Positions 1 to 64,000 of a stretch of 64,000 nt of DNA are shown here, piece after piece. Both the position numbers and the translations under genes were made by a program. The DNA comes from Xestospongia muta (lineage: Eukaryota; Porifera; Demospongiae; Haplosclerida; Petrosiidae): positions 32,189,245 through 32,253,244 of the forward strand of contig OY848917.1 in NCBI GenBank assembly GCA_963693285.1. The letters are read 5' to 3'. The notes under the pieces were generated by a model that was not told the DNA's origin, did not search any database, and saw only the letters and a list, made by a program, of their open reading frames with translations. How positions within the stretch are numbered: position 1 is the first letter of the stretch; each line of letters opens with the position of its first letter.

Positions 1-429
1 TTCTTTGGGAATAGTTGTTGTTACTCCTTCTGAGAAAAGGAGAGCATCTACTCTAGCCTTAATTCTAGCTCTTCTAATAGCTTTATTTCAAATACAAAAG
101 CTTTTCTGAGTTACAATGTGCTTATGACATTGCAGAAGTTTATGATATTGCCAACACTCTCACCAATCTAGAGAAGTAAATTAGAATAACTAACAATTAT
201 AAATTATCGATAATATTATTCAGGATATATTAAAATTACTTTAACTGGTACTTCAATTATATACTTAGTGTATATAACTTCATAACTAAAGTTTTCAAAT
301 TTGATAATGTCTTTGTGTTCCCAACACATGACAAATTCAGGAAAAGCATACATTCTCTCAAGAGTTAATAAAGATAAACAGTCCTTGGCTAATTTATTCC
401 AAATTACTTGATGGAAGTTTTTTGTCTTT
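1..429. other. Intronic sequence, nothing recognised before the hAT relic
   Basis: No ankyrin exon or other coding exon is visible. From about 166 onward the sequence recurs at about 8682, marking the left edge of the duplicated segment. Confidence 0.5.
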
Positions 430-1105
430 CTTGTGTCATTTCCGCATGAGCAAGCCGTGGTATTAGTGATTTTGGTGTGTTAGCTAGTTGGCCAATGAAA
501 TCTTTCTACAAAGCCACAAAGATATTGAGAAGACACAGAACTCTGCAATATCATAAAAATTCTATGGCTGATATGGTTTCCTTTCTTGATGTCATGGAGT
601 AACATTCTGCTCATGACCAACCAATTGATCGGACTGCTTTTAATTGTAAAATCTATTTTTGGGGAAGACTTTGAGGCCACAGAGATGATGAAAAGTATCT
701 TCATAACCTAGCTATTAACCCTGGTAACTTTCAATCTTTGCTTGACTTTCATATTGAGTTGAGTGATAAAGTATTGAAGGAGGACTTCCAGAAATGTCCA
801 CGAAATACTACATATCAATCAAAAACAGTCCAGAATGAGATGATCAAGATAATTGATGAATATATTCTTGTTAAAACTTTAGAAAAGGTTCAGAGGCTCG
901 TTTATTTTAGTATTGGGAGATGAAGTTTCTGATATTTCCAATGAGTAGCAGTTAACTTTGGTCTTAAGATTTGTCAATGAGTTTAATCAAGTGAGAGAAG
1001 AGCTCTCGGATTTTGTTCAGTGTAGTTGTGAAACAAATGGAGAAGCTTTATCAAATATATTATCAACACTAACAAGTAATGGATTAGATTGCAGTTAATG
1101 GGGGC
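430..1105 (+). pseudogene. Decayed hAT-type transposase (DUF4371 region), copy 1
   Basis: Conceptual reading with several frameshifts and stops shows motifs I associate with DUF4371 hAT transposases: WPMKSFYKA, GHRDD, YLHNLAINPGNF, TYQSKTVQNEMI, then LRFVNEF and NGEALSNIL. The order is that of the family. It lies in an intron of the ankyrin gene, upstream of the first visible ankyrin exon. An internally deleted relative lies at 8682-9200, so the insertion predates the segmental duplication. There is no evidence of activity. Confidence 0.65.
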
Positions 1106-1106
1106 A

Positions 1107-1690
1107 GGGATATTATTATTATTATTCATGGCTTTAGAGTGCAAACAATAAAAGATAGAATAAATAAAATGAGTTTAAGTGATACAACAGTTGAGATACA
1201 CTGGGAGTCTGTTGTATCAGGTACAAACAGCCGTGGATAATGTCAGTGTAAGCCTATATTACTAGTCGTGGAAAATAGGAGGAGAAGGAGTACTGGGACA
1301 TTTGGAACAGGGACAAAAATAGTGGTAAGAACATGGATTAGAGGAGTCAGAATTGGCTGAGATGTTGGACCAGAAGAAGTTAATAATAGTATTTTTGAGA
1401 GTGTTGACTGATAGGGTGAGGTCCAGAGGAGGGAGAGAGTTCCAAAGACGTGGGAATCTAATAAAGTAGAAGTGACTGCCAGTGTTAGTAGGAGTAGATG
1501 ACTGGACTAATTTTGAATTGGATGAGCTTCTAGTATTACCTTTAGTGATGTGTAGATAATGGAGTATGTTGAAGTTTCTGGATGGATTTTTAATGCTGTT
1601 AACGAAGAATAAACTAGTACTATGTCTGGATGTATTAGAGGAGTAGTTGCCTGAATCCAAAATCAGTTTCATTGAGTGTACTCTCTTGTG
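1107..1690 (-). mobile_element. 5'-truncated CR1/L2-like LINE, minus strand
   Basis: An open minus-strand frame (1672-1262) shows the C-terminal tail typical of CR1/L2-type ORF2 proteins: a FPRLWNSLPP motif followed by a short tail ending near FHD. An (ATT)n tract at about 1111-1126 is the complement of the TAA-type 3' tail of such elements. Only the last few hundred bases of the element remain. It is absent from the second segmental copy, which is internally deleted here. Confidence 0.65.
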
Positions 1691-1983
1691 AAAAAAGGGT
1701 GTGTCTATGAATAATAAACAAATGAATATTAATTAGGCCTAAAAATGTTAGCCGTGGGCTTTGCACACCCTATTTCTACACTCTGGATTCGCTAGTGCCC
1801 ACCATATTGAATGCAACCATTCAATAATTATTGGTTTAATTTGGTAAAATATATTCAAAGACCATTTTGCACACAATCTTATTAAGATTTGGTCCTGACA
1901 AGCAAACTATGAAAAATTTCTAAATACATAAATACATGTACAATGTACATCTGTTTATTCTCTTTATGTCATATGTTTATTAG

Positions 1984-4900
1984 GATGGAAAGACTGCACT
2001 CTATGTGGCTGCTAAGAAGAATCACACTGATATTGCACTTCTTCTGATTGAGAGTGGCTGTTCTGTTGATATTAAGAATAATGTGAGTTAATATAGGGTT
2101 GTAGTACTGATTAACAAAAGCACTTACATAGTAGTTCATATGTTTATGTATCTATGGTCTAGCAAGCTAATGTCTTCTTAGCTGACAATCGGATCTCTCC
2201 ACCTTATCAACAAATTTAAAATACTTGTACATAAATACAGGTTCAGTGTGCATCTGTTTATTCTCTTTATGTCATATGTTTATTAGGATGGAAAGACTGC
2301 ACTCTATGTGGCTGCTAAGAGGAATCATACTGAAATTGCACTTCTTCTGATTGAGAGTGGTTGTTCTGTTGATATTAAGAATAATGTGAGTTAGAGTTGT
2401 AGTACTGATTAACAAAACCATTTACATGTTGTTCATATGTTTATGTATCGATAGTATTAGTTCATATGTTTACATATGACAAGCTAGCATCTTAGCCAAC
2501 AGTCAAATATCTCCACCCCATTAAATAATTTCTAAATACGTGTACATCAATACATCTATACTTTACATGTATATGTTAGTTAATTTGTGTTGTCTGTATC
2601 ACACTTAGTTATGAAATAGTTTAAAAATAAAAAGCTCAGACATTGTTATGAATACTTCCAATGAGCTATGACCACATGGAGCCACTTTGTCTTCATTCAA
2701 ATCATATAAGCAGTGCTGCTATAATAAAGAGATCCTCTGGCCCTTAAATTATTCTTCCTACTCCATTAATATGACTTTGTAGCTTTAAAATTATTGTTAG
2801 ATGTAATATAAATTACACATTATATCCTGTATTAATACAGGATATAATGTGTAATTTATATTACATCTATCAATATTGATAAGTGCAATTGTGATAAGTG
2901 CAATTAGCCTTGAACAGTAGAAATTAAACAAACAGTAGAAATATATCAATTGTTTTTGAAACCTACACATTGTTACAACACATGGAGATGTCATTCTAAA
3001 GATATCATATTGAAATGAACAAAATGGATCATATTATCATAAACATTGTGGTGCTTTAACTTCTTTAAAAGATGATCATTTTACTACTTGTACATATATA
3101 TTAATCTAATATAAGAATGGCTACCGTGTATCAGGAAACTTTCACATCAGGATATTTTTGCGAATTGATGAAATTGTGGTTTTTCACGAATATAAATTTT
3201 GCTAATTTATACACTGTATCCGCCCACTTGCAATTATTACCGTTTGACCACACCTTAAACACGTTTTCTCACACCTGGACTCGACAATAGAAGAGACGTT
3301 CGAAATGAACTCATGTATCAGAGGATACCATGTTTATAAAGAGGTATGGATGTTCAATGTAGAAGAAATCATTTTTACTAACTATTTGATCAACAGGAAA
3401 AAGCAAAAATGGCCGTCACGCGTGGATCATCGAGTAAACCAGTATCATTTAATACTTACACCTCGAGTCCTAAGCCTCCGGCGAAAGCTAAGGTTAATGT
3501 CATCTGTCCTATGTGCTCTGATGAGATCATCAGCCCAGTTGATAAGAAAAAAGGTTAGCAGTCTATTTTATGTAACGATCCATGTAACAAGTGGCTCCAT
3601 CAACAATGCGCTGACTTATCTAAGGAGGCTTTTGAAGCTGCTGGATCCTCTCCCGACCCTTTCTACTGTTTCCATTGCGTTAATGCTGGACAAAAACAGG
3701 AGATAACTGAGCTCAAAGCTCAGCTAGAGAATCTCACTCGTATGATCTCAACCTCAAATCAGATTTTACCGAATTGAAATGCAGCTTCTCCCTTGTTAAT
3801 AAACCCATCCACTCTCAGGACCCAGGTGAGTCATGTCCGGAAAGTAGTTATTTACATCATTCTGATCATTTGGCCTTCCCTAAGAAGTCTATGCCCCTTC
3901 AGAATCACTCAGAAAGAAAGTTTAATCTATTATTCCAGGGTATACCCGAATCTCTACCCAGTACCTCTTTTAGTGAGAGACTTGATAATGACTACAGTGC
4001 TGTTATCTCAGCAATAGGTTCCACCGACGTTACTCATTCTGTTGTACATGATTGTATTCATCTTGGCAAGTATCAAAGATCAAATCAACGACCAAGACCC
4101 TTATCAGTTAAATTTAACAACATTAAAGTAGTTAACTCTGTGATTTCAAGCAGCTATAGAAACAAGTCATCTTCAAGTAACAATATTGTAATCAAACAAT
4201 ATCTTTCTATACAAGAGAGACGAGATAATCCCATCCTGCTAAAAGAATGTTATCAGCTTATATCAGATAAATATATTGACAAACATTTGATAAAAATTAA
4301 GAAGAACAATATATTTATCAATAATAGACGATCCAACAACTTTGTTTTCCTTTCCGTCTCTTGGAGATTTAGCTCCATCTCTTCCTAATGTAACTACAAG
4401 TAGTACATCAGATGATTCTTCCACAGTTAGTCAACTAACATCTCATACGTCTGAGCAAGCATCACCTCCTACTGCCTCCAGTAGCCATGTTTGACTAGAT
4501 TTAACTCTAGAAGCCTTGTTAATAAGATTCTCCTTTCAAATCTTTTGTATACTTTACTCAATTTTTTATTGTGGCAGTAACTGAGACTTGGCTGTACAAC
4601 CATATTTACAATAATGAGATACTACCGTCTGGCTACAGCATCTTTCGTACTGATCGCCTTACTCGTGGAGGCAGTGTGCTTTATGCCACTGCCTCTCACT
4701 TACCAGTATGTCTCCTCCATTCACAAACTGACCCAGATATTATCACTATTAAAATTCACACTCATCCTTCTATCATTATGTGTACTGTCTATGTCCCTCC
4801 ATCTCCTAATGAGTCCTCTCAACTCTCACTTATTAACTATCTACATAATCTCTTCGCTTCCTCTCACACTGTCATCGTTCTCAGTGACTTCAATTGCCCA

Positions 4901-7900
4901 GATATTAACTGGGATCTTTACACTTCTACCTCTGAGTTTTCATGCCAACTGTGTGACTTGGTTTTTGATCTTGAATTTTCTCAGATGATAAATGCTCCTA
5001 CTCACACTAAAGGGAATCTTTTAGATTTAATTTTAACCAATTCTATTGATAATCTTTTCAACTTTAACATAGACCACAACCTTTTTACTTTCTCTGATCA
5101 CTTCACTATCACATTCATCTTGCAGCTACTATCACAAGCCCCAAACCAGTCCATCAACTAACTAAATTCTTAAATTTCTCCAAAGCTGACTATGATAGTA
5201 TATCTGAATTCCTCCTTGACTGGGATTTTAGTGATTGTCTAAATTCCTCTTATTTGGATTAAATCTGGACTCACATTAAATCTGCCATTAATACTGCTAT
5301 TAAAAAGTATGTTCCCTTGTCTTCTGCTGCTTGCCGTTATTCTAATCTGCCTAAATGGTTTAATCAAACTTGCAGCACAATATCAACTGTCATAGGACTC
5401 TCCTATGGAAATACAGGTCTAATCCATCTCCATATCTTTTAGAAAAAGTGTCCACCTCTAGACAGCTTCTATACAATGATGTTGCTGGTGCGAAGTCCTC
5501 CTATATAACTCAGCTTATGAATAATAGCAAATCTAGTTTTTTTTCTCTCAAATTCATTTTATCACAATGCAAGATCAACTACCGCCACGTGTATTCTTAA
5601 ATTCTACTTCAGCTACGTCAGATGAAGAAAAAGCCAACCTCCAATGTCTCACCCAATTTTTCTGACACTGATATCTCCATACATGACACTTTCACAGCTC
5701 TAGCTAATCTCAATCCATTAAAGGCAACAGGAATAGATGATATAGGTCCTAAACTACTCAAAACATGTTCTACTCCTCTGTGAACTCCTTTACAACATCT
5801 CTTCAGCATGTCTCTTAAGAATATTAGTATACCATCAGAATGGAAAATACACAAAATTACTCCCATTTTTAAATCTGGTGAGAAAACCTCTGTATGTAAC
5901 TACAGACCTATTTCACTGCTATCTTCAGTATCAAAAGTTTCTGAGAGATTAATATACAGCAAGGCAATTGCCTTCCTTTACCCTTCCTTTTCATGTTCAC
6001 AATTTGGTTTCTAGCAGGAAGATCTACTCTACAACAACTACTGATCTTCCTATCTGATCTTCATAACAATAGTGACAATAAACTCCAGACAGATGTTGTT
6101 TATCTCAACTTTAAAACAGCTCTCGACACTGTTTCCCATAACAAACTTTTATGCAAATTGTGGTTCATGGGTATCACAGGCAACTTGTTGTTATGGTTTA
6201 AATCGTACTAGTTCGAGGCTACAAACAGTCTCTATCAAAAATTATCTGTCTCTGTACTTGCCTGTAAATTTCAGTGTTTCCCAAGGCAGCATATTAGGAC
6301 CGCTACTCTTTCTTATTTTTATAAATTACTTACCATCATATGTTCAAACATCTAAAATATTACTCTATGCTGATGACACTAAGTGTTATACTACCTCAAA
6401 CTTCTCTCTTACCTCCAAAAAGACTTAGAAAGTCTCCATTTATGGAGTCAGTCTAACATAGCTTTCAATAGTGCTAAGACAACTCACCTCAGATTTAATA
6501 CTGTCAGTTGTCATATTCCTGTAAATCTCCTCCTTAATGATCAAGAGATATCCCAGAGTAATCATCAACATACTGTTCTCCTTTTTGGTGCCCACACCAA
6601 ATTAAAGACATCATTCTTCTTGAAAGGGTTTAACACAAAGCCACCAAGTGGATATTAAATGACTACAAAACTGACTACAAGTCAAGACTGTGCTCTTTGC
6701 AACTACTTTCTCTGATGATGCTATATGAAATTAATGATATTGCTTTCTTTCTCAAATCTGTTAAGACTCTATGTCATGCTTTTGATATTTCACAGTTTGT
6801 AACATTCTCATCCTCCTCTACTCACTCCTATGGTTGTAAGCTGATACATAGATACTCTTGTCAAAACTCATCACATCAATTTTATTTCACGAGAGTACCT
6901 CGTTTGTGGAACAAACTGTCTGGTTTGGTGGATTTGCTAAACTGTTTGTTCACTGTGGCGAAGAAGCAGTTGCACCAATTGATGTAGTCATCATTTATAG
7001 CTCATTTCAATCAAGATGATATTTGTACCTTCCACTTCACTGTCCATGCTACAAATGTATTATGGTGTAAACTCATCTGTCAATTCCTTAGTAACCTATT
7101 TCTCTCTTTATCCTCTACCCTCTTCTTATACTGGGAATCACATCCTCACCATCAGTACTGCTCCATTTAAATTACTCAATTTGTTCTGTATCATTCATAC
7201 TTTGTGTGCTGAAAGTCCATTAATAATAATAATAATATTTGCCACATGATCATCCATAATTGAATTTTCTACTTAACCATTTGCCACACCCATAATTGTA
7301 AGAAATTGGCGAGGGACATTTTACGAGGAAGTTAAATTCATTAAATTCGCAAAAAATTTTGTGACTCGAATGTTTCCTGATATAATGGCATCATTTTCTA
7401 CCTTTATCCAAGTAGGCCATGCATTTTAAAGTTAATAGATGTAATTGTAATAATATTGTCTCATTTATTACGATACATTTAAAATAATATACGTACAGTG
7501 TGCATACGTTTATTCTCTTTATGTCATACACTTATTAGGATGGAAAGACTGCATTCTATGTGGCTGCTGACAATAACTCTACCGATATTGCACTTCTTCT
7601 GATTGAGAGTGGCTGTTCTGTTGACATTAAGGATGAAGTAAGTTAATATAGGTTGTAGTACTGATTAACAAAGCCACTTACATAGTAGTTCATATGTTTA
7701 CATATCTGTACTTAAACAAGGTAGCCTCTCCTCAGCTAATGGCTAAATGTCTTCACTTTATCAACAAACTGATAGGTATAGTAGCGTCTAGAAGCAAAGT
7801 AGGTTTATTGGCTTAATGGAATATGTGGAATATAAAACAGTAGTCTTGACTATAGACAATCACAGTAAATTAAAGTCTTGTATCTTGCCTCGATTATCTT

Positions 7901-10900
7901 AGGACAAGAAATATTAGAATTACACACAAGTCTTGTTTCTTGTCAAGTCTAACAATAGTAACTAGTTTCAGATGTCATGATCATGTGATGATAATAACAT
8001 TCATATGATGAAATTGTATTTAGTCGTTGCCACAATACTGGTGTACATATCATTTACTGTACCAAGAAAATTAATGAAAGATACCATACTACATTTGACT
8101 ATGAGGCACGGTTGTTTGGAACAAGGCTAACTAACCTCAGCCAATCATTTTGACAACAGTAGAAGAGGCTAGCTTATTAAACATCTATCACTTTATATAA
8201 GGAAACATAATTGGTAGTAGACTTATTACAAGTAGTCAAAATCTATATGTAGTTGTCTTCTTTCTATATATCTTTGATTATCGAAATATTGAGAGGAAAA
8301 CATTCGAAAAAATCACATCTTTTAGTCTCTATAGTTTATAGGATACAATTATACAACATATTGTATTTACATGTATACTATATTCTATGTATTATAAATT
8401 TACATCATATACATATATATCTTATGAATATGTAAAACAATATACATTAATCTACTATCGTAGCATCATTATTGCATAATAGTAAATGACTTATTACACT
8501 GTCTTTGTATTTTTAGAATGATGACACTGCTTTACACTGGGCAGCCTACAGTAACAATGTTGACCTTATTAGGGCAATTGTGAACCATACTGTTCAAATT
8601 GATGCTAAAAATAAGGTGAGTATATATTTAAAACTACAACTATGTTATGAACCTTCCCTTAGACAAGTTTGTATTTTTGATATCTAGAGAAGTAAATTAA
8701 TTAGAATAACTAACAAATATAATTATTGATAATATTATTCAGGATATATTAAAATCACTTTAACTGGTACTTCAATTATATACTTAGTACATATAACTTC
8801 ATAACTAAAGTTTTCAAACCTGATAATGTTTTTGTGTTCCCAACACATGATGAATTCAGGAAAAAACATACATTCTCTCAAGAGTTGATAAAAATAAACA
8901 GTCCTTGGCTAATTTATTCCAAATTACTTGATGGAGGTTTTTTGTCTTTCTTGTGTCATTTCCGCTTGAGCAAGCCATAGTAGTAGTGATCTTGATGTGT
9001 TAGTTAGTTGGCCAATGAAGACTTTGAAGGAGGACTTCCAGAAATGTCCATGAAATACTACATATCAATCAAAAACAGTCCAGAATGAGATGATCGAGAT
9101 AACTGATGAATATATTCTTCTTAAAACTTTAGAAAAGGTTCAGAGGGCTTGTTTTTTTCAGTGTTGGGAGATGAAGTTTCTGATATTTCCAATGAGGAGC
9201 AGTTAAAGGAGTAGCTGCTCGAATCCAAAGTCACTTTCAATGAGTTTACTCTTTTGTGAATAAAAGGGTGTGTCTATGAATAATAAACAAATGAATATTA
9301 ATTAGGCCTAAAAATGTTAGCCGTGGGCTTTGCACACACTATTTCTACATTCTGGATTCATTGGTGCCCACCATATTGAATGCAACCATTCAATAATTAT
9401 TGGTTTAATTGGTAAAATATATTCAAAGAACATATTGCACACAATCTTGTTAAGATTTGATCCTAACAAGCAAACAATGACAAATTCTAAATACATAAAT
9501 ACATGTACAGTGTACATCTGTTTATTCTCTTTATATCATACATTTATTAGGATGGAAAGACTGCACTCTATGTGGCTGCTAAGAATAATCATACCGATAT
9601 TGCACTTCTTTTGATTGAAAAAGGCTGTTCTGTTGATATTAAGAATAATGTGAGTTAATATAGTGTTGTAGTACTGATTAACAAAACCACTTACATAGTA
9701 GTTCATATGTTTATGTATTGATAGCTTATAGTCTAGCAAGCTAATGTCTTCTTAGCTGACAGCCAAATCTCTCCACCTTATTAATAAATCTAAATACATG
9801 TACAGTGTAGATCTCTTTATATCATACATTTATTAGAATGGAAAGACTGCACTCTATGTGGCTGCTAAGAAAAACCACACTGATATTGCACTTCTTCTGA
9901 TTGAGAGTGGCTGTTCTGTTGATATTAAGAATAATGTAAGTTAATATATGTTGCACATTTACTAAAAAAGCCACTTATGGTAGCAGTTCATATGTTTATG
10001 TATCTATGGTCTAGCAAGCTAATGTCTTCTTAGCTGACAGTCAGATCTCTCCACCTTATCAACAAATTTAAAATACATGTACATTAATACAGGTTCAGTG
10101 TACATCTGTTTATTCTCTTTATATCATACCTAATGTTAATTTGTGTTGTCTGTATCACACTTAGTTATGAAATAGTTTAAAAATAAAAAGCTCAGACATT
10201 GTTATGAATACTTGCAATGAGCTATGATCACATGGAGCCACTTTGTCTTCATTCTAATCATATAAGTAGTGCTGCTATAATAAAGAGATCCTCTGGCCCT
10301 TACATTATTCTTCCTACTCCATTAATATGACTTTGTAGCTTTAAAATTATTGTTAGATGTAATATAAATTACACATTATATCCTGTATTAATACAGGATA
10401 TAATGTGTAATTTATATTACATCTATCAATATTGATAAATGCAATTGTGATAAGTGCAATTAGCCTTGAACAGTAGAAATTAAACAAACAGTAGAAATAT
10501 ATCAATCATTTTGGAAACCTACACATTGTTACAACACATGGAGATGTCATCCTAATGATATGGTATTGAAATGAACAAAATGGATCATATTATCATAAAC
10601 ATTGTGGTGCTTTAACTTCTTTAAAAGATGATCATTTTACTACTTGTACATATATAATCTAATATAAGAATGGCTACCGTCCATCAGGAAACTTTCACAT
10701 CAGGATATTTTTGCGAATTGGTGAAATTGTGGTTTTTCACGAATATAAATTTTGCGAATTTATACACTGTATCCGCCCACTTGCAATTATTACCGTTTGA
10801 CCACACCCTAAACACGTTTTCTCACACCTGTACTCGACAATAGAAGAGACGTTCGAAATGAACTCATGTATCAGAGGATACCATGTTTATAAGAGGTATG

Positions 10901-13900
10901 GATGTTCAATGGAGAAGAAATCATTTTTACTAACTATTTGATCAACAGGAAAAAGCAAAAATGGACGTCACTCGTGGATCATCGAGTAAACCAGTATCAT
11001 CTAATACTTACACCTCAAGTCCTAAGCCTCTGGCGAAAGCTAAGGTTAATGTCATCTGTCCTATGTGCTCTGATGAGATCAACGACCCAGTCGATAAGAA
11101 AAAAGGTTAGCAGTCTATTTTATGTAACAATCTATGTAACAAGTGGCTCCATCAACAATGCGCTGACTTATCTAAGGAGGCTTTTGAAGCTGCTGGATCC
11201 TCTCCCGACCCTTTCTACTGTTCCCATTGCGTTATTGCTGGACAAAAACAGGTAATAACTGAGCTCAAAGCTCACATGGAGAATCTCACTCGTGTGATCT
11301 TAACCTCAAATCAGATTTTACCGAATTGAAATGCAGCTTCTCCCTTATTAATAAACCCATCCACTCTCAAGACCCAGGTGAGTCATGTTCGGAAAGTAGT
11401 TATTTACATCATTCTGATCATTTGGCCTTCCCTAAGAAGTCAATGCCCCTTCAGAATCACTCATAAAGAAAGTTTAATCTATTATTCCAGGGTATACCCG
11501 AATCTCTACCCAGTACCTCTTTTACTGAGAGACTTGATAATGACTACAGTGCTGTTCTCTCAGCAATAGGTTCCACCAACGTTACTCATTCAGTTGTACA
11601 TGATTGTATTCATCTTAGCAAGTATCAAAGATCAAATCAATGCCCAAGACCCTTATCAGTTCAATTTAACAACATTAAAGTAGTTAACTCTGTGATTTCA
11701 AGCAGCTATACAAACAAGTCATCTTCAAGTAACAATATTGTAATCAAACAATATCTTTCTATACAAGAGAGACAAGATAATGCCATCCTGCTAAAAGAAC
11801 GTTATCGGCTTATATCAGATAAATATATTGACAAACATTTGATAAAGATTAAGAGGAACAAGATATTTATCAATAATAGACGATCCAACAACTTTGTTCC
11901 CTTTCCGTCTCTTGGAGATTTAGCTCCTTCTCTTCCTAATGTAACTACAAATAGTACATCAGATGAATCTCCCACAGTTAGTCAACTAACATCTCATACG
12001 TCTGTACAAGCATCAACTCCTACTGCCTCCAGTAGCCATGTTTGACTAGATGTCCTCTATCTTAACTCTAGAAGCCTTGTTAATAAGATTTCTATTTTCT
12101 AATCTTTGGTATACTCTACTCAATCTTCTATTGTGGCAGTAACTGAGACTTGGCTGTACAATCATATTTACAATAATGAGATACTACCCTCTGGCTACAG
12201 CATTTTTTGTACTGATCTCCCTACTCGTGGAGGCAGTGTGCTTCTTTCCACTGCCTCTCACTTACCAGTATGTCTCCTCCATTCACAAACTGACTCAGAT
12301 ATCATCAATTCTCACTCATCCTTCTATCATTATGTGTACTGTCTATGTCCCTCCATCTCCTAATGAGTCCTCTCAACTCTCACTTATTAACTATCTACAT
12401 AACCTCTTCTCTTCCTCTCACACTGTCATTGTTCTCAGTGACTTCAATTGCCCAGATATTAACTGGGATCTTTACACTTCTACCTCTGAGTTTTCATCCC
12501 AACTGTGTGACTTGGTTTTTGATCTTGAATTATCTCAGATGATAGATGCTCCTACTCACACTAAAGGGAATGTTTTAGATTTAAGTTTACCAATTCTAGT
12601 GATAATCTGTCCAACATTAACATAGACCACAACCTTTTTACTTTCTCTGATCACTTCACTATCACATTCATCTTGCAGTTACTATCAACAAGCCCCAAAC
12701 CAGTCCATCAACTAAATAAATTCTTAAATTTCTCCAAAGCTGACTATGATAGTATGTCTGAATTCCTCCTTGACTGGGATTTCAGTGATTGTCTAAATTC
12801 CTCTGATGTGGATTAAATCTGGACTCACATTAAATCTCCTATTAATACTGCTATTAAAAAGTATATTCCCTTGTCTTCTGCTACTTGCCGTTACTCTAAT
12901 CTGCCTAAATGGTTTAATCAAAACTTGCGGCACAATATCAACTGTCATAGGACTCTCCTATGGAAATACAGGTCTAATCCATCTCCCTATCTTTTATAAA
13001 ATGTGTCCACCTTTAGGAAGCTGCTAGACAATGATATTGCCGGTGCAAAATCCTCCTACATAACTCAACTTGTGAATAATAGCAAATCTAGTTTTTTCTC
13101 TTAAATTCATTCTATTACAATGCAAGATCAACTACCGCCACATGTATTCTTAAATTCTACTTCAGCTACGTCAGATGAAGAAAAAACCAACCTTTTTAAT
13201 GAATACTTTCACTCAGTATACTCACCAGCTTCCTCCTGTAATGTCCCTCCCACTATCACTGTCGCACCCAATCTTTCTGACATTGATATCTCCATACGTG
13301 ACATTTTCACAGCTCTAGCTAGTCTCGATCCATTAAAGGCAACAGGAATAGATGGCATAGGTCCTAGACTACTCAAAACATGTTCTATTCCTCTATGTAC
13401 TCCTTACAACATCTCTTCAGCATGTCTCTTAAGAATGCTAGTATACCGTCAGAATGGAAAATACACAAAATTACTCCCATTTTTAAACCTGGTGAGAAAA
13501 CCTCTGTATGTAACTACAGACCTATTTCACTGCTATCTTCAGTATTGAAAGTTCTTGAGAGATTAATATACAACAAGGTGATTGCTTCCTTTTCATGTTC
13601 ACTGTTTGGTTTTCTAGCAGGAAGATCTACTCTACAACAACTACCAATCTTTCTATCTGATCTTCATAACAATATTGATAATAGACTCCAGCAGATATTG
13701 TTTATCTCGACTTTAGAAAGGCTCTCGACACTGTTCCCCATAACAAGTTTTTATGCAAATTGTGGTTCATGGATATCACAGGCAACTTGTAGTTATGGTC
13801 TAAATCATAATTGAGTCTGAGGCTACAAACAGTCTCTATCAAAAATCATCTGTCTCAGTACTTGCCTGTAAATTTCGGTGTTCCCCAAGGCAGCATATTA

Positions 13901-15000
13901 AGACCGCTACTCTTTCTTATTTTATAAATGACTTACCGTCATATGTTTAAACACCTAAAATATTACTCTTTGCTAATGACACTAAGTGTTATACTACCTC
14001 AAACTTCCTCTCTCACCTCCAAAAAGACCTAGATAATCTCCATCTATGGAGTCAGTCTAACATAGCTTTCAATAGTGCTAAGACAACTCACCTCAGATTT
14101 AGTACTGTCAGTTGTCATATTCCTGTTAATCTCCTCCTTAATGATCAACGATATCCCAGAATAATCATAAACGAGACCTGGGTATAATTATCTCTGGAAA
14201 TCTTTCCTGGTCATCTCACTACTTCAATAATATCAAAAGCTCTAAATATCTTAGGGGCTAATAAGAAGAACCGTTGGTACATCATCATCTATCCAAGTTC
14301 GAAAACTCCTATATATCATCCTCATAAGATCACAAGTGACATACTGTTCTCCTGTTTGGCATCCACACCAAATTAAAAACATCATTCTTCTTGAAGGCGT
14401 TCAGCAAAAAGCCACCAAGTGGATATTAAATAACTACAAACCTGGCCACAAGTCAAGTCTGTGCTCTTTGCAACTACTTCCTCTGATGATGCTATATGAA
14501 ATTAATGATATTGCTTTCTTTCTCAAATCTGTTAAGTCTCCATGTCACGCTTTTGATATTTCACAGTTTGTAACATTTTCATCCTCCTCTACTCACTCCT
14601 ATGGTTGTAAGCTGATATATAGATACTCTTGTCATAACTCATCACGTCATTTTTATTTCATGAGACTACCTCGTTTATAGAACAAACTGTCTGGTTTGGT
14701 GGATTTGCTAAACTGTTCGTTCACTGTGGCGAAGAAGTAGTTGCACCAATTGATGTGGTCATCATTTATAGCTCATTTCAATCAAGATGATATTTGTACC
14801 TTCCACTTTCACTGTCCATGCAACAAATGTATTATGGTGTAAACTTCTCTGTCAATTCCTTAGTAACCTATTTCTCTCTTTATCCTCTTCCCTCTTCTTA
14901 TACTGGGAGTCTGTGTGAATCACATTCTCAACATCAGTACTGCTCCATTAAAATTACTTAATTTGTTCTGTATTATTCATACTTTGTGTACTCAAAAGTC

Positions 15001-15071
<71 letters not shown>

Positions 15072-16406
15072 TTTGCCACATGGTCATCCATAATTGAATT
15101 TTCTACCATTTGCCACACCCATAATTGTAAAAAAATTGGCAAGAGATATTTTATGAGGAAGTTAAATTTATGAAATTCGCAAAAATATTTCAACGCGAAT
15201 GTTTCCTGATATAATGATAATGATATTCTACCTTTATCCAACTAGGCCATGCATTTTAAGTCAATGGATGTAATTATAATAATATTGTCTCATTTATTAC
15301 CATACATTTAAATATATATACAGTGTACATCTGTTTATTCTCTTTCATATGCTTATTAGGATGGAAAGACTGCACTGTATGTGGCTGCTGAGAAGAACAA
15401 TACCGATATTGCACTTCTTCTGATTGAGAGTGGCTGTTCTGTTGACATTAAGGATGAAGTAAGTTAATATAGGTCGTAGTACAGGTTAACAAAGCCACTT
15501 ACATAGTAGTTCATTTGTTTACATATCTGTACTTAAACAAGCTAGCCTCTCCTCAGCTAATTGGCAAATGTCTTTATTTTATCAACAAACTGATGGGTAT
15601 AGTAGGGTCTAGAAGCAAAGTAGGTCTATTGACCTATTGGAATATGTGGAATATAAGACAGTAGTCTTGTCTATAGACTATCACAGTAAATTAAAGTCTT
15701 GTATCTTGCCTCGATTATCTTATGACAAGAAATATTGGAATTACACACAAGTCTTGTTTCTTGTCAATTCTAACAATAGTAACTAGTGCCAGATGTCATG
15801 TGATAATAATGACATTCATATGATGAAATTGTATTTAGTCATTGCCACAATACTGGTGGACATGTCATTTCCTGTACCAAGAAAATTAATCAAAGATACC
15901 ATACTACATTTCACTATGGGGCACGGTTGTTTGGGACAAGGCTAACTAAACCTCAGCCAATCATTTTGACAACAGTAGGAGGGGCTACGTTATTTAACAT
16001 CTATCACTTTATATAATGAAACATAATTGGTGATAGACTTATTACATATGGTCAAAATCTATATGTAGTTGTCTTCTTTCTATATATCTTTGATTATCTA
16101 AATATTGAGAGGAAAACATTAGAAAAAATCACATCTTTTAGTCTCTAAGTTTATAGGATATTGTATTTACATGTATACTATATTCTATGTATTAAGTATT
16201 TACATCACATACATATATATCTTATCAATATGTAAAATGATATACATTAATCTACTATAGTAGCATCATTACTACATAATAGCAAATGATTGTCTTTGTA
16301 TTCTTAGGATGATGACACTGTTTTACACCATGCAGCTTGGCATAACAATGTTGACCTTATTGAGGCAATTATGAACCATACTGTTCAGATTGATGCTAAA
16401 AATGAT
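1984..16406 (+). CDS. Array of eight single-repeat ankyrin exons
   Basis: Each 99-nt exon starts directly after an AG acceptor and ends before GTGAGT or GTAAGT. Each reads 33 codons with the ankyrin pattern DGKTALYVAA at the start and IALLLIESG in the middle. Order: 1984, 2287, 7539, 8517 (copy 1) and 9551, 9837, 15360, 16308 (copy 2). Exons pair by position: 1984 with 9551, 2287 with 9837, 7539 with 15360, and 8517 with 16308. The 8517/16308 pair is a distinct type (DDT at the start, VDLI in the second helix, DAKN at the end). Because all introns are phase 0, any exon can be duplicated or skipped without changing frame. This favours repeat-number variation, as expected for a ligand-binding array. 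All eight are open with no stops, so they are probably still used. Confidence 0.85.
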
Positions 16407-19400
16407 GTGAGTATATATTTAAAACTACAATTATATTATGAACCTTTCCTTATACAAGATTGTATTTTTGACATGGATAGACAGTGTGTGACATTGTCCT
16501 AACATGGTTTGTTATACATATAAATATATATATATATATTTTCACTTTCATTATTTTGTGGTATTGTTGTATATGTCTTTTCTATAAAATAAAACTAACA
16601 TGTATTAACTGCTGATAAAAATGGCAACTATGAATTTAAATAGCTATTGCTGTGGACATTTCAAATATAGTGTGACTGATAAAGGCTCAAATTATATAAA
16701 GTTTCTGAAAGCAGAGAATCATCTTTGAGCTGAACCATAATTTCCTAAATTCCCTGGTGTTCTAACATGTTAAATATGTATACTATTATTCTTCCATTTA
16801 ATGCCTCAGTACTTATTTAATCACAACATCATTAAAGTAGGCATTTATTTATCTTCAAATTTCTCAACAATTATTTGATACATCACTGACAACACTCACA
16901 ACTAAATAGTAAAATACGATAACATTTCAGAAAATGAAAACTTGTTATGCCAAGCATGCTACTGACCCATACTAGGCATTTATTTCTATCAGGTGTTATT
17001 TACAACCACAATATTTGCACTTGATATTTATCTAATATAGGCATTTATTCAAAGTAGGCAGATAGAAAAGTAGTAACCTAATTTATCTATATATTTGTGG
17101 AATTTAATAAAATGGGATATAGTACTGTGCCACAAACTTGTTACCCTTTAATTCTAATATAAGCAGCTTTCCAATATAGATACACATCTAATCAATTCCA
17201 TTTTTATATGCTCTAAAAGCATGCTTTCTTTGGCTCTGTAACTGGTTTGTTATAAATTAGAACTAAATAGACTGGAATATTAGTGCATGTTTGTATTATG
17301 AATATTGAATTTAGTCCATTCATACTTTGTTTAAACTTGTAATAGAGAGTAATTGCATTTCAAACTTTACAAAGATACATTGGTACTGTAATGAAAAGCA
17401 CAGAGGTTAAGTTAAAGATAACAAAACAACAGATTGGAATCAACGGTTTACACAACATATATAGTTGTATATGTTAGTTAATTTGTGTTGTCTGTATCAC
17501 ACTTAGTTATAAAACAGTTTAAAAATAAAGAGCTCAAACATTGTTATAGCTAATACCACATGAAGCCACTTTGTCTTTATTCTAATCATATAAGTAGTAC
17601 TGCTATAATAAAGAGATCCTCTGGCCTTAAATTATTCTTCCTACTCATTAATATAACTTTGTAGCTTTAAAATTATTGTTAGATGTAATATAAATTACAC
17701 ATTATATCCTGTATTGATATCTATATTAAGTGCAATTAGCCTTGAACAGTAGAAATTAAAAAAAAATAAAAAAAAACAGTAGACAAATATCAATTGTTCT
17801 TGTAACCTACACATTTTTACAACACATGGAAATGTCATTCTAGAGATATCATATTGAAATGAAAAAAAATGGATCATATTATCATAAACAATGTGGTGCT
17901 TTAACTGCTTTAAAAGATGATCATTTTATTATTTGTACATATAATTAATGAAATATAAGAATGGCTTACTGGCTTATTATTTTCTACCTTTATCCAACTA
18001 GGCTATCTACTTTGAAGTCAATAGATGTAATTGTAATAATATTGTCTCATTTATTATCATCTGTCAATTAAGTGTAAAACTAACAGTACTGTAGAAGTTA
18101 ATGAATTCTTTTTCTCTTAGAGTGGAAACACACCACTTCATGATGCTTGTTCTAATGGTTCAGTTGATGCTATCAAGTTACTCATATCATCTGGGCAAGT
18201 GGATCCGATGTCCAAAAATAATGATGAACAAGCACCTATGGAACTTGTTCCTCGAGATCACAAGAATCGTTTTGAAATTTTAAAAACATTTGAGCCATTT
18301 CAGCAAAGTCATGCTGACTTCCCTGTGGAATCCTATGGTAAAGTCTTTATGTGTGGCAACACTACTGCAGGGAAAAGTTCTCTTACTGCTGTCATCATGG
18401 AACGAGCTAAGAAACCAGCTAATCACAAGTTTGATACATCCGAATGTGTCACAGTAGAACCACTAACAGCTGGTATTAATGCACATACCTTCACAAGCCA
18501 CGAAATTGGGAATGTCGTCCTCTACGACCTTGCTGGTCATAGGGAATATTACAGTAGTCATGCTGCTGTCCTAGAAAATCTCATGTTAAGCTCGCCTGCT
18601 GTTTTTTTGATCCTTTTCAAGCTTATTAATGCCATTGAGACGATGAGAAAAGAGTTATACTACTGGTTTAATTTCATTGAAAATGTCAGCAAAGGAATGA
18701 AAAGTTCAAAGCGATCACAAATTGTTCTCATTGGAAGTCGACTTGATGAACTGACTACTAGCTTGGATCCAATATCTGAAGTGGTGGATGAAGTTGTTGA
18801 GAAGGCCGCCTATTCACAAGAATTCTGTGGGTTTATATCAATGGAATGTCATCGTCCTGGAGGTAAAGGAGTCAAAGAGTTTATCGTTACATTGTCAAAG
18901 AGCTGTAAAGCTGTTCTCGATCGATCTGACAAAATCAGTTTTTATTGCCACGTCCAATACTCTTTTTTGCAGCTTCTTAAAAGAGTAGCTATTAGTTTGG
19001 AAGAGCTATGTGCTTTGTTAAGAGAGCGTAATGATCCTTCTCTTCCATCTGAAATGTCAGTGTTACTTGAATTCCTGACCACTTTAAGTGATAAGGGTCT
19101 TATCTTATTCCTTAGAAATGAAAATGGTCAAAGTTGGATAGTTATAAACAGAGCTGCTCTACTATCAGAAATCAATGGTGTCCTCTTTGCCCCAGCAGCA
19201 ATCAAACGTGTTTATCGAGATATGGCTAGTAATACTGGCATTGTACCTCTGTCAGCTCTCAAGGAAGCATTTCCTGATCACAATATTGATATGTTAGTTG
19301 GATTTCTTCAAAGTCTTCAATTTTGCCACATGATTGAATCAAGTGCACTCAATGATCTTGAAACTAACATATCAACATCAGTACCTCTGCCGTTAGATGA

Positions 19401-21109
19401 GGTCCTATTTTTTCCAGCACTCATCAGTGCTAAACCTCCTACTGATATCAAAATAGAGAATGGGTTAGGATGGTGTCTGTGGTGTCCTAATCCCAATGAA
19501 TTCCTGTCTACACGATTTCTTCACATCCTCCTACTTTGCCTTGCCTATTTTTATTGCCTTCCTACTCGAATAACACCTGGTAAAGTTAACGTAACTAATC
19601 CTGTTGTACAGAAGTTAGCTCGTCGTTGTATAGTATGGACTAATGGTATATATTGGAAGAACAAATTTGAGATTGTAGTTGAAGTATCTGAACACAATCG
19701 TTGTGTTACAGTACTTACGTCAAACAAGGAAATGGATGAAAGTCGCCAAGTTTTTAACTCAGTGATAAAGAAAGTCCTGAGTCTTAAGAAGCAGTTTTGT
19801 TCATGTACAAGTTATGAATATATGATTGCTCCAGATCAGGTATCTACTGCTCATACGCTTGAAGTCTGTAAACGCACGCTCTATTTAATGGAAGATGTTG
19901 CTGTCTCTGTTCTTACTAAAGCTGATATTATGGATATGGATGGCGCTGCACTTGGTGTCAACGAGATTGTAGGAACTAAAGATCCATTCCTTCACATTGC
20001 TCCTTTGGTATTAAAAGCACTGTTCAATACAAGTAATGCTGAGTTACCAGTTCAAGACGATTACCTTCGACATATTCAAGATGTCTGTGGTGACACATTT
20101 TTATCATCTGTCGAACATACTCACATCGCTATAAAGGAGCAATGTAACAGTTTGAGTGTCTTTGCTGGACGTAATCCTTTTGTAAGTGAATGTATTATTA
20201 TTTATTTACTTTTAATGTACATGTAACAATGTACTTGTGGTTTTTATTTTGAACATCATCTTATTGTATTGTATATCTATATCATGTACAGGATCTTGCC
20301 TCACCTTCATTAACTAAAGATGACATTGATCATGCCTCTAAATCACTTGTTAAGAAGACATGCCAAGGTTTTTAAATTTGTTTGCTTATGTTTTACTTCT
20401 GTGTTTTTTTCCTAGGCTCTCCTAAAGCAGGAGAAGCTGTTAACTCAAGTACTCCATTTTCAAGTAATCAATTATGAATAGTTAATTGTTATTAGTCACA
20501 TTCTCATTTCTCATATAATATAGGGACATCAAATGATACTACTGATTCATCTTGTTTTAATACAGCAGTAGAAAGTATATTAGGTAAGACTACTAATCTT
20601 TATTGTATAGCAGTTCAAGTATACACAGAGTTATATGATACAATTTCAGACTGCCGTTCATTACAATATATCGTATTGTTATAGGCACACCCTCTAAGGC
20701 TAAAGTAGCTAATATTATATCCCTTAGTATATTACTGTGTCTTACTGTTGAAGTCATGTTATTGTTAACAACATCACATTATAGTAATGATGTATTTTTA
20801 TCTTCAGACAAAGAACCTAAAAAAGTTCATTGTCAACGTGTCCTTGGTCCTATTGAACATAAATGGAGAGAGATTGGAGAAGCCTTGGAAATACCTGATG
20901 GAAGAATTCAATCTATTGACCATGATGCTCGTTATAACGACACTCGCAAGCTTTCTGAAGTCTTACAAACCTGGATTGATACACAAACATCTGATGTAAC
21001 CTGGAGGAATCTTATTGATGTCATCACAGAATATCCTGTCAATGAACCACTTCTAGCCAAGACTATACCAGACTTCTTATCAAATCCAAAGATATCTTCT
21101 AAGTATTGA
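1984..21109 (+). CDS. Ankyrin-repeat / ROC-COR GTPase / death-domain protein (3' part of gene; 5' end left of window)
   Basis: A spliced model with consistent phases: 1984-2082, 2287-2385, 7539-7637, 8517-8615, 9551-9649, 9837-9935, 15360-15458, 16308-16406, 18121-20181, 20292-20367, 20416-20463, 20524-20583 and 20808-21109, with TGA at 21107-21109. It gives 1112 visible residues. The first eight exons are each 99 nt, phase 0-0, and encode one ankyrin repeat. The large exon gives a ninth repeat, a ROC GTPase and a COR region; the last exon is a death domain. In known animal ROCO proteins the ROC-COR pair is a GTP-regulated dimerising switch, ankyrin repeats bind ligands, and death domains recruit signalling adaptors, so a cytoplasmic stress or immune-type scaffold is inferred. 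There is no initiator exon in the window, so transcription must start upstream. The small exons 20292-20583 encode a Ser/Thr-rich linker and are the least certain part. Confidence 0.85.
2572..3128. repeat. Duplicated intron block, copy 1
   Basis: This ~560-bp block recurs at about 10132-10680 and, without the downstream element, at about 17466-17960. It contains a 72-bp perfect palindrome. It lies between ankyrin exons and marks homologous introns of the duplicated units. Confidence 0.7.
2798..2869. repeat. Perfect 72-bp palindrome, copy 1
   Basis: 36-nt arms with no spacer are centred at 2833/2834 on CCTGTATT/AATACAGG. Every base pairs across the centre; symmetry breaks at 2797/2870. The same palindrome is at 10354-10425. 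At 17689 only the left arm is present. Confidence 0.9.
3330..4495 (+). pseudogene. LINE copy A ORF1: PHD finger plus RNA-binding-like region
   Basis: The frame shows Cys/His pairs of a PHD finger (CPMC, ILCNDPCNKWLHQQC, FYCFHC) with a premature TAG after DKKKG, then a second open part (3774-4388) with RKFNLLFQGIPE, HLGKY and RPRPLSVKF. That order matches CR1-type ORF1 proteins with a C-terminal RNA-binding fold. ORF1 proteins coat LINE RNA. It is disrupted by stops near 3557 and 3776. Confidence 0.65.
4515..6990 (+). pseudogene. LINE copy A ORF2: endonuclease and reverse transcriptase, disrupted
   Basis: Fragments in successive frames give an APE-type endonuclease (AVTETWL, SDFNCPDINW, FSDHFTITF) and a reverse transcriptase (LKATGIDDIGPKLL, NYRPISLLSSV, QGSILGPLLF, and the catalytic motif LLYADDTKCY). 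The C-terminal tail has VPRLWNKLSG. In living copies this protein nicks target DNA and copies the RNA there. At least four frame breaks and stops make this copy inactive, although the YADD box is intact. Confidence 0.75.
8682..9200 (+). pseudogene. Decayed hAT-type (DUF4371) relic, copy 2, internally deleted
   Basis: It matches 166-930 of the first segment but lacks an internal stretch: WPMK is followed almost directly by TLKEDFQKC-like sequence near 9015-9045. YQSKTVQNEMIEI and the following lysine-rich stretch remain. It joins directly to the block homologous to 1632-1850, so the minus-strand LINE piece seen in copy 1 is missing. Confidence 0.6.
10132..10681. repeat. Duplicated intron block, copy 2
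   Basis: Near-identical to 2572-3128, including the 72-bp palindrome at 10354-10425. It leads into the second nested LINE. Confidence 0.7.
10354..10425. repeat. Perfect 72-bp palindrome, copy 2
   Basis: Same palindrome as 2798-2869, centred at 10389/10390. Confidence 0.88.
10902..12045 (+). pseudogene. LINE copy B ORF1: PHD finger and RNA-binding-like region
   Basis: Same product as copy A ORF1 with the shared TAG after DKKKG (near 11107). The later part (11692-12045) is open and ends near ASSSHV. The shared stop shows the element was already defective before duplication. Confidence 0.6.
12106..14690 (+). pseudogene. LINE copy B ORF2: endonuclease and reverse transcriptase, disrupted
   Basis: Endonuclease fragments AVTETWL, SDFNCPDINW and FSDHF, and RT fragments NYRPISLLSSV and QGSILRPLLF. 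The catalytic box reads FANDTKCY, with the first Asp of YADD replaced by Asn. Several frameshifts and stops are present (for example near 12816 and 13813). Inactive. Confidence 0.7.
15004..15070. repeat. (TAA)n microsatellite at LINE copy B 3' end
   Basis: About 22 tandem TAA units. Long asparagine or isoleucine runs predicted here on either strand are artefacts of this repeat. Confidence 0.95.
16407..18120. other. Intron before the large ROC exon; contains third, LINE-free copy of the intron block
   Basis: 17466-17960 matches 2572-3128 and 10132-10680 but carries only the left half of the palindrome (17689-17722) and no MITE/LINE. 17980-18060 matches sequence just upstream of ankyrin exons 7539 and 15360. 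The first part (16407-17460) shows nothing recognisable apart from an AT-rich tract near 16520. Confidence 0.6.
18121..20181 (+). CDS. Large exon: last ankyrin repeat, ROC GTPase, COR region
   Basis: The exon follows an acceptor TTCTCTTAG and ends at a strong donor GTAAGT (20182). It is 687 codons, phase 0 at both ends. Exon residues 1-33 are an ankyrin repeat (NTPLHDA). The ROC domain starts near residue 70: G1/P-loop GNTTAGKSS near 79-87, G3 DLAGH near 136-140, and a ROCO-type G4 GSRLD near 205-209. Residues about 250-480 fit a COR winged-helix region; beyond that the family assignment is weaker. GTP binding and hydrolysis are expected from the family. The GTG at 18199 is an internal valine, not a start: the frame is open back to the acceptor at 18121. 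Confidence 0.85.
20808..21109 (+). CDS. Terminal death-domain exon
   Basis: The acceptor TTTTTATCTTCAG at 20807 joins in phase 1 to the donor at 20583, giving LDKEPKKV at the junction. The exon encodes about 100 residues with death-domain features: W near the start of helix 2 (HKWREIGEALEIP), a central R.NDTRKL stretch, a WID motif, and TWRNLIDVI for the later helices. Death domains pair with other death-fold domains; in this gene the domain would be the output of the ROC-COR switch. An uninterrupted reading from the acceptor at 20684 is also open, but it inserts a hydrophobic stretch atypical of this linker, so the direct 20583-20808 join is preferred. Confidence 0.8.
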
Positions 21110-21174
21110 ACATTTTGTATTTTTTGATTTTTGTCCTTTCATTTGGTGCTTGTGTGTAGTTAACATTGTTTGAT

Positions 21175-21190
21175 AATAAAAGTGAATAAA
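21175..21190 (+). terminator. Poly(A) signals of the ankyrin/ROC/death-domain gene
   Basis: Two AATAAA hexamers lie at 21175-21180 and 21185-21190, 66-80 nt after the stop codon at 21109. The position fits a 3' cleavage signal for the + strand gene. Confidence 0.6.
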
Positions 21191-21750
21191 AAGAAAACAT
21201 ATTCATGTACTATTGTTGTACATGTATATTAATGAGATATGTACATTAACTCTATAAATATTATCAGTGGAGAGGACAAGGGGATAGGAGATCACTAGAA
21301 TAAAACACAACAATACTGTATCATTATCTCTTCATTATAGATTAATTATAGGTCAAATGTTCTTACATGTTGGGTATCAAGGATAGTTCCAACTATACTG
21401 TACATTTACAGATGCAGGGTAGGGCACTATAGCTAGCACCTATCATGGCAATGAAAGGTGACATATATAGCTATGTTAAAGTTGACAGTAAAAGTTAATT
21501 ATATGTCACATTTTTGTCATATTTCCTTCAATCATTGAAATGATATTGCATTAAACCATCACTGTTATATAAAATGAAATATACATTTCTATAATAAATG
21601 TGTTTTTAAGCATGTTTAAATCCATCTGGGAATATCATCTAGTCGATTTCGAGATTAGAAAGGCCCTCAGACTCTCTTTAGAAGTTGCCTCTTAGCTTGT
21701 GATGATCATACTATGACAAAATGAATGTGCTGAACAACATTAAATTTTGA
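21191..21750. other. Intergenic, nothing recognised
   Basis: AT-rich sequence after the poly(A) signals. No coding signal is seen on either strand. Confidence 0.5.
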
Positions 21751-22587
21751 CTAACCAGAGATATTATCAGTCAGAAATACTGGATTCAGTGCTTTCAGTT
21801 CTTTCAATAAAGTATCAAGAACTCTCATTTTCAATACTAGGTATGTTTTGCTAATGCATAGGCAAAAATAAGAAGTAAAACACAAAAAACAAATATTAAA
21901 ACTAACCCATTCCCTATCTGGAAACCAGTGAAGGACTCATTCTCACTCTAAAGAACGTTATGTACTCGTCTTGTCTCTCACTGTGGTAGTGAAGTGATAA
22001 ATCAAGAACATAGAAACTTTGTAACTTACGCTAACTGTATTGGATATTTATCTGGCCATACTGTTTTCTTCCCGGTATTACAACTGGATTCAATGGCTTA
22101 TACCTTTTCTTTCATACTGCCAATTACAGACTCTTCAGACATACATTGGGGTCAGGTGTACATGGAGTACATGGACTACTAAAAGAATTTACACTTAGGC
22201 CTACACAAAAACGATAAGTTTAAATAATAAATGTAAGCACAACTAGTCAATATTTATGTAACACAATACTCAACAAAGTCTGTACTTTCTACTGTACAAA
22301 TTCTAACAAAATGTCTAACAATAATACTAACTGGATAACGTACCTTCAGTGGAAACTTGTGAAGGTAAAAGTGTTAATGTTGGTGTAGTTGATGATAGGT
22401 AAGACTTTAGAACTGGCTCTGTTGATTTTGTAAGTTTTTTGAATTTATAACTATTGCTAGGTTGCTTATTTCTTCTATTGCGATTGACAGGTGGTTTTTT
22501 CTCCAGACTTTGGATACGGGTAACGCTGTCTCTTCTGGCATTTGTCCGTACCTTTTTTGAATCTTCCTCAGAGCAAGAGATACAACT
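21751..22587 (-). CDS. Possible two-exon minus-strand gene fragment, unknown family
   Basis: Exon 22587-22344 reads a basic, Ser/Thr-rich stretch (SCSEEDSKK, RRDSVTRIQ, PPVNRNRRNK, YKFKKLTKS) and ends at a good donor, G/GTACGT, in phase 1. It joins in phase to 21836-21751, which reads MRVLDTLLKELKALNPVF and stops at TAG. The block is richer in CG than its surroundings. A start codon was not found; an upstream exon beginning MSSFLNLKW near 22640 has a usable donor, but its phase does not match this frame. It could equally be a remnant of a transposon accessory ORF, given the CACTA relic next door. Function unknown. Confidence 0.3.
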
Positions 22588-22841
22588 AGTTTATAAAAGT
22601 GTACATTTTACCGTTCCATTTCAGGTTCAAAAAAGAAGACATGTCAATATAGGAACGCAGACTCGTTAGAACTTTAGCTGTCTTTACAATTCACACTACG
22701 ATTGAAGCGTATGCTCAACGTTTGTGGGTGGAGTAAGTAGGCGTTCCTTTACATTCCTGAGAATACTATTGATGAATTGGTTAAGTTTATGTCAAAAGTA
22801 TTCAGCAAAGTATTCAACATTCAACTCACATTTTAACAAGT

Positions 22842-23870
22842 TTGCAAATCTCATTGTATTTGGCTAAAAAAAGTAACTGTTCACTATTAGAAGTCAAACC
22901 TTTCATTTATTTTGTTTCTCCAGAATGCCTTACTATTCATGAACATGTCTCATGTTCACTTTCACAATGGAACTGCAAGTGCTTAAACAATCAATTTCCT
23001 AACCATTCTGTAAAGACATTTTGTCAACCATGTTTTTCTGCTTTGTTGAAGTCTGTTTGTTTTTCTTCTGCAAGTGTATTTACTACCCATTAAAAGTTTA
23101 CTGCTATTACCCTTTGAAAATGTATATACAGCAAATGGTTCTATGTCCTGGTTTTATCGACTTATGTAGACAGTTGAAATACAAACTTAACTGATGTTTA
23201 TGATGAAGAAATTTGAAAAACTCATATGAACATCAGATACAAAATCTCATTGAACACAATTGCACTAATGCTGAATGTGGATTGATTTAAGCATCTCACA
23301 TACTCAGTTGGGATGATATACCTAACAATTATAAACTTATCACATATGTCTCGCTTTAAAAAGGAGAATGTCTTAACAGTGGGAATATTACCTAGACCTC
23401 GACTCATGAGCCAAACCTTCATATGAACACCTTTTTAGATACACTTATATCTGAGCTCATTCAACTACAAAATGGCATAATAATGATTGTGTTTTCATCA
23501 ACTTCAACATATGAAATTCCTATTAGATGCTCTTACACATTGGGATGTAGCAATCTTTGGATCATTTCCTACTCCTTTGTATACCCAATTAGAACACAAC
23601 AGTAGCTTTCTTCCTGTATCACTTTGGTCCTGTTTCTTTCAGTGTTATAGATGAGGTTTCAAACTTGACAATAACTATTTGTTTATGGTATCTCCCCCAT
23701 CGACAATTTGGTAGGATAAGTAAGCCTGTGCAATTCTGGTGTGCTGATAAATTTGAACATCCAAGTTATTATAGTTTTGTTCCTATATGCTTAATAAAGC
23801 AGCTTTGTTCATATTCAAAAATCTCCATCCATAAGGATGGTTGTTATAGAGTGAAAAAATCTTTGTTCTC
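22842..23870 (+). pseudogene. CACTA/EnSpm-type transposase relic
   Basis: A broken + strand reading at about 23241-23470 gives YSVGMIYLTIINL, SRFKKENVLTVGILP and, after a stop and shift, NTFLDTLISELIQLQNG. That is the order of a conserved block in TNP2-like CACTA transposases as I remember it. A Cys-rich open stretch at 22842-23093 and fragments at 23560-23870 may be further parts but are not recognisable alone. Multiple stops and frameshifts; inactive. Confidence 0.45.
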
Positions 23871-23879
23871 TTAACAAAT

Positions 23880-25128
23880 AATGTATTTTTCACACTTGCA
23901 CTCAGACAAAGTTTCATGTATTATTACTATTGACCCAAGTTAGCGTGAATTTGTGTACTAAATTAAATTCAATAATATTTATACCTCATTCTATATGTTA
24001 ACCAAATGTGACCTATCTATCCTACATCTACTAATAGGTGACAAATTTGACACATTATAGGTAACAAATTATTTCAGATATCATTAGCTGACCAAAATGT
24101 GGCATATACTGTATCAGGACAACTACAGTAAATCTTGAGGATACCTCAGGCTCAACTATCCTGTACATTTCCAATAAGCCAAATTTTCAGGATAGTTAGC
24201 TTTTTGTCTAGTGAGAGCAAGTATCTCTCCCCAATCATTGTAAGTGAAGGACACAAATGTTCTTATGTTGGAGTATACTACTGTAATTTATTTACTATAC
24301 CAACCATTACTAAATGATAACTATTAAAAGTAAGTAGAAATTTTGGGAGCTCTTTTAATAACTGAGTATTAAGACTTTTATATGTGTTGTCACAAATACA
24401 AACAGTATTATTAAAGGAGAAATGGTATATATCTAGTGTATTTTCAAGTCTAATATATTAAAATTTACAAAAAATATACTCTATCCTCATTGATAATGTG
24501 TTATGTTTTTGTAAATCAAATTAATAATATTTAAGCCAATTAAAACTCAAATATACAAGCAACATAAAATTAAGTCAATACATGTTAAATATAGCAAATG
24601 AATGTAAGGATGATAAAGTCAAAATATACAGAATAATGAAGCTATGGTATATTTATGTACAAGTCCATAAAAAATACCTACATTTCTAGCATAATTATGA
24701 AGATAATACTTGGCTACAACTATAATAGTGGATATAAGGATGGATATAACAATACCAAAAATACAGAAACGTGGTAGCATTGCCATTTATTGTATTTATA
24801 TCACATTTACTTGTCTTTTTTATTGATTTAATATAACATTATTAAAACTGAATGACAAATCAAATGTTTTAAATTTTAAATTTTTAAAGATATTTTGAGT
24901 TATTTAGTTAATCATAAAGTCCCAGTTTATCATTTTAAATCATATAAGATACAGATAATACAACAGTGAGTGATTATTTTACTTTAAGGAAACACTACAT
25001 GGTAATAATTTCAGAATACATGGTACAAAAGCCATGGAAATTTGTATGGACAACGTTGGTATATTATTTTAAATACTCCATTCAAAAACGAAAAAAAAAC
25101 TAAAACGAAAGCTACTAAACAAATATCT
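23880..25128. other. AT-rich intergenic sequence, nothing recognised
   Basis: No convincing ORF, RNA gene or repeat was seen up to the left target duplication of the next element. Confidence 0.5.
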
Positions 25129-25134
25129 ATTTGC
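25129..25134. repeat. Left target-site duplication ATTTGC
   Basis: A 6-bp direct repeat, identical to 33349-33354, directly outside the inverted arms. Confidence 0.8.
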
Positions 25135-25135
25135 C

Positions 25136-28100
25136 GATCAGTGTATATTTCCGCCATTTCATATTCTGAAAATCGATTTCCGCCATTACGCGCCGAAATC
25201 TTCCTAAGAAATGAAAATTCAAAAAACCAAAAAACCAATATTTTTTCGATTGAGTTAGGTCAGAGCGGTTGACTATTATCAATAAAATAGGACTTTGTCC
25301 TGCTTGTGTTCCCAATTCGTCTCTCTATCTCTGATCTTTGACACTCTGACGTTAATCGCAGTGAGGTTTGACCCGTTCTTGCATTGTTACTCACTCTCAA
25401 GAATTGGTCCTACAGGCTCTAACCCGGTAGGTATTTTGTCTCAAAGTTGACTTTTGTCAGTTTGTCTAATACATTATATATATGGTATAAATTACGTCTC
25501 TACCTGTATACCCTTTCTTTCAAATTTTGTATAGTATACCTCTTCATATTTAAAGTATAAGTATATATATATAATCAGGCAAATCAGATTACTATTGTGC
25601 AATATTATATCTTAACATCAGTTAAATCATGTCGGTGCGATTGATTGATATTGAAGACTTGGTTATACTGAAAATTGAACAAGAACAATGGACTCACAAA
25701 GACTTGTCAGAGTACTTAAAAAAAAGATTTCCAAACATCAAGGGGGCTAGCATACGATCTATTGAGAGGTTTTGCAACTTAAAAAATATTCACAAAACCT
25801 CCAGGCCAACTTATCTTCAGCTAAATAATGCTGTTAGCAGGGCAGTTCATAAGGTGAATTATTTAATCAAGGGATAAGCTTGCAATTGCTTTCTTATATT
25901 ATGCAAAGGTTGGACCTGTCTATGGTCGAAAGACAATAACTGGCTTTTTGGCATCGGAAGGAATGCGTGCTTCTGAGGTCCGTGTAGGAAAAGTTTTAAA
26001 AGATATTACTCCTGTTTATCATCAAGCAAGACGAAAAGACACAGCGAGGAAGTTGAATCCTATTCCATATATAGCTCAATATTTTGGGCAAAAATTACAC
26101 ATCGATCAAAATGAGAAGTTAGTCAGATATGGAGTAACTCACATTTGTTGCGTCGATGGATTTAGTAGGAAAATTGTCGGTTTTGCTAGTATGCCTTTAA
26201 AGAACAACTTGGAGATCTATGAACATGTCTTTAGGTAAGATCACAAGAAAATGCCATATAAGATTGGCAGGATGATTTGGTAAATTTGCCAATTACTTGA
26301 AGACATACATGTAATCATGCATGCATGTATGAAAAGTGATAAATCAATCTTCAATCCACCAAAAAGTACTTACAAAATTTACTTCTAAATAACCTATTAC
26401 TATACAGTAAACTTTCTATATTGAAATACATCAAATGCCTTATAGACATTCAGATGAAAGCATTGCATGCATTAAGTGATATAATGCATGTGATATAGCT
26501 AGTTATAGGACCTTATAGGAATCATCATATCAGGTTTCTTTTTATGTAGACCTCTGCTATTGAATTTTGGTATTTGGGATCAAGTGCGTGTTGATAAGGG
26601 AAAGGAATGGTATCTTTTGTTGTTTATTCAAGAAAAACTCAGCCACATCAGATATGACAAAGGGAAAGCTCCACACTTACAGACACCTTCAACGATGGTA
26701 AGTTGCATGCAATCAAGTAAATTTCTTATAATCTACTCTTAATTGCAGAATCATGTGGTTGAGAGAATGTGGGAAGAATTTAATTCAAGGGTAAATTATC
26801 CCATCAAGCAATGTTTAACAGAAATGGAGAATGACCATGTAATAGATATGGTTAATGACACACATAAATTTTGTGTGTCTTGGGTAACTATTAGAGTTGC
26901 AAATGTTGGGACAACAATTGTTATAAAATCTTGGAATAATCATCGTATTCCGAGTAAGTTTCACAACATGTATCTTAGTTGATTTGTCTTACAGAAAAGG
27001 GTATACCTGACATACTTATGAAGAAAAAGAATCACATGGTTCCTGTTATGCCCACTCTGATTCCAGTAGTCAGTGACGCTGTTCGAGAATATGAGGCTCT
27101 GGGTGGCTCACTAACAAGATCCAGTTCTTTTGGTATTGATCCTTTGGAATCAAGTCCTGTTCTAAAGGAGAGAAGGCAAGAGCTATTTCATTCACAATAT
27201 CCACAGTTTGACCCTGTATTTTACAGCTGTGTTAATGATAAAAGTCATATCTTTCGCAAATGTGTGCTATACTTCATTTACATAACAGAATATCTTTCAC
27301 AATATTAGCATGATGTTTTCTTGCTGTAATTGTCTGTTGAAGTTCAAAGTTCATTAATAAGAACCCGAGTTATTTTACGCAAGCGCAGTTAGTACACGTT
27401 GCCACGTTCCTGCTATCTTCCGATTACATGGTATCAGACTTGATCTCACCTACTTTGATCTTTTTTGACTCATCAAGGCTATCTCACATCGTCTGGGCAG
27501 TATATTGTGAGCCAAAACACATTTCACTCAATAAACTATCCTGGTGTTTCTCTCTAAGTTGACTGTTATTATAATACGTCGTCATCGGTTGGTCTCGATC
27601 GAAAACTGTTCGATTTGGATTAAAACGTGTCTGTAAACTCTCTTGTGAGTTAATCTAACAAGCTTAAACTTAGTCTCAGGCAGGATCAAGTTGTAATATT
27701 ATAGTCAGTTTATCTAATTGTTAGCTAGTGTTAGCCCCCCATAAGGGACCATTGACCTAATTTTGGCATTTTGGTATAACCAACAGACTAGCGACTGTAT
27801 CTCTCTCCAGTTGAGTTTTGACAGTCCAATTGTCACAAGACTTAGCCAATCTAGTTTGCCCTGCTTTTGTGGTGTAATGTAATTTATTGTTTCTCGATAT
27901 AGTCAACTCACTGGTACTCTTTCTCTCCCTGTCAGTTTGTCTAGGAACACCCTAGTTTGACCAGTGCTGTCTTTCTCTCTGGAGTTGTATGCCATTGATC
28001 CACCTTGCTTTGGTGTACATTCTCTATCATTTTGTTGTTTGTCCACTCCAAGAATGAGTCGTATCCCAACCCCTCCTCAATCACAGACTGTCACATTTGT

Positions 28101-28457
28101 CCGTGACCAACAACGCTTTGAAATAGACTTGTCAACTCGACAAATTTCCTCAAGAATGTTGTTGAGAATGTTTAATGTGAGTGCTAATTGTTTTATTTAT
28201 TATTCAGTGTTCGAATTGTTGTAGGTGGATCCTGCAAATGTGTGGTTAAGAGAAGATTTTAGTGCACAGGCTTTCCTACCTGATGACGAAGGGATCTTCC
28301 ACTTTCATAATCTTCAGTTCTCACCATTTATCACGATGTTTGTCGAGGGCTCTGATGCTTCTGGAAGTGCTGGTTCCTCTTCAACTCCAACAGTTCATCC
28401 TAATAGCTCTGTACAAGATGGCCATCCTCGTTTTCGGTGAGTATTAACAGTGAAGTT
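25136..28457 (+). repeat. Left inverted arm (~3.3 kb)
   Basis: The inverse complement of about 30033-33347. It is almost identical; differences seen are one base near 27486, a 7-nt length difference near 27730, and a cluster of changes in the innermost 100 bp. Similarity fades just after the donor at 28437. Confidence 0.9.
25629..27308 (+). CDS. DDE integrase/transposase, left-arm copy
   Basis: Five exons with matching phases: 25629-25853, 25909-26234, 26550-26697, 26749-26953 and 26995-27308 (TAG). They encode 405 residues with no internal stop. Exons 1-2 form a DNA-binding part (WTHKDLSEYLKKRF; then GPVYGRKTITGFL, like the HTH_21 segment of IS3 OrfB). The catalytic core follows: first Asp in KLHIDQNEK, second in VRVDKGKEW, and Glu in NHVVERMWEE, about 38 residues after the second Asp. 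KSWNNHRIP and KGIPDILM belong to the conserved C-terminal part of this integrase family of invertebrates and fish. It would cut and join the element ends in the nucleus. The start was chosen as the first ATG of the open exon. The downstream neighbour on the same strand is the RING-like gene. Confidence 0.85.
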
Positions 28458-28899
28458 GTTCTTTACTGTTCTTAGAAGATGTTAATAGTCAGATTATCTG
28501 ATATTGTTATAATTGTGTGATCAATTAATTGTAATTTAACTGTCCTATAATTATTACATCATGTCTACAATATGTAAATAGTAGGCCACAAATTACTGTT
28601 TTGTATTCATATCTTCTTTTAGGCAAGCTTACATAACACTTCCTGTAGGCCTACTGCATGTGATGTATGCATGTTTGCAGTGCAAGTTGTGTCATACTAT
28701 TCCAATAAAACCACCTGTGATGATGGCTGATTGTTGTAAAATAATAATTGGGTGTGGAAATTGTGTGGACAGATTGTATGTCTCAAGGCATGTTGATGTA
28801 CCTTGCCTGATGTGCAAATCAAGTTGCCCACATTCAAATTATTTGCGTATCAATGGTATTGATGAACTTTTAAATGTACTCTCAGACATAAAAAGTTAA
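28054..28899 (+). CDS. RING-like zinc-finger protein, left gene
   Basis: Exons 28054-28176, 28225-28436 and 28623-28899 (TAA) splice in phase to 203 residues. Residues 1-111 (MSRIPTPPQSQTV; VDPANVWLREDF; FIEMF-like acidic-Ser tail ending GHPRFR) come from the inverted arm. The last exon is unique to the centre and encodes a RING-like finger: CKLC, DCCKIIIGCGNC, CLMC, plus a short C-terminal helix (GIDELLNVL). No His is seen at the usual RING position; the CC...C..C arrangement matches the right-hand gene and related finger proteins I recall from fish and cnidarians. Ubiquitin-ligase activity is inferred from the fold only. It lacks the middle domain that the right gene has. Confidence 0.7.
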
Positions 28900-29109
28900 T
28901 TTTTAATGTTATCATTTTTTGTCAACCCTGTACATGTAAGACTTTTTCAACAAATTCTTTAATTTGAGAAATGTTAATTATAATGAATACTTTCACTTCT
29001 AAACAATAATGAATGTTCTAACCCTTAAGAGAGTTAGGGTTTGTACTTGAGATAAATGGTGATCTGGTAAGTAATAATTATGAGAAAGTTGTCAATTCAT
29101 TGAGTAGTT
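28900..29109. other. Gap between the two convergent RING-like genes
   Basis: About 210 bp between the stop codons of the + and - strand genes, likely holding both 3' ends. No canonical AATAAA pair stands out. Confidence 0.5.
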
Positions 29110-30436
29110 TTACTCATCAAAGAGGCATTGGACTTGTGTAACAAAATCATCTAGTCCATGTAATCGACTTGTCTGAGCATATCCACGGTCAACATTACAA
29201 ATAGGGCAAGGTTTCTTCATAAGTTCTTCATAACTCCCACTTATTCCATACCAAGTATTCACACACTGTTCACATCCTATTATATTCTTGCAGCATCCTG
29301 CCATTACTAAGGGAGGTTTCATGGGTGTCTCAAAGCATATCTTGCAATTAAATGTGCTCTGGAAAACAGTTTTAAGAGCTATAGGAATCTTTAAATCTTT
29401 TGTGACAGTAAATAAAAGGTTGAGTTTGTCTCTTATTTCAGAGAGATATGTGTTCACAGGTTCATCATCATCCTCAGTTTCAACTCATTTTCGCTTATTA
29501 CTGACAGTGGGAGTTGTAAAATCTGCATAAAATTTCCTAGCATTCTGTTTCCAAAAGTCTAAACCTTTTCAAATAATAAGAAAAAAATAGTAATTAGAGT
29601 TGCAGCACATTCTGTTAAGCAAAATACAAATTGGCATTTGGAAAACAAATAGGCATATTGCAACTGGTGGCCACTATAATGGTATATAAGAAGCAAAGTA
29701 ACCAAAGGCCAGCCCAGTTACACCACAAGTCCAACCTCAATGCAAACAATGTTATATTCAAATTCACATTAATTACCTCTAGTAGCACTGCAATCTGCCA
29801 CTTCGTGGCCATCTGCTGATACAAGTGAATAAGTTGATCCCCATATTTCTTTTATTTGGCTATTGACATAGTCCACATTTGCTTTTTCTGAAGTTATTTC
29901 AATAAAAGCTTCAACACTCATTTCAAACTCAGGTTTTCTCCCTACTTTTTTCATTCTGGCCCTAGTGATTTTCAGTAGATGTCTGTTTTTGCTTCCAACT
30001 ACAGATCTAATTATGTACCAATAACATTAAATAATTTCACTGTTAACACTCACCGAAAACGAGGATGGCCATCTAGTACAGAGCTATTAGGACGAACTGT
30101 TGGAGTTGAAGAGGAACCAGAACTTCCGGAAGCATCAGAGCCCTCGACAAACATCGTGATAAATGGTGAGAACTGAAGATTATGAAAGTGGAAGATCCCT
30201 TCGTCATCAGGTAGGAAAGCCTGTGCACTAAAATCTTCTCTTAACCACACATTTGCAGGATCCACCTACAACAATTCGAACACTGAATAATAAATAAAAC
30301 AATTAGCACTCACATTAAACATTCTCAACAACATTCTTGAAGAAATTTGTCGAGTTGACAAGTCTATTTCAAAGCGTTGTTGGTCACGGACAAATGTGAC
30401 AGTCTGTGATTGAGGAGGGGTTGGGATACGACTCAT
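29110..30436 (-). CDS. RING-like zinc-finger protein, right gene, with an in-frame TGA
   Basis: Exons 30436-30314, 30265-30054, 29961-29777 and 29564-29110 (TAA) join in phase to 325 codons including stop. The first two exons mirror the left gene. Exon 3 adds a small domain (RKPEFEMSVEAFIEIT ... ADGHEVADCSATR) that I have seen upstream of similar fingers. Exon 4 starts LDFWKQNARKFYADF and ends with the finger: CKICFETPMKPPLVMAGCC, GCEQCVNTWY, CPICNVDRGYA and LHGLDDF. A TGA at 29487-29485, after NKRK, interrupts exon 4 before the finger; the frame is otherwise open. It may be a recent nonsense mutation, an unrecognised small intron or a sequence error. Confidence 0.65.
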
Positions 30437-33347
30437 TCTTGGAGTGGACAAACAACAAAATGATAGAGAATGTACACCAAAGCAAGGTGGATCAATGGCA
30501 TACAACTCCAGAGAGAAAGACAGCACTGGTCAAACTAGGGTGTTCCTAGACAAACTGACAGGGAGAGAAAGAGTACCAGTGAGTTGACTATATCGAGAAA
30601 CAATAAATTACATTACACCACAAAAGCAGGGCAAACTAGATTGGCTAAGTCTTGTGACAATTGGACTGTCAAAACTCAACTGGAGAGAGATACAGTCGCT
30701 AGTCTGTTGGTTATACCAAAATGCCAAAATTAGGTCAATGGTCCCTTATGGGGGGCTGCTAACAATTAGATAAACTGACTATAATATTACAACTTGATCC
30801 TGCCTGAGACTAAGTTTAAGCTTGTTAGATTAACTCACAAGAGAGTTTACAGACACGTTTTAATCCAAATCGAACAGTTTTCGATCGAGACCAACCGATG
30901 ACGACGTATTATAATAACAGTCAACTTAGAGAGAAACACCAGGATAGTTTATTGAGTGAAATGTGTTTTGGCTCACAATATACTGCCCAGACGATATGAG
31001 ATAGCCTTGATGAGTCAAAAAAGATCAAAGTAGGTGAGATCAAGTCTGATACCATGTAATCGGAAGATAGCAGGAACGTGGCAACGTGTACTAACTGCGC
31101 TTGCGTAAAATAACTCGGGTTCTTATTAATGAACTTTGAACTTCAACAGACAATTACAGCAAGAAAACATCATGCTAATATTGTGAAAGATATTCTGTTA
31201 TGTAAATGAAGTATAGCACACATTTGCGAAAGATATGACTTTTATCATTAACACAGCTGTAAAATACAGGGTCAAACTGTGGATATTGTGAATGAAATAG
31301 CTCTTGCCTTCTCTCCTTTAGAACAGGACTTGATTCCAAAGGATCAATACCAAAAGAACTGGATCTTGTTAGTGAGCCACCCAGAGCCTCATATTCTCGA
31401 ACAGCGTCACTGACTACTGGAATCAGAGTGGGCATAACAGGAACCATGTGATTCTTTTTCTTCATAAGTATGTCAGGTATACCCTTTTCTGTAAGACAAA
31501 TCAACTAAGATACATGTTGTGAAACTTACTCGGAATACGATGATTATTCCAAGATTTTATAACAATTGTTGTCCCAACATTTGCAACTCTAATAGTTACC
31601 CAAGACACACAAAATTTATGTGTGTCATTAACCATATCTATTACATGGTCATTCTCCATTTCTGTTAAACATTGCTTGATGGGATAATTTACCCTTGAAT
31701 TAAATTCTTCCCACATTCTCTCAACCACATGATTCTGCAATTAAGAGTAGATTATAAGAAATTTACTTGATTGCATGCAACTTACCATCGTTGAAGGTGT
31801 CTGTAAGTGTGGAGCTTTCCCTTTGTCATATCTGATGTGGCTGAGTTTTTCTTGAATAAACAACAAAAGATACCATTCCTTTCCCTTATCAACACGCACT
31901 TGATCCCAAATACCAAAATTCAATAGCAGAGGTCTACATAAAAAGAAACCTGATATGATGATTCCTATAAGGTCCTATAACTAGCTATATCACATGCATT
32001 ATATCACTTAATGCATGCAATGCTTTCATCTGAATGTCTATAAGGCATTTGATGTATTTCAATATAGAAAGTTTACTGTATAGTAATAGGTTATTTAGAA
32101 GTAAATTTTGTAAGTACTTTTTGGTGGATTGAAGATTGATTTATCACTTTTCATACATGCATGCATGATTACATGTATGTCTTCAAGTAATTGGCAAATT
32201 TACCAAATCATCCTGCCAATCTTATATGGCATTTTCTTGTGATCTTACCTAAAGACATGTTCATAGATCTCCAAGTTGTTCTTTAAAGGCATACTAGCAA
32301 AACCGACAATTTTCCTACTAAATCCATCGACGCAACAAATGTGAGTTACTCCATATCTGACTAACTTCTCATTTTGATCGATGTGTAATTTTTGCCCAAA
32401 ATATTGAGCTATATATGGAATAGGATTCAACTTCCTCGCTGTGTCTTTTCGTCTTGCTTGATGATAAACAGGAGTAATATCTTTTAAAACTTTTCCTACA
32501 CGGACCTCAGAAGCACGCATTCCTTCCGATGCCAAAAAGCCAGTTATTGTCTTTCGACCATAGACAGGTCCAACCTTTGCATAATATAAGAAAGCAATTG
32601 CAAGCTTATCCCTTGATTAAATAATTCACCTTATGAACTGCCCTGCTAACAGCATTATTTAGCTGAAGATAAGTTGGCCTGGAGGTTTTGTGAATATTTT
32701 TTAAGTTGCAAAACCTCTCAATAGATCGTATGCTAGCCCCCTTGATGTTTGGAAATCTTTTTTTTAAGTACTCTGACAAGTCTTTGTGAGTCCATTGTTC
32801 TTGTTCAATTTTCAGTATAACCAAGTCTTCAATATCAATCAATCGCACCGACATGATTTAACTGATGTTAAGATATAATATTGCACAATAGTAATCTGAT
32901 TTGCCTGATTATATATATATACTTATACTTTAAATATGAAGAGGTATACTATACAAAATTTGAAAGAAAGGGTATACAGGTAGAGACGTAATTTATACCA
33001 TATATATAATGTATTAGACAAACTGACAAAAGTCAACTTTGAGACAAAATACCTACCGGGTTAGAGCCTGTAGGACCAATTCTTGAGAGTGAGTAACAAT
33101 GCAAGAACGGGTCAAACCTCACTGCGATTAACGTCAAAGTGTCAAAGATCAGAGATAGAGAGACGAATTGGGAACACAAGCAGGACAAAGTCCTATTTTA
33201 TTGATAATAGTCAACCGCTCTGACCTAACTCAATCGAAAAAATATTGGTTTTTTGGTTTTTTGAATTTTCATTTCTTAGGAAGATTTCGGCGCGTAATGG
33301 CGGAAATCGATTTTCAGAATATGAAATGGCGGAAATATACACTGATC
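30033..33347 (-). repeat. Right inverted arm (~3.3 kb)
   Basis: Mirror of 25136-28457. Both integrase copies have identical translated exons. Confidence 0.9.
31175..32854 (-). CDS. DDE integrase/transposase, right-arm copy
   Basis: Mirror gene: exons 32854-32630, 32574-32249, 31933-31786, 31734-31530 and 31488-31175. All exon translations equal the left-arm copy, and the D, D, E residues and splice sites are intact. One element thus encodes two identical transposase genes reading inward from its two ends. A read-mapping check is needed to exclude an assembly-made palindrome, but the distinct centre and the 7-nt difference argue that the structure is real. Confidence 0.85.
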
Positions 33348-33348
33348 A

Positions 33349-33354
33349 ATTTGC
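33349..33354. repeat. Right target-site duplication ATTTGC
   Basis: Matches 25129-25134. Confidence 0.8.
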
Positions 33355-36300
33355 ATATATTAGCAGCTATGACAATAAGATATTTTTAATTTTAAACTTT
33401 CCAATAATTGATTTCAAATATTGGTATTATGAAATTAACGGATTATCTAAACAAAAGAAAAAAATTGCTGTATATACTGATAGATAAATGAATGAATAGT
33501 GATAGCTAATATCAGTCCAATACAAAGAATGCAGACAAGATGGTAGGGGTGGCAATTGCATCATCCCAACGTAATAACACTGGCACAGAATGCAATGTAT
33601 CACTGATTTTATTTTAGTGATTTAGACAGCTGGTGAATATCCTTAATTGTTTGTGCCAGTTGATACATCTTTGCTAAAACACTAGACACTCCATTCTGTC
33701 TGTTTTAACCTAGTGTTAATGATGCTAGTATTGGTGTTATATAACTATATTCAACTTTACTAATCTCTTGCATTTCAGTAACTTAAAATTATCTAATGAT
33801 TCTGATTGATTAATAGGTATGTGTTTCTATTTCAGATTGATTAATAGATATGTGTTGGTAGTTCCATCTTAGATTGATTAATAGGTACATGTTGGTAGTT
33901 CCATCTTAGATTGATTAATAGGTACATGTTGGTAGTTCCATCTTAGATTGATTAATAGGTACATGTTGGTAGTTCCATCTTAGATTGATTAATAGGTATG
34001 TGTGGTAGTTCCATCTTAGATTGATTAATAGGCATGTGTTGGTAGTTCCATCTCAGATTTTCATCATTTTGATAGACAATAGCCGTTTCTTGTATGTTGT
34101 CCATTACTTGAATTGAATACCAGCTTACAACCAACTGTTCAGTGTTATATTCTTGATTTTTGCATTGAATATTTCTTTTGTTTGCTCTTGTAATCTTTTA
34201 TGATACAAATCCAAATTCATTTTGATCAGTATTTATGTTTTGCCTTTAAATAAGAGACCTTCAACCTATTTCACCAAACTTGTGATCTGCATCAGTCTTT
34301 TATTGTCTATTTGTCCACATGTATCACATCATATTTTTTAGACACTTTTATCTCATTCTCTAACTGACAATCATATACTCTAACAGTTACTGGCACGGAA
34401 ACACAATGTTTTCAGGTGGATGAACAGAGTTAATTGCTAGGCAAAGTTAATATCATTATCTGATAGTAGTTCTTCTAATGTCTGACCAGTCCAGAGAATT
34501 ATAGGTTTTGGATGCTTTTGGTTAAAACAAAGTTATGAACAGGGTAGTGGACCATGCAGGTTGGTGGAGAGAGCTGAAATAACCAGAAGTTGTCAGATAA
34601 CAGAATCTAAATCCATGCTATATATTGTAATTAAACCAGTCATTCTTTCTTTCAATATAATCAGCCTATCTATTTTCCCACAGTTCTTTATTGTCATACA
34701 AAGACTAAATGCCTAAGCATTGTTGTATTTGACAAACATGAAACCCATTAATGTTATTCTGCCATTATGGTGTATTGATAAACACTGTAGAACTTGTCAA
34801 TATTGAACATTGAGTGTATAACGTTTTTTCTGATGATGCAAAATATACCTATACTTATATACTTAAAAATATGCTTGATAATAAATGTTAACGTATAACA
34901 GTGATATTATCAAAATGGTTGGCTTCTTCCAATGATGTATATGTGACTTAACCTAGCAAACACAGGGTGATCTTTGACATCAACTAGAAGGGTGGCATCT
35001 GGTTGATAACAGGAAATTATTTGAGAAGTTGGAATTGTTTAATATATCTTTTGATTATGCATACATTTTATGAATTAGATTATAATATTCATTATTTTGT
35101 TTTGTTTTTCTTTCATACACTTTCTCCCAAATGTTAAATGTTTAAAGATAAAAGACATTTGTTTTGAACAACTATATTTTGTTCCACATGCAATATAGCA
35201 GGAGCGTTGTCATATTTAAACCAGAAGGGCGAGCAACCTTAGGGTTGTTATGACAGCAACCCATTTTTTGCAGTGTGGTCAAATTGCAAGTTTCATTCAA
35301 ATAAGGCTGAAACTAGCAGTGTATTAAATTTTGGTGGCATCAGACAGCTATGCAGAATGATTATATACTCTTTAATCTATCATATTTATAAGAATCAATT
35401 TTAAAATAGAAGTTTTGCAACAAAAATTGCAAAATTAAACATCATCCTATTGAAATATAATCAACAATTTTCCTTCAAACAAAAGTTAGACATCTTTGTT
35501 TAATAGACTAGATCAACAATGATCTGTTAAGTTAAAGCAACAATTCATGTACCAAGAATGAATATAAACAAATAAGAAAAAAACATTAATAAAATGTAAA
35601 AAAATCAATGTCTTATCTGTACTATACTCTGTCATGTAATCAGTACTGTCTATACTATGTCATACTAACAACTGGTAACCAGAGTAGTCCTACTTATCAA
35701 TGTAAGAGTGTCATATATCTATCACCTTACCTTCTAATGTAACTGTAATGTTTGTAAATAAATAGCTAATATCTTTTAAAGTCAAATAAAGTACTTCATA
35801 TTAAAAGTCTTAATAATATGACATTATTTGGATAAGTTCAGTTAGGAACAAAATTGTCATTAGTCAGTTATGCAATCCAGTGTTGTTATCAAATGAACTT
35901 ACTACACATTAGTTGCTATTAATATGTCTACCAAACCAATCATATACATATTAATAACCTAACTATTATTAATTGCTGTACAGGTTTTGTCATTGCTTCA
36001 GTTTTTGATACTCAGTTTAATGAATTGTCTGTACTGGATAGCAATGAATTTGATTTATCAATTAACAAAACTACTACTGTTACTATAAACAGTTATTCTT
36101 TCAGTTATAATGGAGTCAATCATTGTTGACTTTTGTTACAATTACCAGTATTGATTACAATAACTTCACATTTGGACATATAATAAACACATGATAGCTC
36201 TAGGCTTTATATAGAAAGTGATGACAATTGGTTGTATTTTTCATTCAAATGGTCAATTAGTTGATGGAGTTGTTGTGTACACTATCATTAGTCAAAATCA

Positions 36301-38379
36301 TACTGTGATTATATAGAACACCATGTTCATTCCAAATTCTCTGAATCTTCAGTGCATGCTTTGTGATATATCTAAAATGGCTACCATGTCTACTGTTGTA
36401 AACCCAAGTTCCATCAAGTGATCAAGTTATCTATGCCACAGGTCCAAATCGTCCAATCTTAGTCTGTCCAGACAAGTTCTGCAATCATAATTTTGAGGCT
36501 CAAACTGGAAGTTGTATCCCATATAGGGCTCAGTAGATGTTATCAAAGTCAACAGATTCCAATTGGTATAGTGAAGGCATTGTATCATACCTTGGGCAAG
36601 TTGTCTCATACTACTCACATCATGCAATTGACAAGAATAGCTCTACAGTCCATTGCCCACCACATGATCATTGTTACATAAAGTAATAAAGTGAGATCAA
36701 TTTTGTTCATGATTTATTGTTATCTGAACAAACCAAATCTTTTAGATAAATCCAAAGCTGATATGTCCTTTTAAGGAAAGTATGAAACTGCCCTTGAATC
36801 CAATATATTGTGAATGAATGATTAGGAGAGAGAGAGAGAGCGAATTCAAAAATAAATGAAGTAGCTAGATCTATCTCAATGGAAAATAACAGCCTTGGTG
36901 TTTATCATACCCAGTAACTAGATTCCTATTAGAGCCTTTGCAGAATACCAGACATACATTGAGAAATGCCACACATCTCTTTAGTGTACCAGTGCCTACT
37001 AGGAGAAAATTGTGGTTTGAGCAAGTTGTTGATGTAGTCAATAAAAGTAGAATATGCAGACATTTAGACACAATTCAGTGTTGTTGAGGTGATCAATACA
37101 ACAACTACAATCCATCATGATAGTATAATATATTTACTGATAATAGAGTTGACATTTAAAATAGTACTAGAACTGAAACAATAATAACAATGTAGAACTC
37201 ATACAATAGTAAAATGTCAGAACAAGTTAGGACCATTGTGATTTGGAGTTAGTTCTAATGACAACACTATCATGACATTAAATATAATATTATTGTGTGA
37301 AAATACAAAGGGAAGAAATGAAATTACTTGTCCCACATTCTATAACTTCAAAAAACTATTAACTATAAGATTGATGTACATGTAATTACATGTAAAGTAT
37401 GTGTTTTTGGGTCAAGATGTTTATAAATAGAATTTTAATACAATAAGTACTTGTAATATACTTGTCTGTATTTGGAAGATCTTTAGGTTTGGGGTACGAG
37501 TATATTACCTCTCTTTATGTCTCTGAGTAATAATGCTTTGATCATTGTCTTGCCTCTTTGTATTGTGTTTGAAAGTGTCTATGAATTCACTTATTTAAAC
37601 ACACCATAAACCATTAATATGTAAATAGATACTTATAAAGTATCTCATATAATAGAGTACTATTCATGTTATGATATGTTATTATACAATATTATTGTAC
37701 TAGTTAGTAATAAGGTATTTGTATGTACTGTATTAATGGAGTATCATGAATTTATCCTTATAGTTCCTCTCTCTTTATAGACTGTTGATTCTAATAACTC
37801 CATCTATCTCAAGTAGTATTATTTGTTATTACAGTAGATATTCTATTAATAGAGAACTATAAAGTAATATGATGTCATTATACTTTATAATAACTATTAA
37901 TATTATATATTGTTGATTGATTTATTAAATGATATAACTTATAACATCTATATTATATAAGTACTATGAAAGGACATTTCAGACTTTATATTTGTCTGGA
38001 CAACCAATACTAAAAATCAATAAACAAAACCAAGCTATATATGCAATACAACAATCAATCCAAATATATCTAAGAAGTCCATAGCAACAGCCAATGAGTT
38101 AGCTGGAATAGAGTCCTTGACAGATCATAATTGCTTGAAGTGAGCAAGGTTGTTTCGAATAATGATCTATAACGTTGTGTGTGTCTGCTATGTCTGCTGA
38201 TAAGATCTCCGGTTAGAAGATCGAAATCTGAGTTGTTGTTTTAAATTTAGTGGCAAAATGGTGCAGGAATTTTGTGGTGAAACATCAAAGGCAAATCTTC
38301 TATTGACAACCTGGTTGATCTTCCTCCTCAAAATTTAATATGTACATCCAGTTTCAAATCATTGACATTAATATTCACT
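33355..38379. other. Gene-poor AT-rich region
   Basis: Apart from the 37-bp tandem repeat at 33831-34052 and a short (GA)n near 36826-36841, no supported gene was found. Minus-strand open stretches at 36427-36627 and 36871-37071 are short, with no recognisable motif or splice context. Confidence 0.5.
33831..34052. repeat. Six tandem copies of a 37-bp unit
   Basis: The unit begins TTAGATTGATTAATAGGTAC and ends GTTCCATC. Copies are contiguous, with small changes in the GGTACATG/GGTATGTG part. A partial diverged copy precedes at about 33803. There are no unique spacers, so it is a minisatellite. Confidence 0.9.
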
Positions 38380-38868
38380 CAGTGAAATTATGTTGTGTAA
38401 TGTAGTTCTTTTAAAGTGATCTCCTTTCTACCTTTTCCCCCACAATTAAATCATTAAACTCTTTCTCAGATTTTTCAACATAACTACAGTTAATAACTAG
38501 AGTCTCCATGCAGCTCTTTACCTCTTCTTGATGGCTTAACTTAACAGAGCCACAGCCACAATCTTAACATGAAGCTTTTCCAACTGATGATATATATCAG
38601 TATTAAAACCTGAGTACTCACAATCTTTTTTTCAACAGTTCATTCTTCATTAAAGATAGAACTTGTCTTGCTCGACTTCAATAGATAAAAAAGTCAACAC
38701 ACCACCTACATCTGTTCCTGAAGATTTTGAACAGATGTCAATTAAATTGTCAAAGGGTCTCTTTTTGGCCATTATTGGTAACGCATCTCTCCACATTGTG
38801 TGAGGCTTCATGCACATGTATATTCCCAATATACTACTGTGTTTACAGTGCTTAGTGGTATAGGTCAT
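38380..38868 (-). pseudogene. Possible decayed coding segment, unknown family
   Basis: Minus-strand readings in shifting frames look protein-like: MWRDALPIMAKKRPFDNLID and SIEVEQDKFYL (38868-38650), then KKDCEYSGFNTDIYHQLEKLH, then HQEEVKSCMETLVINCSYVE and KEFNDLIVGEK down to a stop near 38425. Charged, low-complexity-free stretches separated by frameshifts suggest an old gene or transposon ORF. I do not recognise the family, and chance is not excluded. Confidence 0.2.
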
Positions 38869-39406
38869 ATTTACTGTATTTATTTGTATACCATGTATAT
38901 TGTGTACTCTATATTAGCCAAACAGGTAACAGTTACCCCAATATCAACTATAGCTGTCATTTCTCAACTTATGAAATAATACTTCCAATAAACTTATGCA
39001 ATGTTGGCAGTCAGAGTTTCACCAGAATAGAAAGTGAAAAGACATATATATCTATCATATTAAATTGAACACTATAGTTTGATCAGGTTCACCTCATCAA
39101 ATAGTTTATTTTTCATACTTATTATTGAAGAAATTTGTTAAATATTCTTAATCTACTCCATTTCTAGTAATGAAGACAGGAAGTTGATATCTTAGTTACA
39201 GTGTAAAAGTTGAAAACCTAATCTATATAAAAGTAAGGTGATCTCTATGTGTAGTCTAAAGAAAAGTGACATTTAAAATCTAATAATTCAATTGTGTATG
39301 TAATAACATAATCAAACAAAATCATTCAAATATTACCTAAAACCTAAATCATAATTGGACCAAATCTACAATGTAAGTACAAGGTCACTAAGGAAACGAA
39401 TTTGTT

Positions 39407-40647
39407 TTATTTCACATAGATCTCATACTGAGCTACAGGACAATCTTCATCAGATGTTGCTTCACTAAGGCAGATCCTCATCTCTATGTCGTCTGTAGTG
39501 GAGTAACTGAATTTCTTTAAAAGCAAAGGTATACTGGCATTTTCACAACAGGCAGTTTCTATACTACCACATTGATGGCCATCCCACAGTGGATCATTAG
39601 TATAGAATTTACCTACAATAGGTTTGTTGTAGCTTTGCATTCCAGACTCACAATAATAGTCACTACCAACAAATGATGGTTGAGGTCTAGGATGCATACT
39701 ACCCAGGGACATAGACTATAAAGATAACTATCAGTTGTGCCAACTATAAAAGTCCAAATATGGTTACGAGGATTACCATGAGTAAAACTAATACCATCAA
39801 CATAATGTGTGTTAATATCATTGATGATGTTGTGGTGTGCTCCATTTGTCCAGCCAACTTGATATCCGATTACTTTACCACACACTTGAGAGTACTCAAT
39901 GCTCTCTGATGGAAATGTTATTCCTACACAGCTACCTCCACTACTAACTGGTCGACCACATGCTCGAACACCATTTTCACTATATAGTCTAAATTCATCA
40001 GGACATTTCTCGTTGCTATCTGTCATGTTAAGATAAGCCACTCTCATCCAACCTCCTGTGGAATTACACAACTTTTTCATATAACAGTACACTTGATGAG
40101 CAATGGTACAATTATCAGTTATGATATAATAGCCTGAAGGACAGTCTGGACATCTTCTCTTGACCTCCTCACATGAACGAGGAAGTACTAACGATGGAGG
40201 AGGACATTTCTTTGTAGTAGTGTTCTCATGAATATCTTGAAAATTATTAACATCTTCTTTAATGTCATCAACATTACCTTCTAATCTAACCATACTCTTA
40301 TTGAAATTACTAACAATCTCAAGTATCTTTAAAACGCCTTCATTGTACAATCTTGTCTCTAACCTGGATATTTTCTCAGAAAGTTCTTTGATCATTTTAT
40401 AACATTTAGTTGGTGAGTTAGACAGTAGTTGTTGTGATACAACAAGTTGTATGGGACTAGTTGGATTATTACCATCTTCACAAGGTGGACAGCTACTGAG
40501 AGAAGATTGAGTAAGGAGTTGATTAATAGCAGCAGTCAGGTTAGCTATGGCATCATTTGTACTACTACCTCCATCAGAATTGCTCAATGGATTACACATA
40601 CCAGTAGTAACTAGTATGACTACCAGAAAAGATAGAAGGGAAGTCAT
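39407..40647 (-). CDS. Secreted sponge-type extracellular protein with coiled coil and C-terminal lectin/fibrinogen-like module (one frameshift)
   Basis: Start ATG at 40647. Residues 1-19 are a signal peptide (MTSLLSFLVVILVTTGMC). A coiled-coil-like stretch follows (MIKELSEKISRLETRLYNEG to EDVNNF), then a Cys-rich domain: SCEEVKRRCPDC, GWMRVAYLNMTD, CPDEFRLYSENGVRACGRP, YSQVCGKVIGYQVG, YVDGISFTHGNPRNHIW, then SFVGSDYYCESG, DPLWDGHQCGS, and QYEIYVK at the end. I recall this domain order from an expanded extracellular family of demosponges. The frame breaks near 39703-39712: the part ending WTFIVGTTDSYLYS is one base out of phase with the part starting GSMHPRPQPS. No intron fits, so it is a 1-nt loss or a sequence error. 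Likely an adhesive or recognition protein; the function is inferred. Confidence 0.7.
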
Positions 40648-40707
40648 TGTAACTCTTGTACTGTTTCACTTCTGTTGCATTGTATGATAGACTGATATTG
40701 TCTACCT

Positions 40708-40722
40708 TATATATATATATAC
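40708..40722 (-). promoter_or_regulatory. TATA-like AT tract upstream of the secreted-protein gene
   Basis: An alternating (TA)n tract 60-75 bp upstream of the ATG on the minus strand. It could act as a TATA element, or be only a short microsatellite. Confidence 0.35.
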
Positions 40723-40952
40723 TCACTGAGATAGTGAGATAACTGAATTGTAAAGACTATCTAGTGTAGAACTTCCTTTCTTGACCACATCATAATACTG
40801 CTTCACCTCAATGACTACACTAACATTAACCAGGACTCTCCTTTCTGAGCATTTGTTGGGTAAAGTCAGACATCCTCTGTTAACCTTTCAAAGGTTGACA
40901 AATTCTTAACATTAACCATCACTCATTTATCTTAACTTTTCAAAGATAACAG

Positions 40953-41288
40953 GACTGCCCTGATTCTAAACCATGGTTATCTTTTCCAACCTTTAAAAGA
41001 CAAGTGTTACCTCAAGGGTACTACCCAATACCAAATTAGATCAGTGGTCTTGATTAACAGCTGCATGTCATAAACCTAGTCCTAGTGATAAACAACACCT
41101 GTGCTACATGGAACCTTCTTCATTTATCTCTTAAAAACTACCCTGACTTAAACTATGGTTATCTTTCCCACCCTTCTAAAGGCGAGTGCTACCTCAAGGG
41201 TACTACCCAATTTTAAATTAGATCAGCGGCCTTGATTAACAGCTGCATGTCACAGAGCTAGTGCTAGTCATAAACAACACCTGTGTTA
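40953..41288. repeat. Two ~150-bp direct repeats upstream of the secreted-protein gene
   Basis: 40953-41104 and 41137-41288 share CCTGA, ATGGTTATCTTT, CTCAAGGGTACTACCCAA, TTGATTAACAGCTGCATGTC and AAACAACACCTGTG. The offset is about 184 bp. A related shorter block is at about 43676-43860, upstream of the decayed gene copy. Confidence 0.75.
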
Positions 41289-41399
41289 ACAGCTAGCAGT
41301 TGAAGGACTACCTGAAACCTTCTTTGTTCACCTCATAAAAAACATCCATCTGGTCATTGACTACTTCAACATCAATTACAGACCTCTTTTCTCATAAAA

Positions 41400-42027
41400 T
41401 GACACTACATCAATGTTAACAAATCTAAGACACATATTTATTTGTATGAGAGCAAAACATTTTAATTATAGAAAGAGCCGGAACAAAAAAAAACTAATGT
41501 CAATATTAAGTAGACTCAAAGATATCGAAACTCAAAGAAACTAGTCATTGTAGCTCTAGTTCGTAAATGACACTCATATTGCTTGGTTTAAGACTTTACT
41601 TTATGTATAATATGTGTACATGGTATGAATAGTCTATGTCAATGTACTGAATAAGTTTGCTGACTGCTGAAATTGAACATACTCACATTACACATAAACA
41701 AGGTAGGTACACACAGTAAACGTGGAATATCCAATATTATATAGCATTTACAATTTACAGTATACACAGTAAATTTGGTACACTATATTGTGTATATCAT
41801 ATATACTGTGTATACTATGTATTCTGTGAATATTCTGGTTACCATGTATCCTGTATTATACATAGTATAGCCAGTATATCATGTATACACAGTATACATA
41901 AATTGTACTTAAAGTGTCATTTGTGTTTTCAATAATTAAGTTATGTGTGCAACAATATAATCAAACTGTATCATTCAAATACTACAAGAAAATTTTTAAC
42001 CAAAATCAAAGTTGTATGAAATTACAA
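41400..42027. other. Spacer between gene and decayed copy; TA-rich tract
   Basis: No gene seen. 41740-41900 is rich in short TATACAGTATAC-like palindromic words, probably degenerate microsatellite. Confidence 0.5.
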
Positions 42028-43640
42028 TTTATTTCACATAGATCTTATACAGGGCTATAGCTACAACACAATGTTCATCACAAAGACAGATCCTTATTTC
42101 AATGTAGTCGTTAATGGAGTAAATAGTCTTATGAAACCAAGGTATACTCAGCACATTGACAACAGGCACTTTCTATACCACCACATTAATGGCCATCCCA
42201 CAGTGGATCATTAGCATACAATATACCTACTACTCATTAGTTTGGACTTCCAGACTCACAGTAATATCACTACCAACAAATGCAGGGCCTAAATTATTCC
42301 CCAAAAACTAGTAGCTTGCTTAATTACGTGCAAAGTGCAACAATTATTATGTTGTAATAACTTCATTTGACTCATAATAACTCAGCATTTGTGTGTGTTT
42401 TGCTTGTTGCTTTAAAAATTAAAAGTTAGGGAGTAAGTCCATTTTTTGTGTTGGAATTACATCAATATTTACTTTATTTTCCAAGAACGCTTGTCAAAGA
42501 ATATTAACTTTTAGCAGTATACATTTATGAAATCAATCAATCAATCACTTTGATGAAACCTCATAACCTCAGATGGTTTTGGGTAGTACCCTTAAAAGAA
42601 ACAAGGGTTTTTTTCTTATGAATAGTCACTCCTACACCTGTTCAATTACAAATAAAACAATGAAGCTAGTAACCCAAACCAAGAAAGTAACTAGCCAAAG
42701 AACAGAAACTACTAGCTTTCTAGTTTCTACTAGCCCTAATATTAAGTCCTAAACAAATGATGTTGGAGTTTCAAGTTGTTTACTATGACACAAGCAGCCA
42801 CTATGAAAATGACTATCAGTTGTGCTACAAAGAAAATTTTAAATAAGGTTATGAGGACTACCATTAGTAAAACTGATACAGTCACTTTAATAAGAGTTAA
42901 TAATTATTACAGCTTGCAATGCGTAGTGATTCATCTGGGTGGCCAACTTGATAACTTTACCACACACTTGAGAGTACTCAATGTTACCTGATAGAAATGT
43001 TATTCCTACATAGTAACCTCCCCTACTAGCTGGATGACCACATGCTTGAATATCATTTTTACTATACTGTCTAAGTTCATCAGGACATTTTCTCTTTGAT
43101 ATCCGTCATACTAAGATAAGCCCACTACATCCAATCTCATCAAGAATTCCACAAGTGCTCCAAATGACAAACATGGTCATGACTATCGTATATAATGTAA
43201 TAGTCAGAAAACTCGGTTGGCCATTTACCTTTAATCTCTTCACATGAGTGAATTAAAAGAGAAGAAGGATCTTCCTCTTTATCCAGTAGCTAACTGTTAT
43301 ATTATGTACAGTTCTTTTGAATTAATCTATTTGACTTGCTCTTTGTTATCTGCTTGAACTGGCTCTCAATGATAATTTTTAACTTTTTTTAGCTAGATAC
43401 TTTATCTATGACACAAGTATCAGGAGTACTAACCATTAGTAGGTGTCGAGTCAATACCAGCTGCAGTAGATCAGTCACATTATCACGAGAGTCTTATATT
43501 TGACAGCTATAGTAAAGAGTTGATTAATAGCAGCAGTCAGTTCTATAGTTATGGGTGTCACCTGTATTACTACCACCTTCAGAATGGCTCAATGGATTAG
43601 ACATACCAGTAACAGCTAATATGATTTTAATAATTTAAAT
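42028..43640 (-). pseudogene. Decayed tandem copy of the secreted sponge-type gene
   Basis: Minus-strand similarity to 39407-40647 runs end to end: the YEIYVK-like end near 42028-42060, the DPLWDGH region near 42190-42210, the CGK and SESIEYS region near 42955-43000, the RPV/ACG region near 43020-43050, and the signal-peptide-adjacent part near 43590-43620. It has many stops and indels and is split by a 469-bp hAT-like insertion at 42283-42751. The gene family therefore expanded by tandem duplication here, and this copy died. Confidence 0.7.
42283..42751. mobile_element. hAT-like MITE with 8-bp target duplication
   Basis: AACAAATG occurs at 42275-42282 and 42752-42759, exactly flanking the insertion. 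The intact gene has this word once at the same point. The ends CAGGGCCTAA and (inverse) TAGGACTTAA are imperfect inverted repeats of hAT type. No transposase inside. Confidence 0.7.
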
Positions 43641-43860
43641 ATAATAATTTTCTTTTTTAACCTCCAAAATATGCTTCACTTCAATGGTTATACTAGCATT
43701 AACCAGGACACCTCTTTTTTAGCATTTTTTGGGTAAAACCAATGGAACAGACATCCTCCCTTCATCTCTTCAGAGATTGAAGAGTTCCCAACATTACTCA
43801 TCACTCTTTTATCTTAACCATTTAAAGATAATGGGTCTATCATGATTTTAAATTATGATT

Positions 43861-44269
43861 CTCTTTGTTAGTTGTGATCAATGATGTACAAGGGCTATTA
43901 TCACCCTCTGCAATAGAATCTTTTGGAATAGATCTTAAAAACGAAACTGTCTCTTGTCTTAGTATCAGTGATATGGTTGATGACAAAATGTTTGTTTCCT
44001 CGTTATATACTCTATCCACTTTGAATTTGATGATGGTTTCAAGGAACTTCAACAACCTAAAATGTCATGAACCTACCTACATTGGATGTGCCCTCATAGT
44101 TTATATTTTAGCAAGTTCTGTTCAAGGATTTGTTCTTCTTTCAGTTACTTCCTTGTTGTTTTGTCATGTTTTTGCTATAAAAGATATTTTCTACTGTTTT
44201 GTAAGCTATTGTACTGAGGTAAGTGAACACTTGTGTAAGTGTTCATTTATAATATGCAGTTGTCCATGA
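43861..44269. other. Overlapping open frames on both strands, not assigned
   Basis: A 71-codon minus frame (44055-43840) and a 134-codon plus frame (43865-44269) overlap. The minus reading (KFLETIIKFKVDRVYNEETN) looks slightly more protein-like; the plus reading turns hydrophobic. No family is recognised and splice context is unclear, so neither is called as a gene. Confidence 0.25.
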
Positions 44270-47200
44270 TACCACCTAATGGTGGAATGTGATAAATGGC
44301 ATTCATCTTATATGGGATTTCTATTTTACTGCCTTCCTGAACTACTAGTACTCTGGCTTTACAGATTATTTTAAGAAGAGTTGCAAGATATATCGAATGG
44401 TACAAACCATTCCTCTCTTGCTTTTTCCTATAGGCTGAGATATAACACTGATCAGGTGTCAAACTCAAATGAGACAGAGTTTACTTTTATGATATGATGA
44501 TGATTATATGAAGCAGTGAACAAATGTTCATTTCTTATATATAGGTGTCTTTTTACTATCAGTTCAACACTACAAATGAAGTTATGAGTCTCATCATGGC
44601 AACAATAGTATTTGCTCCACATAGTATGTACACTCTTTGTCAAATGATATATCAGTTACTGAGCTTTTATCCACTCAATACATCCACTTTGATGTTATAC
44701 TAAATGTTTATAAGTAACAAAACAGATGAGATATGTGCTTGATATTAGTAAGCAGCCTTTCTAATTCTTGCAAATACCAATTTGAAAAAGCTAAGATTGT
44801 GGTAAAATTTTATCCGTAGTCATCATGTTTAGCTTTGTGTTGAATTAAGTTTTAAAAGACTAGATATTATAGATGTAATAGAATTAGCTACTTTTTTCTA
44901 AAGTTTTAGCATTGGAGCTATCCAAGCTCCATTTCAGAAAATTTGGTTTTACTAATGTTAAATTATAACGTTATCATTCACTTTACGTTTTCTCAATAGT
45001 GGATTGTGAGATGTATGTGTATGTATTTCTGTACTGTTAGATCCATGAGTATTCCCTTGTACAGAATACTCGGTTATACTCGGTTATACTCGTACTTGTA
45101 CTTGTTTGCATCTAAACAATCTATGCAGATCTTGTACTTGGATTTCTTCTCAAAGTTTCTCAAACCAGACCCAATCTCTATGATCCTTATAACTAAATAA
45201 TTGATGGGGAAGAGTCTGGGGAATTACAATTAAGCAGCTTATTCTGCAATAATAATACCAGGACTAAAAATATGATTATGTAATATAATACTTGAAGTGG
45301 CACTATGGAACTGAATAATTTAAAGCAATTGAAGAGATAGCTAAAAGCACTGGTTACTATCTAAAGAAGAGGAAGTTACTATTAATATTTTAAAGACATT
45401 GACTCTGTATCTTGAGATAACTACTTTATAACTCTAATGAAACATCATAAATTATTACAATAAATATGACATTTACAGTGAAGTACTTACTTCATGACAT
45501 GTTGGAATTTGACTGCAGAACTAATCGTTCTCTTACAATTCCCCAGTCCCTTTTCCTGTCTGTCATTCAATCATAGAGGGTTTGGTCTGGTTTGTGGATT
45601 AGCTTTCCTATACACATATTAAGCTATTCAAGGACTTGTCTTCTAACCACTTATATAAATTAGATGTGTTAAATGATACTTATATTTAAAAAAGGCTTTA
45701 CTTTAAGTCAATACTGTTATGATATGGCATTTTGAATGGTTTTAGCACTATATGCTGGAACTAAAATTTGTTAAATTGAGTGAATCAAAAAAGTGGTCAA
45801 TCATTTAATAAAAATTGATGTTTCTTTATGCTTTTGACTCAAGAAGAGAACTATACTTCTTGCAAATGTTTCACTGAGAACCTGTATATTGTGTGAACAT
45901 ATCTCATTTAGGAATATTACTTCATCTGATCAGCCAACTTTCATTTTATAGAGAAATACAATAGCATAGCAACCACATATACACAAACATTCATTCAAGA
46001 TTTATTTGTGCCTTAGGTATCATGTTCATATTTACAGTCATGTATATCATAGTTCAGAGGTAATTATGTATTGTATAAATCCACCAATGAGGGAATTTAT
46101 AAAAGAAATCATACTAAAACTCTATTACTAACAGTAACTGAGCTATACAGTAAAAGCTTACATTTACTAGTTATTGTCTTTCTAACTTACTAGCACAAAT
46201 AGAAATTATAATATAAAGGAGGATTGTAAGTTATTCCACCCACTAAATTTTGACACATCAATATGTTTTATTATTCTTACACTAGATACTACAACCAACT
46301 ACACTCTCTTACTAAATGTAATAGAACATAGACAAACCTCTTATATTAATGTTATTATGGATTTTTAGTACAATACTACTGACTGAGTAGTAGGAACAAA
46401 AAGTGAATAATTTTAAAGTTATCATTACTAGATATATCATGTAGTGACATATACATGTACTTACATGGACTTATTACATTATCCTTCTAGTTAAACCAGT
46501 CTAACTGTCTGATTATTAGAAACAACTCACTACTAGTCATAAATAGTTACAGAGACAATAATACAATGAAAGAGAGACTATATCATGATTACATGGAGAG
46601 GAGTCATTACTAGATACATCACTATATCTACCAGTTAATAGTTCACAAGGTAAGATATGCATATATAACATTGTGAATATATATGTACAGTACATGTATA
46701 TGTATCTGTGTATGTATATGTGATATGTATATGCATATGTGATATCACTATTATATTAAGGGGCTTAATTTTATTATGGATACTCTAGTATTCATGCATG
46801 TTTATGTCCAGAGTGTACTCAAGTACTCTTTTCAATCATAAATTAAGACAGTTGAATTTATTGTCTCAGTATGCACAGCCTTATAGGTGTGTTAAGCACA
46901 CCTCTTCTGGAAAGAGTTAGTATCACACTTTAACAGAGTGTAAAACACATCAAACTGTATAATAGTAGCATTTGTAAAACACACACAACAATAAAACAAG
47001 TAAAAATGAGTAAGTGAACAATCAATTTCTTTAATCTTGAGTTCATCAGTTAAGGTTATTGAGAAGATGTCTCACAGTAGGTGATAGTTTGTTACTTATT
47101 GGATTATCCAAAAAGAAAGTCTCAAGAATTGAATAGAGATTTTTGTATCCTTTTGGATAGCATATGTTAATTATAGATGAAGTATGCTGCCAGTAATGTT

Positions 47201-49330
47201 AGTGGAGGACATTGCTTCACTTCTATGACTATTTAACTGGCATATAGTGAGTTGAGTTGTTGTTTGTCTTTTTATACACTAAGTCCTTGGCATGTTCATA
47301 GTCTGTTAGTGTATGCACATATTTAGATAACCTATACTTTATTATGGGTTCCAACTTGAAGGGTTGTTACATGTTGGATTGCTGAATGTTACAGCTAAAA
47401 TAGATTGGTTGTTATAACCAACTCCTAGACACTTAGCTTTTATACAAATTTACAAAATACATTAAAAATATATTACAAATAATAGTGCATCTTCGTAACA
47501 TAGGAATTAGTTACTCCAGATTCATGTCACTCATTATTATGTAGTGGTGAATACACTACCTAGCCTGATCTACAATGTACATACAGACATAACGAGTTCC
47601 TCAGATAATTAGTTCATTAGTTGTCTAGACTAATGTCTCCAATTGTTTACATTTAAGCATCCTTAACTTGGATTCTAATAAATTTCAATCCATGTTTCTT
47701 AGTAAGTACTTGTACATAGCAAGTTTTAGTGTGTTCACGATTATGCATACACATACATCTCTATCTATGTTTTTTTCAAAACTTAATAAATGTACTCAAC
47801 AACTTGCTAATGTACAATACTATAAATCATACTCATGTATGAAACTCACATAACAAATTATATGCTAAAGTGACATATCACTTTTATCACTGTAGTAATA
47901 ATAAAGGCTGTTTTAATTAACACATCGACTTATTTTTATTTCACGAAACAACTTCTCAGAATAGTCATGTATATGGTATGTAGGACTGTCTTCTTATAAA
48001 GTCCATAATGACAGCCCTCATACATAGGGCCAGCATCCATGAAATTTCTTGTCTCAAATTAATAGTCACATAATTTATGAATAGCCCTGATAATTAACTC
48101 TACGACTCGCTGTAGTCACAAAGACTACTTTTGGATTCTAGTTGGCTTTATAAATATTGAATTAGATTATGTTTGGCTTTGTGGCACCATAGAAAGGATT
48201 TCCATCAAAATATGCTAGAGGTTTTTACAGGTCAGGTGGGTGATAGGAGAATATGCACGATAATATTTTGTCAACCACAGTTCATGTAGGTGGATAAAAA
48301 CAGATAAACAGGTAATCTAAACAATAATATACTACAGTTCAGATGACTTAAAAAGTATTCTAAAGTTGGTCAATCAATGTTGTGAATTCAATAAGTTAAA
48401 ATCTTTGAACTAATATCAATAATAGATGACAAATTCATGATCAGGATATGAAACTAGTTTTGTACCTCCACCTGACAAGTTCTATGACTAAGAAAAAATA
48501 TGCATAGTGTTAGAAAGATCTTTAGATGTCACATGCTCCGAATACTTTTAAAGATATTTCATTTCCTAGCTAATAAATAAATATTCCTACCTCATAATAA
48601 ATACGTCCACATACCCTTCTGAATGCTACCTTTATGTTTGTTCAAGAATGTTTCTGACCATTCAAGAATTATACTGATGAAAATGAATTCTACTTTCAAT
48701 ATCTTTGTTATATTATTAAATGGACAGGCTGTTACATTTAATATGTCAACTCACTGTATCAATATCTCTCGCTTATTTGGACTTATCAACTTCTTAATCT
48801 ATTATTTAAACATTATTGACAGCATTGGTCCCAATATTGGAGTGACGGAAAAAGTTTACAGACACGTAATGACTGTTTCAATTCCCTGGTAAATTCATAG
48901 TGTGGAAGTTTGGAATTCGACTTGGGTTTTCTTTACCTATCACAAATATCTGCTGATTATTTTGTGAGTTTGCAGTGACTTGTGATAGTTTTATATGATG
49001 TTAAATTGGACTGCAAAAACATTAAAAAAACAATGTGTTTAAAGGGACTGAAAGAAAAGGTCAACTTAGAGCTTAGAAAAATAAAGAAAACTCTATCATA
49101 AAAGATAGTATATAAGAAAGTAATAGTTAAATAGTTTACTAGATTATTTCCTAGGTAAATTGATAGTATAAAAATAAGAAGTTATTTTTAATTGAAATAT
49201 AGTCTTTAAATAAGTAATTATAATCAGACAGTTTAGACAAGGTAACAATTTGTTCACACCTATTACCACGTACAAATCATGCAAACAATAAATATGCACA
49301 AATAAATAATAATAATAATAACAATTATAA
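44270..49330. other. Gene-poor AT-rich region, possible small inverted-repeat element
   Basis: No supported gene. At 45209-45560 the ends share imperfect inverted similarity around CTGGGGAATT/AATTCCCCAG, so a small MITE is possible. 46670-46745 is a TATATGTA-type low-complexity tract. The 89-codon open frame at 48623-48892 has no recognisable motif. Confidence 0.4.
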
Positions 49331-49336
49331 TATTAA

Positions 49337-49590
49337 TATATGTATTAGGTCATGACATGTAAGAAAAGGAGAGGTAATTGAAATGGTGAAGATTTACAGA
49401 AAGCAATTGAGGATGTAACAGATGGCAAGTTATCAACCAGAGTAGCATTAGCTAAATACAATGTATCCAGAAGCACAATACATGACCATATAATTCTAAA
49501 GATCAAAAAAATCTAACCAGGTCCCTCACCAGTATTAACTGAAACTGAAAATCACAAAACTGCTACAAAAAAAGGAAAGATGGTAGCCGT
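49337..49590 (+). pseudogene. Pogo/Tigger-type transposase N-terminal fragment (psq helix-turn-helix)
   Basis: The reading shows DLQKAIEDVTDGKLSTR, VALAKYNVSRSTIHDH and, after a stop, PGPSPVLTETE. That is the Pipsqueak-type helix-turn-helix that begins pogo-family transposases and CENP-B-like proteins. Stops at 49390 and 49515 and the lack of a DDE core show it is a fragment. Confidence 0.65.
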
Positions 49591-49649
49591 TCACAGTCTT
49601 AGGATCTTGTTATTTCTTGGCATTATGTTAGTGTCTATACAAGTTATAA

Positions 49650-50040
49650 AATCACTTGCTTCATCTCACTAGTCCTCTATCTTCTGTTTATATACTGGTT
49701 GACTGAAAAATGTCATTTCCATCATCTAAGATTAACATGTAGGTCTAAGCACTCTCACTTCCCCTTTCCTCATGTCCGGTCCTGGTATTTCTTGTTTCAG
49801 TAATTTCATTACTCTGTGGGGATGTGGAAACAAACCTAGGCCCTCTAAATGGATCTGTAAAGTGTGTATGCTCATTTGAGGAGTCAGTCCTGATGCTTTA
49901 ATATGAAATATGATCTAATTGGTCTCACTGTTAACATATGTAAGGACTTTATCTGATGTTATTGATAATTTTCCTTGCATTTGTCCTTTTTGGTCTCAAT
50001 TCAATCTTGTGTCTGACCTAAAAACTGAGATTGCTTAACT
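49650..50040 (+). pseudogene. LINE ORF 5' fragment with 2A-like motif
   Basis: A hydrophobic stretch (VLVFLVSVISLLCG) is followed by DVETNLGP at 49821-49844, then KCVCSFEE, which starts a Cys-rich finger. In L2/CR1-type LINEs of sponges, echinoderms and others, ORFs can begin with a 2A-like ribosome-skipping motif (consensus DxExNPGP). Here the Pro before Gly is Leu, so skipping would be lost. The frame breaks soon after. It lies just outside the left end of the next element. Confidence 0.5.
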
Positions 50041-50240
50041 ATGTTTGCACATCATTAGCTTAGAAAAATCCTGTACATGTAAGTCTCAACCAACTCTCAA
50101 TTTAATCATTCTATATCTAAATAGATCAGTCTTCAAAAACATGCTATATACTAAAATATAGTCCTCATCCTCCAGTTTGTCTTCATCCAATTAATTGCAA
50201 GTATTGACAATCCAAGTTTTATATTTTATTAGTTGATATT

Positions 50241-51618
50241 TATGAGAGGTAATTAGTGCCAAAATAACCACATTAAAAAAGGCTAGTGAAATCTTACAGA
50301 GGGTAGTCAAGTTTTAAATAAGGTGGTGGTTTTTTAAAATGGGGTAGTGGATTTTTAAAAATAGGTCAGTGGTTTTTAATGTAGTAGCATCTAAAAAGGG
50401 TAGTCCTTTTGTGCAAATGATAGTCTATTTTGAAGTAGGGTAGTGTCTTTAGAAGTAAGATTGTGTCTTTCAATGTGATAACATTCAATAAGGTTGTGTT
50501 TTTTAAGTTGTATAGTATCTATCAAAATGACGGTCTATTTAAAAAAGAGTAGTGTTTTACAGATACAATACTGAGCTTGAGTTCTTTTACTGAATGATAA
50601 CATTCAAATAGAATATATAGTCTATTATAAATATAGGGTAGTGTTTTAGAAATCAGTATAGTGTTTTCAAAGTGATAAGATTATAATTTTTAAATTGTGT
50701 AAAATTATGGTCTACTTTAAATAAGACAAATCTTTTAGAAATAGGATAAAGTCTTTGGAGCAAAGTAAAGACTGTTACAAGATTGTATGGTTGATAAATA
50801 CAGGGGTTGGGTTGAGGGGGCTGGCTCCAGATATTAGGGAATTTGAATGTCTTCAGAGTGCAATGTAAATCTTCCAAGAGCAGTAGTATTTATCTCTAGT
50901 TTAACACAGGTACATGTACATGTATATTTGTTATTTCAAGACAACAATATTGCTCAATGTACCTAATTGATGATCACATTATTGTTATTCAAATGTCAGA
51001 AATGCTGTTGTCCCAACTCTACACAGAAGATATAGTGTTTCCATTGAGTCAGAGTAAGCATAAAAAGACAATGACTTAAATTAACTAGCAAGGTGAGTTC
51101 AAGACTGACAATTCCCCTTGCTAAAAACCTCCAAATCTATTTTCTCAAGGGTTTGGAGTGCTCCCAAAGTCTAACAATGAAGTATAAATTGAATACAGAA
51201 TGTCATCACCATGTTCGTGTTATCGTGGCAATCTGAAGTTGATTAGACTTATAATACCACTAGTATATACAACCTTATCGACTCCTCATTATTCGTATGC
51301 ATGAGCTTCATTGTTCAATTATCATGCTTCATTATCTGTCTTCGGCCTGCTTTATCTCTGTCTCCTCTCTCTCTCTCTCATGACATATTATTATATATTA
51401 AACTTTAACATTTATTTATCATATTTCCTTAGTTTCATATCAATCTAACAACTCTTATTTAATTGAAATTATTAAAGCAGTCTGTGCATGCACAATCACC
51501 AGGTAGTCATTTGGCTATCACAAATATTAACTGTTATTACACTATTGTTTAATAAAAATGGGTGTTGTGTACTCGATAGCAAAACATCCAAACGTGGTAT
51601 CGAAGCATAGAGTACCCA
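50241..51618 (+). repeat. Left terminal inverted repeat
   Basis: Pairs with 61561-62976. Shared landmarks include GGGTAGTCAAGTTTTAAATA near the tip, GGTTGGGTTGAGGGGGCTGG near 50815, and GAAGCATAGAGTACCC at the inner end. Confidence 0.85.
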
Positions 51619-51800
51619 CCCAGGGTTTGGAGTGCTGCAAAGAATCCCAAAGTAGAACCTGTCTTGAACAAACAATGAAGTATAAATTGAATACAGAATG
51701 TTATCACCACATTCTCTTTATTGCAGCAATTTGAATTTGATTATACTAACAATACCACCAGAGTCTACTACATTATCAGCTCCTCATTATCTCTACAGCC
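51145..51800. repeat. Direct repeat at the inner edge of the left terminal repeat
   Basis: 51145-51300 and about 51620-51790 share GGGTTTGGAGTGCT, AACAATGAAGTATAAATTGAATACAG and a downstream CTCCTCATTAT. Only the outer copy has a counterpart in the right terminal repeat. Confidence 0.7.
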
Positions 51801-51818
51801 CACTATGTCTCTGTTTCT

Positions 51819-51823
<5 letters not shown>

Positions 51824-51888
<65 letters not shown>

Positions 51889-51890
51889 CT
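51824..51890. repeat. (CT)n microsatellite
   Basis: About 33 CT units. Leu/Ser-repeat frames over it are artefacts. Confidence 0.95.
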
Positions 51891-54800
51891 ATTTACACAT
51901 TCAACAATTTTCCTTCACTGTGTCTCTCTTTTATTATGTACAATTTTCCTTTTTATTGAACTCTGTGCTGACTTTGAATATAACATTGTTATAATATAAT
52001 TATAAAGTTTAACATGTGTTTATCAATCTAATTACTATTTCTTTAGTTTCATATAGATCAATCTAACAACTACTTTATTTTACAATAATAGTTGAAATCA
52101 TCATTACAAAGATGACAAAGGGATTTATTGATGTAGCATGTAGTCATTTGATATGGATAGATATTCATACATGGCTGCCTTCCTTTGCCTACAATCTTGG
52201 ACCAACTAGCAAAGTGAGTTTAAGTCAGACTCTCCTTTAGGAATAATTCCAAATAAATGAGCACTTTTTCTCTCTCTGTCTCTTTGTGCCTCTCTTTGTC
52301 TCTTTGTGTCTCTAACTTAATTTCCATTTGTTTGCACATCCAAAAATTTGCCAGTACTATTGCACAGAAACGTATTGCATACACTTTTAATGATAATCTA
52401 TGTAAAGTATCATTGAAGTTGATGTGGTATGTTTCTGTGTAATAGTACTGGCAATTTTTTATATAAAAGACAGCTGGTCCACATGAATCTTTGGAAGTAA
52501 CATTATCCATCATTCTCATCTTGTCCATCTTTTGTCTGACTAGCAATCTATCTATATTGATATTGATCTGCACATATATTATCTATTTATCTGTCTGCCC
52601 ATCCACTCACTTCTTTGATTTCCATCCTTTTATCCGTATGTCCATTTATCACCTCATCCACTGAATCATCCATATATTCACTGTAATCCAGTCTATCTAT
52701 CTGCTAATATCTCAGCCTCCATTCAACCATGATTCTCTTTATTTGTCTGTCAAGTGTCTTTCCATTTAATCTGTCCAAGTGTCCTTTCTGTCTGCTGACC
52801 TCTTAGTCAATTCATTCAATCCATACACCTGTTTGTCCATCTTTTATCTATCTGTCTATCTGTCTATTCATCAATCTAACTCTTCAATCAACTGCCGCCT
52901 CAATGTTATGACCCCACATTTAAACTAAATTTTTGATTTTACAGAATTATTTTTGATGAATAACAGTGTACACACATAAGATAAGATAGATTTGGTACTA
53001 TAATTCCACGTTTAGAGAATGTTGTTTTATGTAGAATTGTCAATGTTGGAATGGTCCAGATTGTCCCATTAAAATGTATTTATTAACAGAAAACACTAGT
53101 CATATCACATCTGACTAACACTGACTGACCATACTGACCATAGTAAGTAAAATTACAGACATTACTAATAATCATTCAGACAGGCAGGTAGATTGGCAGT
53201 CATAGAGTCAGTTTAGATAAACAATCTCATAGTCAGTCAAAAAGAGTCAGATTGTAATTCAAATAATCAGTCAGAGTGTCAGTTAGATAGATAGTTAACC
53301 AGATAGTCAGTCATATAATCTGTCAGAAGGTCAATCAGATAGTCAAGCAGACATTCATGCAATCAGGCACTAAATCAGATATTCAGTCAAATAATCGATA
53401 TAAAAGGGTTAGACTAAGAGTCAGTTAGATAGTCAGTTGGTTAGTATGGTTGGTCAGTTTTGGTCAATATTGATTAATGTTGGTTGGTATGATCAGTTGA
53501 CTTGATCAGTCAAGGTTGGTCAGTATGGTCAGTGTTGGCCAGTATAGTCAGTAGAATTGCTCACAATGGACAGTCAATTAGTATGGTCAGTATGGTTAGA
53601 ATGGTCAGTTGGTCAGTGTTGATCAGCATGGTCAGTCATGCGCATCAGTATGGTCAATAGAGTTGCCCAGTTAGTATGGTCTGAATGGTCAATCAGTCAG
53701 TGTTTGTTCAAAATGAGTATGGTAAGTCAGTTTTGGTATGGTTGGTTATTATTGTATGATAAGTATGGTCAATATGGTCAGTTGGTCAGTATGATCTGCC
53801 AATGCTCTTCAGTATTGTCAGTGTTTGGTTGGTATGGTCTTGTAAGTTAGTATATGGTCAGTATGATCATTTCGTCTGTATGGTTGGTCACTTTTAGTCA
53901 GTATGATCAGTAGTATTGCTTACAATGGACAGTCAGTAATTATGGTTGGTCAGTCTTTTGTCAGTTTGTCAGCAAGGTTGGTTCAGTCAGTATGCTCAAT
54001 ATGCATGGTCAAAAGGTCAGTGTTGGTCAGTATGATTAGTAGCATTGCTTACTATGATTTATCAGTTAGTGCAGTCAGTATGGGTGGTCAAACATTTTAA
54101 TATCGATGTTTTTTTTAATTGTTTTTAATCATTTCATCAAAGTATCTAATCTTATGTCCGACAATGTAGGTTATGTAATTGTAGTTATGGTCTCTTCATG
54201 CAGACCGTGAAGTCAAGCCATCGGTTATACCACTTGTTTTATACATACCTCACACTGGTTTTATTTCTATCAGTGTTATAGAATACATTGTGTTAATATG
54301 TTTTAAATCATATTATAATAATATCATTATCATTCCTCACCAAGAGCAAGTATGACAAGAATAATTGTTAAAGGTGAAAAGCAGGTTTCAGTGTGGATCA
54401 TGTCAAAGAAACTGTTCAGTGCAAAATCGATATGTATAGGGTGCAAAGAGACCACGATGAGTTAAGACTTGAAACAATACTAAGGTCAATTGATAACCCA
54501 AACTATTATTGATACTATTGGTGGAAAGACATCAAGTTGCTTGACAGTCAAAAGGTAAGTTGTATGCTGAAAGATAAGCTGAAAACTATTATAATTCCAT
54601 AATGTTATCATTATTACTATTAGTGTTATTGTTATTATTATTATTAATGTTATTATTATTATTTTGTTGTTGTTGTCTCAGCTTGAGCTTGATTCTGCCT
54701 CTTTTGGTCTGCATAGTGCAATGTATAGATTTTTGATGGAGTTTCAGTGCGTACTAATCTAGTATTAAAGCTGTTTGTCATATAGTGTATCTTGTACTTC

Positions 54801-54975
54801 ACATATATAATACTATCTCTACAATTGATTTAGCAATTTATGTCAGATAATTACATTTTTATTAATGTTAGTTATTCTTTTCATTGGCGGGAAATTACCG
54901 TAAAACTAGACTTAAGCAAGACTTGGAGAGAAGAGATTGTTATTACAGTCAGAGAGAGACGAAGAGTACAGTGTC
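51891..54975. other. Element interior upstream of the HECT gene: low-complexity and minisatellite sequence
   Basis: No gene seen. 52560-52880 is rich in TCTATCTGTC-type words, 53150-54090 is a degenerate GTCAGTATGGTCAG minisatellite, and 54600-54670 holds an (ATT)n-like tract. The promoter of the HECT gene should lie in the last few hundred bases. Confidence 0.55.
53150..54090. repeat. Degenerate GGTCAGTATGGTCAG minisatellite
   Basis: Dozens of variants of (G)GTCAGTATG/GTCAGTTGG/GTCAGTGTTG. The first third is richer in ATAGTCAGTCA. Open frames over it are repeat artefacts. Confidence 0.85.
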
Positions 54976-57900
54976 ATGGCAGATCAGACGAGGACAGGAG
55001 ACCTTAGGCAACAAGTGTTGTCAATATATAATAGTTTGCTGAACGCTGTCGATGCGCTGGAGAGTCGACCTAGCGGTAGAGGGATCTCTAGATCTAGTGT
55101 ACCCAGTTGTTGCGAAGCTAGTAACAGTGGGATATCAAGATTGTCAAGTGCTCTCGAACCTTCGCAGACTTCTTCCAGTTCCGAAATAAAACACTTATTC
55201 CATTATAATACCAGCTTTGGGAAACGTAGAAATTCGAAGGGAAGTGAGAGCCTAAGCAAAAAGAAAAAACTAAAAACTTGGTCACATACATTCGTTTGTT
55301 TAAGTTCCCCCACTCAAAATGAACCACCTGACAGTAAGACTAGAGCTAAGTTACAGCTAGCAAGTTTAGGAGAAAAGAGGTTGTCATTTTTTTACGATGG
55401 GGGCCCAGAAGAGCTTCATGAAGAACTCATGCAACAATATCCTAAACTGTCTTCTGGAGGTGGTTATGAGTTGCTTCGTGCCAGTGGCAATCGTAAGCTT
55501 GAAATTATTCCTGTGCCACAGGAAGGATGCTCAGTCAATTTTCTGAGGAGTGTTGTGCACAGTGCCAAAGTGTATGTTCGTCCAATACAAAGAGATTTAG
55601 ACATGACCCCTTCTCCAAGTAATGTAAGTTTTATATGATGTTAAAAAAAAACAACAAATGTTTGGTTTTGTTTTATTAGCAATGGTCACCTGTATTACGA
55701 CAAGAAAAATGTCTAGAATGTGGCAATCTAGTTCCCCTTCACATGTTGAGAGAGCACCTTTTAGCATGCAAGTCAACTGTTACTGGTGAGTGCATGTTTA
55801 CACAAACACATATAATATAATTCACATGTAGAATGGGAGGGTCTGGTTTATATTAAGCATATAGCAGGTTTAAATTTTTGGGAGTTCTTTGCTTTTTTGT
55901 GAAGAGGAATAGTGGTAGTTTAATACAACGATATGAGTCTGATCTAATGAGAAGCTATATCAGCCTTACACTCATGGACAATGGTGGATGGTTTGTATGC
56001 ATTTCATAACAGATTATATCAGATATGTCATGGTTCATTAATTGGTCAATATACATTATGCAAACCTACTAACTTGTGTAAAAAAATATCCTCAGGCCTA
56101 TTGTTAATGAGGTTTTGTATAAGACATGTAGACTTCACATCATGTTACACACACATACACATGTGTATGTCATATCATAGTACATCTAATATTCTATATA
56201 TATTTCATATAATTATATAGATGAAGTTCAATCAGCTTATGAGTCTGATGATAAAGAGATGGTCAGTGACAATTCAGTAGGCATTGAAGCAGAAGACATG
56301 GTAATGAGCTTATAATTGCTATGTGTCAGCTACCTCATGTGTTGGCCTTTAGAGTGAAGACGATGATTCTATGCTCCAGTATGCAATCCAGGTAAGTCGT
56401 CAAGAGGCAAGTCTTACAGACCCAAGGTTAGTAGCAGGTTATGATGTATATTATTATTAATCAACTTTTATCTAGCTATTTTCGATCTTGTGAAATTAGC
56501 AGTATTGACGAAGTTATCACTATGCTTAGACAAAATTTAATTGACAAATGCTTCACAATGGTAATTAGTAGAACCAATGTTCTTGAAGAATTTTTTCGGA
56601 GGACTGATAAAAAGTCATTTGACCCATCAAAGAAGCTAAGAGTAAGTATGTTCTTTGATTTCATTGACTTTCCATTACATCCATGTAGGTGGAGTTTGTT
56701 GGTGAAGATGGGATTGATACAGGTGGTCTGACTAGGGAACTGTTTACACTTCTTGTTAAGGCTATTTCTCCTAAATATGTTCAAAATGGTTATCTTCTTC
56801 ATGATTCCATTGCTCTTCGAGTAAGCATATACTAAGAATAATTCAAGTAATTAAATTTGTTATGCAGGACCGGGTGTATTACAAATTGGGACAACTTGCA
56901 TCTATGTGTTTAGTGCAAGGAGGTGCTGGATTTAACATTCTCTCTTTGGCTGTATTTGACTATATATGTGGTAAAGACATCAAATATCATAATCCCTTTT
57001 GAAGACGTAATGCATCTTCAAGCAAAAGAACTGATTAATGAAGTAAGTAGATATGTTCTTGTAGGATATGCATTGCATATTAATATTATTTGGTTTAGTT
57101 GTCTAAATATGTATTAGTTTCTTGACAGCCATTGACTTATAACTAGAACACATGTGGATCTAAGCACATCATATATACCTTGACATGAGACTCATATAAT
57201 AGCAATGTGCCACTATAGCTAATATGAAGATACTATTTTTGTGAGGTTTCATGTTAAATCTAGCATGTTTATTGCAGTAGACATGCTGTTACTTTAAACA
57301 TGTAAATTGTGAGCTTGTTATATTACATGATGTCATGATATTATTTTTCATTTAATTTCAGATACAATGTGTGTCAACATTAGATGAACTAAAGAATGTA
57401 TACTCAATACACTTTGACACACTAAGTGACTGTGGTATAACAAAGCCAACCAGTTTATTAACACTAGAAGACAAACGGGTAGTAGTCCAATCTATTGCAC
57501 AGTATCATTGCTTATTAAGACATAAGGCAGAGCTCGACCAATTCAGTGATGGTCTGGCAACATTAGGTACCAGAGATGCCATAAGAAAGTACCCTGTTAT
57601 ATTGTCGAAATTTTTCACCAACTGTAACATCACACTTACAGCAGGTAAGAAAATTCATATGCACAATAAATCTGTATAGACAGCAAGTGTTTGTATGTAT
57701 TCTAAGAGATCGTTACGTTGTTATGATGACTGTTATTATACTATGCAGACTTGATAAAGAATCTCTTTAAGAGGGTCATCTATTCTGAGGTTGGCTGCAA
57801 TGAGAGGACGAGAGAAGAATGTACTTACATCTATTTCATAGATTACTTGGAAGAATGTGAAGAAGGTATACAAGATTTACACTTTTTGTTTGCTGTGTGT

Positions 57901-59159
57901 ATACAAATATTTATTGTGTAATGTATGTATATAGTCTTGTATATGAGTGTCTTATCTACATTCTCTTGCATGGTTGTAGCTGAATCCATTAAAGAACTCA
58001 AAGATATCCCTCATGAAAAGAGTAAGTTTGGGATATTTTTGTGTGAAAGGAGGGGTGATAAACCACATAAATAGGTCTAATGACTGCCATACATAAGTGT
58101 GAAGAAGCCTTTGTGGTTTTGAAGGGACCACATTTTGCATTTTTAAGGTGGTTTTTAGTGACAATTATAGTGGATTGGTTTAGCACAGGGTTAACAAGCT
58201 TATAATTGAAACTATTGTAAAATGACTATTTGATGGTACTGTTGTTACTGCTAGCAACAAAACTTGCTATGTTTCAAAACTGAAAAGTTAAACTGAGAGA
58301 AGCCACCCAAATATGAAGACAATAGCTTTAATTAGTCACGCCCAATGCAAAGTGCTTGCAGTAGGAGTAATCATATTCATTGGGTGCTATGTACATTAGC
58401 AGTTATTTTATGTGTATGTTAATTTCATTTGTCATCTCCAAAAGTCACTTACAAGGATACAAAAAACAATGACAGTGGACATATATATATACATGCATGC
58501 ATGAGGCTAAAAAAAATCTTAGAACCATCTGACATGCAGACAAATTATGCATAGAAGTACTAAACTCACTGTTGCCACTTTGTTATTTTTAGAATGAAGT
58601 TTTGTCAAGAGGTTAGAAGTAATTGATAAGGTGTCATTTCTGCACATAACGCGTTTTTAGCGCTACATTCAATATTGTCCAGAAACGATTGTACTTTTAT
58701 CTGGCAAATGGTTGATTAAGGCACTACGTAAATTTGTTGATCATCTGTTACTAAAAAGAGTCAAAGAGAGCTTCATTACTGTATTGTCAAAATAACTAAA
58801 ATCCCAATTTATGTATTGGTAGTACTCATTGATAGACCTGCCTTAATGAAATTATTTAATGTATTTGTTATTGCAATTACTGGGTTGATGTAGCCGGCAC
58901 TTTACCGTGACTGTTTCATTTTATAGAGATAAAGGTGACCTTGCATTCAATTCTCAACTTTTTTTCTGGAGCAGAAGAAATTCCTCCCATGGGATTTCCA
59001 TGTGATCCTGTACTGTGTTTTACTGCCAGTGATCTTTACCCAACAGCGTCCACATGTGCCATTGAGCTGACGTTACCAACCCAATACAGCAATTATGAGT
59101 CTTTTAAAGATGCAATGGATGTGGCACTCACATGTCACGGTGGTTTTGGAAAGAGTTAA
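54976..59159 (+). CDS. Transposon-borne HECT E3 ubiquitin-ligase-like protein (UBZ-UIM-HECT), one frameshift
   Basis: Eleven exons: 54976-55623, 55680-55785, 56221-56300, 56353-56426, 56476-56641, 56689-56820, 56868-57042, 57362-57644, 57749-57865, 57980-58021 and 58927-59159. They give 684 residues if one extra T in the TTTT run at 56997-57000 is discounted; as written, exon 7 shifts frame and meets TGA. Exon 1 ends with a domain common in such proteins (YPKLSSGGGYELLR ... KVYVRPIQRDL). Residues 227-246 fit a Rad18-type UBZ4 finger exactly (C-x2-C-x11-H-x3-C). EDDDSMLQYAIQVSRQ near 280-298 is a ubiquitin-interacting motif. The HECT domain spans about 303-684: VEFVGEDGIDTGGLTREL, then YPTASTC with catalytic Cys 651, ending GFGKS. 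It resembles G2E3-like HECT proteins. It would bind ubiquitin chains and transfer ubiquitin. Confidence 0.75.
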
Positions 59160-59359
59160 CTGTTCTGTTACAATATGTACGTGCTACATTATCTCTTAAA
59201 CTATGCACTCTCAGTATTTCTCATCATCAGTATTCATAATCGGTTACTTCATTTGTCACTTATCAATATATACATAATGATTTGGTGATCAATTTTGATT
59301 TGTGATATTCAATGTCTGGTGTAAAAATTAACAGATTTGGAAAGGGTATATTCTAATTA

Positions 59360-61473
59360 TTAACATAATCTGTTCTTCACAAAACCAACTGTTGCTGAAT
59401 ACAAGTCAATGCCATAGTTGGTTGAGGGAGAAAGTACTTGAACTGCTTCCTGTAGCTCAGAATAATCATTTTCATTCAGAGGTCATTCTATAGCAGGAAC
59501 AATAATTTCATTAGGAGTACTCAGATCATCTTCTGTTGATAACGGACCATCCCAGTCAACTCCATATAGTTGTGCCTCCTCCTGTTGAAAGAAACAAGAT
59601 TAGTCAAGCGCATATAGACATTTGTTAACACAAAATATAATAGATAATGTACTGTTATTGTGCTCTATGGGTTATATGGCATGAGAGGTGAGGTCAAGAG
59701 ACTGATACAGCATGAGGCAAAGCTGAGTACTGTATCAGTCTTGAGACCATAACCCAAGTAACCTGTATAACACTAACAGTACATTATCTGGTTTACCATT
59801 ACTTGAACTGTACTTTCATTTCTTGTCAGTTTTACTGTTTGAATTCATTTGTTGCTATGTGTTACTAAGCACAAGCCAATTAATTTGAGGAAGCAACTAA
59901 AGAGAATTGGAAAGTGTGAAAAGGTAAGGAAACCCGAGCAGGAAAGGAAGATATGGTCAACCTAGATAGCCAGCATGAAACATTCCTTAGAAAACAATCA
60001 ATAATCTCAATGAAAATTAATGTTAGTATCATATTGAACGTGCAATATCAGTCATATTGAACGCTTTCTGCTTTATGGAAATATAGAATGGGCGGTGTCT
60101 TTAATCCATCCATGCAAGTAACAATATATATATATATATATATATATAAACAAAATACCTCTGTTAGCTCATCAGGTGGAGGTTGTCTACATAGTCCACT
60201 AATCCAAAGCTGCATTGGACTAAGATATCCTTCAGATGATAGAGGATGGTTGTTCCAAGCATCCTGAAAGAGACGTAATGCAGAGTTTATTCGTCGTATA
60301 TATACATAATGGAGACAAAAGAGATGTACTTCATCATCAATATCCAATATGTCCTGATCCTCCATATAATGAAAGAGTTGGTAGAAAAGAATAGTACATT
60401 GCAGAAATACATCACGCCAGAGTCTCTCAATTCTTTGGTTGTGAACACTGCGTCCAGTAATGAAGCTACCTCGACCTGGACCTCTGAGAGGATGTTGAAG
60501 CATGAATGCTGCAACACGTACATTTTCACCACCTCTATCTGAACGTACTCTACTTGGCAGTCCAGTGATTCTTACTTGGTCAACAAATAGTTGCAGGACA
60601 GTTTCTGCTCGGTTATTGTCAGCGCAATGTAGGTATATTATTCTACGACTGAATCCATCAATACATCCATGAATGACAAACCTCCATCTATAAATTAAAT
60701 AGAAAACGATTATAGACCCAATTATGATATAAATGTGATAATTGTAACTGATTAAGTAGATAATGACTTCACCTGATCAATTTATGATTGCTATCTATGT
60801 GATATAGAGACCTTGGTGCTGCCACTCTGTATTCTCGCCTATGAAGACATCTCAATTGACGCATCATTGTTCCTTCAGGACAGATTCTTCTTTGGGAGTC
60901 TCTGATTCTCCACTTTTGTATTCTAAACCCTTGAGATAATAGATGCCCATTCATTTGACGGTATCCGCACATGGGGAATTGATCATGAATGCTTTTTATC
61001 AGTCTGTCCAAGTCGTTGTCTGTTACTTCTGAATACTGGGAACGAATAGAAAGACCATACTGGGACAGTCTTCTGTGAAGAGTTCTCACAGATACCCCAA
61101 GCATATCTGACATTTGGGGGACAGTGAAGTGATTTTCAACGAGATACAACAATTGCTGTCTTGGAATAACAAATCTAGGCCGGCCAATGAGTCCATTGTA
61201 CTCAACTGGGGGTGAAGATTGCTCTGTATTTTCTGAAGCACGATCTCTGACGTTCTTAAGTGTGTCAAGAGCAAATCTAATAAAGTTGAGTCCTGCCTGT
61301 TCATTCAAACTTAGTACTCTTATACTTTCTGCAACAATAAATTCTCGATAAACAAGCTCCAAACAGAGTAAAGATGATTCTAAAACATCAAAGCATATGT
61401 TTCTTCCGTCTGAGAGAGCTTCAAAGTTGCTAGTGATCCGCCTAAGAGCATTTATACTCCACTCAGAAGACAT
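59360..61473 (-). CDS. IS3-like DDE integrase/transposase of the 12.7-kb element
   Basis: Exons 61473-60773, 60687-60159 and 59581 onward join in phase. Reading stops at TGA 59485-59483 (442 residues), but the same frame continues in protein-like sequence ([19 protein letters not shown]) to TAA at 59362-59360. This suggests a recent nonsense change or a tolerated truncation. Residues near 100-190 hold a helix-turn-helix pair: [19 protein letters not shown] and an IS3 OrfB-like [15 protein letters not shown]. Catalytic residues: Asp in YHIDSNHK, Asp in VRSDRGGEN, and Glu in [11 protein letters not shown], 36 residues after the second Asp. CIDGFSRRI and [10 protein letters not shown] are family signatures shared with the 25-33 kb integrase. 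The start is the first ATG, 90 bp inside the right terminal repeat. Confidence 0.8.
59642..59789. mobile_element. 148-bp fold-back MITE in the integrase intron
   Basis: The 16-bp ends AGATAATGTACTGTTA and TAACAGTACATTATCT are perfect inverse complements. An inner hairpin (GAGACTGATACAG ... CTGTATCAGTCTTGAG) makes it a near-complete fold-back. It sits in intron 2 of the integrase gene (60158-59582). Confidence 0.8.
60124..60147. repeat. (TA)n microsatellite
   Basis: About 12 TA units in the second intron of the integrase gene, next to the exon 2 donor. Confidence 0.9.
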
Positions 61474-61560
61474 AGTTCACTTTAGCCCCGCACCAAGTAA
61501 AGTAGAATACCTGGGTACGAGGCTGAATTCACTTATACTGAACCCGGAAATCCGTTAATG

Positions 61561-62976
61561 CTGGGTACTCTATGCTTCGATACTGGTATTGAGTATACAA
61601 CACCCATTTTTAATTAACAATAGTGTAATAACAGTTAATATTTGTGACAGCCAAATGACTACCTGGTGATTGCGCATGCACAGACTGCTTTAATAATTAT
61701 AATTAAATAAGAGTAGTTAGATTGATATGATTAAACTAAGGAAATATGATAAATAAATGTTAAAGTTTAATATATAATAATATGTCATGAGAGAGAGAGA
61801 GAGGAGACAGAGATAAAGCAGGCCGAAGACAGATAATGAAGCATGATAATTGAACAATGAAGCTCATGCATACAGATAATGAGGAGTCGATAAGGTTGTA
61901 TATACTAGTGGTATTATAAGTCTGATCAACTTCAGATTGCCACGATAACACGGACATGGTGATGACATTCTGTATTCAATTTATACTTTATTTTTCAAGA
62001 CTTTGAGAGGACTCCAACTCTTGACAAATAGATTTAAAGGTTTTTAGCAAGGGGAGTCATCAGTCTTGAACTCACCTTGCTAGTTAATTTAAGTCATTGT
62101 CTTTTTATGCTTATTCTGACTCAATGGAAATATTCTTCTGTGTAGAGTTTGCACAAATACAACATTTCTGACATTTGAGGAACAATGATGTAATCGTCAA
62201 TTAGGTACATTGAACAATATTGTTGTCTTGAAATAACAAATATACATGTACATGTACCTGTGTTAAACTAGAGATAAACACTACTGCTCTTGGAACATTT
62301 ACATTTCACTCTGAAGACATTCAAATTCCCTAATATCTGGAGCCAGCCCCCTCAACCCAACCCCTGTATTTATCAACCATACAATCTTGTAACAGTCTTT
62401 ACTTTGCTCCAAAGACTTTATCCTATTTCTAAAAGATATCTGTCCTATTTAAAGTAGACCATCATTTTACACAATTAAAAAATTATAATCTTATCACTTT
62501 GAAAACACTATACTGATTTCTAAAAATTAAAAGAACTCAAGCTCAGTATTGTATCTGTAAAAAACCTTACTCTTTTTTAAATAGACCATCAGTTTACCAG
62601 CCAAAAAATACTTTACATTGATAGATACTATACAACTTAAAAAAACACAAACGTATTGAATATTATCACACCAGCCAAAAAATACTTTACATTGATAGAT
62701 ACTATACAACTTAAAAAAACAACCGTATTGAATATTATCACATTAAAAGACACAATCTTACTTCTTAAGACACTACCCTACTTCAAAATAGACTATCTTT
62801 TGCACAAAAGGACTACCCTTTTTAAATGCTACTACATTGAAAACCACTACCCTATTTTTAAAAATCCACTACCCCATTTTTAAAAACTACCACCATATTT
62901 AAAACTTGACTACCCTCTGTAAGATTTCACTAGCCTCTCTTTAATGTGGTTATTTTGGCACTAATCACCTCTCATA
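61561..62976 (-). repeat. Right terminal inverted repeat
   Basis: Inverse of 50241-51618. It contains an extra tandem duplication of 74 bp (62597-62670 and 62671-62742) that the left copy lacks. The integrase start codon lies about 90 bp inside this repeat's inner end. Confidence 0.85.
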
Positions 62977-64000
62977 TTGATCTGACTTTGTCTTGTATTT
63001 TGTTCAGCTAGTCAGCCAATCAGCAGTAGATTTTTGAACAGGTTCACAAATTACAGGGTCGTTTTTCAGTAAAACATGTGCATGTACACTATGCTGACCT
63101 TGATATTCTAAGTGATAACAATGCCCGTCAACATCAAGTGTTCCATACAACCAGTACTGAACAAAAGCAGTCAATCTTGACAAAAATACCAGTCTGTTAA
63201 GTATGGATGGTCAATCACTGTTTGAGCACAATGAAAATGGCTTGAAAAATCATAAAATTTAGAAATCAGATTATGTTCTGGCCAGTAATTATCAGCACCT
63301 TCACTTTGGTAAGTATTTGGCCGCCATGGACTTTAGTTTTTCTACAGTCAATCTAGAGTTGTTTGGATGTTGTTTCATATATATATTGGACTTTAATGGA
63401 AGTTGGTACCTTTGCTTTAAATTTAGTGCCTAATATGGAAACTGTGGATGACTACAAATCACGAGTACATTTGACCATCATATTTGATTTGTCACATTTT
63501 ATGAGATGCTTGAATCCATCTCTCAGTAAAAATGGTTTCTGGCAGGTAGGGTCACTAGTTCTATATGGGAATAATGCTGAAAAGGCCATAGTTGCTACAT
63601 ATAAGGAGTATTAAAATCATTTATAGCACTATTATCTATTCTAGGCCATAAAAAGGATCTTCATAATCCAGGTAAGAATGCGTTGCTTTATTTTCAGTTC
63701 TTTCTTGCAAAGAACATGTTTAAAAAGAATTACTGTTAGATTGATGGTCAGTATCACAGAAAGAATCATTGTTGTTGTCTTCATCAGCTACATACTCATC
63801 ATCCACTCAAAGGATGTAAGGAATCTATCTTCAGACAACTTGTCTATGGAAGCAAAAACAATAGATTATTTGTGTTTAAGTCATTGAAGACCTGACAATA
63901 TATGTTTATAATGAACTCTAAAGTGTACATGAGTATTATCAGTACCCTATATTGATGGACAATTAAAATGGATAGAGTTTTGAGATAAATTTGCCTAGAA
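62977..64000. other. Right flank, nothing firmly recognised
   Basis: A + strand open stretch at 63363-63614 (ETVDDYKSRVHLTIIFDLSHF) and fragments near 63120-63220 look weakly coding but carry stops between them. They may be a decayed gene or transposon ORF; no family is recognised. Confidence 0.3.

Follow-up and report, generated by a model that had tools for sequence, protein, structure and literature searches.

Cargo genes that stand in IS3EU elements (PMC12730594) and ubiquitin-pathway proteases in Ginger1 transposons (PMC2836005) are already known from passages of the respective reports. According to passages of PMC10045372, IS3EU/GingerRoot elements have TA..TA termini, usually 6-bp duplications of the target, and an IS3/IS481-like DDE transposase. 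In fungal IS3EU families, a TET/JBP dioxygenase gene is placed between the transposase gene and an alpha-kinase gene (passages of PMC12730594), and Ginger1 is described as a group of animal integrase-type DNA transposons with OTU or Ulp1 domains, for which its authors propose an involvement of the ubiquitin pathway in transposition (passages of PMC2836005). Among animal HECT ligases, G2E3 has a count of 1 for human and of 0 in all six other columns of a table by Marin 2010 (passages of PMC2837046). In the open-access literature searched, which does not include Repbase, no DNA transposon with a HECT gene came up.

Positions 50241-62976 of the window (the whole stretch of 64,000 nucleotides of Xestospongia muta DNA that was analysed) are very probably one copy of a cut-and-paste transposon of the IS3EU type, carrying a HECT ligase gene as a standing gene. 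This element (family 1; 12,736 bp) has the inverted ends TATGAGAGG..CCTCTCATA, and its outer ends at 50241 and 62976 are exactly those given by an earlier sequence-only reading, which had also described inverted terminal repeats of about 1.4 kb. The two arms were located at 50241..51618 (+; first 20 bases TATGAGAGGTAATTAGTGCC) and 61562..62976 (-; terminus TATGAGAGGTGATTAGTGCC, reading inward), are 81% identical over 1,488 columns of a gapped alignment with 183 gap positions, and contain seven ungapped blocks of 88-97% identity each. Genome-wide (158 Mb), the 20-base end occurs 17 times vs. 0 times for the reversed control; 14 of these ends bound seven full-length family-1 copies of 11.0-13.0 kb each, the remaining three are partial or relic, and inverted repeats without the genes were encountered only as short relics. 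TATG..CATA termini are present in all seven copies, and perfect 6-bp target duplications, distinct in sequence, flank four of them; the window copy and two others, located on C2 and C8, have no duplication. One of the three partial or relic ends belongs to a short inverted pair (0.4 kb; C2:2984252-2984678, L020), possibly a non-autonomous derivative of the family. At C2:17552946-17580309 (L011-L013), two elements of family 1 follow each other in one orientation, separated by only 1.46 kb.

The transposase is encoded on the minus strand in three exons, i.e., 60773..61473 with the HTH region and the first catalytic Asp (HID), 60159..60687 with the remaining DDE core (second Asp and Glu), and 59483..59581 with the C-terminal tail (YGVDWDGP..). 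Exon 2 matches PF24764 (Pfam, E=4.4e-72), rve and HTH were matched as well, and the residues D227, D284, and E321, spaced as DD36E, are unchanged in nine of nine aligned transposase sequences, in line with the integrase with D, D, and E reported before. Pfam called no zinc-finger family in the transposase up to E=1 (no HHCC finger). In six of the seven family-1 copies the gene is open across its three exons, and the stop codon of the window copy is missing from the other copies, which therefore have a longer tail. Searching for homologues gave 4,225 proteins with E<=0.001; the named homologues in the best 120 of these came from sponges (Ephydatia, Amphimedon, Corticium), cnidarians, hemichordates, a sea urchin, a priapulid, and fishes, and the closest named ones in this set were sponge proteins.

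Convergent with the transposase gene, the HECT gene of family 1 runs on the plus strand in 11 exons with GT..AG junctions, the layout that had been read from the letters. Exon 1 (54976..55623) contains the N-domain (about 55273-55605), exon 2 (55680..55785) the C2HC zinc motif CLECG..HLLAC, exon 3 (56221..56300) an acidic linker, and exon 4 (56353..56426) the UIM (EDDDSMLQYAIQVSRQE). The HECT region begins at about exon 5 (56476..56641) and continues through the N-lobe (exons 6, 7, and 8 at 56689..56820, 56868..57042, and 57362..57644), exon 9 (57749..57865), and exon 10 (57980..58021) to exon 11 (58927..59159), which contains the C-lobe and the previously noticed catalytic Cys in YPTASTC (codon 59055-59057). 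The gene had been called full; in the window copy its frame is broken because exon 7 lacks 2 bp (at about 56978) that are present in the five other copies retaining this exon. Across family 1, HECT is broken in six of seven copies and open throughout in a single one. The other defective copies comprise one without exons 3-10, one with a stop in exon 7, one with several frameshifts, and two in which a 133-bp stretch with the catalytic Cys is missing, a 1-bp insertion being present as well in one of these two.

Judged by its domains, the gene would encode a putative HECT E3 ubiquitin ligase with N-domain, C2HC motif, UIM, and catalytic Cys. Exon 11 of the window alone matches PF00632 at E=2.9e-9, and the trimmed HECT protein of copy C8a (586 aa) does so at E=1.2e-11; the Cys at the catalytic position is present in the HECT proteins of families 1, 2, and 3, and the top profile matches among solved chains are from AREL1. 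Of the two further motifs proposed earlier, the UIM was recovered in the C8a protein (E=0.0012), at 19 bits vs. a Pfam cut-off of 21, and UBZ4 was not called by Pfam (best C2HC model E=0.29); the pattern C-x2-C-x11-H-x3-C is invariant in the three proteins compared. The family-2 protein used includes only the second half of the UIM exon because no single open frame spans the exon in the copy read. The N-domain probably has a ubiquitin-like fold, as suggested by a structure model and fold comparison. Two protein searches with HECT, in which only candidates sharing most words were scored and low-complexity words probably dominated, returned P0121, P0122, and P0123, the last being an ordinary HECTD2-like protein matching over 15% of the query; a scan of IMG/VR for relatives outside this genome gave 33 pattern matches, none of which was confirmed. 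G2E3 bears N-terminal PHD/RING-type domains. No PHD or RING family was listed by Pfam in the three trimmed HECT proteins, P0121, P0122, or the exon-1 ORF of the window, and the N-domain model looks ubiquitin-like; hence, the earlier label "G2E3-like" was not retained and identity with G2E3 was rejected by domain content.

The gene is also present in two other families with different ends. The family-2 element at C4:6186126-6202322 (about 16.2 kb; ends TATGGAA..TTCCATA; duplication GTAGGG) has 2.7-kb inner inverted arms (97.6%), each with most of a HECT copy, flanking one transposase; one of the two HECT copies seemingly lacks its last residues. At family-2 loci, HECT N-domains were found on both sides of the integrase in 10 of 12 cases and on one side in two. 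The family-3 element at C8:3515939-3522305 (6,367 bp; ends TATGGGG..CCCCATA; duplication TGATTT) has 227-bp arms at 99.6% and encodes HECT and transposase on one strand. A 6-bp duplication and TATG..CATA ends were thus present in families 2 and 3, in each of which the ends of one element were read, and between the three families the transposases share 41-47% identity. Six family-3 integrase matches, several of them about 27 kb apart, lie in one 200-kb stretch (C1:3.58-3.78M), which suggests a tandem segmental array.

Elsewhere in the window, a second inverted-repeat element of 8.2 kb was observed at 25136-33347, its arms being about 3.3 kb long and 99-100% identical, with integrase fragments in each arm (weak PF24764 matches) and a central ORF (29113-29484, -) with a weak RING-finger match below the cut-off (E=0.002). 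It is among seven pairs of near-equal integrase matches about 4.9 kb apart, which resemble copies; two of them have a HECT locus of family 2 no more than 8 kb away. A 701-aa open frame at 18121-20226 with ankyrin and Roc-type GTPase matches is likely a host gene.

Linkage of the two genes was counted for integrase matches of at least 100 bits only (35 of 110), and all locus totals are lower bounds, i.e., "at least", because the genome search scores only the best candidates. A HECT N-domain was found no more than 8 kb from 31 of the 35 integrase loci (0.19 expected), and by the same distance 41 of the 53 HECT N-domain loci were linked to one of these integrases, which leaves four integrases and 12 HECT loci unlinked. 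In a control of 23 weaker integrase matches, hand-picked from the weaker rows, two had a HECT locus at this distance, and both adjoin family-2 elements. Mobilisation of HECT by an integrase-bearing inverted-repeat transposon, as the sequence-only reading had proposed, is well supported within this genome by the seven copies, the 6-bp duplications, the three families, and the co-occurrence of the two genes at 31 of 35 integrase loci. The wider idea of that reading, that such elements account for the multiplication of HECT genes in some fish and invertebrates, would be a hypothesis reaching beyond the one genome covered here.

HECT may have been gained independently by different IS3EU lineages, or swapped between elements here, instead of being inherited from one ancestor, and this is a serious possibility, if not the favoured one. 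In the integrase tree, which covers 39 of 120 listed homologues and has several weak deeper forks, families 2 and 3 are sisters (99/93) and family 1 falls in a separate, mainly sponge clade. The HECT identities do not track this tree (C-lobe: 50% between families 1 and 2, 42% between 2 and 3, 36% between 1 and 3; N-domain: 41% between 1 and 3, 39% between 2 and 3, 35% between 1 and 2), and the layouts differ, being convergent in family 1, in both arms in family 2, and on the same strand in family 3. However, the domain order is the same across families and intron positions correspond at the junctions compared, which argues for one origin of the gene itself, and the identities are low and similar, so that the split would be old. 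That the transposase-HECT pairing even predates the split of the deep IS3EU lineages now in sponges, cnidarians, hemichordates, and fishes, a transposon-encoded ligase then being a general animal feature that seeded many lineage-specific HECT genes, is conceivable and rather doubtful.

Selection estimates, from which codons with gaps or stops were omitted, gave dN/dS values of 0.39-0.44 for HECT and 0.25-0.33 for the transposase in family 2, and pN/pS values of 0.65 (pooled) for HECT and 0.14 for the transposase in family 1. These show that the family-2 HECT copies are under purifying selection; HECT is constrained, though more loosely than the transposase, and its copies decay readily. The weaker constraint, the broken HECT in six of seven family-1 copies, and the six clustered family-3 integrase matches on C1, where segmental duplication is suggested, would suit a host HECT gene that is a passenger, caught by chance between repeat copies or segmentally duplicated. 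Such a passenger is improbable given four copies with distinct 6-bp target duplications, the presence of the gene in three families with different ends, and the constraint on family-2 HECT; moreover, among the matches listed, the N-domains all fall with the three families and no separate host gene was seen. Capture of HECT by a single chance event is already largely refuted. It is more improbable still that HECT serves the host as domesticated copies merely spread by the transposon: 12 of 53 N-domain loci are unlinked to an integrase by the above limits (100 bits, 8 kb), but six of these have N-domain stop codons, one is a short fragment, and the five with an open N-domain (three at C1:33.43M, C2:15783061, and C4:2921536) share 93-98% identity with family 2 or 3 and so are recent derivatives.

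For a cut-and-paste IS3EU-type transposon with HECT as a standing gene, the DD36E transposase would, as judged from its family, bind the TATG ends and excise the element, which would then be inserted at a target cleaved with a 6-bp stagger. The HECT protein might act in trans as an accessory ligase aiding transposition, its most likely substrate being a host factor of silencing or repair, or the transposase itself; this role is the least certain step and is put forward tentatively. The deletion removing the catalytic Cys is common to two family-1 copies at different sites, and therefore loss of HECT in cis seems not to stop movement. This pattern would suit an accessory protein that is provided in trans or has a conditional benefit, and also a gene that was unneeded for recent moves.

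Polintons/Mavericks are marked by a protein-primed DNA polymerase B and capsid genes; neither DNA polymerase B nor capsid was found in eight window ORFs in a general, not dedicated, Pfam scan. Animal HECT ligases (G2E3, AREL1/KIAA0317, and others) share the HECT domain and the C-terminal Cys with the element protein, which differs from them by its N-domain, C2HC motif, and UIM, and by having no PHD or RING found in the proteins scanned. The element would be a concrete system for asking how transposons exploit the host ubiquitin pathway, and a testable source of HECT gene multiplication in animals; annotated HECT genes of this type may be transposon genes.

The TATG..CATA ends, 6-bp duplications, and IS3-like DDE transposase are traits shared with IS3EU/GingerRoot as characterised in passages of PMC10045372, a paper whose text mentions neither HECT nor ubiquitin; in the elements described here, family 2 even has cargo in both arms. 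By ends, duplication length, and transposase, the earlier "IS3-like" label would point to IS3EU, the element structure fitting the published description and the Repbase IS3EU transposases lying outside the tree. The fungal elements with TET/JBP genes are alike in having standing accessory enzyme genes and differ in enzymes and hosts (passages of PMC12730594), the enzyme here being a putative ubiquitin ligase and the host an animal. Ginger1, as portrayed in passages of PMC2836005, is likewise an integrase-type animal transposon with a ubiquitin/SUMO-pathway activity, which in Ginger1 is a tag-removing protease domain inside the transposase and here a separate gene for a putative tag-attaching ligase. 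As a "writer" of the tag, a ubiquitin ligase borne by three divergent transposon families would be the counterpart of the known proteases that remove ubiquitin or SUMO.
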